A program made the position numbers and the translations under genes. The notes beneath the pieces are model-generated. The model was not told where the DNA came from. It did no database searches and was given only the letters and a program-made list of their open reading frames with translations. A stretch of 46,239 bases of DNA from IMG/VR virus record IMGVR_UViG_3300050821_003692, positions 1-46,239 of that record; one strand, given 5' to 3'. Below are positions 1 to 46,239 of this stretch, one piece after another (the first letter of the stretch is position 1; the number at the start of each line of letters is the position of its first letter). The DNA comes from a virus.

Positions 1-18
1 GCGCCGACGCGGGCTGAC

Positions 19-147
19 ATGCTGCCACCGGAGTGTCTGCCGAAGCCATGGACTTGCGGAATGAGCAAAAAGCATGTTCGGCAGTTCTGCGAATATCTAT
101 GGCGTGAAGGCTGGACTTGCGGCGGCACGACAAGACACCGCTTTTGA
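19..147 (+). CDS. small hypothetical protein, 42 aa
   Basis: I do not recognise this protein. It begins with ATG directly after a TGA at 15-17, which ends the gene running in from position 46239 if the sequence is circular, so the two would be a tandem pair. It has four cysteines, two Trp-Thr-Cys-Gly segments and a basic C-terminus. A second in-frame ATG at 61 (MSKKHVRQF) could be the real start. It is followed closely by another small plus-strand gene. It may be a small DNA-binding or regulatory peptide, but only its open frame and context support it. Confidence 0.45.
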   Translation: MLPPECLPKPWTCGMSKKHVRQFCEYLWREGWTCGGTTRHRF

Positions 148-160
148 AAGGTTAATCGAC

Positions 161-427
161 ATGGCACGAGCACTGAGCCAGGGCGCGGCTATAACATTGC
201 GGCTCGATACGATCGAGCACACCGCAAAATCTCTTACGCGCACCCAAATTCATGGTCTCATTCGTATCCGCGATCGAGGACCGCTGGCGTGGTGCCACGG
301 TTTAGGGCGCGCGGGCGGTGCAGTATCGCGTATGTTTGAGCGCATGGTAGCGCAAGGTCTCTGCACGAGAGCGCCCCACGAGATTACGTCATTCGGTCGC
401 GCCGTTCTCAAGGCACGCAGATACTGA
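161..427 (+). CDS. winged-helix-like small protein, 88 aa
   Basis: The start is the ATG at 161 (MARALSQG), preceded by GAAAGG at a usable distance; an upstream ATG at 74 is open but its extra residues overlap the neighbouring gene. The middle (IRDRGPLAWCHGLGRAGGAVS, then a RMFERMVAQGLC segment) has the pattern of a short winged helix-turn-helix: helix, turn with glycines, recognition-like helix, then a short strand and a basic tail. Such proteins are common in the early accessory regions of rhizobial phages. A DNA-binding role is inference; no family name can be given. Confidence 0.6.
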   Translation: MARALSQGAAITLRLDTIEHTAKSLTRTQIHGLIRIRDRGPLAWCHGLGRAGGAVSRMFERMVAQGLCTRAPHEITSFGRAVLKARRY

Positions 428-443
428 ACGACGGCCACTCCTG

Positions 444-698
444 ATGAATCAACAACCGAAGGCATCTATCATGGACAGTGTTTTCGACCAGCTTGACCAG
501 CACGAGGACGACCGAGCATTGCTCGACCCAATCCTAAGAGAGGCACGTCAGGATCGCGACGAGATCAAGCGACTGCGTGCCGCGATGGAGACGGCAAGAA
601 CGCTAATTGGCGCTCTAAATGACTCGGTGCCGAGCACCGTAAGGGCATCGAACATCAACCAAGCGTGGCATATCCTGAATGATAACCTACGCCACTGA
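444..698 (+). CDS. small coiled-coil hypothetical protein, 84 aa
   Basis: Acidic N-terminus (DQLDQHEDDRALLD) followed by a charged helix with heptad-like spacing (EIKRLRAAMETARTLIGAL), so a short coiled coil and probable oligomer. Its coil resembles that of the gene at 964-1239 (IAKLRAALENARRDL), suggesting that the two small genes are related paralogues. The first ATG at 444 lacks a ribosome site; the ATG at 471 (MDSVFDQL) follows GAAGGC and may be the real start. Function unknown. Confidence 0.65.
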   Translation: MNQQPKASIMDSVFDQLDQHEDDRALLDPILREARQDRDEIKRLRAAMETARTLIGALNDSVPSTVRASNINQAWHILNDNLRH

Positions 699-718
699 CG
701 CGGCGAAAGGAGACGTCG

Positions 719-946
719 ATGACCGTCGTGGATGACCTAGCCGCCGAGCTAAACTGCGTTGCCGAACGGTCAACTTCCTGGGAAGTTATCGAGATCGATG
801 GGACCCATCACGTCCGACCGCTAGATGACTTGAAGCCGCACGAGGACTTGGACTGTTGGTGCAAGCCGTTCGACGACGAAGGTGTTTGCGTTCACAATGC
901 CCTTGACCGCCGTGAATTTATCGAGCGCGGCGGCAATAGACATTGA
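719..946 (+). CDS. small phage protein with HNALDRRE motif, 75 aa
   Basis: A clear AAAGGAGA ribosome site lies just before the ATG. The C-terminal half has the pattern H-E-D-L-D-C-W-C-K-P then V-H-N-A-L-D-R-R-E, which I recognise as a recurring conserved segment in small phage and prophage proteins (HVxPxxDLxxH, CWCxP, HNxxDRRE). The CxC and histidines suggest metal binding, but no function is established. It ends overlapping the start region of the next gene, as part of a plus-strand run of small genes. Confidence 0.75.
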   Translation: MTVVDDLAAELNCVAERSTSWEVIEIDGTHHVRPLDDLKPHEDLDCWCKPFDDEGVCVHNALDRREFIERGGNRH

Positions 947-963
947 TACCTGAGGAGGGAACA

Positions 964-1239
964 TTGCTTCTCGATAGATTAAAAATGGCTTCAACGCCAA
1001 ACGTGCAAATACCGGACGACACGAGAGCGAGCGGACTGCGTGCTCTTGTGAAAGAATCTGCCGCCGAGATCGCCAAGCTGCGGGCGGCGCTCGAGAACGC
1101 TAGGCGTGATTTGAATTATATCGGTGCCACGTGTTCTGATCGGACCAACAGAAAACGCGTTGTACTGGACGCCGCTGCGCGAGTGGATGAGGCACTGCGG
1201 ACGACTCCTGAGCAGAAAGGGAACGGGGATGGAGCATAA
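964..1239 (+). CDS. small coiled-coil hypothetical protein, 91 aa, TTG start
   Basis: The start is chosen as TTG at 964 because a strong GAGGAGGG lies at 952-959, about five bases upstream; no ATG fits that site. The body contains a coiled-coil segment (EIAKLRAALENARRDL) similar to the one in the gene at 444-698, and a basic stretch (RTNRKRVVLDAAARVDEAL). The likely role is a small regulatory or structural peptide; function is unknown. Its end overlaps the start of the next gene at 1229. Confidence 0.65.
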   Translation: MLLDRLKMASTPNVQIPDDTRASGLRALVKESAAEIAKLRAALENARRDLNYIGATCSDRTNRKRVVLDAAARVDEALRTTPEQKGNGDGA

Positions 1240-1393
1240 ATTTGAAATCGAGTGTCCCCGCTGCAAAAATGATACTATTCATCGCTATCATTGCGATAAC
1301 TGCAAGGGCCTCGGCTATATGCCGACAGATGAGGGTGAGAGCCTGCTAACGTTTCTACGTCGGCACAGCTTCGTGCAGGCACGCGATTCTTAA
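1229..1393 (+). CDS. small zinc-ribbon-like protein, 54 aa
   Basis: Starts at ATG 1229 with GAAAGGGAACGGGG just upstream and overlaps the previous gene by 11 bases. The sequence has two cysteine knuckles, CPRC at residues 9-12 and CDNC about 11 residues later, with histidines between them, the arrangement of a zinc ribbon of the DnaJ-central/rubredoxin type, then GLGYMPTDEG. It probably binds one zinc ion and may bind nucleic acid or protein. No specific function is recognised. Confidence 0.7.
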   Translation: MEHKFEIECPRCKNDTIHRYHCDNCKGLGYMPTDEGESLLTFLRRHSFVQARDS

Positions 1394-1406
1394 GCGATTA
1401 ACAAAC

Positions 1407-1787
1407 ATGACAATAGGCCAAAGACTTCTACGTGGACCGTGGTGGCCATTCATATTGGCACACTATTTCTTTCAAATCCGGGAGTTGACCCGCTGGTCCT
1501 CTCACCCTTATGGGTTTCCAAAAATGTGGAAACTTGCATGGCTTCATACCCACAATTGGATTTGGGGCCGCATAGGGTACGACGACATCTATATTTTAGG
1601 AAAAGAGCCGTCCCATGAAAATTCGCGCGGAACTCCGGGAAGAGAACATATGGGTGGAGACCGAACGCGGGGTTTACAGAGTCTCAATGGGACCAGACGG
1701 CTTGGACGTGGAGAAAATCATCCGGGTCGATCTGAGTCGAGCACCGGGATTGCAAAAAGTCCTTCGCAAACTCACGATCGCGACTAA
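1407..1787 (+). CDS. hypothetical protein rich in Trp and aromatic residues, up to 126 aa
   Basis: The first 70 or so residues look like a real protein: many tryptophans and aromatics (RGPWWPFILAHYFF, WKLAWLHTHNWIWG) with spaced basic residues. The last 55 residues are Arg/Gly/Ser-rich and overlap the 60-aa gene at 1615-1797 in another frame, so they read like an out-of-frame translation. Either the gene has lost its original stop and runs on, or the two overlap by 173 bases. No ribosome site is obvious. Function unknown. Confidence 0.45.
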   Translation: MTIGQRLLRGPWWPFILAHYFFQIRELTRWSSHPYGFPKMWKLAWLHTHNWIWGRIGYDDIYILGKEPSHENSRGTPGREHMGGDRTRGLQSLNGTRRLGRGENHPGRSESSTGIAKSPSQTHDRD

Positions 1788-1797
1788 TGGGCAATGA
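1615..1797 (+). CDS. small hypothetical protein, 60 aa
   Basis: Begins MKIRAELREENIWVETERG with AGGAAAAG about nine bases upstream. The alternating hydrophobic and charged residues in the first half suggest a small beta-rich fold, followed by a basic helix (LQKVLRKLTIATNGQ). It overlaps the C-terminal part of the ORF at 1407-1787 in a different frame; the balanced composition favours this frame as coding in the overlap. Function is not recognised. Confidence 0.6.
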   Translation: MKIRAELREENIWVETERGVYRVSMGPDGLDVEKIIRVDLSRAPGLQKVLRKLTIATNGQ

Positions 1798-1817
1798 GCG
1801 CACAAGGAGATTTGAAC

Positions 1818-2015
1818 ATGGAGTGGCCGTGGATCGTTCTTTTTGCTTGCTTGGGGGGAGTATTGCTGGGCCGCTTGATACAATTTATCTTTGTGACGAA
1901 ATGGATTTTAGAAGATCAGCACGTAGATCGGCAACGGGCGATTAGAACTAGGCTTCATGACGACTGGTGGAATCGCGCGTGCGAAGAAAGTTGGCGCCGA
2001 TACAGAGTGCGCTAA
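1818..2015 (+). CDS. small single-span membrane protein, 65 aa
   Basis: ATG at 1818 follows AAGGAG with good spacing. Residues 4-25 (WPWIVLFACLGGVLLGRLIQF) form one membrane span, and the C-terminal half is strongly charged (QHVDRQRAIRTRLHDDWW), so an N-out or N-in single-pass protein with a cytoplasmic tail is expected. It is the last plus-strand gene on this side before the convergent late block. Could be a moron membrane peptide; no family is recognised. Confidence 0.65.
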   Translation: MEWPWIVLFACLGGVLLGRLIQFIFVTKWILEDQHVDRQRAIRTRLHDDWWNRACEESWRRYRVR

Positions 2016-2089
2016 GACAATAAGTGATCATGGGGTGCATGGCCGTGGCACGCTTAAATGAGGACCGGATGCCTCAGCCCCGCCAGCGA

Positions 2090-2257
2090 TTAGGGTGCGC
2101 GGCCCTCACCGTGTTCGGCGCCAGGGCAATCAGTTCTCGGCGTGCCGACGCCATACCCTTCCCACAAGATCCAGAGTGCAATTCCTAGCACAAGGGCCGT
2201 GGTCGCGAGTATTTCTGCCCAGGGTTTAGGGTGATAGCGCGGCCACTTCATTTTCAT
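2090..2257 (-). CDS. small membrane protein, 55 aa
   Basis: Starts ATGAAAATGAAG at 2257, overlapping the TGA of the gene before it (ATGA, 2254-2257), and runs to TAA at 2090. Residues 14-33 (AEILATTALVLGIALWILWE) make a membrane span; the tail is short and Gly/Pro-rich with one cysteine. It is the most distal gene of the late minus-strand block, facing the plus-strand genes that end at 2015. The small size and place beside the lysis genes would suit a holin accessory or spanin-type role, but this is only context. Confidence 0.65.
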   Translation of the reverse strand: MKMKWPRYHPKPWAEILATTALVLGIALWILWEGYGVGTPRTDCPGAEHGEGRAP

Positions 2258-2394
2258 TGGTGCCCCGATGGGCTCTGCCCATGACGTGGATATTCAGGGC
2301 CGACGATCGACGGCTCCTCGGGCGGCTCAAAGCAATCCCTGACCTGATCGCAGTTCTGCGTAGTCGGCGTCGGATTGTTACCGAAATCGCCCAC
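2254..2394 (-). CDS. small Pro/Asn-rich hypothetical protein, 46 aa, GTG start
   Basis: A GTG at 2394 follows an AGGAGGG ribosome site that lies inside the end of the upstream gene, and the frame stays open to a TGA that overlaps the ATG of the next gene by four bases. The product (MGDFGNNPTPTTQNCDQ...) has two cysteines (NCDQVRDCF) and a Pro/Glu segment, with no membrane span. The two translation couplings are the main evidence that it is real. Function unknown. Confidence 0.5.
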   Translation of the reverse strand: MGDFGNNPTPTTQNCDQVRDCFEPPEEPSIVGPEYPRHGQSPSGHQ

Positions 2395-2605
2395 CGGCGA
2401 ACCCTCCTGGGATCGCCTCGAGCAACGGGATAACGCCATAGAAGATCACTGCGAAAACCAACAGAATGATGAGCAGGATGTAGACCGCCTGCCCAATCCT
2501 CGTGCTGGTAGCGGGGGCGCCGAGTGGCCACAGTTTGGTTAGCGCCCAATACAAAGCACCTGCGATAACAAGCACGATGATCAACTGCATTAAGGCGCCA
2601 ATCAT
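2378..2605 (-). CDS. small two-span membrane protein, holin-like, 75 aa
   Basis: Has an excellent AGGAGG site seven bases before the ATG. Residues 3-23 (GALMQLIIVLVIAGALYWAL) and about 38-58 (AVYILLIILLVFAVIFYGVI) are strong membrane helices with a short polar turn, and the C-terminus is short (FAGGRFR). Two spans and small size fit a class II holin or a Thr-type membrane protein; related Thivi_2564-type short membrane proteins also occur on bacterial chromosomes. It sits at the lysis end of the late block. Confidence 0.7.
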   Translation of the reverse strand: MIGALMQLIIVLVIAGALYWALTKLWPLGAPATSTRIGQAVYILLIILLVFAVIFYGVIPLLEAIPGGFAGGRFR

Positions 2606-2661
2606 GTTGGCCTCCTATGTTGCTGGACCAAGCGCCAGCTACAGTTAAGGTTGCATCACTT

Positions 2662-2904
2662 TTACGAATCCACTTTGTTGAAGCCGAAGCATCTGCGCAC
2701 CATCGGCGGCCAATCAGATTGAGATCCCAGCACCAGACCGCGGCCGTGGCGCAGCTCGTTGACCTGAGTTGCAAGCGTGTCGTGTCGAACCGCCATGCGA
2801 TCAACGCGCCGGATAAAGCTGAAATAATTGGTGATGAGAGCCCCTATTATGCCAAGGAGCGTCACTAGCTCGCCGAGTGAGATTGTCGCTTGAAAAGCTG
2901 CCAT
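2662..2904 (-). CDS. small membrane-anchored protein, 80 aa
   Basis: AAGGAAAC lies just before the ATG. An N-terminal helix (residues 10-31, ELVTLLGIIGALITNYFSFI) is a membrane span and is followed by a helical charged segment (RVDRMAVRHDTLATQVNEL), so a short anchored coiled coil. This is the layout of small spanin-like or holin-associated proteins in lysis cassettes, and it lies among such genes. The role is inferred from layout and place only. Confidence 0.65.
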   Translation of the reverse strand: MAAFQATISLGELVTLLGIIGALITNYFSFIRRVDRMAVRHDTLATQVNELRHGRGLVLGSQSDWPPMVRRCFGFNKVDS

Positions 2905-2916
2905 GGCACGTTTCCT

Positions 2917-3135
2917 TCACGTTGGGGTTTCTATAGGGAGGCTTTTACTCTCAGCTCGACGTACCAAGGTCATATGCACTTCCCAATCGTCTCCTTCCTT
3001 GAAGATGTCCGATCTCGTGTTGAGCAGAATTTCAACCGGCTGCGAGAAATCGTCTTTGAAGAAATCGTGCGTCATGTGAATGCGGCGGATGCCGTTGTTC
3101 GAGGTCACGTTGCGGACGGTGAATATCTCACGCAT
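2917..3135 (-). CDS. hypothetical protein, 72 aa
   Basis: The start is taken at the ATG at 3135 (MREIFTVRNV), which overlaps the end of the upstream coiled-coil gene by eight bases; longer upstream starts would run deep into that gene. The protein is soluble-looking and beta-rich (IFTVRNVTSNNGIRRIHMT... DWEVHMTLVRR) with acidic loops. No membrane span or motif is visible. It is coupled to the neighbouring lysis-end genes. Function is not recognised. Confidence 0.6.
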   Translation of the reverse strand: MREIFTVRNVTSNNGIRRIHMTHDFFKDDFSQPVEILLNTRSDIFKEGDDWEVHMTLVRRAESKSLPIETPT

Positions 3136-3631
3136 GGCGCAAGGCGAATTCGATGACAGCCACCAGTGCGCCGCCAGCAACCGCAGCAGCAAAAACCCAT
3201 CTCACCAAATCCGCTTGTCCGCCCCCTCTGTCTTGGGCGCCTCGCAGCGCAATTTCTATGGTGGACAATCTGGTTTCTAATCCCTTGACTTGCAGGTCGA
3301 CCGTGCTCTGGCGGGCAAATTCGTTGCGCCAATCGGCCGCCATGCTGCGCAATTCGTTCAGCCCCTCAAACCTTTTCTCGGTCGCCGCCTCTGCCTTGAC
3401 GACGGCTTTCTCGGCCGCGTCCATGGCGACCTTCACGCCTTCCTTCTGGGCGTTGATGAGCAGTCCGACTTTTTCGTCGAGGCTTCTAATGAGCGAGAGG
3501 AGGAGCGGCTGATTGACGCTCTGTGTCGCACTAAGCGCCTCAGTTAGAGCCGCCATTGCGCTGACTACTTCATCACTCTCCCGATCGGTCCCAGCCATCG
3601 GGTCATCCACTTGCACGGGGACGCGCGCCAC
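3128..3631 (-). CDS. coiled-coil protein with C-terminal membrane anchor, 167 aa
   Basis: Residues 25-130 are a long heptad-rich helix (LIRSLDEKVGLLINAQKEG, then AAEKAVVKAEAATEKRFEGL and ETRLSTIEIAL), and residues 145-163 (WVFAAAVAGGALVAVIEFAL) are a C-terminal membrane span. It is thus tail-anchored with a large coiled coil on one side of the membrane. The GTG at 3631 gives the longest form; the ATG at 3598 (MAGTDRES) is an equally likely start. The layout and the place near holin and lysozyme suggest a lysis or superinfection role; unproven. Confidence 0.7.
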   Translation of the reverse strand: MARVPVQVDDPMAGTDRESDEVVSAMAALTEALSATQSVNQPLLLSLIRSLDEKVGLLINAQKEGVKVAMDAAEKAVVKAEAATEKRFEGLNELRSMAADWRNEFARQSTVDLQVKGLETRLSTIEIALRGAQDRGGGQADLVRWVFAAAVAGGALVAVIEFALRHA

Positions 3632-3695
3632 ACACCACCGGGATCGCCAGGGGGACTAGCGGCCAGGAGGGCAGCATGTGACGCGCGTTTCTCAT
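3603..3695 (-). CDS. possible small hydrophobic peptide, 30 aa
   Basis: A 30-codon frame starts at ATG 3695, directly after the stop of the outer-membrane-like gene at 3697, and its product has a hydrophobic middle (WPLVPLAIPVVCGA) and a basic end. It overlaps the GTG-start form of the coiled-coil gene. Ribosome-site support is weak. It could be a very short membrane peptide or chance. Confidence 0.25.
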   Translation of the reverse strand: MRNARHMLPSWPLVPLAIPVVCGARPRASG

Positions 3696-3696
3696 G

Positions 3697-4479
3697 TCAC
3701 CAGAGAACTTTGGTGTAGGCAAAATACTGATTGCCGAACGAGCCCGCGCCGGCGAAGCCAGGTCCGGCGGGTCCAGTGGTGACGGTGAAGCCTTTGTTGG
3801 CAAACACGACTTCCGCACCGAGGTCGAGCGCGGCGCCGGTCGGCTTCCCGGTCGGGTCGATGATCTGTGCGATCGCGCCGGCTTGGATCATGGGGGCAAC
3901 TCCCCACGTCGTAACGCCGTTGCCGACGAAGCTGCCGCTCTCACCCCATTCCTTCGCCCCAGCGCCGATGTAGAGCTGCGCTGCGCTGAGAGCGATCCCT
4001 GCGGGAGATGCGGGAATCAGATTTGAGAAAGTGAACGGATTGGTGATACCGAGGTTTGGCAGATATTGCAGCGGGTTCCAGCCGTGAACCCGGACCACAG
4101 TTTCATTCGACCAGCGACTGACCGTTGAAACTGGCGCGCTCGTCGCCGTCGCGGTGATGTTCTGATAGTCGAGCGAGTCCTCGATCGCCCACCAGAAGGC
4201 CGCATTGCCCTTGGTCCAGCCTACCGTACCGCCGATCGCGCCGCCGGCCGCATTGAGGTTGCCGGTGGCCAGCGAGCCAACAAACGTCGGATTGCCGGCG
4301 ACCGAGTTTTGCTGCACGCCGGCCATGGTGTTGATGCCGAAGTAGAAGCCGGACGAGTCGTAGGGATAGGCCGGCGGACTTTGCTGCGCTTTGCCGAGTA
4401 GCGGCAGATCGGCCGCGAACGCCGGGAGCGCCAGAATGGCAAAAAGAGCCGCAAAAGCACTGAGAATTAGCTTGCGCAT
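3697..4479 (-). CDS. outer-membrane beta-barrel-like protein with signal peptide, 260 aa
   Basis: Residues 1-22 are a textbook Sec signal peptide ending AFAA. The rest is Gly/Ala/aromatic-rich with alternating hydrophobic residues (SGFYFGINTMAGVQQN; NAAFWWAIEDSLDYQ) and ends in YFAYTKVLW, an aromatic C-terminal strand typical of outer-membrane barrels (small rhizobial OmpA/porin-like proteins). An AGGAGA site precedes the ATG, and an 11-bp hairpin lies just upstream at 4494-4522, so it seems to have its own leader. In a phage this would be a lysogenic-conversion (moron) gene, in the manner of lambda Lom; the surface effect is inferred. Confidence 0.75.
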   Translation of the reverse strand: MRKLILSAFAALFAILALPAFAADLPLLGKAQQSPPAYPYDSSGFYFGINTMAGVQQNSVAGNPTFVGSLATGNLNAAGGAIGGTVGWTKGNAAFWWAIEDSLDYQNITATATSAPVSTVSRWSNETVVRVHGWNPLQYLPNLGITNPFTFSNLIPASPAGIALSAAQLYIGAGAKEWGESGSFVGNGVTTWGVAPMIQAGAIAQIIDPTGKPTGAALDLGAEVVFANKGFTVTTGPAGPGFAGAGSFGNQYFAYTKVLW

Positions 4480-4493
4480 GACGCATTCTCCTG

Positions 4494-4522
4494 TTGGTTA
4501 CTGATAGTAACTCAGTTACCAA
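4494..4522 (-). promoter_or_regulatory. 11-bp inverted repeat in leader of outer-membrane-like gene
   Basis: TTGGTTACTGA at 4494-4504 is mirrored by TCAGTTACCAA at 4512-4522 with one mismatch and a seven-base loop. On the minus strand it sits just before the AGGAGA ribosome site of the gene at 3697-4479. No T-run follows, so an intrinsic terminator is unlikely; an operator or a leader hairpin is more likely. Confidence 0.5.
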
Positions 4523-4554
4523 TTTTTCCCGTGTCGTGCATGCAACAGTCAATC

Positions 4555-4956
4555 TTATTTTGCTGGCGATACGACTTTCACGCCGGGAATGCCCTCGGCC
4601 AACTTCGGATCAGTCACGACAACATTGGCTTGAGGCATGGCCTGCACAGATGCGATCTGGGCCTTCGGGCTTGCCGAGTTCCAGCCCATCTTTGCCAGCC
4701 AGAACGTAGCGACCGGCAGCACCAGCAGAACGAGCTTCCAGACATCGCCGAATAGCTGCGTCAGGTCGTCGATGACGGCATGAACATCGGCAACGAGCGC
4801 CGCCGATTGCTCGGGGCTAAGGACGCCGAGCGCGGCACCCATCGTTGCAATCGCCCCCACCGCAGTTCCGGCGTAACGGAACGCTGATTTGATTTGGGTC
4901 TGCGCCGGCCATCCAGCCATTTCAGGCGGCGGGACCGGGCCAGGAGTTTGTGACAT
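4555..4956 (-). CDS. holin, Pam3-gp28-like, 133 aa
   Basis: The layout matches phage holins of the Pam3-gp28 type: a polar Pro-rich N-terminus (PGPVPPPEMAGWP), a first helix around residues 28-48 (YAGTAVGAIATMGAALGVL), an amphipathic helix, then a strong span at about 70-92 (VWKLVLLVLPVATFWLAKMGW) and a polar tail. Holins form lesions in the inner membrane that free the endolysin. GAGGAA precedes the ATG and overlaps the end of the gene before it. Lysozyme lies two genes upstream in the same transcript, which supports the call. Confidence 0.75.
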   Translation of the reverse strand: MSQTPGPVPPPEMAGWPAQTQIKSAFRYAGTAVGAIATMGAALGVLSPEQSAALVADVHAVIDDLTQLFGDVWKLVLLVLPVATFWLAKMGWNSASPKAQIASVQAMPQANVVVTDPKLAEGIPGVKVVSPAK

Positions 4957-4966
4957 TTGTTGTTCC

Positions 4967-5158
4967 TCAGCTTGTTTGAAGCTTCATGGCCGCATCCACG
5001 GCGGCCTGCGCGCATTGGCCGGCGAGTTCCAGGACCATCGATTTTGTGATCCCGACCTCGGCCTGTAGTTCAGGCGATGGGACAAGTTTGGTCAGTTCAG
5101 CGGTCAGAACCGGGACCACTGCGTTTGCGGCTGCCGAGTATTGAGCTTTCGTTGCCAT
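4967..5158 (-). CDS. small hypothetical protein of lysis cassette, 63 aa
   Basis: AGGAGGCTGAC lies directly before the ATG at 5158 (MATKAQYSAAANAV), so this start is firm; longer upstream frames are noise. It is an Ala-rich, mostly helical, soluble protein (VVPVLTAELTKLVPSPELQ) with one cysteine. It stands between a membrane protein and the holin. No family is recognised; a holin-regulating role is possible from place alone. Confidence 0.7.
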   Translation of the reverse strand: MATKAQYSAAANAVVPVLTAELTKLVPSPELQAEVGITKSMVLELAGQCAQAAVDAAMKLQTS

Positions 5159-5159
5159 G

Positions 5160-5408
5160 TCAGCCTCCTGTAAGTTTTCCGTCGCAGACGTACATGCACC
5201 ATCCGGTAAAATGAACGATGAGGCCGCCAATCAGCATGCCCCACGCGATGCACCAAATTTTCCCGCCAGCACCCGCATTGGCGACGGTCGCCATGAACCG
5301 AGAGAATGTCGGGCCACCGAAGCGGATCGCTGCGTATTCGGGAATGCCGAAAAGAACGAAGGCGATGAAAGCCAAAGCGAGCGGCCAGTACCACCAGAGC
5401 CACGTCAT
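5160..5408 (-). CDS. small two-span membrane protein of lysis cassette, 82 aa
   Basis: ATG at 5408 overlaps the lysozyme stop (ATGA), so it is translated together with it. The sequence opens MTWLWWYWPLALAFIAFVLF, a very hydrophobic span, followed by a loop and a second span near residues 52-72 (IWCIAWGMLIGGLIVHFTGW). Two spans, both ends short, next to the endolysin: consistent with a holin or antiholin partner of the gene at 4555-4956. The exact role cannot be read from the sequence. Confidence 0.7.
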   Translation of the reverse strand: MTWLWWYWPLALAFIAFVLFGIPEYAAIRFGGPTFSRFMATVANAGAGGKIWCIAWGMLIGGLIVHFTGWCMYVCDGKLTGG

Positions 5409-5875
5409 GCCGTCGCCTCTGTAACCGGCGTGTTGAACAGCTTGCCCTCGGCCGCACGACGGCGCTCTAAGCCGAGCATCACCCTGCCGCCCGCGTGGTC
5501 CCACATCATGAGATCGGCGGCGACCTGCGCATTCTGGCCGACATTGACGGAGCGCAAGACATTCGACCGATCGAGCGCGCCGGTGTTGAAATCGAAACTC
5601 ACGAGCGCATCGAATTGGTTTTGGTTGATCTGCGCCGTGACATGGTGGTTCACGTCGGTCTCGACCGCCGCAAGATCGCTGGACAGGATCGCGTCGGCTT
5701 CATCGGCGGTAATCGTCATCCCTGAGCGCACGGCAGGCAGACCGGCCGCGCTCGTGTGCCCATAACCGATCGTCCAGACGCCGGTGCCATCGTCGTAGGC
5801 TTTCAGGCTCAGCCCCTCGAATTGCTCGATGAGCTTGCGGCCATTGGCGCTGGTTTTCAGCGGAGGAGTGATCAT
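5405..5875 (-). CDS. GH24 lysozyme (endolysin), 156 aa
   Basis: Cleaves the glycan backbone of peptidoglycan at the end of infection. The catalytic triad of T4-type lysozymes is present with exact spacing: E20 in FEGLSLKAYDDG, D29, and T35 in VWTIGYGHT (spacing 9 and 6, as E11/D20/T26 in T4). DALVSFDFNTG is the usual C-terminal lobe motif. There is no signal peptide or anchor, so export needs the holin. Start ATG 5875 and stop overlap neighbours by four bases on both sides. Length is normal for RrrD-type phage lysozymes. Confidence 0.95.
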   Translation of the reverse strand: MITPPLKTSANGRKLIEQFEGLSLKAYDDGTGVWTIGYGHTSAAGLPAVRSGMTITADEADAILSSDLAAVETDVNHHVTAQINQNQFDALVSFDFNTGALDRSNVLRSVNVGQNAQVAADLMMWDHAGGRVMLGLERRRAAEGKLFNTPVTEATA

Positions 5876-6177
5876 GCTGTTGGCTGGATGAAAATGCAGT
5901 GCGGGTATTTAGGCTCTCCGACCGCTTCGCCATTCCAATAATTGCGGCCGACGCAGACGTGGCACTGCTTGTTGAACGACAGGTGGGTTTGGTCCCTGTT
6001 GAAAGTGAAACCGTGCCACTCGTATCCCTTGCTGGTCTCGGTGATCTGATCGCAGGGAATGGGGTGGCAATCGCCGTCAACCTCTGTGCCGTTGCAGCAG
6101 AGTGGCGGATAGCTGTCGTGTGCCGCTGTCGGCGTGGCGGCGATCAGGAGGACGGCAATGGCAGCCCCGAGGCGCAT
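5872..6177 (-). CDS. secreted cysteine-rich protein, about 101 aa
   Basis: From ATG 6177 the protein begins MRLGAAIAVLLIAATPTAAHD, a clear signal peptide; a GTG at 6195 would add six residues. The mature part has seven cysteines (CCNGTEVDGDCHPIPCD, CHVC, HC), so a small disulfide-bonded periplasmic domain. Similar cysteine-rich secreted proteins are common in Bradyrhizobium genomes, without known function. A GTGCGTTGCC element lies 30 bases before ATG 6177, the same distance as at four other late genes, which favours that start. It is coupled (ATGA) to the lysozyme. Confidence 0.7.
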   Translation of the reverse strand: MRLGAAIAVLLIAATPTAAHDSYPPLCCNGTEVDGDCHPIPCDQITETSKGYEWHGFTFNRDQTHLSFNKQCHVCVGRNYWNGEAVGEPKYPHCIFIQPTA

Positions 6178-6207
6178 GAGCGGCAGGATGGCCACTCAGC
6201 CAGAACG

Positions 6208-6217
6208 GGCAACGCAC
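6208..6217 (-). promoter_or_regulatory. GTGCGTTGCC late element, copy 1
   Basis: Perfect GTGCGTTGCC on the minus strand, in the gap between the tail-fibre stop at 6220 and the secreted protein whose ATG is at 6177 (30 bases on). One of seven identical copies, all in this orientation. Confidence 0.6.
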
Positions 6218-6219
6218 TA

Positions 6220-7746
6220 TCAGTATCGGATGATGACCGCGCCGCTATTGCCGACAGCCCCAACGCATGGACCGGAAGAATTGATTGATATCGAAGATGA
6301 TCCGCCTTGGCCGTAATAGACACCGGGCATCCCGGTCAGGCAGAACGCATTGGTGTATGCGGCACCAAAGGAAGCAAAATTGCCGGTCGTGGTGAGGCTT
6401 CCGGGAAACGGAAAGAATGGCATCGGCGTCCAGTACATGCCCCAGCCGACGCCGGACGTATTGAAGGCAATGCCGGCTTGGCTGATGTTGCCTTCATAGT
6501 GCGCAAAGCCGGTAGAGGCGGTCGAAACTTGGCCGGAAAATGACGGGCCAGTGATGCCGCCAGCGAGCGTCAACAGCGTCGTCGAAGTGGTCGTATCGAC
6601 GATCGTAGTGTTGCCGCCGGGTTGGCCGGCATTGCCGCTTGTGTTCCCGGCAACGCAAGTCGTCAAACCACTCGTGACGCCTGCCGCGCCGGCCGCACCG
6701 ACCGTGATCGTGAGCGTATCGCCGGGCGTAACGGCGATAACTTTTTCTATTGCTGTCTCGCCGGCAAAACCGGGAGTGCCGACCACCAAACAGGTTGCGG
6801 CATATCCGACCGCACCCGAGCCGCTACCGCCAGCCGTCGCATCTACTGTGATCGATGTCACACCCGCTGGAACGACCCACGTATAGGGCGACCCGCTATT
6901 GACGTAGGTTGGCGACGTATAACCGAGGCTTGTAATCGTGTAGGAGCCGCCGGACTTGACTACAGCGGTCCCACCCGCGCCCGCGATGGCCAGATTGACG
7001 TTACCGACCAGCGGCGTGCTGTTGAGTGAGCCGACATAGCCGCCGCCCTCTTTGATCGCCGTGCCGCCGGTGCCGTTCCAGACCGCGACATCGCCCACGA
7101 CGGTCGGGGATACGCCGACGACGTTGCCGACACCGGCGCCGCCGCTGAGCGGGCAAATCGTGGGGATCAGGCCGGTCGCGTCGAAGCACAGGAAGCCATT
7201 GGCGCGGCTCGCGGCTGGCGGCAGGAGAGTGAACGTCTCGCCGGGCGGCGCTTGCAGGATGCGGCCGCCATCGCCCCCGGCCGCGCCCTGCGTCAGATCC
7301 CAGAGCTCGCGCTCGACCGCGATAACATCCGTGAGCGATTGATTGAGGTCGCGCGCCGCAACGCCGCGGTTCTCCTGGAATTGCGAGGTCCGCCGCGGCC
7401 GCCGGGCACCTACGATCTGCACGGTGCCGGTCGTGGGATTGGCAAAGGTCAGAATCGCATCGGTGATCGGCCGGGGAATTGTGGCAAGCGGGCCAGTCGG
7501 GGACGTGATCGTGTACGTCGACGGGCTTTGCAGCGCACCATTGAGCCAGACCGTGATCCAGTCGCCGAAATCGGTGCTGTCGCCGTAGATGGCGAATCCA
7601 ACGGAACAGGCGCAGGTTGTGCCCGAAAGGCTATAGGTGGTCCGGCGTTCGGCGTCCGGGAGTGCCGGGACTGCGGGCGGACTTTGTGCAAAAGCCTGCC
7701 CAATTCCAACCAAGAATAATGCGGAGAAAAGGAGCCGCCGAATCAT
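6220..7746 (-). CDS. tail fibre with T7-type N-terminal domain and signal peptide, 508 aa
   Basis: Residues about 20-135 match the T7 tail-fibre N-terminal domain that attaches fibres to the tail: the ending RRPRRTSQFQENRG-VAARDLNQSLTD is typical. The remaining 370 residues are Gly/Thr/Ser-rich with a glycine-rich middle (GGTAVVKSGGSY, GAAGAAGVTSGLTTC) and an aromatic C-terminal region, as in host-binding fibres. Unexpectedly it opens with MIRRLLFSALFLVGIGQAFAQ, a Sec signal peptide. ATG 7746 has GGGGG upstream and overlaps the nuclease stop. The receptor is unknown. Confidence 0.85.
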   Translation of the reverse strand: MIRRLLFSALFLVGIGQAFAQSPPAVPALPDAERRTTYSLSGTTCACSVGFAIYGDSTDFGDWITVWLNGALQSPSTYTITSPTGPLATIPRPITDAILTFANPTTGTVQIVGARRPRRTSQFQENRGVAARDLNQSLTDVIAVERELWDLTQGAAGGDGGRILQAPPGETFTLLPPAASRANGFLCFDATGLIPTICPLSGGAGVGNVVGVSPTVVGDVAVWNGTGGTAIKEGGGYVGSLNSTPLVGNVNLAIAGAGGTAVVKSGGSYTITSLGYTSPTYVNSGSPYTWVVPAGVTSITVDATAGGSGSGAVGYAATCLVVGTPGFAGETAIEKVIAVTPGDTLTITVGAAGAAGVTSGLTTCVAGNTSGNAGQPGGNTTIVDTTTSTTLLTLAGGITGPSFSGQVSTASTGFAHYEGNISQAGIAFNTSGVGWGMYWTPMPFFPFPGSLTTTGNFASFGAAYTNAFCLTGMPGVYYGQGGSSSISINSSGPCVGAVGNSGAVIIRY

Positions 7747-8249
7747 TCGACCCCCCAGAAACGTAAAGCTTCTGACCACGACAATTCGGAGCGATCCGGC
7801 GTGAAGTCCGCTGCTGCAATTTTGAGGCTGTTGGTTTGGATCGTATGGGGAAGTGCGTAGAGAACGCACTTTTTGTCGAAAGCCACAAAGGCAAAGAGAT
7901 CAATATCGCCGATATAATCAGCTAGACGATCACCGCGACGCCGCCGCCCGTTAGGGCGCTGACCGCCATGGGTCTGTCCAAACCGATGATAGGGCTTGCT
8001 GACGCCTGGATTTCGAAAATTCGGCCGCAGGGACATCTTAACCTGGACCCTGCGCGGACCATCGATCTCGGCTATGAGATCATAACGGAGGCCTTCTGCC
8101 GCGACGGAACAGGACCAATTGCGCTGCAAAATATCAAAAGCGACAAAATGCTCAGCCGCCCGCGCTAAATTGATTACGACCCCGTGATTTGCATCGTCGG
8201 GTTCGCTTATTTCGGAATCCAGGATCGGCTCGAAAAACCTGAGCTGCAT
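7743..8249 (-). CDS. PD-(D/E)XK endonuclease, 168 aa
   Basis: Shows the core of the PD-(D/E)XK fold: E33 in a first helix (RAAEHFVAFDIL), D57 in GLRYDLIAEI, and Q69-V-K71 in RRVQVKMS, the QxK variant found in intron-type and Holliday-type nucleases (compare I-Ssp6803I-like group-I-intron endonucleases). A basic insert (RPNGRRRRGDR) follows. A free-standing nuclease inside a virion operon is typical of homing endonucleases or superinfection nucleases; which one is not clear. It is coupled by ATGA to the tail fibre. A GTGCGTTGCC element lies 32 bases before its ATG, and no ribosome site is visible. Confidence 0.75.
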   Translation of the reverse strand: MQLRFFEPILDSEISEPDDANHGVVINLARAAEHFVAFDILQRNWSCSVAAEGLRYDLIAEIDGPRRVQVKMSLRPNFRNPGVSKPYHRFGQTHGGQRPNGRRRRGDRLADYIGDIDLFAFVAFDKKCVLYALPHTIQTNSLKIAAADFTPDRSELSWSEALRFWGVE

Positions 8250-8281
8250 GCGGCTGAGGCTTGGCCTTGGCGCGTTTTATG

Positions 8282-8291
8282 GGCAACGCAC
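8282..8291 (-). promoter_or_regulatory. GTGCGTTGCC late element, copy 2
   Basis: Perfect copy in the 78-base gap between the large internal protein stop (8328) and the nuclease ATG (8249), 32 bases before that ATG. Confidence 0.6.
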
Positions 8292-8327
8292 CCTGCCGTC
8301 CCAATAGGCCCGCAGCGCGCCTACGAG

Positions 8328-11300
8328 TCACCGTGGTGAGTCCGCCGTCAGATCGGGCCCAATACCCCTAGCCGCAGCTTCAATCGCATCAGACTGCCTC
8401 CTAAGGGCCCGGACGGCCTCATTGCCGTGCTGGCCGACTTGGATCATGGAATAGTAGAGCTGGTCGATCAGTTGCCGCTTCTCATCCGGCGGCGTGTCGG
8501 GGTTTTTGTATAGATCGCGGATGAGCTGCGAGTGCTCGGATAGGACCGCCTTGATGCTGTCGAGCTGGGCAAACATCATCGGGCCGCCCATCTGCTGGAT
8601 ATGCGCCATGGCCGCAACGTCGCCGTCCCGCGCCTTGGCCATGAAGGTGTCGAAATAGGTCTTGTTGCGGGCATACTCGTCATAGAAATTCTGGATGGAT
8701 TCGGTCGTCGCGGTCGGATACCGGACCACGAAAGCCTTGATCACCGGAATGTCGGCCAAGGTCGAGGCCGGTTGCGGCGGATCGGGGATGACACCGGCCT
8801 TGCGCAGCGCCGCGTCAGCCGCGTCGAGCGCATAAACGCCCAACGTGCCGGACCATCCGCGAATGTAATTCTCCATCAGGATCGGGCTTGTCAGCGCGCG
8901 CGCCGTGCCGCCCCAGCCGGATTGCTCCATCTTGAGCTCGGATATGCCGGGGAACGCGCCGATGATTTTGCCGAGCGATTTGGTCAGTTCGGTCGTGTAC
9001 GGTGTGTATTGATATTCCGGCAGGAATTTTTCCTGCTCGCTTGGGATCAGCGTGCGATTGGTGAACGTCGAGCGATTGGCAAACTGGTCGATGATCGGCG
9101 AGGCTGCGGTCGGCACGAAGTCAGGCCCAGACGCCGCCCACAGCGATTTGAAATACTCTTTAAAGCTGTCCGGCTTTTGCGCAACGAATTCGTCCAGCAT
9201 CCGCTCGGGCAGCGAGCCGAACACCATGCCCATCGCCCACGGCTTCGGAATGCGGAACACATGGTCCGGCGTCATGACGAGCCAGAACATATCCTTTTGC
9301 CACTGCGGGATTTCGTTATAACGCGGGTCATCATGGTTGGCCGCCCACAGGAGGACGGATGGCACCGTGATCGCGCCGCCGATCTTGGTGAGCGTGGTGA
9401 GCGGGCTGTCTTTGATCGCCCGCACCACGCGATCGGTATCCTGGATTTTGATGTTGGCGAACGCAGTGATCATGTTGTAGGCGCGCATGTTTGCGCCCAT
9501 CCGCGCTGCGTCGACGGCGGTATCGCGCGATGCCCAGGCCGAGCGGATGATCTGGCTGCGCAGATCGTCGCCGCCGGCTTCCTGTATCCGCATCTGCTTC
9601 TTGAACGCGCCAAGGTGGCTCGCGCTCTCGGCAAATTGCGTGGCCGCGCGCAGCGGATCAAGCACGAATTTGCTGACTGCATGGAACGGCAGCTTGCCGA
9701 CCGCCGATGTCTTGTCCCACATCGAGGCTTCCGGGTCGGTCAGCACGTTCCAGGCACGGCCGGCCAAGCCAGTCTCGCCGGTAAGCTTGCGGATGTCGGC
9801 CTGCAAATACTGCCGGTCCATGCCCACGAACGAGACATTGCCGCCGCCGCCCTTGAGCCAGTTCCAGTAATCCTCATCCTTCATGATCAGGCCGGAGAAG
9901 CCGCGCGCCATATCTGCCGGTGAGAACTGACCGCCCTTGAACGTCGTGGCCGCATAGAGGAAATCCCGGATGGTATGGCGCAGCGCAAAATCCGGCGTCG
10001 TCACTGCGCCCGCGCGCAGCACGCTTGCCGGATAGGACAGCACTTTCTCGAGCAGCCCCATGCTCTGCGCGTCGAGGCCCTTCATGGCGCGCGCGAGGTC
10101 GTGGTCAACTTGGTAGGTAGTTCTTTTGCCGTCGCGAAGGACGCTTATCTGTCCGGCCCGATCGGGCGTTCTCGCGCTATAAAGCGAAATCGCAAGATCA
10201 TTTACCTGTTTCAGCCCGACCTCATTTAAAGCGTCGGCAATCGCCTTTTCATCCGTCGAGGTTGCCAATGTCTCGGCAATCGCTGCGGCACGAGCTTCCG
10301 GCAATTCCTCACCGGCCCGCAACAGCATATCGACGAGCTTGCCGCCCACTTGGTTCTTTTCCGCCATCTCGATGAAATGGTAGGTGTTGCGCACCACGCT
10401 CTCGACCGGATCGATGATGTCGCGCGCCGAGCCCTTGATGGCCTTGATCGGATTGCGCGCCTGCAAGGTCGATCCGCTGACGGCCGGGGCGTCCGCATCC
10501 AACCCCATGACGCGCGAGAACGGCACATACATCTTGTTCGCTTCGATCATGGCCTTATAGCCGGCGTCAGACAGCACGCCGGAATCGCGGAGGTATTGGC
10601 TGACGCGGTTCTGATAATCGACCAGCGCGCGGAACGGCTTTTCGTATTTGGCCGCGCCTTCGCTGACGACGGTGCGCGCCGCGTCCAAGCCTTCCGCGAC
10701 CAGCGGCGGCGCGCCGGCAGTCGGCTCGGCAAACCCGCTCTTGATGCCGCGCCCTTCCAATTCCAGCGCACGGGCGGCCGTCGCATAGGCGCGGAAGCCG
10801 TTTAGGTCCGCCGCCACCGGCCGCAGGACTTGTTTCAGCGACGGCCCATTGTTCTCGTAGGTCTCGAAATCGAATGTGCCGTTGTTGATGAAATGGTCCG
10901 CCTTGCCGACATGACCGGACAGGAGCCGCGCAAGCTGATACGGATTATCCTCGCTCGGCAGTTCGGCCCCGGCTTCCTTGACCGCCTTGCTGAGCGGGAA
11001 AAGCTTGTCGACGAAATTGGTATAGAGCTTGTTGAACGACAGTTTTTCAGTCGGGCTCGTCTCGCCGATGCTGATCTTGGACAGGATTTGCTTTTCGGCA
11101 TCGCTATATTCTGGCGGCTTACCGCCAGCAGGAGCGGCAGCTTCGGGCGGACTAGGCGGCGGTCCATAGCCTGCCGGCATGTCCTGCGGATCGCTCGACA
11201 GGATACTTTGCGAAACAGTCGGGTCGGTCTGCGCATCGTGCGCGACTTCGGCCGGATGGATGCCCTTCTGCTCGTAGAGGTCGACCAGCTTCTTTTCCAT

Positions 11301-11918
11301 TAGCGGCGTCGTGTCGCCGTTGCCGATGGCGGTTGATGCGGCGCTGACCTCGCTGCTGTCCGGGAGGCGGCCGAGCGGCTGGTCGACAATGCTGCCGTCT
11401 GGGCGGCGCTCTATGCGAGCGATCATCTCGCCGGCCGATAGCGCAGCGCCCGCCGTCTGTCCGTTCAGCGGCGTCTTGCCCATGCGGCCGAATGCGACCA
11501 GCGTACCGAGGCCGATGGCCTGGTCGAGCCCTTCCGGCGTATTCAGGTCGATCTTGCCCTTCATGACCTCGCCGGGGATTTCACCCTGCTCGAGCATCCC
11601 CTTGACGAAATTCATCGGGTATTGCTTGACCGTATCCCAAAGCTTGCTGCGGCCTTCCGGCGTCGCGATCATCGCGGCAAATTCCGGCACCGTCTGGATC
11701 AGGCCGCCTTCACGCTTCTTCGCCGCGGCACCAGCATCGAAGCGATCGAGCATCGCCTGCGGCACATCGCCTGAGACTTTCGGCGCTCCGAAATAGTCGT
11801 CGACCTCCGCATCATCGAAGCCGGCCGCCTTCAACTGCGTGCGCTTGTCGGTTGCCCATGCCGCGATTTCGGTGTCATTGAAACCAGCATCGCGCAAGTG
11901 CGAGGTCACATCGGGCAT
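8328..11918 (-). CDS. giant internal virion/ejection protein, LPD38-type, 1196 aa
   Basis: The length and place (after tail tubular and two smaller internal genes) are those of the T7 gp16-type ejection protein. The N-terminus has two repeated UBA-like motifs (HLRDAGFNDTEIAAW; LKAAGFDDAEVDDYFG), then a Pro-rich linker (GYGPPPSPPEAAAPAGG), a long helical body, and the region near residues 640-760 (GAVTTPDFALRHTIRDFLYA) that I recognise as the large polyvalent protein domain LPD38. Such proteins are carried in the head and pass into the cell with the DNA. No transglycosylase motif is evident. ATG 11918 overlaps the upstream TAA. Confidence 0.8.
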   Translation of the reverse strand: MPDVTSHLRDAGFNDTEIAAWATDKRTQLKAAGFDDAEVDDYFGAPKVSGDVPQAMLDRFDAGAAAKKREGGLIQTVPEFAAMIATPEGRSKLWDTVKQYPMNFVKGMLEQGEIPGEVMKGKIDLNTPEGLDQAIGLGTLVAFGRMGKTPLNGQTAGAALSAGEMIARIERRPDGSIVDQPLGRLPDSSEVSAASTAIGNGDTTPLMEKKLVDLYEQKGIHPAEVAHDAQTDPTVSQSILSSDPQDMPAGYGPPPSPPEAAAPAGGKPPEYSDAEKQILSKISIGETSPTEKLSFNKLYTNFVDKLFPLSKAVKEAGAELPSEDNPYQLARLLSGHVGKADHFINNGTFDFETYENNGPSLKQVLRPVAADLNGFRAYATAARALELEGRGIKSGFAEPTAGAPPLVAEGLDAARTVVSEGAAKYEKPFRALVDYQNRVSQYLRDSGVLSDAGYKAMIEANKMYVPFSRVMGLDADAPAVSGSTLQARNPIKAIKGSARDIIDPVESVVRNTYHFIEMAEKNQVGGKLVDMLLRAGEELPEARAAAIAETLATSTDEKAIADALNEVGLKQVNDLAISLYSARTPDRAGQISVLRDGKRTTYQVDHDLARAMKGLDAQSMGLLEKVLSYPASVLRAGAVTTPDFALRHTIRDFLYAATTFKGGQFSPADMARGFSGLIMKDEDYWNWLKGGGGNVSFVGMDRQYLQADIRKLTGETGLAGRAWNVLTDPEASMWDKTSAVGKLPFHAVSKFVLDPLRAATQFAESASHLGAFKKQMRIQEAGGDDLRSQIIRSAWASRDTAVDAARMGANMRAYNMITAFANIKIQDTDRVVRAIKDSPLTTLTKIGGAITVPSVLLWAANHDDPRYNEIPQWQKDMFWLVMTPDHVFRIPKPWAMGMVFGSLPERMLDEFVAQKPDSFKEYFKSLWAASGPDFVPTAASPIIDQFANRSTFTNRTLIPSEQEKFLPEYQYTPYTTELTKSLGKIIGAFPGISELKMEQSGWGGTARALTSPILMENYIRGWSGTLGVYALDAADAALRKAGVIPDPPQPASTLADIPVIKAFVVRYPTATTESIQNFYDEYARNKTYFDTFMAKARDGDVAAMAHIQQMGGPMMFAQLDSIKAVLSEHSQLIRDLYKNPDTPPDEKRQLIDQLYYSMIQVGQHGNEAVRALRRQSDAIEAAARGIGPDLTADSPR

Positions 11919-13609
11919 TATTGCTGTCCGGTGCGTTTGAGATAATCAGCCGGGCTTTCGCCGGGCTTGCGCTGCGGCTGAGCGGGTGCGGCCGGTGCGC
12001 CGCCGCCGAGACTGCGGGTGATGTTCTGGATGGATTTCGTGAGCGGCACAGCAAAGCCCTGCAAGGTCTTTTCGCTGCCGAGATAGTCGGGCTTGTTGGG
12101 GTCGAACAGGTCGAAAGGATTTTTCCCGGCCTTGCGGTATTCATCGACCTTCTGGTCGACAAAGCGCTCGAAGGCGTAGTTTTGCAGCTTGCCGCTCTGA
12201 TCGATCTTGCCGAGCAACGGATTGGACTTGTCGATTGTCGGCTCTACCGCCTTGCTGAATTGCGCGCGGATTTGATTGAGTTGAGTGCCTTCCGGCGTGC
12301 GGCTTTCATTGAACCGCTTTTCCAACCATTCCTCATCCTCGCGCTTGAGCGTCCCTTGTCCGCCACCCATGGGCGCATAGGCATCGCGGATCGGCGTGAG
12401 GCTGGTGATTTTCTGCGGATCGCCTTCCGGCAGGTTCATGCGCCGGAATAGGTCCATAGTGGTCATCTGCGAAACGCGCCCTAGCGGCTCGGGCATACCG
12501 TCGCGCTTCACCCACGACAGCATCCGCATCTTCGATTCCGGCGAGATGCCCGGCGCGGTCTTGATGTCGTTCTCCGTGACTTTCGGATCGCCGCTCGCGG
12601 TGTCGCGAATGACCGCATCCTCGAATAGCTGATCCTTCTGTTTCTGCTGCTTGGCGGCCATGTTGGCAGTGCGATCGACGGTCTGCTCATAGTCCTTGAT
12701 CGCCGCGAGGCCGTGCGCGTAATTGATCTGCCGTTGGTTCGGCGGCACGCTATCGTCCTTAAGCGTACCTTCGACCATATCCATTGCTTTGTATGGACCG
12801 CCCTGCGGATCTTTTAAAACCTGATTTACCTTCGACACGAATTGTCCGGCACCAATCCGCTCATCGATCTGCTTGAGTTCCAGCGCAGCCTCGCCCTTGG
12901 ACGCCTCAAGGATCGGATTGCTTATGCGTTCTTTGTAGATCGACAGGACTTCATCGTGCTTTTGCAGAATGGCCTTGCGACCCTCTGGCGTCTCTGCCGC
13001 ACCCGTACCGAGCAGCCCGTCGATGTCCTCTAACTTCGACTGGATTGCCGCCTTGGTATCCTTGTCGAAATTCTCCTTGATGGTCCGCTGCTGCTGCAAC
13101 AGGAGCCATCGATAATTGTACGTGGTCTGATTGTCGATCGAGCGCCCGAGCGACATGCCCACTTCCGGGCTGACCGCATTGTATTGCTCGACAATCTTTT
13201 CGCGGAATTTCTGAGCGGCGGTGAGATAGCTGTTCGGATCGTTCGGAAATTGCTTGCTCAGCAACAAGTCTTGTCGCTTTGCTTCGGCCTCGCCCTGCGC
13301 CAGTGCGGAGAACTTCTGTGCACGCGAATAGGCAGCGCCGGCCGCGCCCAAGACCGGAGCTTGGGAAACCTGCAAGTTTCCCTGATCATCACGGCTGACC
13401 GATTTCAATCCGGCCTGTTCGGCCAGCGGCACGGCCACGCTCTCTAGCCCCTCGCCCAACTTATCGAGCGAGCGGCCGAGCAATTCATAGGGCTGCGCGA
13501 CCTCGCCAGCGCTGATCTGCGGCCGCGGAGCCTCGCTGGTGACAATTGGTTGCGTTCCAACCGTAACGCCAGTCTGCGTCTTGTTGACGAATGGTAGGAG
13601 TTCGGCCAT
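11918..13609 (-). CDS. internal virion protein, gp15-like, 563 aa
   Basis: A long, mainly helical, charged protein without membrane spans, rich in Gln, Lys and Glu (LLLQQQRTIKENFDKDTKA; MAAKQQKQKDQLFEDA), with a Pro-rich C-terminus (GGGAPAAPAQPQRKPG-ESPADYLKRTG). Size, composition and place between a small gp14-like protein and the LPD38 giant match the middle ejection protein of T7-like phages. Homology cannot be shown by eye; the call rests on gene order. Its TAA shares a base with the next ATG. Confidence 0.7.
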   Translation of the reverse strand: MAELLPFVNKTQTGVTVGTQPIVTSEAPRPQISAGEVAQPYELLGRSLDKLGEGLESVAVPLAEQAGLKSVSRDDQGNLQVSQAPVLGAAGAAYSRAQKFSALAQGEAEAKRQDLLLSKQFPNDPNSYLTAAQKFREKIVEQYNAVSPEVGMSLGRSIDNQTTYNYRWLLLQQQRTIKENFDKDTKAAIQSKLEDIDGLLGTGAAETPEGRKAILQKHDEVLSIYKERISNPILEASKGEAALELKQIDERIGAGQFVSKVNQVLKDPQGGPYKAMDMVEGTLKDDSVPPNQRQINYAHGLAAIKDYEQTVDRTANMAAKQQKQKDQLFEDAVIRDTASGDPKVTENDIKTAPGISPESKMRMLSWVKRDGMPEPLGRVSQMTTMDLFRRMNLPEGDPQKITSLTPIRDAYAPMGGGQGTLKREDEEWLEKRFNESRTPEGTQLNQIRAQFSKAVEPTIDKSNPLLGKIDQSGKLQNYAFERFVDQKVDEYRKAGKNPFDLFDPNKPDYLGSEKTLQGFAVPLTKSIQNITRSLGGGAPAAPAQPQRKPGESPADYLKRTGQQ

Positions 13610-13616
13610 CGCGCGC

Positions 13617-14099
13617 CTATGGAAGAATGTTCAACGGCTGGCCGCCCTGCAATGCCGGCAGACCGGAAAATCCCTTGAGGATGCCAGCGCCCGCGCCGAG
13701 GCCGCCAGAGAGCAATGCTGTGCTTGATGCAGTGCGCAGATAGGCGGCGTTTGCCTCATCCTCCTGTTGCTGTGCCAAGAGGCTATCGACGGTGATGTTT
13801 TTCTGCTCGGTCCCGACTTGGCTCGTGTAATCACGCACCGCTGCGCCGGTCGGAGATGTCGGACTGTCATGGCCGGCGGCGCGGATGGCATCGATATTGC
13901 CGAGCGTGACGCCTAGATTGCGCGTCATTTGCGCGTTGGTCTGGGTGGCTTGCAGTCCCTTGTATTCGGCCTCGCGTTGGAGTTCTTCGGATTTGAATAT
14001 ATCGCCCGCAGACGTGCCGGCGCCGCTCACAAGCGAGCCAATCGCGCCCAGCCCCAATGAGGCTATCGATAGGCTGGATGCTCCTGATGCCGCGCCCAT
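13617..14099 (-). CDS. internal virion protein, gp14-like, 160 aa
   Basis: Starts immediately before the tail tubular B stop (TAA at 14100-14102 then ATG). It has a Gly/Ala/Ser-rich hydrophobic N-terminus (SSLSIASLGLGAIGSLVSGAG) and C-terminus (LLSGGLGAGAGILKGFSG) with a Gln/Glu-rich helix between (LQREAEYKGLQATQTNAQ). This pattern, small size and Gly-rich ends, is usual for the gp14-type ejection protein that enters the outer membrane. Place between tail tubular B and gp15-like gene agrees. Confidence 0.7.
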   Translation of the reverse strand: MGAASGASSLSIASLGLGAIGSLVSGAGTSAGDIFKSEELQREAEYKGLQATQTNAQMTRNLGVTLGNIDAIRAAGHDSPTSPTGAAVRDYTSQVGTEQKNITVDSLLAQQQEDEANAAYLRTASSTALLSGGLGAGAGILKGFSGLPALQGGQPLNILP

Positions 14100-16460
14100 T
14101 TAGATGCTGGCCTCCAAACCGATCTCGTGCAATTCGAGCGGGCCCGGCGTGTCCTTAATGACCGCAACCCTCGGATCATATGCCCGCCCGCGCGGACGCC
14201 AGCGCTGGGCTTCCTCGCGCAAGGGCGGCGGCTGCGTCGGGTCGTCGTCCTGGTTCCAGGTCTCGACGCGGCGTGTGTTCATGATCGTGCCGAGCGCAGG
14301 CGATGTCCGGGTGAGCGGCCCAGCAAACAGCCGTGCCATGACGAAGCCGGACGAGCTCGACACATAGACCGCCATGCGCGACACGCGGCGTTTGAACATG
14401 CGCTGATGCACGCTCTGCCCTGGCGGCGCATCGGGCACGAACGGCTCGAGCGTCGCGGTCCAGGGCTGCCCGGCCATAAGCTGCGCCGATGCCAGATTTT
14501 CCCCGGCGTTGCCTTGCGGGATGATGTTGCCTTGGCTGTCGATCTGATAGGTGCCCATCATGCGCGTCGACTGATCCATGAGCGTGACCGAGCCGCCGGG
14601 GAGCCACCACATCGGCCCCTTCCCGGCCGGCGGCGCAAACGCGGCCGGTGCGGCGTTCACCAGCATGCCGCCGTCGACATACTGCGTATTGTCGAGCGCC
14701 TCGACGATGCTGACCGCCGGCCTGCCGTTCGGCGCATAGCTCGTGGTGAAAATCAAATCCGGGCCTTGCGCCGAGATCCATTCGACCGTGCCGGCGCCGG
14801 TCCACGGCAGCCATCCGATTTTCGGCTTGCCTTCCGGGCCGACATCCAACAAGCCCTGCCTGATCCCATACTTGCCGGTGACGATGTTGCCGTTCGCCAA
14901 GAGAATGTAGGCGTACAGTTCCTCGAACTGGCTGGTCGCACTCGGCACGGCAATGGCGATGGCGGGCGATGCCGTGAACAGATGCGAATGAAATTCCGAG
15001 ACGTTATCGATCACATAGGGCCGATAGTACGCGCCCGGTGCCTGCACGGCCCCGACCTGCACGCCGCCGGCCTTCATGTAAAGTATCGATTGTTCGGCCG
15101 GCTGCGGCTTGACGTTCGCGGCGCAACCCTGCTGGCTAATCAGATTGAAAGCAACGCTGCCCGGCTCTAGCGGATCGGCAACGGTGATAGGAATGTAATA
15201 GACCGCGTTATCGCAGAATACGAACTCCGATGACTCCATGCCGGGCAGCACGAACAGAACTTGCGACTTGCCGGGCGCAAGCTCGAAGATCGAATTGTCA
15301 GGCAGCGGCGCAGGGTAAAGATCAGTCGGCAACCCGATCGCCGACCACGCGATGCCGGATAGCACTGACGGAAAATTGCAAAAGCCTAGCCTGCCCTGAT
15401 CGACAAACACTGATGAGGGATAGCCTTGGTAAGCATTCATGACCTCCTGGTCCCAAACAGCAATTGCATTCGGGGTAAACGCCACGGCGCCCATTGACGA
15501 AACCGCAACGCTGCCGCCGGGGCCGACCAGCACATCCGTGGTCACAAAGGCAAAGACTTGAATTGGACCGCCGCCGCGCCCCGTAGTTGTAGTTGTCGTC
15601 TCATTAAGCAATTGAATATTTACTGTAGTTGCACTCAAGAGAACGACGATTCCGGTAGCGCCAGATACGGTGCCCTCAATCTCATCGCCAACATTCAAGA
15701 CGTTGCGCGGATCGGTGCTGGTAGTTGCGATCTGCATGCCCGGCAGCGGCTCCTCGACAGTCCCCGATCCATGCTCACTATCAGTCACCCCGGTAATCAG
15801 AATTTGCCGGTTAACATAACGAATCCGCGTTCCCACCATGCCAGCAACCAGCACAGGAGCGGAAAACTGAAAGGTGATGGCGCCCGTACTTGCTGACGGC
15901 TGCATGACGATATTCGGCGGGGCGATCCGATAGAACGGCGTGCGCTTCTGGCCGCCGGCCGTGACCGTTTCGGCATAGGTGGAAAGCGTCCATGTCGAGG
16001 TCTGAGATACGCCGTCCCAGCTAAGGATTTGCGGAACATTGTTGGGCGCCCCGTCGGCATAGGCGATGTAAATCGACGGCGGCACGCCGATACCGAGCGC
16101 CCATACGACATTCTTGACCGTCGCCGTGGTCCATGGAATTGCCGTCGCACCGTCGCCCTTTACTGTCGTGCTGAAAACCCGCGTCCCGACCGCGTTGTAA
16201 ACCCGCAGATAACCATTGCCGAATGCCAGATAGAAGATGTTTCCCGGCGACATCAGCACCTTTTCGACGCGGCCGGTCTCGGGGAACAGCGCCGTGCGCC
16301 CCGGCCGGTTCTTCACCGCGCCGCTATTGAGCACGCGATAATTGGCGAGTTGTCGCGCGCCAATTTTCATCAGCGGATTTTCGTCAGAGCGCTTCATCGA
16401 CACGTCGAGCTCGCCCGCCGAGAAGTCGCGCTGTGCCCCGGTAATCTTCGGTATGGCCAT
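14100..16460 (-). CDS. tail tubular protein B-like (nozzle), 786 aa
   Basis: The N-terminus (FSAGELDVSMKRSDENP, IGARQLANYRVLNSGAVKNR) is the signature of the phage stabilisation / tail nozzle family: SxGELsp, a run of column residues, then the RPG loop (NRPGRTALFPE). The long remainder is beta-rich and propeller-like, as in gp12 of T7 and gp10 of P22-type nozzles. It forms the distal tube with tail tubular A, which is encoded just upstream. Length is close to T7 gp12 (about 794). Confidence 0.9.
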   Translation of the reverse strand: MAIPKITGAQRDFSAGELDVSMKRSDENPLMKIGARQLANYRVLNSGAVKNRPGRTALFPETGRVEKVLMSPGNIFYLAFGNGYLRVYNAVGTRVFSTTVKGDGATAIPWTTATVKNVVWALGIGVPPSIYIAYADGAPNNVPQILSWDGVSQTSTWTLSTYAETVTAGGQKRTPFYRIAPPNIVMQPSASTGAITFQFSAPVLVAGMVGTRIRYVNRQILITGVTDSEHGSGTVEEPLPGMQIATTSTDPRNVLNVGDEIEGTVSGATGIVVLLSATTVNIQLLNETTTTTTGRGGGPIQVFAFVTTDVLVGPGGSVAVSSMGAVAFTPNAIAVWDQEVMNAYQGYPSSVFVDQGRLGFCNFPSVLSGIAWSAIGLPTDLYPAPLPDNSIFELAPGKSQVLFVLPGMESSEFVFCDNAVYYIPITVADPLEPGSVAFNLISQQGCAANVKPQPAEQSILYMKAGGVQVGAVQAPGAYYRPYVIDNVSEFHSHLFTASPAIAIAVPSATSQFEELYAYILLANGNIVTGKYGIRQGLLDVGPEGKPKIGWLPWTGAGTVEWISAQGPDLIFTTSYAPNGRPAVSIVEALDNTQYVDGGMLVNAAPAAFAPPAGKGPMWWLPGGSVTLMDQSTRMMGTYQIDSQGNIIPQGNAGENLASAQLMAGQPWTATLEPFVPDAPPGQSVHQRMFKRRVSRMAVYVSSSSGFVMARLFAGPLTRTSPALGTIMNTRRVETWNQDDDPTQPPPLREEAQRWRPRGRAYDPRVAVIKDTPGPLELHEIGLEASI

Positions 16461-16463
16461 GGC

Positions 16464-17204
16464 CTAGCCCGGCAGGCCGCCGCCGCCCCAGCCGCCAATT
16501 CCGATCGGTGGCCACGGCCGGCGAATCCGGCGCGATGCGGATATGCGCGAGTTGAAAAACTGCCGCTTGGGCTTTTGCTGGTCGTAGCGGGTGCGCGCCA
16601 TCTGCAACATGCGCTCGCCCGCGAGCCACATCTTGTCGCCCTCGGCGGGATCCTCGTGCAGCCCGCGATAGATGCCGGACATGACGAAGCTTTGCAGGGC
16701 AAGGATTAGCGTCGGCGTGCCGTTTGTCGAATCGGTGAGCGGGCCGGAATTGGAGATGTATTTGAGTGTGATGGTGGCTGGCGTTATGCCGCTATTGGGG
16801 GGCGGCGGGGGCGGCCCGCCCTGCGCGTTGGTGACGATCACAGGCCCGGTCGGGGTACCCATGATGTCGTAAAGCGTCAATTGATTGGTCGTCGAGCTAG
16901 TCGGGTCGTCAACGTCCTGGTTGATCTTGAGCCAGACGATATGCACGCAATCCGGCGGGATCGGATAGGCGGTGTCCCATTGGGTGTCCTGCGGTGCCGT
17001 GGGGCTCGGTTGCAGCGTCACGACCAGGGCGGCATATCCCCAGGAGTGGCTTTCCATAGCGAAGCTGAGACCGGCCTGATAGGATGGATCGCAGGTGTTC
17101 CACTCATCCGATCCGTCGTCGGCGACGTTGACGAGATTATCCCCGGTGGCTGCCAGGGCACGGTTGATCACCGCCAGCTCGTCGAGCGGAAAAGGGTATG
17201 CCAT
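16464..17204 (-). CDS. tail tubular protein A-like (adaptor), 246 aa
   Basis: Begins LDELAVINRALAATGDNLV-NVADDGSDEW then a Tyr/Trp-rich helix, the known start of the gp11-type adaptor (ALxxIGE...DdGsdea...a...y). The middle has an unusual Pro/Gly run (GGPPPPPPNSG), probably an exposed loop, and the C-terminus ends in a Gly/Trp tail (GIGGWGGGGLPG). It binds the portal and carries the nozzle. A GTGCGTTGCC element stands 29 bases before the ATG; no good ribosome site is seen. Confidence 0.88.
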   Translation of the reverse strand: MAYPFPLDELAVINRALAATGDNLVNVADDGSDEWNTCDPSYQAGLSFAMESHSWGYAALVVTLQPSPTAPQDTQWDTAYPIPPDCVHIVWLKINQDVDDPTSSTTNQLTLYDIMGTPTGPVIVTNAQGGPPPPPPNSGITPATITLKYISNSGPLTDSTNGTPTLILALQSFVMSGIYRGLHEDPAEGDKMWLAGERMLQMARTRYDQQKPKRQFFNSRISASRRIRRPWPPIGIGGWGGGGLPG

Positions 17205-17233
17205 ACTCGACCGTGGGCCGGTCGGTCATGACG

Positions 17234-17243
17234 GGCAACGCAC
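17234..17243 (-). promoter_or_regulatory. GTGCGTTGCC late element, copy 3
   Basis: Perfect copy in the gap between the beta-helix gene stop (17267) and the tail tubular A ATG (17204), 29 bases before it. A small GACCG/CGGTC stem lies between element and start. Confidence 0.6.
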
Positions 17244-17266
17244 CGCACGGCTTCCCGCTGCCGCGC

Positions 17267-18709
17267 TTATGAGTTGCACGCGCTTCCGCTCCCCGCGTCG
17301 ATATTGCCAGTGATGGTGATGTTGGTCCCGCCACCACCGTTAAACGCCAGGAACGCCCCGCTATTATCGAGATAGTTGCCGCTGATCGTGTAATTCTCGA
17401 ACGTGCCGCCTTCCTGCTGGCCGGGATAGACCACGGCGCCTGCCGTGTAGGAGACGGCGTTGCCGTCATTGCAGGTGCCTTGTGGCCCCGGTGCCAAGGC
17501 GACGTTGTGGTCGGTAGTGCTGCCATTGATCACCACATCGTCGGCCTGCTGGACCAGCAAGGCGGTGAGGTTCTGCTGCACTCCGTTCGGACAATGGGTT
17601 TGGTTGCTCGAACAATAATAGGGCTGATAATAGAGATTGAATTCTTGCGTCTGCGTCACGCTCGGCGTTCCGGTGCCGTTGCCGTTGAAGGTGTATTCCG
17701 GCTCGCCGTGGCCGCACCCGCCGCCGCCGCTCACATCGCCAGTCGTACAGGCGCCCATGCTGCCGAAGACGTTGTATTTCGAGATGTAGGTCAGGCCGCT
17801 CGGACCGAAGCCGGCGAGCACGATGCCCTGCGCATCCTGATTGTAGATGTAGTTGTATTTGAACGTCACCGCTGCGGGCGATGAGCCGCCATAAATGCAG
17901 CGGCTTACTCCGAATCCGCTTCCCGTTCCGCCAGCGGGAGCAAGCCCGTTGCAATCGTTGTACTCAAAGTCGATCGTGTCGCCGAGACCAAAATAGATCG
18001 CATAGAGATTGTTTGCCGCGCCGTTGACGGCGAAGCTGTTATTCTTGACGGTGATCGTGCCGGTAAGGTTGTCCGAGATTTTAAGGATTACGCCGCCATG
18101 CAGGGTATAATCAAACCCGCTGACGTTGCAGGGCCCGGAATTGACCGTGACCTGCTGGCTCGCGTAAGTGGCACATGCGGGAAGATTGGAGCCATTGGTC
18201 GGGTCGAGCAGCGAAAGAGCGCGGCTATAGCCGATTGGGTAATCGACGCCCGGCACGTTCCAAGTGGTCGAAGCATTATGCGGCGTGGCCTGATAGACCA
18301 CGGCGGTCATGGAGCCGTTGGAACCCGCGCCCGCTCCTCCTGGAACGCTGATCGTTGGCGTTGACGTGCAGCCAGAGCCGGCGTTGCTAATCGTATAGCT
18401 GACGCCGGCCGGGCCGCCGAGATTGCCGCCAGACACCGTGACCTGTCCGGTCGCGTTGACCGAGCATCCGCCGCCGGACGAGGTCCAGGTATAGGTGCCG
18501 TTGGTGTAGCCGGAGCCGGTGATGATGGCGACAGTGCTGATAGTTTTCGGCGTCAGTAGATTCGGAAACGGCGTGATGCCGCTTGCTTGCGCGCCGCCGC
18601 AGCCATCGGAAAGCGCGGAGCCGAATGGGCAGTTGCTGCTATTAGGATTGCCGTGGGTCCAGCCACCGAGCAGGACTGCGAGCAGGATTACAGCCGCCAG
18701 CCTTTTCAC
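17267..18709 (-). CDS. secreted beta-helix fibre-like protein, 480 aa, GTG start
   Basis: The start is the GTG at 18709, overlapping the upstream TGA by GTGA; it gives a signal peptide (MKRLAAVILLAVLLGGWTHG). Longer starts add a basic, non-natural segment. The mature protein has a Thr/Gly-rich N-terminal part with cysteines (GGGCSVNATGQVTVSGG) and, from about residue 170, repeated strand-turn units rich in N and G (ITVKNNSFAVNGAANN; FENYTISGNYLDNSG; TNITITGNIDAGSG) that suggest a right-handed parallel beta-helix, as in tailspikes and pectate lyases. Catalysis is not evident. Probable fibre or surface protein. Confidence 0.75.
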   Translation of the reverse strand: MKRLAAVILLAVLLGGWTHGNPNSSNCPFGSALSDGCGGAQASGITPFPNLLTPKTISTVAIITGSGYTNGTYTWTSSGGGCSVNATGQVTVSGGNLGGPAGVSYTISNAGSGCTSTPTISVPGGAGAGSNGSMTAVVYQATPHNASTTWNVPGVDYPIGYSRALSLLDPTNGSNLPACATYASQQVTVNSGPCNVSGFDYTLHGGVILKISDNLTGTITVKNNSFAVNGAANNLYAIYFGLGDTIDFEYNDCNGLAPAGGTGSGFGVSRCIYGGSSPAAVTFKYNYIYNQDAQGIVLAGFGPSGLTYISKYNVFGSMGACTTGDVSGGGGCGHGEPEYTFNGNGTGTPSVTQTQEFNLYYQPYYCSSNQTHCPNGVQQNLTALLVQQADDVVINGSTTDHNVALAPGPQGTCNDGNAVSYTAGAVVYPGQQEGGTFENYTISGNYLDNSGAFLAFNGGGGTNITITGNIDAGSGSACNS

Positions 18710-19578
18710 GGCATTACGCTTGCGACTTGCGCGGCAGTCACAAGTTGTCCCTGTTCGGCCGTGGATAGTCCGCAGCCCACGGCACATGGGCCTACTTTAG
18801 TGGTCATCCCAAAAGCGCCCGATCCTTGGATTTCAACGGCATAGCTATTCGCTGTTACCGCTGTTGCTCCGATAGTCCCGGCATTGGTTGGGCCGATGAT
18901 GTTCCACCAATACTTTGTCTTGGTGCCGTCACAGCCGAGTGTCGTGCATTGCGACTGCGAGCGGGTCTGCGCGAGAGTCAATGTGGCAAATAGCAGATAG
19001 GTGTTGGCGGTCGGCAGCACGTTGACGGGGACGACAACCGATACGGCATTCTGTGCGTTGGCGTCATGCGCCGCGATGGTGATTTGATCCCCAACTGCAC
19101 CAGTGAATGCGAGCGTCGCCAATGAAGGATTGACGACCGCCACAGTACCGACAATCGTGAGCGTCTTGGTGCCCGAGCCGGTGATAGTCGCAGAGCCGGT
19201 AGCGGTGAGCGTGCCCGCCCCGACCGTCAGCGTGACGGTATAGGAAAGGGTCGGCGCCGCTCCGCTTTCGGCAATGCTGATCCCGGCGATCGTCTTCGCG
19301 GTTGATTGCGCGGCTGTCGTGATTGCGGGCGCGGTGATGACCGGGATTGCGGCTTGCGCTGCGGTGATGCTAAAAAGGAGAAGGACAGGGAGGCTCAGGC
19401 CATGAAAGCCGAATTTGAACTTTTGCGGAATTACGAAGGCGAAGTCATTGGCTTGTTTATCTCGGAAAAGGACTTTCACCTTCTCTCTCAAGAATGGCAA
19501 ACGGCCATAAAGGCAAGCAAGAAGGCCGCAAGTGACCAAGTTGATGACTTTCGCCGACATGGTATTCCACTTCAACAT
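18706..19578 (-). CDS. Ig/cadherin-like repeat protein, putative fibre, start uncertain
   Basis: The C-terminal 210 residues are convincing: ISIAESGAAPTLSYTVTLTV, GTLTATGSATITGSGTKTLT, LATLAFTGAVGDQITI form the pattern of bacterial Ig/cadherin-type repeats, followed by a Cys-containing end. Before this is a signal-peptide-like core (LSLPVLLLFSITAAQA). The start is unclear: no ATG, GTG or TTG directly precedes that core. The ATGs at 19578 (overlapping the upstream stop) and 19560 give a 60-residue leader that is antisense to a plausible plus-strand gene (19402-19608). Either an insertion displaced the original 5' end or a rare CTG at 19398 is used. Confidence 0.6.
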   Translation of the reverse strand: MLKWNTMSAKVINLVTCGLLACLYGRLPFLREKVKVLFRDKQANDFAFVIPQKFKFGFHGLSLPVLLLFSITAAQAAIPVITAPAITTAAQSTAKTIAGISIAESGAAPTLSYTVTLTVGAGTLTATGSATITGSGTKTLTIVGTVAVVNPSLATLAFTGAVGDQITIAAHDANAQNAVSVVVPVNVLPTANTYLLFATLTLAQTRSQSQCTTLGCDGTKTKYWWNIIGPTNAGTIGATAVTANSYAVEIQGSGAFGMTTKVGPCAVGCGLSTAEQGQLVTAAQVASVMP

Positions 19579-19608
19579 GTGGCACCGAAGTTTCCGGCGC
19601 CCCAATAA
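19402..19608 (+). CDS. small charged protein antisense to fibre gene, 68 aa
   Basis: On the plus strand an AGGGAGG site sits eight bases before ATG 19402. The product (MKAEFELLRNYEGEVIGLFI, then SEKDFHLLSQEWQTAIKASK) has the balanced charged composition of a real soluble protein, unlike the strand opposite it. It lies wholly inside the 5' part of the minus-strand gene at 18706-19578 and over the end of the gene at 19572-20516. A moron expressed from the prophage is one reading. No family is recognised. Confidence 0.55.
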   Translation: MKAEFELLRNYEGEVIGLFISEKDFHLLSQEWQTAIKASKKAASDQVDDFRRHGIPLQHVAPKFPAPQ

Positions 19609-20516
19609 GCTTGTTGGTTCTCGCATACATTCGTTCGTTGCGTCGAGGTAAAGCTAGATGCCCAAATTCCACCGTCATAGAAACTCCCAACCATAGAAGC
19701 AGCGCCCGCGTTGGATGACGCCATGAGAGTAATGAAGGTTCCCGTTACGGCGCTGCCTGATGTTCCGCTATTTTCTGTACCGTTAACATTGCAGACGGAC
19801 GATGTATTGTTAACCGTCCAATTCACCGCATTCAGCACGTTATCAGGTACGGTTGGCGTTAGCCCTGTCGCACCAGCGTAACAATAATACTTGTTGGCGC
19901 TCGTAAAGTGCGAGAGGAATTGGTTGCCGTTATTAGTGGTAAAAACATAAGTCTGATTTGTTGCGGTAAATTTTGCGACCACCGAAATTGTATCTGGCTG
20001 AGTAATGCTGGTCATAGCTGACGAAGAAAGCCAGCCATGCGCAGACCCCGTTCCAGTCATACAAGGCAGTGAACCCACGCAACTCAACGTCAACGCTGGC
20101 TGATCCGCCGCAGTGGCCTGCGTAGCATTGATGCCATTGCCGGTCTGATCGTAAGCCTCAGTGACGGCACAACTGCTGCTGCTCTCAGCACAGAACACCG
20201 CGACCGTATCGCCGCTGGAGCTTCCAGAGCAGTTGGCGACATTGCCGAAGCCGCCATTGGTCGCAACAATGACATCACACGTTTCGCTCGTGGCGATATT
20301 GCGGATGTTGATAAGTTTCTGCGTAGCCGCCGCCGCGATGGCCGCAGTGTAGGCACGCAGCCCATACCAAGCCGTCGCGCCTGACACGACATCGCCGGGG
20401 CCGGTGTAGCTGGCGCCACCAGCGGTGACGCTCTTATTGTAGTTGCTGTCGCGGGACTGCCAGCCGCAGAGCAGGACAATGAGCGCCAGAACGACGGCGA
20501 CGCGAAGGGACTTCAC
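19572..20516 (-). CDS. secreted arabinofuranosidase-B-catalytic-domain-like fibre protein, 314 aa
   Basis: Signal peptide MKSLRVAVVLALIVLLCGW, then GATAWYGLRAYTAAIAAAAT, INIRN, VAVFC, VTEAYDQTGNGINATQATAADQPALTL: the order YGLR-AY, IxxRR-like strand, YDQSGNG-NATQ is the hallmark of the alpha-L-arabinofuranosidase B catalytic (GH54-like) fold often found on phage fibre proteins. The rest is LamG-like and beta-rich. Whether it is enzymatic or only sugar-binding is unknown. Its signal peptide shares the LLxGW ending with that of 17267-18709. It is coupled to its neighbours. Confidence 0.75.
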   Translation of the reverse strand: MKSLRVAVVLALIVLLCGWQSRDSNYNKSVTAGGASYTGPGDVVSGATAWYGLRAYTAAIAAAATQKLINIRNIATSETCDVIVATNGGFGNVANCSGSSSGDTVAVFCAESSSSCAVTEAYDQTGNGINATQATAADQPALTLSCVGSLPCMTGTGSAHGWLSSSAMTSITQPDTISVVAKFTATNQTYVFTTNNGNQFLSHFTSANKYYCYAGATGLTPTVPDNVLNAVNWTVNNTSSVCNVNGTENSGTSGSAVTGTFITLMASSNAGAASMVGSFYDGGIWASSFTSTQRTNVCENQQAYWGAGNFGATC

Positions 20517-21346
20517 GGCCCAAGCCCCGGTATGCCGGCCGGCGTCCAGCCGACATCGGTGATGGTCCCGGCCGTCACCGTCGGCGTGCCGCCCGCGCTT
20601 CCCTGATTGCCACTGGTCCAGCTCGCGGCATTGCCGGTAAACAACAAAGTCGGCGTACCGAACGTCGCGGCAGCCACGGTCGGATTGACCGGATTTTTGT
20701 TGGCGTCGATGAAATTCCGTCGATTAGCGGTGACACTCAAATCGGTGGTGGCACCAAGCCAGCATTGCAGATCGGCTAGACTGAGATTGGCGTTGACCAA
20801 ACCGATCGTTATCGTAGCCCCGTTCCAGAACGTGAAATTCTGAGTAGGCGAGTTGTCAACGCCATTCGCGTTTGCCGACACGTCGTTGATGTATTGCTGC
20901 AAGACTTTCGAGCCTTGCGCATGACCCACATCCATGTAGACCAGGACGTTGTACCAATAGCCGACCTGCCAAAAACTCGTGCTCGTATCGACGGTGACGG
21001 ACGCGCTGACCGCCGCCCATTCGCTTATGCCCTGAATATCGGTGTCGCCACCGACGATTTGTAAATTGGTGAACTTGGTTCCTGTATTCTGGACATTCAG
21101 GAATCTCGCGCCAGGACCGATCGCGCTTATATCGGGCATGAGCGCCCAATAGCTGCACAGCATCGTCGTCGGCGTGCCGGAGACGGTCAGCGGCGTGACC
21201 GACAGCGTAGTATCGAAAAAGCCTACCCCGTTCGGCTCGTAACCGCCCTGCTGGCCGTTCCAGAATGAACGCGCCGCGCCGACGATTGCAAGGTCAAATA
21301 GCAGCAGCGCGATAATGACAGCGCAGAGACGGCAATTCGACTTCAT
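20513..21346 (-). CDS. secreted LamG-like protein, putative fibre, 277 aa
   Basis: ATG 21346 overlaps the upstream stop (ATGA) and begins a Cys-containing signal peptide (CRLCAVIIALLLFDLAIVG). The mature region (RSFWNGQQGGYEPNG; DISAIGPGARFLNVQNTG; WNVLVYMDVG-like strand; LADLQCWLGATTDLSV) has the beta-sandwich look of LamG/concanavalin-like domains, including the WYNVLVY strand and the closing residue pattern. This fold often binds sugars on fibres. The end overlaps the next gene's start by four bases. Confidence 0.65.
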   Translation of the reverse strand: MKSNCRLCAVIIALLLFDLAIVGAARSFWNGQQGGYEPNGVGFFDTTLSVTPLTVSGTPTTMLCSYWALMPDISAIGPGARFLNVQNTGTKFTNLQIVGGDTDIQGISEWAAVSASVTVDTSTSFWQVGYWYNVLVYMDVGHAQGSKVLQQYINDVSANANGVDNSPTQNFTFWNGATITIGLVNANLSLADLQCWLGATTDLSVTANRRNFIDANKNPVNPTVAAATFGTPTLLFTGNAASWTSGNQGSAGGTPTVTAGTITDVGWTPAGIPGLGP

Positions 21347-22443
21347 TTCTGATAACCCCCGGCCGAGACGCTGACGACGCCTCCTGAGCCGGGGGCGGCC
21401 GATACCACGGCAATCGTCGTGTTCACCGCCGAGGCCGGCACACAGGGGTTGAAGATTTCCTCGACAACGCCGAGACCGGAGGCAAGCGGCGCAGTCCATT
21501 GCGTGAAGTTGAGCGTTCCGGTGATCGTCCCCGTCACTGTCGCATTGCCGGTAGCGGCCGCCGTCGCGTTGGCGCGAATGGAGAACCAGCAAATATAAGT
21601 TGTCACGCTGGCCGATGCCGCGAGCGTCGCCGTAGTGGCCGCCGTGGTCCCTGTCGCGCTGATCGTGATCGGCGTCGCGCCCGTTGGGTACTGCGAATTG
21701 ATCGTGCCGATGCCGTTGGTGCCGGCCGGGATCGGGCCGGTTGCCGCGCCATAGATGCCCTTGAGAATGGAAACGACCGAACCGGAGCCACTGGTATAGG
21801 CTGTGTCAGCCTTGGTGCCTTCGGTGACATCCCATCCGTCGACCGCGGCGCCAGAAGCAATCGAGCCGGCGGCATAAGCCCCGCTCGCGACCCCGCCAGA
21901 GGCAATCGTGACCGCGCCACCGCCGCCAGCAGATCCGGCTCCGCCCACTCCTGTCGGTAGGCCGGACCCGCCGATCATATTCACCGTCGTCGTCGACGTG
22001 CTAGTGATGCAAGTCAGTTGCGTGGAAGCCCCGACCGTAAAGGCAAACCATCCGCCGCTCGGGGCAATGTATTGCGCCCCTGTCGTGGCCGACGCACCGA
22101 GCGCGCAATAGGCTCCATTCGCCCCGACATTGGTCGCCACGACCACCGCGCCCGCCGGCAGCGTTCCTGTAACCCCACTCGTCGTGACCGAGATCGGCGT
22201 GCCCTGCGCACCAGGCGCAAATCCGGTAACGCTCGCCGTGACCGTCGCATTGACGCACAATTTACCAGTCGTATCGACAAAGAGCAGGCCGGCGGCACCA
22301 GCTATCGGCGTCGTCAGCGATGACGGAACGGTACCGCAGGTCGTTATGTAAAATGGCGCCTGCGCCTGGGCAGGCGACAGCATAAAGAAAAGCGCCGCGA
22401 CAAGAGCCGCGACGCAAGTTGGCACCGATCGGGAGGCGATCAT
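21343..22443 (-). CDS. secreted Thr/Ala/Gly-rich protein, putative fibre or decoration, 366 aa
   Basis: ATG 22443 gives a signal peptide ending MLSPAQAQA. The mature part is low-charge, rich in Thr, Ala and Gly (GVTGTLPAGAVVVATN; GSAGGGGAVTIASGG) with the segment GWDVTEGTKADTAYTSGSGS-VVSILKGIYG, which I have seen as a recurring block in rhizobial phage structural proteins. It resembles fibre shafts or head-decoration proteins. The place within the run of signal-peptide genes suggests the same structure. Exact role unknown. Confidence 0.65.
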   Translation of the reverse strand: MIASRSVPTCVAALVAALFFMLSPAQAQAPFYITTCGTVPSSLTTPIAGAAGLLFVDTTGKLCVNATVTASVTGFAPGAQGTPISVTTSGVTGTLPAGAVVVATNVGANGAYCALGASATTGAQYIAPSGGWFAFTVGASTQLTCITSTSTTTVNMIGGSGLPTGVGGAGSAGGGGAVTIASGGVASGAYAAGSIASGAAVDGWDVTEGTKADTAYTSGSGSVVSILKGIYGAATGPIPAGTNGIGTINSQYPTGATPITISATGTTAATTATLAASASVTTYICWFSIRANATAAATGNATVTGTITGTLNFTQWTAPLASGLGVVEEIFNPCVPASAVNTTIAVVSAAPGSGGVVSVSAGGYQK

Positions 22444-22456
22444 GCCGGGAGAAATC

Positions 22457-23083
22457 CTAGTAATAGGTGTACAGGATCGTGATGTTGATCGATCCCGAAT
22501 TGCAGGCCGTGTGACAGGCGACCAGGATTTGATCGGCGGTCGGCACACCGGACGGCGCATTGATACGGGCCAGCGTAAGCGCATCGGTCAACGATACCGT
22601 GGCATTGGCGCCGAGCGCCCGCGCGGAAACGTAGGTTGTCGCCGACGTGGCGTCGCCGATGTCCACGCCGCCGGTGATTGCGTTGCCTGCCGTCTCCTCG
22701 AGAACGATCGCGAGGATATAACCGTAAGCCGGAAGGGTGATCGTCGAGGTCGACGCAGTGGTCGACGCGGTAATTGCCTGCTGCTGTAGGACGAAAGTGC
22801 TCGGGCCGTAGTAGAAGCCCTGCGACAGGAAGTAACCGATGTCGGCGGCGGCAATGAGCGCGCAGCCATCAGCATTGAGAATGTAGGACGGCTGCGGGGA
22901 GGCGGTCGAGGAAGTATTGACGACCTTACCGGGACCGGCTGCGGCACCAGACGGAATCGGACGACATAGGAAGGCGTGTGTCGTCTGCGTGCTCGCGGCG
23001 GCCTGCGCCTGCTGCTGCGGCCAGGAAAGCAGCGCGAAGCTGGCAAGCAGCAACGCGATTAGGGCCAGACGAAGCTTCTTCAT
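22457..23083 (-). CDS. secreted hypothetical protein, putative fibre or decoration, 208 aa
   Basis: Clear signal peptide (MKKLRLALIALLLASFALLS ending QAQA). The mature part includes GCALIAAADIGYFLSQGFYYG and a beta-rich Thr/Ser core (ITASTTASTSTITLPAYGYI), with four cysteines of which two (HTACNSG) are near the end. The ATG overlaps the upstream stop by four bases. It is the first of six consecutive signal-peptide genes in transcription order, directly after the head genes. No known family is recognised. Confidence 0.65.
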   Translation of the reverse strand: MKKLRLALIALLLASFALLSWPQQQAQAAASTQTTHAFLCRPIPSGAAAGPGKVVNTSSTASPQPSYILNADGCALIAAADIGYFLSQGFYYGPSTFVLQQQAITASTTASTSTITLPAYGYILAIVLEETAGNAITGGVDIGDATSATTYVSARALGANATVSLTDALTLARINAPSGVPTADQILVACHTACNSGSINITILYTYY

Positions 23084-23637
23084 GGTCGCATCTCCTGCTC
23101 ACCAAAGACGGGATCGCGGCGCTTGGCTTCGGCAAGGTCAGCCTCGCCTTCCGCCATGCGGCGCAGGTTTTCGGCGTGGCCGTGGCCGGGCTTCATGGTC
23201 GCCGGCAGGCCGCCATTCTTGAGCTTTTCGTGGCCGCGGGTGCGACTGGAAACGGCATAGCGCGGTGCCGACTGGCGTTTCTCCTTGACCGCGCGCGCAT
23301 CATTTGCCAGCGCATCTTGCGCATCAGCGGACCAAAAACGTATTTCGTAGGGGCCACCGTATCGCTTGGCGAAATCGTCATATTCAATCTTGGCCTGCCG
23401 ATAAGCCTTGAGCGCGATTTCGTAGTCGACGATCGCCTCGCGAAAATCGATCATGGCGAGATCGTATTTCGGATCATTTTCCTTGCCGCTCGGGGCTTCC
23501 GGCCGCTTTGGCAATTCGGGCTTCGGCGGCCCGAGATCCCAGAGCCAGACATGGGAAAGGCCCTGGTTGGCCAGCGCGGCGAAGTCGGCGCCACCGTTGG
23601 CCAGCTTGGTATGCTGCGAGATCGCGAGTTCGCTCAT
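23080..23637 (-). CDS. hypothetical virion-block protein, 185 aa
   Basis: A charged, mostly helical protein with a Pro/Lys-rich hinge (PPKPELPKRPEAPSGK), a Tyr-rich helix (DFREAIVDYEIALKAYRQ) and a His-rich region (GHEKLKNGG... KPGHGHAENLRR). It has no signal peptide or span. It lies between the capsid genes and the secreted fibre run, and both its ends are ATGA-coupled. Paired with the next protein, which has a related style, it may be a tail- or head-associated adaptor; this is inference. Confidence 0.6.
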   Translation of the reverse strand: MSELAISQHTKLANGGADFAALANQGLSHVWLWDLGPPKPELPKRPEAPSGKENDPKYDLAMIDFREAIVDYEIALKAYRQAKIEYDDFAKRYGGPYEIRFWSADAQDALANDARAVKEKRQSAPRYAVSSRTRGHEKLKNGGLPATMKPGHGHAENLRRMAEGEADLAEAKRRDPVFGEQEMRP

Positions 23638-24197
23638 TGGGCCCCACCGCCAAAGGGCGCAAATGGCTTGCCGGTAGCCGCCGGTGCCGCGCCCTTCTTG
23701 TTCTCAAGTTTCTCGCGCTCCTCGACGGCATGCTTGGCGCGGCGCTTGGCCATCACCGTCGCAACGGCGGCCTTGCGGTCGAGCGCGAGTTGCACTCTGG
23801 CGGCATGCGTTTCGGCATGCTTCTTCGCTGTCTCACGGCGCTTGCGGATTTCCTCGACCTCGGCCTTGACCTCGGCGTCATCGCCCAAGGGCTCGATGGC
23901 GTAGCGCTGCGGGTCGGCATAGATCGCGTGACCTGCATCGCCGGCAGCCATGGTCAAAGGCACCGGGCCGGGACCATTAACGCGATGCCATTCCGCATGA
24001 TCGGCGTCGTACTGCGCCTTGGCGGCCTTGTAGCCGTCGCTCTCGGGCGGCAACGCGCTTGCGGGCATCTCGTCGTGCGGACCATGATCCCAAATCACGA
24101 CATTGCCGCTGGCATCGATGTCGGTGCCGACGATCGTGTCGTGCTTGACTTCCTTGGCTTCGTCTTTGGTTTCGACTGCTGGGTCGGCCATGATCAT
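23634..24197 (-). CDS. charged helical hypothetical protein, 187 aa
   Basis: ATG 24197 (MIMADP) overlaps the upstream stop; a second ATG at 24191 is also possible. The N-terminus is acidic and beta-like (DTIVGTDIDASGNVVIWDHG), the middle has AAKAQYDADHAEWHRVNGPG, and the C-terminal third is a highly charged helix (EVEEIRKRRETAKKHAET; RKAAVATVMAKRRAKHAVEE), a probable coiled coil. It shares a YKxAKxxYDxxxxxW-type helix with the protein at 23080-23637. Function unknown; probably a virion component. Confidence 0.6.
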   Translation of the reverse strand: MIMADPAVETKDEAKEVKHDTIVGTDIDASGNVVIWDHGPHDEMPASALPPESDGYKAAKAQYDADHAEWHRVNGPGPVPLTMAAGDAGHAIYADPQRYAIEPLGDDAEVKAEVEEIRKRRETAKKHAETHAARVQLALDRKAAVATVMAKRRAKHAVEEREKLENKKGAAPAATGKPFAPFGGGAQ

Positions 24198-24823
24198 TCC
24201 CTCGGGAGGACAGCGACGAACGCGCGATAGGTGATCGAGCCGAACGTGCCGCCGTTGTAGAGCGCGAGAAATTGGTATTTCACGTTGTTCTGCTCGTTGG
24301 TGAACAGGAGCTCGTATCGCGAGCCGCCGATCGCGGCCGGGGCCGGCGTGTTGATGCCGTTGACGAAATCCATCGCGGACGCTTCGCCGAACTGCATCGC
24401 GCCGAGAATTTGCACGTTGCCGGCACCGAAGTTCGGATCGTTGGAGCCAACCAGGATGAGCCGATAGAGGTCGGAGCCGGCCACGGTGGCGGCGGTGACA
24501 TCGATCACGCACGCCGCATCGATGCGCGGCTGTTGCGGCGTGATCGTCGTCGAGTTTGCGATCGAGGGCAGCGTAATCGTGACGCCCTGGTTGCCGCCGA
24601 GATCGACAACACCCTGCGCGCCGCCGGACTGCGCGTAACCGGCCGCGGTGTAAGCCGCGGCGCCGTCGCTCAGAACGTTGTTGGCATCGAATGAGTAGGT
24701 TCGATCGCCCTGCTCCATTTGCAGAGAGCGGCCGGATTTTTGCCCCATCTGCGGAGCCGGCTTGATCAGCCGGCGCGCCGGGAAAGCCATCCCGCGATGG
24801 TAGAGAGGCAGGCGGTTGTTCAT
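24194..24823 (-). CDS. capsid cement protein, Bbp16-like, 209 aa
   Basis: Lies just after the major capsid gene. The core (RIDAACVIDVTAATVAGSDL, YRLILVGSNDPNFGAGNVQI, then GSRYELLFTNEQNNVKYQFL) fits the Bbp16 family that cements capsids of BPP-1-like podoviruses: a jellyroll-like domain with the YxLxLxGS strand followed by the aromatic YELxF strand. The N-terminus is basic (YHRGMAFPARRLIKPAPQMG). The longer upstream frame is noise; ATG 24823 fits the gap after the capsid stop. Confidence 0.75.
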   Translation of the reverse strand: MNNRLPLYHRGMAFPARRLIKPAPQMGQKSGRSLQMEQGDRTYSFDANNVLSDGAAAYTAAGYAQSGGAQGVVDLGGNQGVTITLPSIANSTTITPQQPRIDAACVIDVTAATVAGSDLYRLILVGSNDPNFGAGNVQILGAMQFGEASAMDFVNGINTPAPAAIGGSRYELLFTNEQNNVKYQFLALYNGGTFGSITYRAFVAVLPRE

Positions 24824-24843
24824 GGCGTTCTCCGTTAACCGGG

Positions 24844-25797
24844 CTATGCGACGATTGGAGCGTTGGTCCAGGAAGTCAGGCGGCCCAAGCAGTATTTGTG
24901 CTCGTCGACCATGCCGACATCCCAACCGATATGCGTGCGGTAGGTTTTGCGGTCTTGCAGCAGGCCGACATCTTCCGGCGTCAGGTTGCGGACGTAGATG
25001 CCGCGCAACATGCCTTCGCCGAGGGTGAGGCCGTAGAGCGACGCGGTGACGGCCGAGCCGCCGCCATTGCCGACCTCGTTGAATTGCAACACCGGCACCT
25101 GATCGTCCTTCGGGTAGCCCCACAGGAGCCGCAGACCGGCGTAGCTGATCTTCGGCATGCCGACCTCATCCCAGGTCTGCATCACGAAGCCGCTCAGGGT
25201 CGTGGTGCGCGCCGCCTGAATCCACAGCGGCAGCGAAATGAACGGCACGAAGATGTAGGTGGTGCCGGACTTGCGCGAGATGTTGTTGAGGAACTGATCG
25301 AGATTGGCGAGCGACAGCGCGGCGCCGCCAGATGATGTCGAGTTGTTGTAAAGGCGCCCGAATTTCTGCGCCCGCACTTGCAGGCCGTTAAACACCCGCG
25401 GATTGGTCGACTGATCGCCCTTGACGAAGGTGTCGACCCAGAGGCGCGCAAAGGCGGTGATGCCCATGCGTTCCTCGTAATTGCGCCGTTCCGGTCCATG
25501 ACGGTCCTGGATGGCGCGGTCAACATCGATGTCGTGATCGATGATGTAGGTCGCCTCGTCGAACGGCGTGATCGAGCCATGGCCGGACGATGATGCCTCA
25601 TTGATGGCTCGGAACACCGGCACCGGCAGCACCGACTCGCGATAGCCGACATATTTGGAGCCGCGCAGACCCTCGAACGGCATGACCTCGAAGATGTCAC
25701 TGTATTGCGTGAACATCTCGATGATGGTGCGGCGGATGTCCTCGTTGGAAAAACCCTTCGCGTATTCGGTCAGGGTGATCAGATTCGAGACAGCCAT
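24844..25797 (-). CDS. major capsid protein (HK97-like), 317 aa
   Basis: Order scaffold, small protein, this gene, cement protein identifies the capsid. It begins LITLTEYAKGFSNEDIRRTI and has PFEGLRGSKYVGYRESVLPV, then PFDEATYIIDHDIDVDRAI, typical of the E-loop and early P-domain of podovirus capsids in the Gp13-like family; the later YIFVPFISLPLWIQAA and GYPKDDQVPVLQF fit the P and A domains. Self-assembles into the head shell on the scaffold. There is no maturation protease gene nearby, and the start has no cleavable delta domain. Confidence 0.88.
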   Translation of the reverse strand: MAVSNLITLTEYAKGFSNEDIRRTIIEMFTQYSDIFEVMPFEGLRGSKYVGYRESVLPVPVFRAINEASSSGHGSITPFDEATYIIDHDIDVDRAIQDRHGPERRNYEERMGITAFARLWVDTFVKGDQSTNPRVFNGLQVRAQKFGRLYNNSTSSGGAALSLANLDQFLNNISRKSGTTYIFVPFISLPLWIQAARTTTLSGFVMQTWDEVGMPKISYAGLRLLWGYPKDDQVPVLQFNEVGNGGGSAVTASLYGLTLGEGMLRGIYVRNLTPEDVGLLQDRKTYRTHIGWDVGMVDEHKYCLGRLTSWTNAPIVA

Positions 25798-25812
25798 CGG
25801 TCAGTCCTTTCG

Positions 25813-26028
25813 CTAAGCATTGCTTGCGCTTGCCGTGTAGGTCCACGCGCCAAGATGCGTGTTCGGCGTACCAGCGGCATTCGTTCCCAGACACACACCC
25901 GACGTAACCGTGCCTTGGCCGCGCTGGATTTCGGCCGCCGCAAGATGAAGAACTTTCGCGAGGTATTGGACCTCGGCCGATTTCTTGTCGAAGGATTGAT
26001 CGACGATGGTGACGGTGAGAACGCTCAT
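25813..26028 (-). CDS. small head protein, 71 aa
   Basis: Sits between scaffold and capsid genes and its ATG at 26028 overlaps the scaffold stop (ATGA). The sequence SFDKKSAEVQYLAKVLHLAA-AEIQRGQGTVTSG ending GAWTYTASASN is a small conserved style often seen beside podovirus capsids: one helix then a beta-rich Gly/Thr tail. It may be a minor head or decoration protein. No structure-based name can be given. Confidence 0.65.
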   Translation of the reverse strand: MSVLTVTIVDQSFDKKSAEVQYLAKVLHLAAAEIQRGQGTVTSGVCLGTNAAGTPNTHLGAWTYTASASNA

Positions 26029-26885
26029 CTACCCGCACCGTTGCTCTGGAACTGCTCTTGCGGGAATTTACGCGCGTAATCGAGCCGTTCAGCCGACGAC
26101 ATCTTGGCAAAGACCTCGTTGCTCACCTTGCCCGGAGCATCCGGCGGCTCGCGGCCATTGGCGCGGAACGAAGCGCCGCCCTGCGAACTGATCTTGCCGA
26201 CCAGCTTTTCGGCGATTGCCACGTCGGCGGCAGTGAACATGCGGCTCATAAGCTGCCGGCCTTCGGCCTCGCTGAGGTAGGAACTGAAAAACGTGGTCAG
26301 GGCGTCGATACGCGCCGGGCCGGTCGTTCCGAGTTTCGCAATCTCGGCATTGCGTGCGGCAGTGATCTGCTGCTGCGAAGCGACCTGCGCGCCGGCATAC
26401 AGACCGAGCAATTTTGAGAAATCTTCCTGCTTAAGGCCCATCTCGTGCGCCATTGTGCGCGCCTGAGAAAGGAGCGGATCGTCATTGTTGAACTTGAATT
26501 CGACGCCCTGCGGCGGCTTGAAGTCGCCGGGCAATTCGACCTTATAGGCATCGGCGTTCTGCGGCAGCGCATTGCGGCGCACTGCCTCGGCGGCATCGCG
26601 CGCTACAATCTCGTTGAAATGCGCGGCCAGCGCCTTGTCGTCGCTGATCTTGCCGTCCTTCGCATTCCAGAATTTCTCGGGGACGTATTCGGGACGCGCA
26701 GGCGCTTGCTGCTGCTGACCGCCCTGATTATTTTGCTGGCTCTGGTTCGTCTGCCCGTTCGCCTGGCCAGCCTGCGTCTGCTGGTTGGCTTGCGAGCCAT
26801 TCCCTTGCTGAGACGCGTCGCCCGACGTTTGTTGGCTCTCGTCTTGCGAAGACGACTGGCCGCCGGCTTGTGTCTCGTCCGCCAC
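26025..26885 (-). CDS. scaffolding protein, 286 aa, GTG start
   Basis: The N-terminal 65 residues are almost entirely Q/S/G/N (SQDESQQTSGDASQQGNG), a disordered leader, followed by PEYVPEKFWNAKDGKISDDK, the recognisable motif of phage scaffolds (P-E-x-[VL]-P-E-K-F-W), and then helices and a C-terminal capsid-binding region. It directs procapsid assembly and is lost from the mature head. The start is GTG 26885; it overlaps the upstream 122-aa gene by 158 bases in another frame. Confidence 0.85.
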   Translation of the reverse strand: MADETQAGGQSSSQDESQQTSGDASQQGNGSQANQQTQAGQANGQTNQSQQNNQGGQQQQAPARPEYVPEKFWNAKDGKISDDKALAAHFNEIVARDAAEAVRRNALPQNADAYKVELPGDFKPPQGVEFKFNNDDPLLSQARTMAHEMGLKQEDFSKLLGLYAGAQVASQQQITAARNAEIAKLGTTGPARIDALTTFFSSYLSEAEGRQLMSRMFTAADVAIAEKLVGKISSQGGASFRANGREPPDAPGKVSNEVFAKMSSAERLDYARKFPQEQFQSNGAGR

Positions 26886-27096
26886 TTTCTTCGATTCCCT
26901 TGGCCATGAGGGCCATCAGTTCGGCGGCAAAACTGCGTCGGCCTTCATTCCGGGGCAACGCACCGTGGACCTCGGGCAAGGTCGTTACGGCGCAAAGTGT
27001 CTTCTGCAAATAGAGATACAAAAGCTGACCGTCTGCGGTCCTGGCGACGCGATCAAGCGCCTCGTGCAAGTCCTGATCGGTGATGCCTTCGCTCAT
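26728..27096 (-). CDS. Bbp19-like small phage protein, 122 aa
   Basis: ATG 27096 is coupled to the portal stop. The first 70 residues (LHEALDRVARTADGQLLYLY, LQKTLCAVTTLP, then NEGRRSFAAELMALMAKGI) match the conserved helical Bbp19-type proteins found between portal and scaffold: GxxxLxxLxxxL and GRRxFAxxLxxL. The last 50 residues, Arg-rich (RRPVVFARREPTNVGRR), overlap the scaffold start and may be less constrained. Its role in the head is unknown. A GTGCGTTGCC element lies inside this gene at 26954-26963. Confidence 0.7.
   Translation of the reverse strand: MSEGITDQDLHEALDRVARTADGQLLYLYLQKTLCAVTTLPEVHGALPRNEGRRSFAAELMALMAKGIEESGGRDTSRRPVVFARREPTNVGRRVSAREWLASQPADAGWPGERADEPEPAK
26954..26963 (-). 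promoter_or_regulatory. GTGCGTTGCC late element, copy 4
   Basis: Perfect copy inside the 122-aa gene, 68 bases before the scaffold GTG start. A farther spacing than the intergenic copies, so its function here is less sure. Confidence 0.45.
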
Positions 27097-28700
27097 GCCG
27101 CGGGCCCCGGAACCTGATTTGTCGGCCCCGGCACCGGCCGGTCGCCGACAAGCTGCGAAAGCATCGCAACCATTTTCTGCATATCCTCTGGCTTGCGGAA
27201 TTTGATAAGGCCCGTAAGTCTGGCCTTCTCGACGAGACCCTGCATGGTCGCCTTGCCGTCGACCATGGCTTTGAATTCTTCGGGAAATGTCTGCGCGAGA
27301 TAGGTCGAGAGCTGCATCGCCTTGACAATCTCTTGCTGCTCGGCGGCGGCCTGCGCCGGGTTGCGCGGCATCGTCGCCACGGCGCGGCCGTCGACCTGGA
27401 TTGGCTTGATCGATCCGGCGACCTCGAGAAGATGCTTGAAGCGCAGGAAGATTTGCGCCGGCCCTTCGCGCCAGAAAGAAAGGCCGGGAACGCCAAGACG
27501 GCGCTGCGCGCGGGCGAGCTCGTCCATCCATTGCGTCGCCGTCGGCGGCGTATCGCCGGTCTGTTCGGGATGATCGACGAAATGCAGCTTGCGCAGATTT
27601 TTAAGTTTTTCCTCGTATTGGTAGTTAGCAACCTCGGGCGGCGGTGGTGTGTAGATTGCTTTGACCGCCCCTTCGGTTCCGGGCCGTATCGGATAGGCCA
27701 TGCCCTCCTCGACGCCCTGCTCGACCGACGCAAAGCTATCGTCGGGATAAGTGATCGGCGGCTTGATCGATAGGGCTGAATGCTCCATGCGCATCATCTC
27801 AAGCTCGTCAATCTGACGATATGTCGGAAGCCCCTGCCACGTCGGGCCGTGCCCATGCGGCCAGTCCGATGTAGGATTGAAGCGCATCACCATAAGCGGG
27901 CATGAGCCCTCACCGCGCAGCACGCCATTGTCGACCAGCTTGTTGCCGACCATGACGACGCGCTGCCAAACCGTATCCGACTTTTCTTCCCACTTACGCC
28001 AAAAGCCCCAGCGCACTTCGGTTCGGTCGGATGGCTTGTTGTCGCTGGTTTTTTTCAGCTCGGGATCCATGTTGTTCCAGATGTCGTCGCCGAGCAATTC
28101 TCGGACATAATGGTTGCGCGTGTAACGTATGGCCCAGCGGGTATCGATCTCGCCATAGGGGCCAAGATCGATTTCAAGTTCGCGCAACGGAATTGCAGCA
28201 CAGCCGATCGGTTGGGATGGATGCGGACGCTGTATCCACATTGCCGACGTACCCAAGCTGATGTCTGGATAAAAAGCCTTGGTCAATTCAGGGTAGAAAT
28301 TTGATGCCTTCATTGCAGCAAAGATTTTGCCGTCATCTTTCTTGACTTGCTCTTTGACCTGATCCCAAACGCCATCTGGCAAATCCATTCCGGGGCCGCG
28401 CTCGCACCACGGCGCCGCCTCGGGCATGAAGGCGTTGATAAGTTCGGTGATGAAATCACCAGTGATGATGAACGCTTGGTCGGTATTGAGTTCTGGCGCG
28501 TCGAGCATCCGCGAAAGACCCGGCTGCACCTGCGAACTGATTTGACGCTGCCGCAATGGCGAGCAAAAGAAATACATCTCCTTGATGTCGAGTTCGACGT
28601 AAGACTTCCAGGTACGACAGGCCGCAAGTCGCGCAATCGCCTGCTGCTCAAGCGTCTCGACTTCGCCCGTCGACACCGCCTCGCTTTGCTGATCGGCCAT
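27093..28700 (-). CDS. portal protein (podovirus head-tail connector), 535 aa
   Basis: Forms the dodecameric channel at the head vertex. The features are those of the T7 gp8 / Bbp-type portal family: an N-terminal helix (TWKSYVELDIKEMYFFCSP), the W-x-x-x-x-x wing (PLRELEIDLGPYGEIDTRW), the HSALSIKPPITYPDDSF helix-loop in mid-protein, and the long C-terminal helical stem (AQRRLGVPGLSFWREGP; FPEEFKAMVDGKATMQGLV) with a Pro-rich end. Length agrees with the family. It is coupled to the genes on both sides. Confidence 0.88.
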   Translation of the reverse strand: MADQQSEAVSTGEVETLEQQAIARLAACRTWKSYVELDIKEMYFFCSPLRQRQISSQVQPGLSRMLDAPELNTDQAFIITGDFITELINAFMPEAAPWCERGPGMDLPDGVWDQVKEQVKKDDGKIFAAMKASNFYPELTKAFYPDISLGTSAMWIQRPHPSQPIGCAAIPLRELEIDLGPYGEIDTRWAIRYTRNHYVRELLGDDIWNNMDPELKKTSDNKPSDRTEVRWGFWRKWEEKSDTVWQRVVMVGNKLVDNGVLRGEGSCPLMVMRFNPTSDWPHGHGPTWQGLPTYRQIDELEMMRMEHSALSIKPPITYPDDSFASVEQGVEEGMAYPIRPGTEGAVKAIYTPPPPEVANYQYEEKLKNLRKLHFVDHPEQTGDTPPTATQWMDELARAQRRLGVPGLSFWREGPAQIFLRFKHLLEVAGSIKPIQVDGRAVATMPRNPAQAAAEQQEIVKAMQLSTYLAQTFPEEFKAMVDGKATMQGLVEKARLTGLIKFRKPEDMQKMVAMLSQLVGDRPVPGPTNQVPGPAA

Positions 28701-28909
28701 CAGCCGGGCCTAGCAAACGACGACGGCGGTGGCGTACCGAGCGGCGAGCCGCTGCTGGCACCAGCCATGGCAAGCTGCGTGCCGTATCGAGCCATGAGGC
28801 TCGACATATCGCCTTGGGTTTTTGTTTGCAGCGATCCGATGAGATCGTTCTGCGCCTGCGCTTGCTCAGTCGCGAGGTTCGGGTCGGTGGGGATTTTCGG
28901 CGCTTCCAT
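28700..28909 (-). CDS. small head-associated protein, 69 aa
   Basis: A short helical N-terminus (EAPKIPTDPNLATEQAQAQN-DLIGSLQ) followed by a Met/Ser/Ala-rich helix and Gly/Pro tail (SSGSPLGTPPPSSFARPG), without span. Small genes of this type precede the portal in this phage group and their products are often virion parts. Its stop overlaps the portal start by one base, and its 5' end overlaps the preceding gene by 44 bases. Function unknown. Confidence 0.65.
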   Translation of the reverse strand: MEAPKIPTDPNLATEQAQAQNDLIGSLQTKTQGDMSSLMARYGTQLAMAGASSGSPLGTPPPSSFARPG

Positions 28910-29324
28910 CGATCACCACGCCTCCGTTGCGGAGGATGTGGCGGTAAAGTGCGTCGGGCCTTAGAGCGAGGCAACGCACTCCGAGCAGATGCTTGATCGC
29001 TGGAACGCAGTAAAATCCAAACCGGGAAGTCGGCGCTATACCGATCGGCTCGTCACGGCGGCGGAACTTCACCAGCACGCAATTTTTGGTGTAAGCGCCT
29101 AAAACGGCCGGGGCCGCGTCGGTCGAGATCAGTGGTATCCGTAGGCCGGATATTTGCGCGTCATAGACCAGCCACGCCTTGAAGCCGGCGTAATATCCGA
29201 ACGCGGAGACGTGCTTGAACCGGCCGCACGCGAGCGCCGACAGCGGCTTGCTGGTCGAGCGGGTGTGGAAAACGACGAACCATTCGGACGGCTCGACTGC
29301 GATAGGCAGCGCAATCTCATCCAT
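28866..29324 (-). CDS. conserved phage protein with CVPAIKHLLG motif, 152 aa
   Basis: The pattern WFVVFHTRSTSK, CGRFKHVSAFGYYAGFKAWL-VYD, GFYCVPAIKHLLGVR and ALRPDALYRHIL is a recurring conserved set in podoviruses, where the gene sits just before the portal, as here. H, C and Tyr residues suggest a small enzymatic or metal-binding domain (papain-like C40 fold has been my impression: Cys in YCVPAIKH with H in RFKHVS), but this is not established. The ATG is at 29324. A GTGCGTTGCC element lies inside it. Confidence 0.7.
   Translation of the reverse strand: MDEIALPIAVEPSEWFVVFHTRSTSKPLSALACGRFKHVSAFGYYAGFKAWLVYDAQISGLRIPLISTDAAPAVLGAYTKNCVLVKFRRRDEPIGIAPTSRFGFYCVPAIKHLLGVRCLALRPDALYRHILRNGGVVIDGSAENPHRPEPRD
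28970..28979 (-). promoter_or_regulatory. GTGCGTTGCC late element, copy 5
   Basis: Perfect copy inside the gene at 28866-29324, 60 bases before the ATG at 28909. In that gene's frame it encodes Val-Arg-Cys-Leu of the GVRCLALRP segment. Confidence 0.45.
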
Positions 29325-29356
29325 TTTTTGCGTTCAATTATCAGTCAAGCTTCATC

Positions 29357-29440
29357 AGGTGAGCCGCCCGGCAGTCCAGAGTCACCCAGGGACCACTCTC
29401 TCCGTATAGGTAGAGAGCCTTGTAAGCGGGCGGCTCGCCT
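29357..29440. terminator. 84-base inverted-repeat structure with inner hairpin
   Basis: Arms 29357-29370 and 29427-29440 pair over 14 positions with a single G-T (GAGCCGCCCG core is perfect), and inside them CTCTCT (29396-29401) pairs with AGAGAG (29412-29417). It spans the only sizeable gap of this area and overlaps the stop of the AT-rich gene at 29439. There is no T-run, so it may be a transcription barrier, a structured RNA or a scar of the AT-rich insertion. Confidence 0.5.
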
Positions 29441-29741
29441 AATGCTGCGTTCGATTAGGGTCAGGTGGATTAAAGCATGCTTCAATTTCCTGAATTCTGG
29501 TCATGATCTTGTGATGTAACTCAAAGGAAAACGCTGTTGATTTCATCACTTCTGCCACCCTGTCCATAAGGCCGCCAATTTGCTTGCAAAGCAAAACATG
29601 TTCGTCGTGATATTTCTTATGCAACTCCATGAGTTCATCCGTATGGAATTTTCTTACCTCTAATATATTTTCGTGTACCTCTATAAATGCCGCCGCCATG
29701 TGTTCTGCAATTATTTCCAGAGTTATTTTATCTTTTTGCAT
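29439..29741 (-). CDS. helical hypothetical protein in AT-rich island, 100 aa
   Basis: Entirely helical and charged (EIIAEHMAAAFIEVHENILE; FHTDELMELHKKYHDEHVLL; FELHHKIMTRIQEIEACF), probably a coiled-coil oligomer. Codons here are strikingly AT-rich (many AAA, ATA, TTT) compared with the phage around it, so it was probably acquired from another source. It is in late orientation between the large terminase side and the portal side. Its start overlaps the end of the next AT-rich gene by 14 bases. Function unknown. Confidence 0.7.
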   Translation of the reverse strand: MQKDKITLEIIAEHMAAAFIEVHENILEVRKFHTDELMELHKKYHDEHVLLCKQIGGLMDRVAEVMKSTAFSFELHHKIMTRIQEIEACFNPPDPNRTQH

Positions 29742-30087
29742 TGACCTGTTCCGCTTCTATTTGCTCTCGTAGCTTTGTGATTTGTTGTCCAGGCCATGCA
29801 CTTTCACAAAATTTTGCCATTTGCAACTCATCATCAAATCCATGAATTATAATACCCTGCCGCTGCGCCAGTTCGACCATGAACCCCCTCCTAGAAATCT
29901 CATTTTCATTGTCAGTTGCCCCATTAGGCATAATCACTTTATGGAGGAAAAAACCATCATGATCACAAACGGCGACCGTGAAATACCATATTTTGCTTTG
30001 CATTCCGTCACTCGGCGCAAATACCAAGGGACCAATAACGATCAAATGGTCTCTGGAACTCCGCACAATTATCTCTGCGATGTTCAT
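29728..30087 (-). CDS. hypothetical protein in AT-rich island, 119 aa
   Basis: ATG 30087 overlaps the large-terminase stop (ATGA). The N-terminal half is beta-rich (MNIAEIIVRSSRDHLIVIGP; WYFTVAVCDHDGFFLHKVIM) and the C-terminal part helical (LQMAKFCESAWPGQQITKLR). Low GC like its partner, so both look like a recent two-gene insertion between terminase and portal-side genes. It may be a moron with a host- or phage-directed role; nothing recognisable as a family. Confidence 0.7.
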   Translation of the reverse strand: MNIAEIIVRSSRDHLIVIGPLVFAPSDGMQSKIWYFTVAVCDHDGFFLHKVIMPNGATDNENEISRRGFMVELAQRQGIIIHGFDDELQMAKFCESAWPGQQITKLREQIEAEQVNAKR

Positions 30088-31580
30088 ACCATAACCCTCC
30101 TCATACTGCGGCGATGCGGCATTATCCGCGCCGGCTGGATTTGCCCGACCGGCTTCAATCCGATCATCTCGCGGCCCAAACCCAGGCCGATGATGCCATA
30201 TTGCAGCGCGTCGCACAGGTTCGAGTACTTGTCCTTCTTTGGCCGTAACTCGCCATCTTCCTCGCGCACCAGATGATAGCGGCCGGACATGCCGACAATG
30301 AGCGTGCGGCAAAGGGGCGAGATGCACAACCGGTTGACGCCGGACGGATTGTCGTTGAGCGCATAAGCCACGGCCTCAGTACGCTCGGCGATGTTGTTGA
30401 GCTTAACCGGCGCCGCCGTGACCTGCATGCCGTTGAACTTGAAAATATCGTAGCTCGACTGCTCGGTCTGCTGGCCCTTGTCCCGGCCCTTCGGATCGCC
30501 GATGCAGCGGAAACCATGGCCGCGATAATTTTGCTCAAGGAAGCGCTTGACCTTCGGAGCAAAGACCGACGCCGGCTCGTTGAAGCCGAGCATTTCATAT
30601 TGCACGAATACCCTCTGGTTGATCTCCTGCGCAAACAGCGCCGCCGGATAGACGCGGCCGAAATCGAGCCAGACCATAACATCATAGCCCGGCACCGGCT
30701 TTAGGGGCTCGCGGGCGACATGGTATTCGCGCCGGAACATCGGCCAGACCGCGGAACCCTCGACCACCAGCGCAACGCGGTTCATCAGGCGGCTGTCGAT
30801 CCAGGCTTTCGAGATCGCGCCGGCGATCTGCTCGTCATAGTAGCCGACCGGCAGGTTTTTCAGGTTCTCGGCGTCGGGGTTGATGTCGTACCCGACGATG
30901 ATGCCGCCAGCGTCGCGCTTCTCGAGGAGGGCCGGCGGCTGCATGTAATAGCCCCAGGTTTTCGGCCATACCAGCATCGCCGTTTCCTCGGCCGGCAGGC
31001 CGGGCGGCAATTCCACCTGCCCGGTCATCATCGCAAGCCAGTGATCCTCGTCCGGCGCGTTGGTGTCGCCGAACACACCGCGCCACGGATTAGGACCGCC
31101 GTGCTGCGGCGGCGGATAGCGCAGCCGACTGCGCGCCTCGACGAACAACTCGCGAATGATGAACGATAGCTCGTTGAACACGATGCCGGTGTATTCGGTC
31201 GACCGCAGCTTGCGCACGTCGTCGTCGGTATCGAGCGAGATGAAATCCACGTCGCAATGCAGGTCGCCGATGCGGATTTGATGCTGCTTGACCGCGCCAG
31301 CGATATAGCGGCCGTATTCGCTCTCCGGGAATGTCTCTAGCCAGGTGCGTATCGTCGAGCGTTGCAGGTCTGGCATGGTGTTGCGCACGATGGCGAAGCG
31401 CGAATAGCGCATGCCGTCGACCGGCGATTTGATCTGCTCCTGCGCGTGGCGCATCACGCGGATGCAAAGCGCCTTGGTCTTGCCGGAGCCGAGCGGGCCT
31501 TGGATCACGTCCACGGCCCGGTTCGACATCAGAAATTCGCAGAGCTTGGTATTGGCGTCGAAGGTGTAGTCCGCTGGCAT
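30084..31580 (-). CDS. terL: terminase large subunit, 498 aa
   Basis: The DNA-packaging motor and nuclease. Walker A is GPLGSGKT at residues 28-35; Walker B ends in GIVFNE with E137 as the catalytic carboxylate; the C-terminal nuclease begins at about residue 305 with VMVWLDFGRVYPAAL (first Asp) and continues RCIGDPKGRDKGQQ and SNLCDALQYGIIGL. Full length for the family. ATG 31580 shares a base with the upstream TGA. Downstream is an AT-rich insertion before the portal region. Confidence 0.95.
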   Translation of the reverse strand: MPADYTFDANTKLCEFLMSNRAVDVIQGPLGSGKTKALCIRVMRHAQEQIKSPVDGMRYSRFAIVRNTMPDLQRSTIRTWLETFPESEYGRYIAGAVKQHQIRIGDLHCDVDFISLDTDDDVRKLRSTEYTGIVFNELSFIIRELFVEARSRLRYPPPQHGGPNPWRGVFGDTNAPDEDHWLAMMTGQVELPPGLPAEETAMLVWPKTWGYYMQPPALLEKRDAGGIIVGYDINPDAENLKNLPVGYYDEQIAGAISKAWIDSRLMNRVALVVEGSAVWPMFRREYHVAREPLKPVPGYDVMVWLDFGRVYPAALFAQEINQRVFVQYEMLGFNEPASVFAPKVKRFLEQNYRGHGFRCIGDPKGRDKGQQTEQSSYDIFKFNGMQVTAAPVKLNNIAERTEAVAYALNDNPSGVNRLCISPLCRTLIVGMSGRYHLVREEDGELRPKKDKYSNLCDALQYGIIGLGLGREMIGLKPVGQIQPARIMPHRRSMRRVMV

Positions 31581-32167
31581 CAGGCGATCAATCGGGCTTC
31601 GCGCATCGTCAGCATCCGGGCGCGCGCCGCTTGCAGGATCGGCAGGATCTTCGCGTCCATACCGTCCTCGGCCTCGTCCGTATCCATTTCCGGCTCATAA
31701 GGCCCCTGGTAGAGATCGGGAGGGACGGCATCCGGCGAGATGCGTTGCGCCTCATCCTCGGAGATATACGTGTTCCATTCGGCCTCGTAGGCGCCGATCT
31801 CCTCGTCCGACCAGCCGTCGAGCCTGAGCACGTAATGCTCATAGCCGGTCGCCCACCAATGCGCCGAACGCGCGCCGGGCCCGACCCAATACTTCATCCC
31901 GAGCCGCGTCATCAACCACCACTCCATGCCCTCGTGCGCCGCAACATAGACATCCGGCTCGACGCCCATCTTGAAGCGCTGTGGCATTCCCTCATCGGCG
32001 TAGGTCATGCCGCCATCCATCGCCCGGCCGGCGCCGTATGGCACGATAAACTTGCGGCTAACGATTTGCGGCCGGGACAGGAAATTGCGCAGGCCCGACT
32101 CGCGCTGGATCATGCGGACCACGGAACCGACCGGGGCAGCCTCGATGCGATGGTCGCCCGAACTCAT
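31580..32167 (-). CDS. hypothetical protein before large terminase, 195 aa
   Basis: Not a family I can name. It has Trp- and Met-rich segments ([38 protein letters not shown]) followed by a very acidic tail ([16 protein letters not shown]) and a basic end helix. Its place immediately ahead of the large terminase, sharing a base with it, hints at a packaging accessory. ATG 32167 overlaps the small 43-aa gene (ATGA). Confidence 0.65.
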
Positions 32168-32295
32168 CGCTTGCGGGCTTTCCCGGCCTTACGCAGCGCG
32201 ATCGCCACCGCTTGCTTCTGCGGCACTCCCGCCTTCCGCTCGGTGCGGATGTTGGCCGATATCACCTTGCGGCTTGAGCCTCGCTTGAGCGGCAT
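32164..32295 (-). CDS. DUF6496-like small basic protein, 43 aa
   Basis: A 43-residue frame from ATG 32295 reads [19 protein letters not shown] and then [20 protein letters not shown]. The pattern MP-(basic)[31 protein letters not shown] is a very well conserved tiny phage protein (DUF6496). It is basic and probably helical; function unknown. It overlaps the 67-residue zinc-finger-like gene by 107 bases in another frame and is coupled by ATGA to the next gene. Confidence 0.85.
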
Positions 32296-32389
32296 GCTCT
32301 ATCTCCTTCTGGTGGCGCTTCAGCAGATGACGAAATGCACCGTCGCGCGTCTTGGTTATCCTGCCGCAGAAGATGCACTTCCTCGCCAT
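32189..32389 (-). CDS. C2H2 zinc-finger-like small protein, 66 aa
   Basis: Begins [20 protein letters not shown] then [12 protein letters not shown]: Cys-x2-Cys, about 13 residues, His-x4-His is a compact C2H2 finger. ATG 32389 overlaps the upstream stop. The last third overlaps the 43-aa DUF6496-like gene in another frame and is low complexity ([15 protein letters not shown]), so selection there is likely on the smaller gene. A DNA- or RNA-binding role is inferred. Confidence 0.6.
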
Positions 32390-32760
32390 CAGTTCGGTTT
32401 TCCGATCGTTGGCATGAATGGCAGCCACGGCCGCGGCGGCTCCTTGAGCACTGCGTTTGCTGGCACCTTGAGCCGCTCCATCTTGGCGCAATGCTTGGCG
32501 ATCAGCTCCTCGTCGCGCTTGGTGTACGGCTCGATCTCGACGCCCTTGCGGCTGATGCGCGCCAGTAAGCGCACCTGGATCAACTGCGCACCCTGCTCCT
32601 CGTCCGGCGACGGATCGGAAAAATGCCCCTCGCGCAGCACGATCGCCTTCACCGGTCCGATCTTGTCGAAGTTGTTGGCCCAGGCCGCGATCTCGCTATC
32701 GTAGCGGGCCATGAAGTAATCCGGGATTCTGTCGATCTTGACCCGTCCGACTGTGATCAC
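32389..32760 (-). CDS. hypothetical protein, 123 aa, GTG start
   Basis: GTG 32760 overlaps the previous TGA (GTGA). The protein is soluble and mixed alpha/beta (GRVKIDRIPDYFMARYDSEI; GPVKAIVLREGHFSDPSPDE; QLIQVRLLARISRKGVEIEP) with a Pro-rich end (KEPPRPWLPFMPTIGKP). There is no motif I recognise. It lies in the run of small genes between the putative small terminase and the large terminase. Confidence 0.65.
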   Translation of the reverse strand: MITVGRVKIDRIPDYFMARYDSEIAAWANNFDKIGPVKAIVLREGHFSDPSPDEEQGAQLIQVRLLARISRKGVEIEPYTKRDEELIAKHCAKMERLKVPANAVLKEPPRPWLPFMPTIGKPN

Positions 32761-33221
32761 GCCGTTCCCCCTGAGTTGGTCGACGATGCGCCAGCGCCAG
32801 CGCCAGAGCTCTGCTGCGCGGCCTTGATCTTCGCTCGGGCGTCGGCGGCAACCTCATCGGCCGCATCGTGGGCATTGCCAATCATCTCGGAAAATTCGTC
32901 GCGAACCTCCTTCACACCGGCCTGCACAATATTGATCACCTGCTGCGTGCCCTGGCGGACCTCAGTGAGAAGCCCGGTCACTTCCGCGGCAATTTGCAAC
33001 TTGGAGGCGTCCATCTCCTGTTGCAGCGCAGCGCGAATGCCGCCCACCAAACTCTTGACCATCGGGCCAGCCCCAAGAGGTTTCATCGATTTGACTTCCC
33101 TGACTATCCGCACTGCCTCGTTGCGCACCCCATACGGCCGCCCAGGAACCACCCGCGCCCGCGCATAAGCCTCGTCCGCGTCCTTCTCCGTCCGGTGCCG
33201 GCTGTCACGCCAAACCCGCAT
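32757..33221 (-). CDS. coiled-coil hypothetical protein, 154 aa
   Basis: Basic N-terminus (VWRDSRHRTEKDADEAYARA), then a long helix with heptads (LQIAAEVTGLLTEVRQGTQQ; VQAGVKEVRDEFSEMIGNAH; AADEVAADARAKIKAAQQS) and a Ser/Gly tail. ATG 33221 has only weak ribosome-site support; ATG 33086 (MKPLGAG) follows AGGGAAG and may be the real start. Coils of this kind are seen in phage small structural or assembly proteins. Function unknown. Confidence 0.6.
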   Translation of the reverse strand: MRVWRDSRHRTEKDADEAYARARVVPGRPYGVRNEAVRIVREVKSMKPLGAGPMVKSLVGGIRAALQQEMDASKLQIAAEVTGLLTEVRQGTQQVINIVQAGVKEVRDEFSEMIGNAHDAADEVAADARAKIKAAQQSSGAGAGASSTNSGGTA

Positions 33222-33571
33222 GGCGCCCTAGCATCTTCCAAGCCCACGGTGCTCACGCCGGAAGCGTACATAAGCCCGGCCATACCTAATCGACCGATAC
33301 CAGGACGCGCCTGCCGAACGATAAAGCCGGAAAACATGGCGCGCCCACAAGAACTCATCCCAAGTCCAAAATATTTTCAGCCCTGACATTTTTCAGGCCC
33401 CGGTAATTCGAGGCGCCAATGTGTGCGCGGAGATTTGGAGCCGCTGCGGCGAACGCATTTTTCCCCCCGGCCTCGACTTGCGGCCGCGAGGAGGAGGGTC
33501 ACGCAGCGAAGGATGGTCAGCCTCAGCTTGGTAGACTGAGGGTATTGTATCGAATAGGCAGCAAACAGCGC
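33222..33571. other. 350-base gap after the small terminase gene; candidate packaging site
   Basis: No convincing gene is seen. It contains short inverted repeats (CCTCAG 33521-33526 with CTGAGG 33536-33541; CCTGA/TCAGG near 33376), a NotI-like GCGGCCGC block, and a run of C and T. Because pac and cos sites often lie in or beside the small terminase gene, this is a candidate packaging start, but no cohesive end can be proved by reading. Confidence 0.35.
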
Positions 33572-34042
33572 TCATCTGTCGTCATCGGCTGAATTGGGAA
33601 GAACATGGGAAGACTGAGCAGGCAACGCAGCGACCTGATTGACGATGCGAATAACCACGCCAGCACCAACACTTGCGCCCGATCCGCGCTGTTGTTGCTC
33701 GTCACCGATCTGCTCGAGCACTTTGATCGCGTTGACTGCCGGCATGTTGTCGGCTGCATCGCGGATTTCGCGCAGTCGATGAATGTTTCGTGGAGCGAGG
33801 CTGGCGCGAAGTACCTCCCGTTGCTGCATGAGGTATTGCCGGACATGCGGTCTGCCGAGGGCTTGCCGTATGGCGTGAATGGTCAATCCGGTTGCGACGG
33901 CTGCCTCGTTATCGGTCTGCGCGTCCCATACCATGAGGTGCAGGGCTTGCTTGAGCCTGCCGGTGACTTTGAGCGGCTTTGAAGCCTCTCTGCGGCCGAT
34001 CTGTCGTGCTGTTGGCTGCTCGGCGATTGCGACATCGGACAT
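33572..34042 (-). CDS. terminase small subunit-like, 156 aa
   Basis: The N-terminal half has an HTH-like arrangement (LKQALHLMVWDAQTDNEAAV-ATGLTIHAIRQALGRPHVRQ), as in terminase small subunits that bind the packaging site, followed by LAPRNIHRLREIRDAADNMP-AVNAIKVLEQI, the typical repeat-like helix region, and a polar tail. It is placed upstream of the large terminase. The match is by pattern, so another DNA-binding role is possible. A GTGCGTTGCC element is 31 bases before ATG 34042, which has no ribosome site. Confidence 0.7.
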   Translation of the reverse strand: MSDVAIAEQPTARQIGRREASKPLKVTGRLKQALHLMVWDAQTDNEAAVATGLTIHAIRQALGRPHVRQYLMQQREVLRASLAPRNIHRLREIRDAADNMPAVNAIKVLEQIGDEQQQRGSGASVGAGVVIRIVNQVAALPAQSSHVLPNSADDDR

Positions 34043-34073
34043 GCTTGCGGCTTATCGCGGCTACGTTGGGCAT

Positions 34074-34083
34074 GGCAACGCAC
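34074..34083 (-). promoter_or_regulatory. GTGCGTTGCC late element, copy 6
   Basis: Perfect copy in the gap between the basic protein stop (34144) and the small-terminase-like ATG (34042), 31 bases before that ATG. Confidence 0.6.
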
Positions 34084-34143
34084 CACGAGCGGCTTATGCA
34101 CCGAGACCGAACCGCCAAGCGTGCGCAGCATATAGACAGCATC

Positions 34144-34662
34144 TTATGGTGCGCACGCGGCTAAGCGTTTGGCCTTGCGCAGCTTTTTCATGCGTTGCTT
34201 TTGCTTGTTTCTGCGCAAGGTTTGCCGGCGTTTGGCGCTGCAATCGATGGCCCCGATTGTCGTGATCTTGAGGGCTTGGCGATCGGCATAGGTGAGCTTG
34301 AGCCGCCAGGCGAGGCTATCGGCTTTCCAGGTCTGCGGCCGCGTGGCGATCTCGGCCAGCACGGCGTGGAGCTCGGTTACGGTAAGCCAGGGCGCGCGCA
34401 GTTCGGCCCATTGCGTCATTCGCTGCTGTGGATGGCCGGCGAGGCAAATCATGTGATGCGCCACAATCAGTATGGCCTCGCGGCCGATCTCATTGTCAGG
34501 CAGTCGCTCGCCGTAGCGGGCTGAGAACAGGCGATTGAGTTCGGCAATGCGGATGGCGGCGAGTTGCGGCTTGGTGGCGTGTCTGCGCTTGCGTCGATAG
34601 CGGTTCGCAATCTCCCGCAGCTTGGCCTTGACGGTCTCTAGATTCGGTCGGTTGAGCGGCAC
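34144..34662 (-). CDS. basic hypothetical protein, 172 aa, GTG start
   Basis: A GTG start at 34662 (product begins PLNRPNLETVKAKLREIAN). Strongly basic at both ends (NRYRRKRRHATKPQ; AKRRQTLRRNKQKQRMKKLR), with a helical core and ILIVAHHMICLAGHPQQRM in the middle, and WLTVTELHAVLAEI after it. This suggests a nucleic-acid-binding protein. It is the first gene of the late minus-strand block, just downstream of the palindromic region. A GTGCGTTGCC element lies 29 bases before the GTG. No family is known to me. Confidence 0.65.
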   Translation of the reverse strand: MPLNRPNLETVKAKLREIANRYRRKRRHATKPQLAAIRIAELNRLFSARYGERLPDNEIGREAILIVAHHMICLAGHPQQRMTQWAELRAPWLTVTELHAVLAEIATRPQTWKADSLAWRLKLTYADRQALKITTIGAIDCSAKRRQTLRRNKQKQRMKKLRKAKRLAACAP

Positions 34663-34691
34663 TCAAAGATCGTGCCGAGCACCTCGGCGCG

Positions 34692-34701
34692 GGCAACGCA
34701 C
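34692..34701 (-). promoter_or_regulatory. GTGCGTTGCC late element, copy 7
   Basis: Perfect copy at the head of the minus-strand late block, 29 bases before the GTG at 34662. A GCCGAG/CTCGGC stem lies between element and start. Confidence 0.6.
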
Positions 34702-34743
34702 ACTCGCGCTACGCTTTCGGTAGCATCGGGCTTGTTTCCTCGT

Positions 34744-34760
34744 TTGTGATCTGATCACAA
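34744..34760. promoter_or_regulatory. 17-bp palindrome, operator candidate
   Basis: TTGTGATC-T-GATCACAA is a perfect palindrome with a single centre base, in an AT-rich stretch between the divergent gene sets starting at 34662 (minus) and 34863 (plus). Size and symmetry fit a dimeric repressor or activator site (similar in style to FNR/CRP sites, TGTGA-N6-TCACA, but with a shorter centre). Confidence 0.55.
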
Positions 34761-34771
34761 TATGTCGTAAT

Positions 34772-34802
34772 GTCGTATCACCACGATTGACTGTGATACG
34801 AC
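34772..34802. promoter_or_regulatory. 10-bp inverted repeat with 11-bp spacer, operator candidate
   Basis: GTCGTATCAC (34772-34781) is mirrored exactly by GTGATACGAC (34793-34802). A partial copy, TGTCGTA, precedes it at 34764-34769, so there may be three half-sites. Together with the palindrome at 34744-34760 it makes a compact divergent control region for the late block and the plus-strand small genes. Confidence 0.6.
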
Positions 34803-34862
34803 GCTATGTCATATCAGCATCCGTAAGCCGGGTTGGCGCTCGGCTCAAACTGCGAGGATCAA

Positions 34863-35039
34863 ATGCAAACGACGCTAGACCTAATACCAGCGAACGGCAT
34901 TCATATCATTCCAACCTATTCGCCCGTGGGTTTCAATGTGGCGATCTACGATGAGCAAGGCTTTACCAGTCAAGGTCGCTGGTTTTCTACGCTCGACAAG
35001 GCCCAAGCATACGCCGCTAAACTTGAAGCGGTGCAATAA
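34863..35039 (+). CDS. small hypothetical protein, 58 aa
   Basis: GAGGATCAA directly precedes ATG 34863 (MQTTLDLIPANG). The protein is a small beta-rich domain (HIIPTYSPVGFNVAIYDEQG; GRWFSTLDKAQAYAAKLEAV), like a short alpha-beta fold. It opens a plus-strand set of four small genes in the middle of minus-strand genes, next to the operator palindromes. Its TAA shares a base with the next ATG. Function unknown. Confidence 0.65.
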   Translation: MQTTLDLIPANGIHIIPTYSPVGFNVAIYDEQGFTSQGRWFSTLDKAQAYAAKLEAVQ

Positions 35040-35269
35040 TGCCCCGCCCCACAATCGACTATCTCAACGCACGCCGCGAGCATTGCGCTGGCCAAGGCAG
35101 TAAAACACCGCTCAAGCCACGCAATATCGCTGATAATGCCGCGGCCTGGTCAAGCCTCAACCACCACGAGCAAGTCATGCTGCGCGTCGATGCGATCTTC
35201 GCCGAGTTCCGCTCATGGGCACGCAATCTGCCGCCCATCGGCGAGCTCGAAACCGAAATCCCGTTCTGA
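35039..35269 (+). CDS. hypothetical protein, 76 aa
   Basis: ATG overlaps the previous TAA (TAATG). Sequence is mixed and soluble (PTIDYLNARREHCAGQGSKT; NHHEQVMLRVDAIFAEFRSW), with a basic N-terminus and an acidic end (PPIGELETEIPF). No motif recognised. Translational coupling and a following strong AGGAGG-led gene support it as part of a small plus-strand operon. Confidence 0.65.
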   Translation: MPRPTIDYLNARREHCAGQGSKTPLKPRNIADNAAAWSSLNHHEQVMLRVDAIFAEFRSWARNLPPIGELETEIPF

Positions 35270-35280
35270 GGAGGATAACA

Positions 35281-35469
35281 ATGGCATTGCTATCAGGAAA
35301 TGAAGTCTATCTAGGCGACGGCCTCTATGCATCATTCACTGGCTTTCAAATCAGACTTCGCGCCCCGCGCGAGCATGGCGACCATGAAGTCTATCTAGAG
35401 CCCGAGGTATTTCGCGCTCTGCTTGAGGTTGCGGGAGAAATTGGCTGGCTTGCCGCTTATGCCGGCTGA
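35281..35469 (+). CDS. conserved small phage protein (GDGLYAxxxGxxxxLRAPRExGDH), 62 aa
   Basis: GAGGAGGATAAC lies just upstream of ATG 35281. The sequence EVYLGDGLYASFTGFQIRLR-APREHGDHEVYLEPEVFRAL is a clear member of a widespread small phage/plasmid protein group with the invariant LGDGLYA, RAPRE-GDH and LEPEV parts. The function is not established; a short beta-sheet protein is likely. A GC-rich hairpin follows at 35477-35502. Confidence 0.8.
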   Translation: MALLSGNEVYLGDGLYASFTGFQIRLRAPREHGDHEVYLEPEVFRALLEVAGEIGWLAAYAG

Positions 35470-35476
35470 AACTAGT

Positions 35477-35502
35477 GGGGCAGGGATTGGCGTCCCTGCC
35501 CC
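35477..35502. terminator. 10-bp GC-rich hairpin
   Basis: GGGGCAGGGA (35477-35486) and TCCCTGCCCC (35493-35502) pair perfectly around a six-base loop, between two plus-strand genes. There is no T-run after it, so it could be a weak terminator or an mRNA-processing/stability hairpin. Confidence 0.45.
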
Positions 35503-35552
35503 TATCACTGCGGGCTACACAAAGCCTGCGAGGGCACCATGGAGCGCACACA

Positions 35553-35732
35553 ATGACCACGAAACAATACCTAGCAGCCCTGCAAAAGCTAGGGCTGAAA
35601 CCCGCCGGCCAAGCTACCGCGGCCGCGCTCGGCCTTTCATTGCGCCAGTGCCAGCGGCTTTCGGCCGGCTCGCCGATTCCGAAGCCGATCGAGTTGCTTT
35701 TGACCGCGCTGCTCGAGCTGCGGCGCCGTTGA
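35553..35732 (+). CDS. HTH protein, 59 aa
   Basis: ATG 35553 (MTTKQYLAALQKLGLKPAGQ). The core TAAALGLSLRQCQRLSAGSP is a helix-turn-helix of the small phage type in which an N-terminal helix is followed by TxxxLGxSxRxxQRxxxG. It likely binds DNA, perhaps the palindromes upstream. The last 119 bases overlap the 3' end of the minus-strand gene at 35614-36252, so the two are convergent. Confidence 0.75.
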   Translation: MTTKQYLAALQKLGLKPAGQATAAALGLSLRQCQRLSAGSPIPKPIELLLTALLELRRR

Positions 35733-36252
35733 TCTCGACCACGCGCGGCTTGCTCCATCGTGCTTTCACCAAGTTGCGCATAAATTCAGAGCGCTGCTTG
35801 GCGTTAAGCTTCGACCATCTGGCGCGATTGAGTTCGCGCATGACGGCAGCGCGCTCCTCCTTTGTGAGCTTTTTCCAGCGTAACTGCTTTCCCGTCGCTC
35901 CGATTTTTTTCATGTGTCTGCTGGTTAGCCTTACGACCGTAACGTCGTCACGGACGAGATTACCGTTTCTCGTTTTCAGTCGCCTTCCGAACCGCTGTTC
36001 GGCATCCTCGTCAGCCACCATGATGAATTTAACCGCGAGCACTCCTGCCAGCGCGCCAAGCGAAACCATGCCAAATCGTTTGACTGGATTTGCACCAATA
36101 AGCTTGGCTATATATCCGTCGGTGAGCCCCGCTACATTCGCATTGACATCAGCCGATAACGCCAATTTGCGTTCTGTTGCGCGTGTACGCATGGCGTCGA
36201 CAAGGCCAGAATAATCATAGAATTCCGCAATGACGCGCGGCTCTGCGCTCAT
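35614..36252 (-). CDS. HTH-like regulator with AWS-repeat tail, 212 aa
   Basis: The first 85 residues (FYDYSGLVDAMRTRATERKL; GLTDGYIAKLIGANPVKRFG-MVSLGALAGVL) match a conserved alphaproteobacterial group: xxLxxRxxxLxxS...GLxxGYxxKLLxPxPxKxFGxxSLGxxLxAL, an XRE-like HTH. The C-terminal half carries a doubled motif (MRELNRARWSKL, MRNLVKARWSKP) and a basic Arg/Ala tail. It is probably a transcription regulator. Its 3' end overlaps the convergent HTH gene by 119 bases; its start is coupled by ATGA. Confidence 0.75.
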   Translation of the reverse strand: MSAEPRVIAEFYDYSGLVDAMRTRATERKLALSADVNANVAGLTDGYIAKLIGANPVKRFGMVSLGALAGVLAVKFIMVADEDAEQRFGRRLKTRNGNLVRDDVTVVRLTSRHMKKIGATGKQLRWKKLTKEERAAVMRELNRARWSKLNAKQRSEFMRNLVKARWSKPRVVEINGAAARAARSKATRSASESASRPKAAGTGAMKGRARPR

Positions 36253-36458
36253 TCCGCGCAGCCTTCGGCACAGATAAGCCGCGTGCGGCTACCATCAGCC
36301 TCGTACTGCCACGGCGTCACCACCATCTTGATCTGCGGCATGTGCTGCCCGACATTGCTCTCATGCACCATCGACATCGCGAGGAGCCGCCGCTTGCGCA
36401 TTTCGAGCTGGCGACGTAAGCGCGTGTCGGGATTGGGGTCGGGGATGAAATTGATCAT
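36249..36458 (-). CDS. small hypothetical protein, 69 aa
   Basis: ATG 36458 overlaps the stop of the gene before it by four bases. The sequence MINFIPDPNPDTRLRRQLEM-RKRRLLAMSMVHESN has a basic helix and the end (MVVTPWQYEADGSRTRLICA) a short beta segment with two cysteines. Translational coupling on both sides supports it. No family is recognised. Confidence 0.6.
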   Translation of the reverse strand: MINFIPDPNPDTRLRRQLEMRKRRLLAMSMVHESNVGQHMPQIKMVVTPWQYEADGSRTRLICAEGCAE

Positions 36459-36916
36459 GGGCGCGCCTCTTCGCTGATTTCACGATCAAATAGGCCGTGC
36501 ATCAACGCCTTTAGCCGCTCCAACATGGTCTTGCGGTGCTCATCACTGAATGCCGGCTCTTCGACTATGTTCTGGCCCCATTTCACCATGCCGCGGTGAT
36601 AGGTCAGGCGCCGGTCGCACCATTCCACAATCGCAGCCACGGTGGGCGGAAACTCGCGGCCGCGGACAAGCCCAACGCGCGGGTCACAGCACTCTTGGAC
36701 GACGCCAAGCGGATATTGCGCAAGCGTTGCCGCCAGTGATGCGGCCCAGCCCTCAGGATCCGGCGGGCGAGCATGCGGCCAGCCGCCGACAAGCTTGCGC
36801 ACCTGCCTAAGCGCCTCTTGGGGTGATGTCGCGTATTTCAGCGCTAGGCTCGACTGCTTCGCCTCCTGCTCGATCGATAAGGTTGTCGATGGCGTCCATA
36901 ACGTCAGCTCGCCCAT
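36455..36916 (-). CDS. hypothetical protein, possible replication accessory, 153 aa
   Basis: Helical protein with VRKLVGGWPHARPPDPEGWA-ASLAATLAQYPLGVVQECCD and REFPPTVAAIVEWCDRR; the pattern of a DxxxWAxxLxxxLxxYP segment occurs in phage helicase-loader/inhibitor-type and replisome-organiser-type accessory proteins, but the call is weak. It follows a putative loader gene and overlaps it by 110 bases. Function unproven. Confidence 0.6.
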   Translation of the reverse strand: MGELTLWTPSTTLSIEQEAKQSSLALKYATSPQEALRQVRKLVGGWPHARPPDPEGWAASLAATLAQYPLGVVQECCDPRVGLVRGREFPPTVAAIVEWCDRRLTYHRGMVKWGQNIVEEPAFSDEHRKTMLERLKALMHGLFDREISEEARP

Positions 36917-37397
36917 TTACGTGCTCCGTTTTTCCATCACGTCGCAGGAAACCGTTGAACGTGGCGTCCCAGTCCGCACGCATCACAGCTTTGGATTTTG
37001 CCCAGTCGCGCATGTCGTCAGCTTTGCGATTTACGAACGAAGTTCCTTGCGCGGCCGCTTTCGCAAAGTGCGAGGGCTTTGGTCCCCAGTCGTCCGGCAA
37101 GAGGTGTTTTCCTCGCGCGCCTCTTACTTTCTTTCTTTCTTCTTTTTGCTTGTTTTCTGAGGTATTAGAAGAAGTTAAGGAAGAAGTAAGAGATAGGGTC
37201 ACGTCCGCGGTGTCACGCGGTGTCACAGGTTGTCCGTGTGACATTCTGGACAGACGCTTGCGCTCAGCGTCGGCAAGTCTGCGCGCCTGCACCCGCGCGA
37301 TCTCGGATCTCTGATCCGTTTCGATCGCAGCGAGAATGGCCTCGACCGGAGCACCGGCCGCGACCATCGCGCGCAGAATTGCAATATCGATCATCAA
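36807..37397 (-). CDS. helicase-loader/replication-initiator-like protein, 196 aa
   Basis: The C-terminal region LLPDDWGPKPSHFAKAAAQG-TSFVNRKADDMRDWAKSKAV-MRADWDATFNGFLRR is the common ending of phage replication proteins (LPxDWxPs, a helix, then RxxxW...K..DWxxxFxxWxRR). The N-terminal half holds a basic helix (ARVQARRLADAERKRLSRM) and a Ser/Thr linker. It would act at the phage origin with a host helicase. Together with the absence of a polymerase, host-dependent replication is likely. It overlaps the next gene by 110 bases. Confidence 0.65.
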   Translation of the reverse strand: MMIDIAILRAMVAAGAPVEAILAAIETDQRSEIARVQARRLADAERKRLSRMSHGQPVTPRDTADVTLSLTSSLTSSNTSENKQKEERKKVRGARGKHLLPDDWGPKPSHFAKAAAQGTSFVNRKADDMRDWAKSKAVMRADWDATFNGFLRRDGKTEHVNGRADVMDAIDNLIDRAGGEAVEPSAEIRDITPRGA

Positions 37398-37909
37398 GCC
37401 GTCCGCCGCTGATAATCGTACATGTGAAGATCGCCAAGAAAGTCGAAAACCTCACTGGCACAAAAGACTGGGTCGGCATAAATTTCGGAACCTGTAAACC
37501 GGAGAATAGGACGACCGGTTTGTTGGACCTCGCGGTCACGTTTTCGGTCGCGCGCAGCTTGCTCTTTAGTGCGCTCATGAAAATCGTGGCCGTCACATTC
37601 GAGATAAATTTCGATGGGCGGATCGCGGAGGAGAAAATCTATGCGCTTATCATCAAGCTGGAATTGCGGAATGAGAAGGCGTGCGGCGCCGCCGTAATGT
37701 GCTATATCCTCAGTCCGAGACAAAATAAGAGGGCTTCCTGGAACCGGAACAAGGCGGTCCATAAACAGAATTGCTGCTGCTAAAGCCACTTCGATCGGGC
37801 TTTCACAAATGGCTTCTAGTTTTTTTCTGGTGATTTCGATTTCATCGTGAAGATAGCCGGCAAGTCCTGCCTCTATTCGGGTGAAAAATTCGTTGGCGTT
37901 TTTGCTCAT
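37394..37909 (-). CDS. DUF559-type PD-(D/E)XK nuclease-like protein, 171 aa
   Basis: Vsr/DUF559 type: ESPIE (E37, E40) at the first helix, FQLDDKRIDFLL with D91, then IYLECDGHDFHERTKEQAAR-DRKRDREVQQTGRPILRFTG-SEI, in which E104-x-D106-G and the HxFH...D..RD... helix are the hallmark. Such proteins are thought to be nucleases of unknown target. Here it stands among replication and recombination genes, so a DNA-processing or exclusion role is likely. Coupled to GcrA-like by ATGA. Confidence 0.85.
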   Translation of the reverse strand: MSKNANEFFTRIEAGLAGYLHDEIEITRKKLEAICESPIEVALAAAILFMDRLVPVPGSPLILSRTEDIAHYGGAARLLIPQFQLDDKRIDFLLRDPPIEIYLECDGHDFHERTKEQAARDRKRDREVQQTGRPILRFTGSEIYADPVFCASEVFDFLGDLHMYDYQRRTA

Positions 37910-38436
37910 GCCGCCTTCCGCTTCCGGTAATTCCTAGCCGCCTCGCGCCGGCCCATTTCGGCCTCCGCGCGCGAGAAATTGCGGTTGCTCGCGATCGACA
38001 TGCGATAGTGCCGCGCGCAGTACGAGCAGCCATCTGCCGCGGTATCACCGCAGAACAGCGTCGCCAGCCCTTCGCCGTCGACCGGCCAGCGGCAGCTATC
38101 GAATGCGAGCTCGAGCAGCGTCAGCGGATTGACGACGTGTTCGGTGGGCAGCTCGTGTGTGTCCGGCGACAATATCTCGACAATGTCGAACAGATTGCCG
38201 CGACGCTTGGCTCGCTTGGGCCGGACGATTGTGTATCCGTTGTGCTGCCGCGGCTTCGCGCCCGGCCTGCGGTGTGATTTTGTAAGACCAATTCGGTGCG
38301 CTTTGCCGATTGCTGCATTGCGGCCGACGCCTAAAGCCTTGCCGATCTCACCGAATGACACACCCTCAGCATGCAGCGCGCGCAGCGTCGCCACGCGCTC
38401 ATCGGTCCAAGTCACGCGGTTATCGGCGTCGTTCAT
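37906..38436 (-). CDS. GcrA cell cycle regulator family protein, 176 aa
   Basis: GcrA binds RNA polymerase sigma-70 and methylated GANTC promoters in Caulobacter and relatives. Visible here: WTDERVATLRALHAEGVSFG-EIGKALGVGRNAAIGKAHRI, the GcrA N-terminal HTH, and the C-terminal part CRWPVDG, FCG, CSYCARHYR (C115, C129, C140), the usual GcrA end. Length near 170 is normal. A phage copy could redirect host cell-cycle or phage promoters. Coupled to both neighbours (ATGA). Confidence 0.9.
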   Translation of the reverse strand: MNDADNRVTWTDERVATLRALHAEGVSFGEIGKALGVGRNAAIGKAHRIGLTKSHRRPGAKPRQHNGYTIVRPKRAKRRGNLFDIVEILSPDTHELPTEHVVNPLTLLELAFDSCRWPVDGEGLATLFCGDTAADGCSYCARHYRMSIASNRNFSRAEAEMGRREAARNYRKRKAA

Positions 38437-38837
38437 GCGGCCCTCCGCAGCGTCAGCCGGCAGCCGTCAGGCGCATGTCCCCATTCGACGGTGATACGTC
38501 GCGCGTGTCGCGGCGCGTCGTCGACGATGGCGCCGAGATATTTCAGGAGGTCGGAGGCGGCCTTGATCGGGTTGTCGGGATCGAGCTTGCACTGCTTTTC
38601 GTCGAGCGTGACCGTGAGCTCGTAGCGCGTCAGTCGCAGGTTTTTGATGGCGCGAAATTGACCATTGGCGACTAGGTGAAAACCAGCGTCAAATCGCCAT
38701 TTCTCGTATTTCTTGTGCTCGCGCCAATTAATCTTGCGCGTGCGATTGACCGACGGCGGGACCGGAATATCGAGCACGATATCCAGCGGCACGCCGAACG
38801 GCCGATCACTCATGCTGGGAATGGCAACAGCGCGCAT
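38433..38837 (-). CDS. RusA-type Holliday junction resolvase, 134 aa
   Basis: The RusA pattern is present: IPVPPSVNRTRKINW near the N-terminus, LDPDNPIKAASDLLKYLGAI-VDDAPRHA with Asp 86, 88 and 96, Lys 92 and the DD at 106-107, then a closing beta strand. RusA-type enzymes resolve four-way junctions in recombination and packaging. ATG 38837 follows AGGGAG and is preferred over a GTG at 38873. It overlaps the GcrA gene by four bases. Confidence 0.85.
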   Translation of the reverse strand: MRAVAIPSMSDRPFGVPLDIVLDIPVPPSVNRTRKINWREHKKYEKWRFDAGFHLVANGQFRAIKNLRLTRYELTVTLDEKQCKLDPDNPIKAASDLLKYLGAIVDDAPRHARRITVEWGHAPDGCRLTLRRAA

Positions 38838-38877
38838 GCGCTCTCCCTGATTGGAACAACACACGCGATGCACACGC

Positions 38878-39237
38878 CTAGCGCTCGATCAGCGCTCGGA
38901 TTTCCTCGATTTTCTGATGGTTTGCAGCGGCTCGCGAGAGATCGCGCCACCACTGCGCTTCACAGCCATCCATGAGCGCAGCAAGCCATGTCGAACCCTG
39001 CTCGCTGCGCAGGAGCGCGCGCACGAAATAGCCCGGCGGCTTCCGATCACCAGCGGCGTAACGGTAACAGGTGCGCTCCTCGAATCCGGTGAGGACGTGG
39101 AGCACAAAGCCAGCGTCTTTCGGCGCCAGCGTGCGTACGATTTCCACAAACCAGCCGTCGTCACTGACCGTTTGGTCAGTAAGCCGGTCAGCGAGATTGA
39201 TTGCCGTATCGTCGTCCCCCGACGATTCTGCACGCAT
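38878..39237 (-). CDS. hypothetical protein with ALRSE-like helix, 119 aa
   Basis: A GGGGGGT stretch lies before ATG 39237. The middle (WFVEIVRTLAPKDAGFVLHV; LTGFEERTCYRYAAGDRKPP; ALLRSEQGSTWLAALMDG) matches a small group in rhizobial phages: a helix-turn-helix-like part with TC(Y/Q)xxxxGxRKPP, then LLRSExGxxxLAALM. A DNA-binding role is inferred from that. It is the first gene of the 35614-39237 minus-strand run, divergent from the lipoprotein gene. Confidence 0.7.
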   Translation of the reverse strand: MRAESSGDDDTAINLADRLTDQTVSDDGWFVEIVRTLAPKDAGFVLHVLTGFEERTCYRYAAGDRKPPGYFVRALLRSEQGSTWLAALMDGCEAQWWRDLSRAAANHQKIEEIRALIER

Positions 39238-39299
39238 GACTTACCCCCCACTCGACTCCCACTCATGCACTCGCTAGGCTCGCCCATACGGGGAAAACC

Positions 39300-39551
39300 A
39301 TGCGCAAAGCCTTGGTTTTGTGCTTTTTTCTGGCTGGCTGCGCGTCGGCGGCCGATATCGCGGCCTATGACGACGCAAAATGCCGGTCCTACGGGGCCAA
39401 GCCCGGCGATCCGGCCTATGTCACCTGCCGCTCGCAGCTCGACGCCGCGCGCACTCAGGCTGCGGCTACAATCGCCGCCGCACCGCTCGATACCCCGCCA
39501 ATCCAAGCCACGCGGACGCCCAATTTGGACCCGCGACAGCCCGGATTTTGA
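39300..39551 (+). CDS. small lipoprotein, 83 aa
   Basis: Signal peptide with a lipobox: MRKALVLCFFLAGCAS, lipid-modified Cys at 14. The mature part has the pattern ADIAAYDDAKCRSYGAKPGD-PAYVTCRSQL, common in small rhizobial lipoproteins (DDxxCRxxGAxPGxxAYxxCR). GGGGAAAACC precedes the ATG. On a prophage this could alter the envelope or block superinfection; function is not known. Confidence 0.75.
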   Translation: MRKALVLCFFLAGCASAADIAAYDDAKCRSYGAKPGDPAYVTCRSQLDAARTQAAATIAAAPLDTPPIQATRTPNLDPRQPGF

Positions 39552-39653
39552 GCGGAAAATCACGTCAATCCCCCAGCTACGGGGGTGTGGACAGCGTGAT
39601 CGGCCATTCGCGTGTCACGAATGTCATTTGACCGATTCCCCGGCGAGTTGTGC

Positions 39654-39676
39654 GATGGTCGTCCAGGGCGACCATC
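39654..39676. terminator. 8-bp hairpin between lipoprotein and Cro-like genes
   Basis: GATGGTCG (39654-39661) pairs perfectly with CGACCATC (39669-39676). It lies where the plus-strand lipoprotein and the minus-strand Cro-like gene converge, the usual place for a bidirectional terminator. No T-run. A smaller CCCCC/GGGGG hairpin is at 39570-39585. Confidence 0.4.
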
Positions 39677-39720
39677 TACCGGGAGGCGACAATGGGAACC
39701 GTGTTGCCATTCGATCCGCA

Positions 39721-39951
39721 TCAAGCGACCTCTACTGGCGCTGGCGGATACAAATCAGGACGCAGCTCAAAGCGCGGTACGCCCGAAATTCTCTCGACTG
39801 CGAGTACGCGCAGCGGCGGGACCTCATCCCACTGCGAAATCGCCTGCATGGTGATGCCCAGAGGCTCGGCCAAGCCGGCCAAGCCACCGACAGCTTTGAT
39901 GGCACGCTCCAAAGCTTCCTTGGCGTCTGTCATGGCGCGTAGGTCAAGCAT
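39721..39951 (-). CDS. Cro/YdaS-like repressor, 76 aa
   Basis: ATG 39951 (MLDLRAMTDAKEAL). The pattern AIKAVGGLAGLAEPLGITMQ-AISQWDEVPPLRVLAVERIS-GVPRFELRPDLYP is the YdaS/Cro-type HTH: AGGxxxLAxxLGIxxQAISQW, VPxxRxxxVExxxGVPxxxLRPDLYP. It is divergent to the CI-like gene and separated by 64 bases filled with operator half-sites, the layout of a lysis-lysogeny switch. The TTG at 39963 gives no benefit. It probably opposes the repressor. Confidence 0.85.
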   Translation of the reverse strand: MLDLRAMTDAKEALERAIKAVGGLAGLAEPLGITMQAISQWDEVPPLRVLAVERISGVPRFELRPDLYPPAPVEVA

Positions 39952-39952
39952 G

Positions 39953-39982
39953 GCTTTACCCAAAAGTCAAGCAATGCTTCAT
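39953..39982. promoter_or_regulatory. three-half-site operator block, Cro/CI divergent region
   Basis: Half-sites GCTTTAC (39953-39959), GTCAAGC (39966-39972) and GCTTCAT (39976-39982) are separated by 6 and 3 bases. The same design recurs at 40347-40376. In addition CTTTACCCA (39954-39962) is mirrored by TGGGTAAAG (39987-39995). This is the natural place for repressor binding between the two regulator genes. Confidence 0.7.
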
Positions 39983-40009
39983 TGCGTGGGTAAAGTGCAG
40001 CTTTATAAT
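39982..40009 (+). promoter_or_regulatory. promoter of CI-like repressor
   Basis: TTGCGT (39982-39987) and a perfect TATAAT (40004-40009) are 16 bases apart. The -10 box ends six bases before ATG 40016, so the mRNA should start at or next to the ATG: a leaderless transcript like lambda PRM. The -35 overlaps the operator block. Confidence 0.65.
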
Positions 40010-40015
40010 ATTGAT

Positions 40016-40345
40016 ATGACTTTGGGAAAACGCATAAAGGCCGCACGTATACGCCTTGTTCCAAAGCTTACGCAAAAGGCGGTAGGTGAGGCATTCGGCA
40101 TTACTGCCAAAGCCGTGTCAGGCTGGGAACTCGGCGGTGCCCCAGAGCGCGAGAGAATGCCTAAATTAGCGCGCTTATTGCAGGTTCCGCTTGCTTGGCT
40201 TTGCGAAGGAAACGGAGAGCCGCCGCCCCCAGATCATTTCGATGTGCTGATCGAAGATTTATTGCCCCACGAGGTAGCTCACGTTAGAGCCTTGGCCGAG
40301 TCCTTTCGCCAACAGCGGCGGCAACCGGGGCGCCGAGTAAAGTAA
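40016..40345 (+). CDS. CI-like repressor, 109 aa
   Basis: XRE-type HTH at about residues 5-60: LGKRIKAARIRLVPKLTQKAV-like start, then AVGEAFGITAKAVSGWELGG and LARLLQVPLAWLCEG, the usual recognition and linker motifs of phage repressors. The C-terminal 45 residues form a charged helix (LLPHEVAHVRALAESFRQQR) without a LexA-type protease domain, so induction would not be by RecA-driven self-cleavage. It has no ribosome site and seems leaderless. The frame is open upstream to 39650, but the promoter lies just before this ATG. Confidence 0.85.
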   Translation: MTLGKRIKAARIRLVPKLTQKAVGEAFGITAKAVSGWELGGAPERERMPKLARLLQVPLAWLCEGNGEPPPPDHFDVLIEDLLPHEVAHVRALAESFRQQRRQPGRRVK

Positions 40346-40346
40346 C

Positions 40347-40376
40347 GCTTGACACTCAAGTAAAGCTATGCTTGAC
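40347..40376. promoter_or_regulatory. three-half-site operator block before early operon
   Basis: GCTTGAC (40347-40353), GTAAAGC (40360-40366), GCTTGAC (40370-40376), with spacers of 6 and 3 bases, the same architecture as at 39953-39982. It lies just after the repressor gene and before the HNH-ERF plus-strand genes, so it should control early transcription. TTGACA at 40349-40354 is a possible -35 box. Confidence 0.7.
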
Positions 40377-40400
40377 TGCCCTCCTATTCGCAGGAGGGCA
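40377..40400 (+). promoter_or_regulatory. hairpin that covers the ribosome site of the HNH gene
   Basis: TGCCCTCCT (40377-40385) and AGGAGGGCA (40392-40400) form a perfect 9-bp stem around a six-base loop. The AGGAGGG arm is the Shine-Dalgarno sequence of ATG 40403, so this fold would block translation unless opened. Confidence 0.6.
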
Positions 40401-40402
40401 CT

Positions 40403-40735
40403 ATGCCGGTCACTGTAATTTGCAAAGGGTGCGGGAACGCCTTTCAGGCTGGGAATAAACGCACGAAATATTGCTCTGGGCGTTGCTATAGGGCCAAAGA
40501 GCAAGATCACGGCCAACTCGTTCGGCAATCATGGAGCGCGGAGCGCAAGCGCGCTGGCGCCGCCGTACAGACAGCCATTTATCAAGGTCGGCTTGTTCGC
40601 CAGCCGTGCGAGATCTGCGGAAAGCAGCGCGTCGACGCCCACCACGACGACTATTCGCGGCCGCTCGATGTTCGCTGGCTCTGCCGCAGCCACCACAAGC
40701 AGCTTCACGTTGCTCTCGCGAGGCTCGCGTCATGA
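40403..40735 (+). CDS. HNH-type zinc protein, 110 aa
   Basis: Two zinc sites: an N-terminal CKGC...KYCSGRCY knuckle (C7, C10, C24, C28) and a C-terminal HNH-like set, PCEICG, VDAHHDDYSRPLDVRWLCRS-HHKQLH (C69, C72, then DAHHDDY and C94-x2-HH). This C-terminal pattern is common in small phage HNH proteins, close to homing-type endonucleases and packaging-linked HNH enzymes; a nuclease role is likely but unproved. Its ribosome site is covered by the hairpin at 40377-40400. It heads the early operon. Confidence 0.8.
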   Translation: MPVTVICKGCGNAFQAGNKRTKYCSGRCYRAKEQDHGQLVRQSWSAERKRAGAAVQTAIYQGRLVRQPCEICGKQRVDAHHDDYSRPLDVRWLCRSHHKQLHVALARLAS

Positions 40736-41100
40736 CCCTCGCACTTGTCCCACCAACCGACGCCATGGCCGCCGCGTTCGCCGCCATTGACCTCAAGTTC
40801 GGGTCTGGCGCCGAGCAGCGCCACCGCAAAGAGCGTATCCGCAGCCTTCTCCTGCTCGCCCCTGGCCATCCCGCGGTGCGCGCCCGGTACGGCGGCCGCA
40901 TGTCGCTCCTGCACGGCCGGACGCTCAACGGCGCCATCACCGCGGTCGAGGCGGCATTCCAGGCCGAGCGCAAGGCGTTCCAGATCACAGCCGGCTTGGG
41001 TGGCGGCATCCGGTTGTCGGTCGAGATATTGGCCGAGCTGCGGCTGATCCTGCGCCTCATGCGGGCCAAGCACATCTATGCGCTCGCGGGGGTGGCATGA
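40732..41100 (+). CDS. hypothetical protein of early operon, 122 aa
   Basis: ATG 40732 overlaps the HNH stop (ATGA). Helical protein with basic patches (GAEQRHRKERIRSLLLLAPG; RYGGRMSLLHGRTLNGAI; ALIRLSVEILAELRLILRLM-like end), no recognised motif. Coupled translation with the HNH gene and the next gene suggests a common role in DNA metabolism or its control. The longer frame upstream is out of phase with the HNH gene. Confidence 0.65.
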   Translation: MTLALVPPTDAMAAAFAAIDLKFGSGAEQRHRKERIRSLLLLAPGHPAVRARYGGRMSLLHGRTLNGAITAVEAAFQAERKAFQITAGLGGGIRLSVEILAELRLILRLMRAKHIYALAGVA

Positions 41101-41267
41101 TCCCGCTTGCCATCCGCACGACCTATTGGGCCAAGCCCATCCCGCTGCGGCAATTCGATTGGGAAGCGGTGACGGACAATTACGAGCCCGGCGCTCCGAT
41201 TGGCTACGGCGCAACGGAGCAGGAAGCGATCGACGACCTGCTCGATCAAATCGAGGCCAACGCATGA
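41097..41267 (+). CDS. small phage protein (WAKPIPLRQFDWEA), 56 aa
   Basis: A 56-residue frame starting at ATG 41097, which overlaps the previous TGA, and ending in TGA that overlaps the next ATG. It reads MIPLAIRTTYWAKPIPLRQF-DWEAVTDNYEPGAPIGYGAT-EQEAIDDLLDQIEANA. The TxYWxKPIPxRxFDWxA then GxGxTExEAIxDL pattern is a familiar, widely conserved tiny phage protein. Function unknown. Confidence 0.85.
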   Translation: MIPLAIRTTYWAKPIPLRQFDWEAVTDNYEPGAPIGYGATEQEAIDDLLDQIEANA

Positions 41268-41473
41268 GCACCGCCCGCGTCGACGTGCTTACCGCATTGC
41301 AGCAACACGCGCGGCCAATCACCAGCAAGGCGCTGGCCGAGCGCATGCAGCGGCCGAACTACACCGTCAATGCGGTGCTGAGCAAAGCGCACGCATACGG
41401 CCATATCAGCCGAACGCTCGTGCCCGGCCGGGTCAAGCAGTTCCTGTATTTTCCGAAGGAGGCGCGGCCGTGA
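41264..41473 (+). CDS. small winged-helix-like protein, 69 aa
   Basis: ATG 41264 overlaps the previous stop. MSTARVDVLTALQQHARPIT-SKALAERMQRPNYTVNAVLS-KAHAYGHISRT has the layout of a winged HTH: helix, ITSKALAERM helix, a recognition helix with NYTVNAVLSKA, then the wing (LVPGRVKQFLYFPKE). Probably binds DNA. Its stop overlaps the GTG of the next small gene. Part of the tightly packed early operon. Confidence 0.7.
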   Translation: MSTARVDVLTALQQHARPITSKALAERMQRPNYTVNAVLSKAHAYGHISRTLVPGRVKQFLYFPKEARP

Positions 41474-41562
41474 CGCCGTTCATCATCATCTTTGCGCCGC
41501 CGGTCCTGTTGCTGATCGCCACCGGCATCGTCGGCGAGTGCTTCCCGGAGCTGCGCACATGA
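41470..41562 (+). CDS. tiny membrane peptide, 30 aa, GTG start
   Basis: GTG 41470 overlaps the previous stop (GTGA), and its TGA overlaps the next ATG. The product MTPFIIIFAPPVLLLIATGI-VGECFPELRT is one membrane span with a short tail. The double coupling and clean composition support translation. Function unknown. Confidence 0.55.
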   Translation: MTPFIIIFAPPVLLLIATGIVGECFPELRT

Positions 41563-41672
41563 GCGGATGGTGGCTGCTGCTGATCGTCCCGGCCGTGTTC
41601 TCAGCCGGATATTGGCTCGCCACAGTTCAGGGTGCGCGCAATGAATTTCGGGCATGGGAGGGCTTGGAATGA
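41559..41672 (+). CDS. tiny membrane peptide, 37 aa
   Basis: ATG 41559 overlaps the previous stop, and its TGA overlaps the ATG of the ERF gene. MSGWWLLLIVPAVFSAGYWL-ATVQGARNEFRAWEGLE has a span at residues 3-22 and a charged end. It and the 30-aa peptide form a pair of membrane peptides inside the recombination operon. Role unknown. Confidence 0.6.
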   Translation: MSGWWLLLIVPAVFSAGYWLATVQGARNEFRAWEGLE

Positions 41673-42475
41673 ACGTCGCAACAAAGCCGGCCGAGCAGAC
41701 CGAAGTGCTGGTTGAGGAAGCGCCAGCGCCGCAACTGCCCACCATCCGGCAGGAGCGCAAGCCACGCGCAGTCGCGGCCCCGAAGCCCGCGCAATATCCG
41801 GGCAGCATCGCCAAGGCCATCCTCGCGGTCGCCAGCCAAATCGGCGCGATCCAAAAGGAAGGCTGGAACGACTTCCAGAAATACAAATACACACGCTGGG
41901 AGGATATCGCGGAGAAGCTTTCGCCGCTCCTGATCGCGCATAATCTGATCATCAATCAATCGGAGCTCAGCCGCAGCCTTCTCGAGGAGAACGAAAAAGG
42001 CTCCGTCCTCGCCATCGTCTATCATTTCACGATTATCAACAGCGAAGGCGAACAGTGGCCGGCGGTCGAGTGGACCGGAATCGCTCGGCTGCGCGACGGC
42101 AAGGGCGTGACCGACGACAAGGCCGCCCTCAAGGCGCAGACGCAGGCCGAGAAATCATTCTGCGTGAAGCAGTTCAAGATCATCACCGACGACGTGGAAA
42201 AAGAGGACCGCCACGCCAGTCTGCCGAAGAAAGACGCGCGGGATGTTTACAGCAAAATGCAGGCCGAGATCGATCAGCAGACATCGCTCGTGGAACTCGG
42301 CGTGTGGGGCAATCAAAATTCCGACCGCATCAAGGCGCTGCCGCCGGATTGGCGGAACATTCTTCGCGAACGGTACGCTGAGAAGAAAGCGGACCTGGAA
42401 AATCAGGTGGCCACCGATCCAAACAAAGAAGTTTGGGACGAGGAAACCGGCGAAGTCAAAGCGACTAATGATTGA
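41669..42475 (+). CDS. ERF-type single-strand annealing recombinase, 268 aa
   Basis: Anneals complementary strands in phage recombination. The ERF pattern is SIAKAILAVASQIGAIQKEG-WNDFQKYKYTRWEDIAEKLS, followed by LIINQSEL, a YHFTIINSEG strand, and LRDGKGVTDDKAALKAQTQA-EKSFCVKQFKI. The N-terminal 40 residues are Pro/Glu-rich and disordered; the C-terminal end is acidic. ATG 41669 overlaps the previous stop. With RusA on the other strand it gives a phage recombination set. Confidence 0.88.
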   Translation: MNVATKPAEQTEVLVEEAPAPQLPTIRQERKPRAVAAPKPAQYPGSIAKAILAVASQIGAIQKEGWNDFQKYKYTRWEDIAEKLSPLLIAHNLIINQSELSRSLLEENEKGSVLAIVYHFTIINSEGEQWPAVEWTGIARLRDGKGVTDDKAALKAQTQAEKSFCVKQFKIITDDVEKEDRHASLPKKDARDVYSKMQAEIDQQTSLVELGVWGNQNSDRIKALPPDWRNILRERYAEKKADLENQVATDPNKEVWDEETGEVKATND

Positions 42476-42503
42476 TTAACACACAACGTCAAGGAGATAG
42501 ACC

Positions 42504-42707
42504 ATGGGCACGTACAAGTTTTTGCTCATTGCAGTAATGTCGTTTTACCATTTCGACACCGCAACACCCCCGGTAATCGAAACCTATCGATTCGATGACC
42601 CGACCAAATGTCAGAATGCTGCGGAGCTTATGACGAAATCTTTGGAGGTCTTGGTTGCCTTTTGCATCGAGCCGGAAAAGATCATGAACAGCTACAACAG
42701 CCACTAA
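42504..42707 (+). CDS. small hypothetical secreted-like protein, 67 aa
   Basis: AAGGAGAT stands before the ATG. A short hydrophobic N-terminus (MGTYKFLLIAVMSFYHF) suggests a signal or anchor, followed by a small domain with DPTKCQNAAELMTKSLEVLV-AFCIEP and two cysteines. AT content is higher than in the ERF gene, as in the following small genes. No family recognised. Confidence 0.6.
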   Translation: MGTYKFLLIAVMSFYHFDTATPPVIETYRFDDPTKCQNAAELMTKSLEVLVAFCIEPEKIMNSYNSH

Positions 42708-42723
42708 CCGGGGGAAAGTAGCG

Positions 42724-43023
42724 ATGGATTACGAGGTTCGTTTTACTCCATTGGCTGAATCTTTCATGAAGGCCAAATCGTCGCTCGAAACAGCGGAAGC
42801 GACCGCGCGAACCGAGATCGCGAGATTGCTGGACGATGGCCTTGAAGACCCCCGGGAGCTGATCCTTCATGTTTTCGAGGTCGGCGGGCAAGAGCTAATC
42901 TGCCAAGGCAGAGAATATGGGATCATTGTCGATACTTGCACTTACGAGGAAATGGATGAGCCAGTTAACAGCGGCCCTCTCGCCGGGAAGAAAATGTTGA
43001 TGCCGCGCGGCGACAGCGACTAA
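42724..43023 (+). CDS. hypothetical protein, 99 aa
   Basis: GGGGGAAAG lies before the ATG. A helical N-terminus (LAESFMKAKSSLETAEATAR-TEIARLLDDG) and an acidic mixed domain (EDPRELILHVFEVGGQELIC; GIIVDTCTYEEMDEPVNSGP). Soluble, no motif recognised. Together with the next gene it could be a regulator pair, as the next is an XRE protein; this is only context. Confidence 0.6.
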   Translation: MDYEVRFTPLAESFMKAKSSLETAEATARTEIARLLDDGLEDPRELILHVFEVGGQELICQGREYGIIVDTCTYEEMDEPVNSGPLAGKKMLMPRGDSD

Positions 43024-43040
43024 CTGGGGATTTGCGAACA

Positions 43041-43346
43041 ATGCCTAGCAAGGACGTCGTTTTTAGGACGCTCATAAAAGATACGAGAGAATATCAGAGC
43101 ATGAGCTTGTCCGAAGCCGCCGAATTGATCGGCTGTACCAAGAGCCATCTTTGGGATTTGGAGCGAGGCGTTGCGGCAAATCCCACAATCAAGACTCTAG
43201 CCGGTATCGCGTGCGCCTACGATTTGGATTTAGGTGATGTGGCCACCGCAGCGGCGACATCATGCCCAGGGACCGATTATCGTTCTGCCGTCGGCGACCT
43301 CGTAAGAGCAAAACGTAATCTAAAAATTGTTGCGGCAACTGACTAG
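43041..43346 (+). CDS. XRE-family HTH regulator, 101 aa
   Basis: LIKDTREYQSMSLSEAAELI-GCTKSHLWDLERGVAANPTI-KTLAGIACAYDLDLGDVATA is a clear XRE/Cro HTH: xLxxAAxxxGxSxSxLxxLExGxxxNPTxxTLxxIAxAxxxxL. A short C-terminal segment with Arg/Lys (DLVRAKRNLKIVAATD). ATG 43041. It may control the early or integration genes. The TTG at 43032 is a weaker start. Confidence 0.85.
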   Translation: MPSKDVVFRTLIKDTREYQSMSLSEAAELIGCTKSHLWDLERGVAANPTIKTLAGIACAYDLDLGDVATAAATSCPGTDYRSAVGDLVRAKRNLKIVAATD

Positions 43347-43358
43347 GACGAAGGGCAC

Positions 43359-43628
43359 ATGAGTCTAGGCAAAATTCACAAACTTAAGCCGCGCGGATCA
43401 GAAACCCGCCGCGTTAGATATGGGCAGCGCGAAACATTTTGCGGGTTAGTTGGTACTCTCTGTCGTGGCTTTTCCACCGAATTTGATACAGACGTTGGCC
43501 GCCGATTTGAAGCAACCGATAGTCCAGACGGCGTGAATTGTAAGCGCTGCCGGAAGGGTCGGTGGCCAAGAACAGATGATCCTACGGGACGAAGATCACT
43601 CACTTCTGCGGAGTCGCCATCGTCATGA
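43359..43628 (+). CDS. hypothetical protein with cysteines, 89 aa
   Basis: GAAGGGCAC stands before ATG 43359. Basic N-terminus (SLGKIHKLKPRGSETRRVRY) and Cys at FCGLVGTLCRG and VNCKRCRKGRW, a possible zinc ribbon with the second pair CKRC. The Ser-rich end (GRRSLTSAESPSS) looks disordered. Its stop overlaps the ATG of the 52-aa gene. Function unknown. Confidence 0.6.
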   Translation: MSLGKIHKLKPRGSETRRVRYGQRETFCGLVGTLCRGFSTEFDTDVGRRFEATDSPDGVNCKRCRKGRWPRTDDPTGRRSLTSAESPSS

Positions 43629-43783
43629 GAGAAGCTGAAACCGATAAGGCGATTGAACTCATACGCCAAGTCAGGCTGTCCTTGCTTGAGCTCGCAAGAA
43701 CTCAGACGTCTAGGGTTTCGAGTGAGCTAAAAAACGCCACAGCGAAACTATCAGAAGCAATCGACCTTCTGATCCCCTTTTAA
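43625..43783 (+). CDS. small helical protein, 52 aa
   Basis: ATG 43625 overlaps the previous stop. MREAETDKAIELIRQVRLSL-LELARTQTSRVSSELKNATA-KLSEAIDLLIPF is one long amphipathic helix, perhaps a coiled coil. The coupling supports it. No function recognised. Confidence 0.6.
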   Translation: MREAETDKAIELIRQVRLSLLELARTQTSRVSSELKNATAKLSEAIDLLIPF

Positions 43784-43816
43784 GGACGGCTACTTTAGAC
43801 CGCATAGGGAACGTCG

Positions 43817-44053
43817 ATGACCGATCAAAGATATATGCGACCCGGCTTGGACTTTGCTGTGGGGAAGGCCGTTGAGGAAGCCGGCGAGTTCCTAGCTGCA
43901 ATGGGTAAGACCCTGCGGTGGGGATGGGACAGCGTAAATCCTGAGTTGCCGCGTTCGCAGCAGGAGCCGAATGCGTCATGGATACGGCGCGAGATCGCCG
44001 ATCTACGCGGCGCGCTCGACAACCTCGAACGCGAAATGGAGCAAAACCTCTAA
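43817..44053 (+). CDS. MazG-like small phage protein, 78 aa
   Basis: The pattern MRPGLDFAVGKAVEEAGEFL-AAMGKTLRWGWDSVNPELPR-SQQEPNASWIRREIADLRGA is a well known small phage group: KAxEEAGEFLAAxGKxxRWGxxSVNPELP then ETNxxWLxREIxDL. The EExxE and DLxxA parts resemble MazG/NTP-pyrophosphohydrolase helices, so it may be a nucleotide-related enzyme or a relic of it. It lies in a run of small early genes. Confidence 0.8.
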   Translation: MTDQRYMRPGLDFAVGKAVEEAGEFLAAMGKTLRWGWDSVNPELPRSQQEPNASWIRREIADLRGALDNLEREMEQNL

Positions 44054-44089
44054 ACGACGGCCACTGAAAAGACCATAGGGAACGACGAT

Positions 44090-44236
44090 ATGAACGCGAC
44101 GATTTTAGAATTACCTCCTTTGCAATGTATTCGAGGAAGCTGTCCAAGCCAGCTTGAGGAGTGGATTGTAACGGCCCTCATTATTGGTGGCCTAGTTTGG
44201 TTATGCGTCATCGTCTGGCGCGGAGACCTGAGCTAA
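44090..44236 (+). CDS. small membrane protein, 48 aa
   Basis: A 48-residue frame from ATG 44090: MNATILELPPLQCIRGSCPS-QLEEWIVTALIIGGLVWLCV-IVWRGDLS. It has a polar N-terminus with two cysteines and a membrane span near residues 26-43. It fits between the MazG-like and excisionase-like genes without overlap. Function unknown. Confidence 0.55.
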   Translation: MNATILELPPLQCIRGSCPSQLEEWIVTALIIGGLVWLCVIVWRGDLS

Positions 44237-44238
44237 CC

Positions 44239-44541
44239 ATGGACGACCAGACGACCCTAGTTCCCGCAGACGAGGCCACGGCACGCAAGCGCAAGCCGCG
44301 TAGCAAGAAGCGTGGGGGCTGGTTCGTCAACGATGCGGAGCTGATCGAGGAAATGGGCCTGCCCGAAAAGATCGCCCGGCGCATCCTTGAGGGCCTGGAC
44401 GGCAATCCGTCCCTTGGTTTTCCACCGAAAATTGAGCAAATGGGGCATAGACGCTACCTGCCGGCCGTTTCCGACTTCTTCGAGTTTGTCTACGGGTTTA
44501 AGTTGGGCACCTCACATAGGAGGCACGACCATGCCCGATGA
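44239..44541 (+). CDS. excisionase-like winged-helix protein, 100 aa
   Basis: Right before the integrase and overlapping it by 11 bases, as an excisionase or integrase helper often is. The domain WFVNDAELIEEMGLPEKIAR-RILEGLDGNPSLGFPPKIEQ-MGHRRYLPAVSDFFEF has the MerR/Xis-like layout: a helix, turn with an invariant-looking FPPK, then a RRY wing residue. Basic N-terminus (RKRKPRSKKRGG). An excisionase or directional factor is likely; not proven. Confidence 0.65.
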   Translation: MDDQTTLVPADEATARKRKPRSKKRGGWFVNDAELIEEMGLPEKIARRILEGLDGNPSLGFPPKIEQMGHRRYLPAVSDFFEFVYGFKLGTSHRRHDHAR

Positions 44542-45769
44542 AAGCCCCCCGAAACTTGAGGGCTGCCCAGGCCACGTTTTCCGCAAGCGCAAGGTTGGAT
44601 GGACCGTTATATGGCAGGCCCGCACTGATTTGATACGGCGAGGCTATAAGCCCAAGAGCATCAAGCTTGCGATCGTCACTGCCGAGGTCAGCGATCTTGA
44701 GCGTAAATTTATCTCTGACTATTGCAAGAGCCTACAGAACAGCATGCTCGCATGGGCAAACGGTGGTGTACCGACCGTCGGACCATATAACGGCACGCTC
44801 GACAGCCTCGTACATTGCTACATGACCGACGAACAGTCGCGATATCAGAAACTCCGATATCGGTCGAAGGAAAACTACCGAACATTCCTCAATCTCATTG
44901 CGAGGGAGCACGGTCATGAACTCGTCGCGGATATCAAGGGGCGACAGGCGATCGGCTGGCATGAGCATTGGTCAAAGAATCGCGGCGTCTCGATGGCGCA
45001 CCAGCTCATGGGGATGCTGCGGACAATCCTTACCTTCGGGGCCACCATTCTGGACGATGCCGACTGTCGCGCGGCGAAAGTTCTCCTCGCCGACATGCGG
45101 TTCGAGATGGGCAAGCCGCGCACGACTATCCTAACCTACGAACAAGCCGAGGCGGTGCGTAGGGTAGCTCACGATAAGGGGTGGCACTCCGTCGCCTTCG
45201 CGCAAGCTCTGCAATTTGATCTCACGCTGCGGCAAAAGGACGTGGTGGGCGAGTGGGTGCCGCAATCGGAGCCGGGGATCTCGGATGTTCTCTACGGCTA
45301 CAACAAGTGGCTGCGCGGCCTCCGTTGGGAGGAGATTGGCGATAATCTTGTCCTTGACCACATCACCAGCAAGCGACTGAAAGTCGTCGAGCCGAATCTG
45401 AGGCTGGCGCCGATGGTCATGGAGGAATTGCAGCGGCTCGGGTTCAACGGCGACCGATCCTCATTGCCGCAGTCGGGGCCAATCATTATTCCCGAAGGCA
45501 AAAACGTGCCCTACTTCAACAACGCCTTTCGCCGGAAATGGCGCGCGTGTGCAAATGCCACCGGCCTGCCGAAGAAAGTCTACAACATGGATAGCCGAGC
45601 CGGCGCGATCACCGAAGCGCTGATGGCCGGCGCGAGGCTTCAATCGGTTCGCAAGATGGCGACGCACTCAACCGAAAGCATGACCCAGCGGTATAGCCGG
45701 GGCGACGCCGAAGAGATCGCCGAGGTCATGAAATTGCGTGCGGCCCACAGGAACAAGAGTGGAACATGA
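44531..45769 (+). CDS. int: tyrosine-family integrase, 412 aa
   Basis: Integrates and excises the phage at att sites. The N-terminal part is an arm/core-binding domain with Arg/Lys (KRKVGWTVIWQARTDLIRRG) and the catalytic residues are R234 (LTLRQKD), K281 (ITSKRLK), R356 (MDSRAGAITEA), H379 (KMATHST) and Y388 (QRYSRGD). The position of the usual His in HxxR is Met 353, a variant found in this branch. Normal length. ATG 44531 overlaps the excisionase-like gene. The structured region after the gene, 45795-45902, is a candidate for attP. Confidence 0.92.
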   Translation: MPDESPPKLEGCPGHVFRKRKVGWTVIWQARTDLIRRGYKPKSIKLAIVTAEVSDLERKFISDYCKSLQNSMLAWANGGVPTVGPYNGTLDSLVHCYMTDEQSRYQKLRYRSKENYRTFLNLIAREHGHELVADIKGRQAIGWHEHWSKNRGVSMAHQLMGMLRTILTFGATILDDADCRAAKVLLADMRFEMGKPRTTILTYEQAEAVRRVAHDKGWHSVAFAQALQFDLTLRQKDVVGEWVPQSEPGISDVLYGYNKWLRGLRWEEIGDNLVLDHITSKRLKVVEPNLRLAPMVMEELQRLGFNGDRSSLPQSGPIIIPEGKNVPYFNNAFRRKWRACANATGLPKKVYNMDSRAGAITEALMAGARLQSVRKMATHSTESMTQRYSRGDAEEIAEVMKLRAAHRNKSGT

Positions 45770-45805
45770 GCACCGAAACGATTGGCGAACACATATGACT
45801 GACGC

Positions 45806-45900
45806 GACTGACTGCGGCTTTGATTAAAAAGGACTTTCGGGAACGATTCATTGACTAGCCGTTTCCGAAAAATCTAGTCCGGCCAACGTCGCAGTCAGTC
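45806..45900. other. nested inverted repeat after integrase, attP or terminator candidate
   Basis: Outer arms GACTGACTGCG (45806-45816) and CGCAGTCAGTC (45890-45900) match perfectly, a middle pair GGACT (45831-45835) / AGTCC (45876-45880) is perfect, and an inner stem TTCGGGAAC (45836-45844) / GTTTCCGAA (45861-45869) has one wobble. A further partial repeat, ATGACTGACGCGAC, precedes it. Position just after the integrase suits an attachment site with integrase arm sites, or a strong terminator. Confidence 0.55.
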
Positions 45901-45931
45901 ATCCGCTAACCCAACGCCGTCATGCGACGGC

Positions 45932-46144
45932 ATGGAGAGGATGATGGCAGAGGAAACTATCGGTCACGGTATGACAGCGGAAGATGTGGCCGCGCGACGG
46001 CGGCCGCCCCCGTCTGAGTGCCCGCATTGTGAATACGATCGGCGCACTGGACTTCCTCTCGGCGGCTGGATGTGGACTGAGAACAACGGTCCCATCGTAG
46101 CTTGCCCGCTCTGCAATCCAGACGGCACGCACCCCCGCGACTGA
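45932..46144 (+). CDS. small zinc-knuckle protein, up to 70 aa
   Basis: Two CxxC knuckles, CPHC and CPLC, about 28 residues apart, with GLPLGGWMWTENNGPIVACP between: a zinc ribbon typical of small phage proteins (CPxCxxxxG... CxxC). The first ATG at 45932 lacks a ribosome site; ATGs at 45941 and 45944 follow GGAGAGG and the second of these is a plausible start. A 6-bp hairpin GCCGTC/GACGGC lies before it. Function unknown. Confidence 0.65.
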   Translation: MERMMAEETIGHGMTAEDVAARRRPPPSECPHCEYDRRTGLPLGGWMWTENNGPIVACPLCNPDGTHPRD

Positions 46145-46181
46145 TGTTTATGTGAGTTGAGGGAACAACGGAGAAGAAAAC

Positions 46182-46239
46182 ATGAAGGAATTTTTCGCGG
46201 CCATCGGTATCATCGCCACGTTCTTGTTTCTCGCCTATC
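46182..46239 (+). CDS. tiny membrane peptide, partial at right edge
   Basis: GGAGAA precedes the ATG and the frame (MKEFFAAIGIIATFLFLAY) runs to the right edge as a membrane span. If the sequence is circular, codons continue at 1-17 with RADAG and a TGA at 15-17, giving a complete 24-residue peptide, and the next gene starts at 19. This tidy closure is the main evidence for circularity. Confidence 0.55.
   Translation, partial: MKEFFAAIGIIATFLFLAY

Follow-up and report, generated by a model that had tools for sequence, protein, structure and literature searches.

The textbook assembly of tailed phages is wholly cytoplasmic, and a run of genes with apparent secretion leaders between the capsid and tail genes of a soil phage therefore raises the question of what these leaders are for. 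The original prediction held that six consecutive genes there (A to F), and also a T7-type tail fibre gene, encode Sec signal peptides, and offered three explanations: the proteins are secreted and added to the particle during lysis, they modify the envelope of infected cells, or the signal-like segment has another use. We address these using the window (the whole stretch of DNA analysed, 46,239 nucleotides) and its relatives. The coordinates of A to F held on rechecking, and the relevant features are as follows, with a slash marking the predicted cleavage site.

6220-7746, minus strand: tail fibre in the T7 gp17 position, 508 aa; predicted leader of 20 aa (7687-7746), QAFA/QSPPAVPALPD; C-x-C in the adaptor domain; C-terminal part Gly-rich, with matches to tail PHROGs
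8328-14099, minus strand: internal-virion-like genes, assigned by position between tail tube and fibre; no leaders
14100-16460 and 16464-17204, minus strand: tail-tube-like genes (phrog_376 and phrog_394, respectively); no leaders
17267-18709, minus strand: A, 480 aa, GTG start; predicted leader of 16-20 aa (from 18709) ending LLGG/WTHG; 14 Cys in the mature part
18706-19578, minus strand: B; signal core at 19351-19395, start codon unclear
19572-20516, minus strand: C, 314 aa, GTG start; predicted leader of ~18 aa (20463-20516) ending LLCG/W; arabinofuranosidase-like family
20513-21346, minus strand: D, 277 aa; probable leader of ~25 aa (21272-21346), its core containing one Asp
21343-22443, minus strand: E, 366 aa; predicted leader of 27 aa (22363-22443) ending AQA/QAPF; C-terminal jelly-roll domain, widespread phage family
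22457-23083, minus strand: F, 208 aa; predicted leader of 28 aa (23000-23083) ending AQA/AAST; N-terminal domain with two invariant Cys, C-terminal half a predicted capsid-cement-like jelly roll
23080-23637 and 23634-24197, minus strand: two capsid-module genes; no leaders
24194-24823, minus strand: capsid-adjacent protein; no leader
24844-25797, minus strand: major capsid protein (PF20911, phrog_212); no leader

Leaders in the window and among its relatives

Leaders were scored with a home-made Sec rule that combines n-region charge, an uncharged 10-residue core and a -3/-1 site, and that favours AxA sites by design; on E. coli K-12 proteins, with class labels assigned by us, it accepts 34 of 36 that are exported, 1 of 102 that are cytoplasmic and 13 of 37 that are in the membrane. 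Of the six, A, C, E and F pass the rule, which also bears out the leader predicted for the fibre, from the start at 7746. D (MKSNCRLCAVIIALLLFDLAIVGAA/RS) is rejected for a single Asp in the core of an otherwise good leader, and B, whose signal core (SLPVLLLFSITAAQA/A, 19351-19395) has no ATG, GTG or TTG just before it, passes from an alternative start only. The claim for all six genes thus stands for four by the rule at the starts first called, for five by eye, and for six if the start of B is forgiven. In A, C, D and F, the start shares four bases (GTGA or ATGA) with the upstream stop codon, which supports these start calls. The shared LLxGW ending noted in two leaders is confirmed for A and C, and one relative (L011) has it as VLLCGWDHG; it probably marks where the leader ends, W being the first residue of the mature protein.

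To see how widely leaders occur, the rule was applied to 75 loci, from which duplicates by capsid sequence had been dropped and in which starts were called automatically, some of them wrongly. Leaders are present in 44 of 50 F proteins and 64 of 155 proteins of the island between F and the tail genes, and in only 1 of 332 core virion genes and none of 129 that lie between capsid and F, used as controls. Of the six F proteins without an accepted leader, three (L003, L005 and L009) have leaders that the rule rejects for charged or polar residues ahead of the cleavage site, and three are truly leaderless (L086 to L088). Signal-peptide prediction on relatives likewise favours a leader on the fibre adaptors, in 35 of 36 metagenomic loci (L190 and L213 being duplicates) plus L217 in a bacterial genome. 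Conserved -3/-1 sites stand immediately ahead of conserved mature starts, and a few island proteins of relatives (in L004, L011 and L081) have Tat-like leaders.

These patterns leave very little probability to an artefact, whether of miscalled starts or of hydrophobic stretches arising by chance in high-GC DNA. The unclear start of B and the several wrong automated start calls are what such an artefact would give, but the same rule yields almost nothing in the control genes, the four-base overlaps support the starts of A, C, D and F, and the leaders recur in dozens of contigs; for F and the fibre we regard this explanation as refuted by control genes, start overlaps and recurrence.

We also considered hydrophobic anchors or membrane-active segments serving assembly or DNA entry. 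The acceptance of about a third of E. coli membrane proteins by the rule is compatible with this, but the conserved cleavage sites right before conserved mature starts, the Tat-like leaders and the cysteine patterns described below speak against it, and we consider it improbable. No 19-residue stretch with mean hydropathy above 1.4 occurs in mature A, C, D, E, F or fibre, and the value of 2.05 for B is its own signal core, the rule having cut B elsewhere; a membrane anchor reading was rejected in that the mature parts have no second hydrophobic segment. A lipoprotein (signal peptidase II) reading was also set aside, a lax lipobox pattern occurring in 4 leader-bearing proteins among 156 (the window fibre and 155 from the island), and in none that the window encodes.

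Cysteine content of the mature proteins

Mature leader-bearing proteins have even numbers of cysteines in all 44 F proteins and in all seven of the window. In the island, the leader-bearing proteins comprise 54 with even, 8 with odd and 2 with zero cysteines, compared to 31, 26 and 34 among leaderless ones (Fisher p 9.5e-5); counted by family, the figures are 26 even and 5 odd versus 16 even and 15 odd (p 0.013). The two cysteines of F are invariant in 41 of 41 members, and both are absent from the leaderless F-like proteins of L086 to L088. In the fibres, parity is even in 26 and odd in 4, and the C-x-C motif is present in 30 of 35 with a leader and 0 of 4 without, in a table compiled by hand with the C-x-C part pattern-checked.

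The E family was counted in 70 of 80 loci (leaving out L044, L009, L104, L049, L149, L155, L156, L163, L166 and L178), and its 53 leader-bearing members are even in 51 cases and odd in 2. Of 17 members leaderless by the rule, seven are clearly so and have zero cysteines, although these are partly close relatives and so represent few independent events; L129 is leaderless with one cysteine, five pass a relaxed rule (L107, L121, L124, L157 and L159), L130 seems by eye to have a leader, contig ends truncate L140 and L167, and L171 is unclear. L157 has a leader and zero cysteines.

Even, conserved cysteines that go with the leader are expected of disulphide-bonded extracytoplasmic proteins, and their presence here suggests that these are such proteins. 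Together, the cysteine parity, the loss of cysteines in leaderless homologues and the Tat-like leaders of relatives favour true export, and disfavour another use of the segment. Export of the leader-bearing proteins is well supported, as judged from sequence.

Identity of F, the fibre and their neighbours

By sequence profile and modelled fold, F is capsid-cement-like, and capsid binding is predicted. Its profile gave one match in the PDB, the Pam1 cement protein (E 1.4e-5), and the best fold matches of its model (residues 60-180) include the cement proteins of Pam1, GP4, KHP30 and KHP40; the gene is part of the capsid module and is the fourth after the capsid gene. The product of 24194-24823, for which a PDB search gave no credible match, may from its position and resemblance be a conventional cement protein. 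Two of 41 F members match phrog_20969 (Rz-like spanins; best E 2.7e-6), with no match for the window F, and a search of phage records with three F members gave none, nor did a DNA search of phage records with the island.

The folds originally named for the six proteins (beta-helix, Ig-like, arabinofuranosidase-like and LamG-like) were not borne out: Pfam gave nothing for any of them, and F is cement-like rather than Ig-like. The arabinofuranosidase-like link of C comes through a family member, L007:13284-15290 (PF09206, 42.6 bits, cut-off 25); C itself has no match among phage records. The C-terminal part of B is homologous to L036:16550-16900, which carries a clear leader, and A and D have no relatives among the collected loci. 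The fold search with E, most of whose N-terminal two-thirds is poorly modelled, returned generic viral jelly rolls only, the best being the coat of satellite panicum mosaic virus (Z 9.3), with Pam1 cement at 7.0, and we therefore read no function from it. A search for the E family in 397 genomes, from the order to which the Microvirga genome belongs, found nothing, which shows little since none of them was known to be positive.

The fibre gene follows phrog_394, phrog_376 and the internal genes, the position of T7 gp17, and its L102 relative lies directly after bigS. An alignment of its adaptor with T7 gp17 is collinear over 97 columns, although not significant (hhalign probability 1.2, E 0.044); Pfam gave no match to the adaptor and its profile nothing credible in the PDB, and 6 of 10 fibres in a PHROG scan had no match at E 0.001. 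No other fibre candidate was found among the scanned window genes. Leader-bearing relatives in L006, L029 and L133 match tail fibre or spike PHROGs, and similar genes are found in the structural modules of phages with other head proteins.

One alternative is dual use, in which part of each protein is exported and the rest, through slow export or a downstream GTG or TTG start, remains cytoplasmic and enters virions as usual. A GTG or TTG codon lies beyond the cleavage site in 21 of 34 fibres, and the capsid and tail proteins with which the fibre has to combine lack leaders and are cytoplasmic; however, an ATG between cleavage site and adaptor occurs in 0 of 34, codons 21-40 of the window fibre include none of the three start codons, and even, conserved cysteines are unexpected in a protein working reduced in the cytoplasm. 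We consider dual use unlikely, and note that the GTG and TTG codons run against the reading that we prefer in that they leave room for a leaderless form.

Proposed joining of exported parts to the particle

Our preferred explanation, which we hold to be slightly better than an even bet, is that F, A to E and the fibre are exported, oxidised virion-type appendage proteins that join particles at lysis. They would be made as precursors with cleavable N-terminal signal peptides and, during late expression, would cross the inner membrane by Sec (or, in a few relatives, by means of Tat-like leaders); in the periplasm, the leader would be lost and disulphide bonds formed, presumably by host Dsb proteins. 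The capsid protein, portal and tail tube have no leaders, and capsids and tails would be assembled in the cytoplasm. Failure of the inner membrane at lysis would then mix the two pools, and the folded, oxidised fibres and decorations could bind finished particles from outside and so be present in virions. We infer addition during lysis, among the explanations first offered, on the grounds that leaders are carried both by the sole fibre candidate found, which occupies the T7 gp17 slot, and by a cement-like protein encoded close to the capsid gene. That such late joining is feasible is indicated by the binding of Dec of phage L to P22 capsids in vitro (PMC7602432) and the complementation of T4 parts in extracts (PMC9576892). 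Odd cysteine counts, 4 in fibres and 8 in the island, run against this reading.

The envelope-modifying explanation keeps some force. The proteins may be exported without entering virions, being periplasmic or released, where they could bind or mask receptors, exclude competing phages or alter the envelope as do lambda Lom and phage lipoproteins. The same export evidence applies; the island is hypervariable, at 73 to 8130 bases from F to tubA (37 loci with both); the window has two more leader-bearing genes outside the island (3697-4479 and 5872-6177); and the lambda Lom gene sits between tail genes (PMC12309495). O-antigen-ligase-like genes occur in the islands of three relatives (L014, L078 and L081), so that the slot can hold envelope-modifying cargo, an observation that also counts against joining at lysis. 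On the other hand, F has a capsid cement fold and profile, relatives match tail fibre and spike families, and the phage would be left with no receptor-binding protein, the leader-bearing fibre being the only candidate found. We regard a non-virion role as possible, and clearly less probable than joining at lysis.

We give even weight, neither more nor less, to the broader proposal of a second assembly compartment. In this proposal, Sec or Tat takes fibres and outer decorations of the capsid to the periplasm, where they fold and acquire disulphide bonds, and only lysis brings them together with heads and tails made in the cytoplasm; phages of at least three major head protein types (phrog_212, phrog_334 and phrog_10) would use it. 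No account of exported virion parts of tailed phages was found in the full-text literature, subscription journals lying mostly outside its scope, including passages of PMC6102473, PMC3556154, PMC12309495, PMC7602432 and PMC9576892; in the decoration-protein review (PMC7602432), 'signal peptide', 'disulfide' and 'periplasm' never occur. If fibres and cement-like decorations do pass through the periplasm, virion maturation continues beyond the cytoplasm, infectivity would hinge on Sec, Tat and disulphide formation in the host, and receptor-binding proteins, produced oxidised and tougher, could be suited to soil. A leader with even cysteines offers a simple sequence test by which such proteins could be recognised among uncharacterised phage genes, and the question is directly testable in a lysogen.

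Filamentous phage coat proteins are virion proteins with Sec leaders, and their virions are assembled at the membrane and then secreted; in contrast, the window phage and its relatives are tailed, having genes for head, terminase and tail. The fibre resembles those of the T7 gp17 type in gene order (tail tube, internal virion genes, fibre) and in its C-terminal matches to tail families, but T7 gp17 has no leader, unlike all but one of the 36 relatives. A homologous adaptor (42.7% identity over window fibre residues 34-150) is present in the fibre of Microcystis phage Mwe-JY08 (WWT39917), which starts at the adaptor and has neither leader nor C-x-C. The cement proteins of Pam1 (7eel_H), GP4 (8h89_J) and KHP30/KHP40 (7dn2, 7dou) share a jelly-roll fold with modelled F residues 60-180 (Z 8.8 to 10.0), together with profile homology for Pam1, and F differs in its cleavable-type leader, extra N-terminal domain and invariant cysteine pair. 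Lambda Lom and similar late-region exported phage proteins are alike in having a leader-bearing gene within the tail region (PMC12309495), although Lom is an outer-membrane barrel, whereas the model of F is a cement-like jelly roll and the fibre is a tail protein.

Leaders in the window

The original prediction placed Sec signal peptides (leaders) on six consecutive minus-strand genes, A to F (A, 17267-18709; B, 18706-19578; C, 19572-20516; D, 20513-21346; E, 21343-22443; F, 22457-23083), and on the tail fibre gene (6220-7746, minus strand). Leaders were called with a rule of our own (n-region charge, uncharged 10-residue core, -3/-1 site), which accepts 34/36 exported, 1/102 cytoplasmic, and 13/37 membrane proteins of Escherichia coli K-12, by labels that we assigned. 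A, C, E, and F pass, as does the fibre with its start taken at 7746; D is rejected owing to one Asp, and B has a signal core (19351-19395) with no ordinary start codon directly before it. The rule finds no leader on the window's capsid, portal, terminase, or tail-tube genes. The start codons of A, C, D, and F lie in four-base overlaps with the preceding stop, and a relative of B in locus L036 bears a clear leader. A plus-strand ORF, which has no relatives among the loci compared, may have cost B its normal start. Leaders are also present on two other well-coding minus-strand ORFs (5872-6177 and 3697-4479); the 3697-4479 product has no Pfam match and, judged by eye, we take it to resemble a rhizobial outer-membrane protein.

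Further ORFs of the window
19402-19608, plus strand: 68-aa ORF with a GGAGG-like sequence upstream, covering the 5' part of gene B
3697-4479, minus strand: 260-aa protein with a clear leader
5872-6177, minus strand: short leader-bearing ORF
39300-39551, plus strand: short leader-bearing ORF with a lipobox-like LAGC

Relatives and the variable island

The window, an IMG/VR virus record of 46,239 bases, encodes a major capsid protein of the 'GP7' type (Pfam PF20911; PHROG phrog_212), a terminase, an Erf-like annealing protein, and an integrase, and it has portal-like and tail-tube-like genes. Transcription runs on the minus strand, in the order terminase, portal, scaffold/protease-like gene, capsid, three small genes, F, E, D, C, B, A, two tail-tube-like genes, three internal-virion-like genes, a 168-aa gene, and the fibre. 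Relatives gathered through F searches and through capsid searches (80 viral and 4 genome loci for the capsid) share a fixed frame of portal, scaffold, capsid, small genes, F, a variable island, and tail tube, with F and tail tube 73 to 8130 bases apart in the 37 loci having both. Among relatives, the same rule accepts 44/50 F proteins and 64/155 island proteins, and 0/129 capsid-to-F and 1/332 core virion genes as controls. Start miscalls aside, most families are uniform, either all leader-bearing or all leaderless.

A few island leaders are Tat-like (L081:12006, TRRKFLAG; L004:7421; L011:13165, RRNLLRAS). That of L004:7421 scores 16.5 bits against the Pfam TAT model, under the 22.7-bit cut-off. 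A mature N terminus of the form (W/F)(T/S/D)HG, right behind the leader, is common to A (18709), L004:7421, L011:13165, L011:14013, and L081:12006, and occurs in both Sec-type and Tat-like proteins. The islands of L038, L040, L044, L045, and L070 hold long series of leaderless virion-type genes, with small CPHC zinc-finger-like proteins in L040, L044, and L045. In L034 (11799-14183) and L035 (3090-5609), F is absent and its place is taken by a leader-bearing protein of 794-839 aa with a fibre-like VPGLPD linker.

The main rival to a role in the virion is that the leader-bearing proteins are secreted factors with the envelope or competing phages as their target, and O-antigen-ligase-like (Wzy_C) genes between F and the tail genes in three islands show that the slot can hold such cargo. 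Two of the three score above the Pfam Wzy_C cut-off and one below; in two, a short TPR-like ORF (by eye) follows.

O-antigen-ligase-like island genes
L014, 13225-14388
L078, 4021-5100
L081, 8645-9820

A six-adaptor search for fibres found 36 viral loci, in 35 of which a leader is followed by QAPPPVPALPDxERRT or similar. Unlike the window fibre, the homologue in Microcystis phage Mwe-JY08 begins at the adaptor, without a leader, as do those in a Microvirga prophage and one more genome (L216, L218). In Mwe-JY08 (PP395640.1), a tRNA-Gly annotation (26651-26736) lies within the stretch coding for the tail-tube homologue, where no CDS is annotated. Another adaptor locus, L217, lies in an 8.4-Mb genome from the same taxonomic order as the Microvirga genome; other stretches of its contig have no further window-gene matches. 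The window phage likely has an alphaproteobacterial soil host, and the relatives of Mwe-JY08 suggest an alphaproteobacterial host for it too. L089 (SCSV01000188.1), a contig of this phage type filed under a Salinibacterium MAG, is probably wrongly binned; the other genome hits of the phage type are Rhizobiales.

Cysteine parity and spread over other phage types

Fully disulphide-bonded proteins tend toward an even number of cysteines, and parity thus provides a test of export independent of the leader. Mature F has an even count in 44/44 proteins, and its cysteine pair is invariant in 41/41 mature sequences; neither cysteine is present in the three-fold F-like proteins of L086-L088, which have no leader (by eye). 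Leader-bearing island proteins are even in 54 cases, odd in 8, and without cysteine in 2, compared with 31, 26, and 34 for leaderless island proteins and 19, 58, and 52 for capsid-to-F genes. With one count per family, there are 26 even and 5 odd with a leader, and 16 even and 15 odd without (Fisher p 0.013). In the window, mature counts are all even (A, 14; B, 4; C, 10; D, 2; E, 6; F, 4; fibre, 8), and the 15 leaderless virion-module genes counted comprise 3 even, 5 odd, and 7 without cysteine. Within the E family, 51 of 53 leader-bearing members are even and 2 odd, and the seven clearly leaderless members have zero cysteines; C-x-C occurs in the fibre adaptor in 30/35 proteins with a leader versus 0/4 without. 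Because leader and cysteines co-occur inside single families, and counts are mostly even, the leaders are unlikely to be a chance or non-export feature, and these sequence patterns support export and oxidation of the leader-bearing proteins.

An E-domain search led to loci with other backbones: in 61 of 70 examined, the flank was free of window core genes, and 46 of these carry a leader. The leader-bearing E gene of L128 lies ahead of a phrog_334 capsid gene and overlaps the end of the portal gene. L133 has four consecutive leader-bearing genes (mature cysteines 2, 4, 6, 6) downstream of its phrog_212 capsid gene, with a fifth close by (10 cysteines), and L114 has five consecutive ones (2, 2, 2, 4, 6) downstream of phrog_10-type head genes. 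These runs are lower bounds, since automated calling, which found few leaders in other loci, found none in L105 and L138, where E-family reading shows one each.

F, the fibre, and possible late joining

Against the secreted-factor explanation, F is related to cement proteins. The best PDB match (Foldseek) of a predicted model of mature F (pLDDT 84.9) is the cyanophage Pam1 cement protein (E 1.1e-5), also the one match of a 41-sequence F profile among all PDB sequences (E 1.4e-5). The GP4 and KHP30/KHP40 cement proteins are the next structural matches (Z 8.8 to 10.0, residues 60-180); a siphophage baseplate protein also matches (Z 10.3). The 'Rz-like spanin' label of phrog_20969, which matches 2/41 F proteins, may be based on the leader alone.

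It also counts against secreted factors that no other fibre candidate was found among the window genes scanned. The Gly-rich end of the fibre matches a tail PHROG (E 9e-8), and of 10 fibres scanned (nine with a leader, one without), the four of L192, L194, L204, and leaderless L207 have PHROG matches with E no higher than 0.001. Leader-bearing L006:12202 matches a tail fibre or spike family, and leader-bearing L133:10410 matches PHROGs annotated as EPS depolymerase and as tail fibre, the best at E 1.4e-12. The fibre occupies the position that gene 17, which follows gene 16, has in T7; sequence comparison with T7 gp17 gives no significant link.

If the leader-bearing proteins are exported, their leaders would probably be cleaved and the host Dsb system used. 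Because the fibre has a leader and heads and tail tubes do not, it would meet them only after lysis, unless some fibre remains cytoplasmic. ATG is absent between cleavage site and adaptor (0/34 fibres), but GTG or TTG is present in 21/34, and a small leaderless pool is therefore possible. Joining at a late stage is feasible in principle, given that decoration protein Dec attaches to P22 capsids in vitro (PMC7602432) and that T4 parts show complementation in extracts (PMC9576892).

Follow-up and report, generated by a model that had tools for sequence, protein, structure and literature searches.

The locus considered here lies in a stretch of viral DNA of 46,239 nucleotides (referred to below as the window), and consists of a gene for a small CI-like repressor with short inverted repeats on either side of it. 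The questions it raises are how these repeats should be divided into individual binding sites, which proteins would use them, and to what type of genetic switch, if any, the whole arrangement belongs.

The operator unit

It was originally predicted that two 30-base blocks, at 39953-39982 and 40347-40376, represent one duplicated operator, each block being a compact asymmetric trio (half-site, 6 bp, inverted half-site, 3 bp, half-site) that would offer two overlapping dimer sites. Both blocks are present letter for letter, and the repeat does stand far above chance, the exact pattern GCTTGAC-N6-GTAAAGC-NAT-GCTTGAC occurring twice in the window and not once in 100 shuffles. What did not survive is the pairing: the best partner of 40347-40376 is not 39953-39982 but the reverse complement of 39943-39972, with which it shares all 21 half-site bases, so that the blocks are mutually inverted. 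The outer half-sites on both blocks had moreover been missed, and the unit had been cut wrongly.

The repeat unit is in fact a 17-bp pseudo-palindrome, GTMAAGC-N3-GCTTKAC, present in five copies, which are the top five 17-mers of the whole window. Three of these make up the right-hand array, namely the putative operators OR1 (GTCAAGCATGGCTTTAC, 39943..39959), OR2 (GTCAAGCAATGCTTCAT, 39966..39982) and OR3 (GTAAAGTGCAGCTTTAT, 39990..40006), while the left-hand array comprises OL1 (GTAAAGTAACGCTTGAC, 40337..40353), which overlaps the last codons and the stop of cI, and OL2 (GTAAAGCTATGCTTGAC, 40360..40376), all of them given for the plus strand. In this order 14, 12, 12, 13 and 14 of the unit's 14 positions are matched, no other 17-mer of the window exceeding 11, and the chance expectation for a score of at least 12 is about 0.4 per 46 kb of random sequence; all five fall within one 434-bp region. 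The gaps between neighbouring sites are 6 and 7 bp at OR and 6 bp at OL, corresponding to start-to-start distances of 23, 24 and 23 bp. Each 30-base block is thus made up of one full 17-bp site plus half of the neighbouring one, and the array is fully accounted for by non-overlapping sites, three at OR and two at OL, no half-site being left without a partner.

The trio can indeed be read in the letters of both blocks, but that it forms the unit actually recognised is, in our view, very unlikely, as it leaves the outer half-sites at 39943-39949, 39990-40006 and 40337-40343 unexplained, and complete relatives (described below) carry ten half-sites in five 7-3-7 units. In addition, OR2 and OR3 are in every case separated by a 7-bp linker, a length seen also in OL of the related locus L012 and OR of L021, whereas the 3-bp spacer never changes. 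It is this constancy of the spacer, set against a linker of either 6 or 7 bp, that points to the 7-3-7 element as the functional unit. A 20-bp unit, GCTTGAC-N6-GTAAAGC, was rejected on the same grounds, in that outer half-sites are left over and the linkers vary while the 3-bp spacer is fixed.

Conservation among related phages

A search based on the CI protein led to viral contigs whose CI is 50-55% identical to that of the window, and in all of these except the distant L007 there are three sites upstream of the gene and two downstream. When 2.9 million viral contigs were scanned using the operator DNA only, 13 matched, although the scan pattern was taken from the window itself and such match counts are therefore biased towards it; 12 of the 13 have the array, whether intact or modified, the remaining one (L015) being an isolated chance match. 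The exact 23/24 + 23 bp spacing is found in the window and 11 loci (L008, L009, L010, L013, L014, L016, L017, L020, L030, L136 and L137), among them a prophage of Bradyrhizobium and two other genomes, and the sequence between the sites drifts. Since several of our locus numbers refer to the same contig (L003/L014/L022, L004/L008/L023, L005/L017/L025, L006/L020/L026 and L013/L024), and since L017 and L020 are close relatives, these amount to about ten independent cases.

Comparison of the relatives showed that the half-sites do not vary freely: in the OR alignment their mean information content is 1.76 bits, while the linkers have 0.96, the spacers 0.85 and the cro-side flank 0.57. All five sites are conserved, and each of OR1, OR2, OR3, OL1 and OL2 keeps its own sequence variant across the relatives; thus OR2 ends in GCTTCAT in most of them, while in the short-CI set OR3 has GCTTTAT and OL1 has GCTTGAC. 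The likeness to OR and OL of lambda that was drawn in the original prediction is strongly supported by the fact that the relatives keep both arrays.

Some departures from the standard layout were also seen. In L021 (2427-2890) the OR1-OR2 spacing is 24 bp, and a small deletion has left OL with a single complete site. In L016 (265-465), L019 (4717-5013) and L011 (2490-3416) small genes, some of them membrane-like, have been added between cI and OL, at the position of rexAB in lambda; it is possible that these are superinfection-exclusion genes.

Among 84,980 bacterial genomes the exact operator pattern found no match, so that the short-CI array looks rare among sequenced isolates. A protein-profile scan of bacterial genomes did lead to the Bradyrhizobium prophage (L030), most of the other 79 genome matches being discarded as generic XRE proteins, largely from Firmicutes, with no array. 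Using a relaxed two-operator pattern, 12 of 392 genomes of the same family matched, including L030's own; of the others, five were examined (G278, G176, G351, G011 and G284), and true arrays are present in G278 and G176, while the two-site matches in G351, G011 and G284, which do not adjoin cro/cI, were taken as chance. The DNA of the L013 immunity region had no match among 50,697 cultured phages.

The proteins, the promoters and the predicted switch

The cI-like gene (40016..40345, plus strand) encodes 109 residues comprising a single helix-turn-helix (HTH) domain and a C-terminal helix. Pfam gives HTH matches only (HTH_3, 1.7e-8) and none to S24, and the family profile has its best PDB match in P22 c2 (1adr, E 2.9e-12, profile positions 3-67), so that homology to the HTH domain of P22 c2 is evident at the level of sequence. 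In an AlphaFold model (mean pLDDT 87.6, with a range of 62.7 to 87.6 over five models) the five HTH helices are joined by a further C-terminal helix at 84-102, and the top fold match of the model is again P22 c2, with a weak Foldseek E-value of 7.5e-3.

The cro-like gene (39721..39933, minus strand) encodes 70 residues, with a possible in-frame upstream ATG at 39951; its product matches YdaS_toxin (8e-14) and P22_Cro (7e-10) in Pfam, and its nearest PDB match is the Cro protein 3bd1 (2e-5). The label that Pfam attaches to this protein is "Bacterial toxin YdaS", but as it has been argued that YdaS is a Cro analogue and no member of a toxin-antitoxin pair (PMC8630535), an automatic toxin annotation of 39721-39933 would mislead. 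Just past the cro side, at 39300-39551, a small ORF on the plus strand carries what looks like a lipoprotein signal (MRKALVLCFFLAGC).

Beyond OL lies what had been described as an early HNH-ERF operon. The ERF recombinase gene (41654-42475, plus strand) holds good by Pfam (ERF, 1.3e-16), whereas Pfam does not confirm the HNH label: the first gene of the predicted OL/PL-controlled operon (40403..40735, plus strand) is an ORF encoding 110 residues that are Cys/His-rich, with a sub-threshold zinc-finger match only. Downstream of the ERF gene, at 43032-43346, there is a second small XRE/HTH_3 regulator of 104 residues, for which the candidate roles are antirepressor, CII-like or other.

Three promoters can be read, as predictions, from the sequence around the operators. 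Predicted PR (39942..39970, minus strand) has TTGACT-N17-TTGACC and predicted PL (40349..40377, plus strand) has TTGACA-N17-TTGACT, each with TG before a weak -10; the TTGAC-N17-TTGA spacing is common to both and to the relatives. The half-sites would here double as promoter elements, CTTGAC of OR2 and of OL1 furnishing the -35 of PR and PL respectively: the cro-side half of OR2 is the predicted PR -35 (TTGACT, minus strand 39970-39965), and the predicted PL -35 (TTGACA, 40349-40354) comes from an OL1 half-site. Predicted PRM (39982..40009, plus strand) has TTGCGT-N16-TATAAT, and OR3 overlaps its -10, the GCTTTAT half of OR3 running into it. A strict sigma-70 scan of the region found no promoter; although the -35 boxes of PR and PL are good, by the standards of E. 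coli both their -10 boxes (TTGACC, TTGACT) and the PRM -35 are weak, which accounts for this result. The TTGC of PRM is conserved in the relatives, as is the distance from OR3 to the cI ATG, which is 9 nt in every complete locus, while for the cro ATG the corresponding distance to OR1 is 9 nt where the CI is short and 7-8 nt where it is of S24 type. There is no obvious Shine-Dalgarno sequence before either cI or cro, and as TATAAT at 40004-40009 would put the start at 40016, the first base of the cI start codon, the cI message is predicted to be leaderless.

We consider it highly probable that we are dealing with a temperate phage's immunity region, of lambda/P22 build, in which the 109-residue CI and the YdaS-type Cro compete for the five 17-bp sites, three of them (OR1-OR3) separating the divergent genes and the other two (OL1-OL2) following cI. 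In the lysogenic state, PR would be covered by CI dimers at OR1 and OR2, and PL by those at OL1 and OL2, so that cro and the ERF operon are turned off. Relative to the predicted cI start the centre of OR2 falls at -42, and a CI dimer there would be placed like lambda CI when it activates PRM, while OR3, centred at -18 over the PRM -10, could serve both for autorepression by CI and for the shutting off of cI by Cro. The geometry of lambda PRM is that of OR2 at -42 and OR3 at -18. However, inspection of the CI family showed no conservation of the acidic residues that make up the activating patch in lambda-type repressors, and activation of PRM is thus suggested by geometry only. Given that CI has no S24 domain, cleavage in the SOS response would not be expected, and induction would probably proceed via an antirepressor or some other route. 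The specificities of CI and Cro are taken together here, and some of the sites might be used by one of the two only.

In two relatives cI has been lost but the operators are kept. In L018 (406-573) most of cI is missing, with CAG common to both junction ends, and L012 (5154-5277) has the complete set of five sites, with an OL spacing of 24 bp, but no cI; both are metagenomic contigs, and they are possibly natural cI-minus phages or possibly the result of assembly error. As the operators persist, some CI-independent function may remain; both contigs also encode the Cro-like protein. One might go further and suppose that the arrays are operators for the Cro/YdaS protein only, with the small HTH protein acting elsewhere or as a different regulator, but there is very little likelihood of this, as in complete loci the arrays bracket the P22 c2-like gene, the start codon of which stands exactly 9 nt outside OR3, and OL1 and OL2 are found beyond cI even where genes have been inserted (L011, L016, L019). 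That the repeats are iterons or some other non-regulatory element (replication origin, partition), as repeated 17-bp units at regular spacing might suggest, is extremely improbable, since the dyads lie over the predicted promoters of the divergent cro/cI pair and the early operon, each is conserved by position, and the adjoining genes encode two HTH regulators and no recognised replication initiator.

Known switches, and short and two-domain repressors on one array

The competition between CI and Cro proposed here can be set beside several known systems. As in lambdoid phages, there are three 17-bp sites between divergent cro and cI HTH genes, two further sites (40337-40376) past cI and before the early operon that are conserved in relatives, and spacings of 23, 24 and 23 bp, found in the window and the 11 loci listed above. 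The 23/24-bp spacing and the placing of OR2 at -42 resemble lambda, the half-site core TNAAG...CTTNA resembles the P22 operator, and P22 c2 and 3bd1 are the nearest solved structures to the window's CI and Cro. Unlike lambda and P22, however, the window has a CI without the C-terminal S24 domain (which provides for cooperativity and RecA-stimulated cleavage), an OL only about 330 bp from OR, two OL sites, and an operator centre that is CN3G rather than N4. In phage 933W the sites are likewise split three at OR and two at OL, and the repressor is a full-length cI, while the operator sequences of Rhizobium phage 16-3 probably differ from those of the window. Phage 933W, like the window, has five operator sites (PMC3317979) and an odd-length symmetric operator, but its sites are of 15 bp and its repressor has been reported to be non-cooperative (PMC3317979). 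The C repressor system of phage 16-3 is also that of an alphaproteobacterial phage, but has two operators on each side (oL1, oL2, oR1, oR2) rather than 3+2 (PMC12429752).

With the short-repressor systems DicA/DicC and PaaR2/YdaS the window shares a short c2-like repressor with no cleavable domain and a YdaS/P22-Cro-type partner on the opposite strand. In the Qin prophage of E. coli, the short single-domain c2-like repressor DicA, which has no cleavage site, is paired with a divergent Cro-like gene (DicC), operators resembling lambda PR and PL flank the repressor gene, and repression is relieved by the antirepressor Rem (PMC10448788); in the window, by contrast, no gene is recognised as an antirepressor. 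The Rac dicA gene is a tblastn match to the window's CI family. DicA is, however, a gammaproteobacterial protein of 135 residues, and for its operator regions three sites have been described, not 3+2 at 23/24 bp (PMC10448788). CP-933P of E. coli O157:H7 has in PaaR2 a leaderless CI analogue, as is predicted for cI here, with YdaS as Cro and operators also at the upstream PL, but these operators are four 18-bp GTTTAGTAA repeats and three overlapping sites, and PaaR2 has no sequence similarity to CI and stands in an operon with a toxin-antitoxin pair (PMC8630535).

The repeats are therefore real, but the predicted switch is of known type, and its array is common to many related uncultured phages. 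The closest precedents are the short non-cleavable repressors (DicA/DicC, PaaR2/YdaS) and 933W; this comparison covers open papers, and an earlier description of the family is possible, although in open full texts nothing specific was found on operators of Bradyrhizobium CI proteins.

Of most interest are perhaps the two relatives that keep operators without cI, and the use of one array by both short and S24-type CIs. In the Bradyrhizobium sp. C9 prophage (L030) the CI (2998-3630) has HTH and Peptidase_S24 domains by Pfam on the same 3+2 array; its catalytic serine motif reads QGDPMD and its lysine position VAYRIW, so that with Ser replaced by Pro and Lys by Arg it should not self-cleave, and on inspection it looks catalytically dead. 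The long CIs of L136 and L137, in which S24 was read from motifs, have a GDSM/GESM serine and a KR motif. These two prophages (L136:1014-2895 and L137:1067-3870) combine an active-looking S24-type CI with a YdaS-type Cro and the same array in a longer immunity region of 1.6-2.5 kb. Whether the repressor has one domain or two does not, on this evidence, alter the array. We would suggest, tentatively, that in these alphaproteobacterial phages one 3+2 array (23/24/23 bp) is served interchangeably by S24 CIs and by CIs of 106-109 residues with no cooperativity or cleavage domain.

For a group of soil phages with few characterised members, the locus provides a clean and comparatively well-supported lysis-lysogeny switch, for which operators, spacing and promoter elements can be predicted down to single bases, and with its 434-bp layout and 109-residue repressor it would be a bistable module small enough to be put to the test on a plasmid. 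The sharing of one array by short and S24-type CIs asks what purpose a lambda-like spacing serves where there is no cooperativity domain. If the suggestion of interchangeable use is correct, selection would be keeping the lambda operator geometry even after loss of the very CI domain thought to explain it, and the spacing would then have to serve promoter placement and Cro, or else the short CI would have evolved another cooperative interface.
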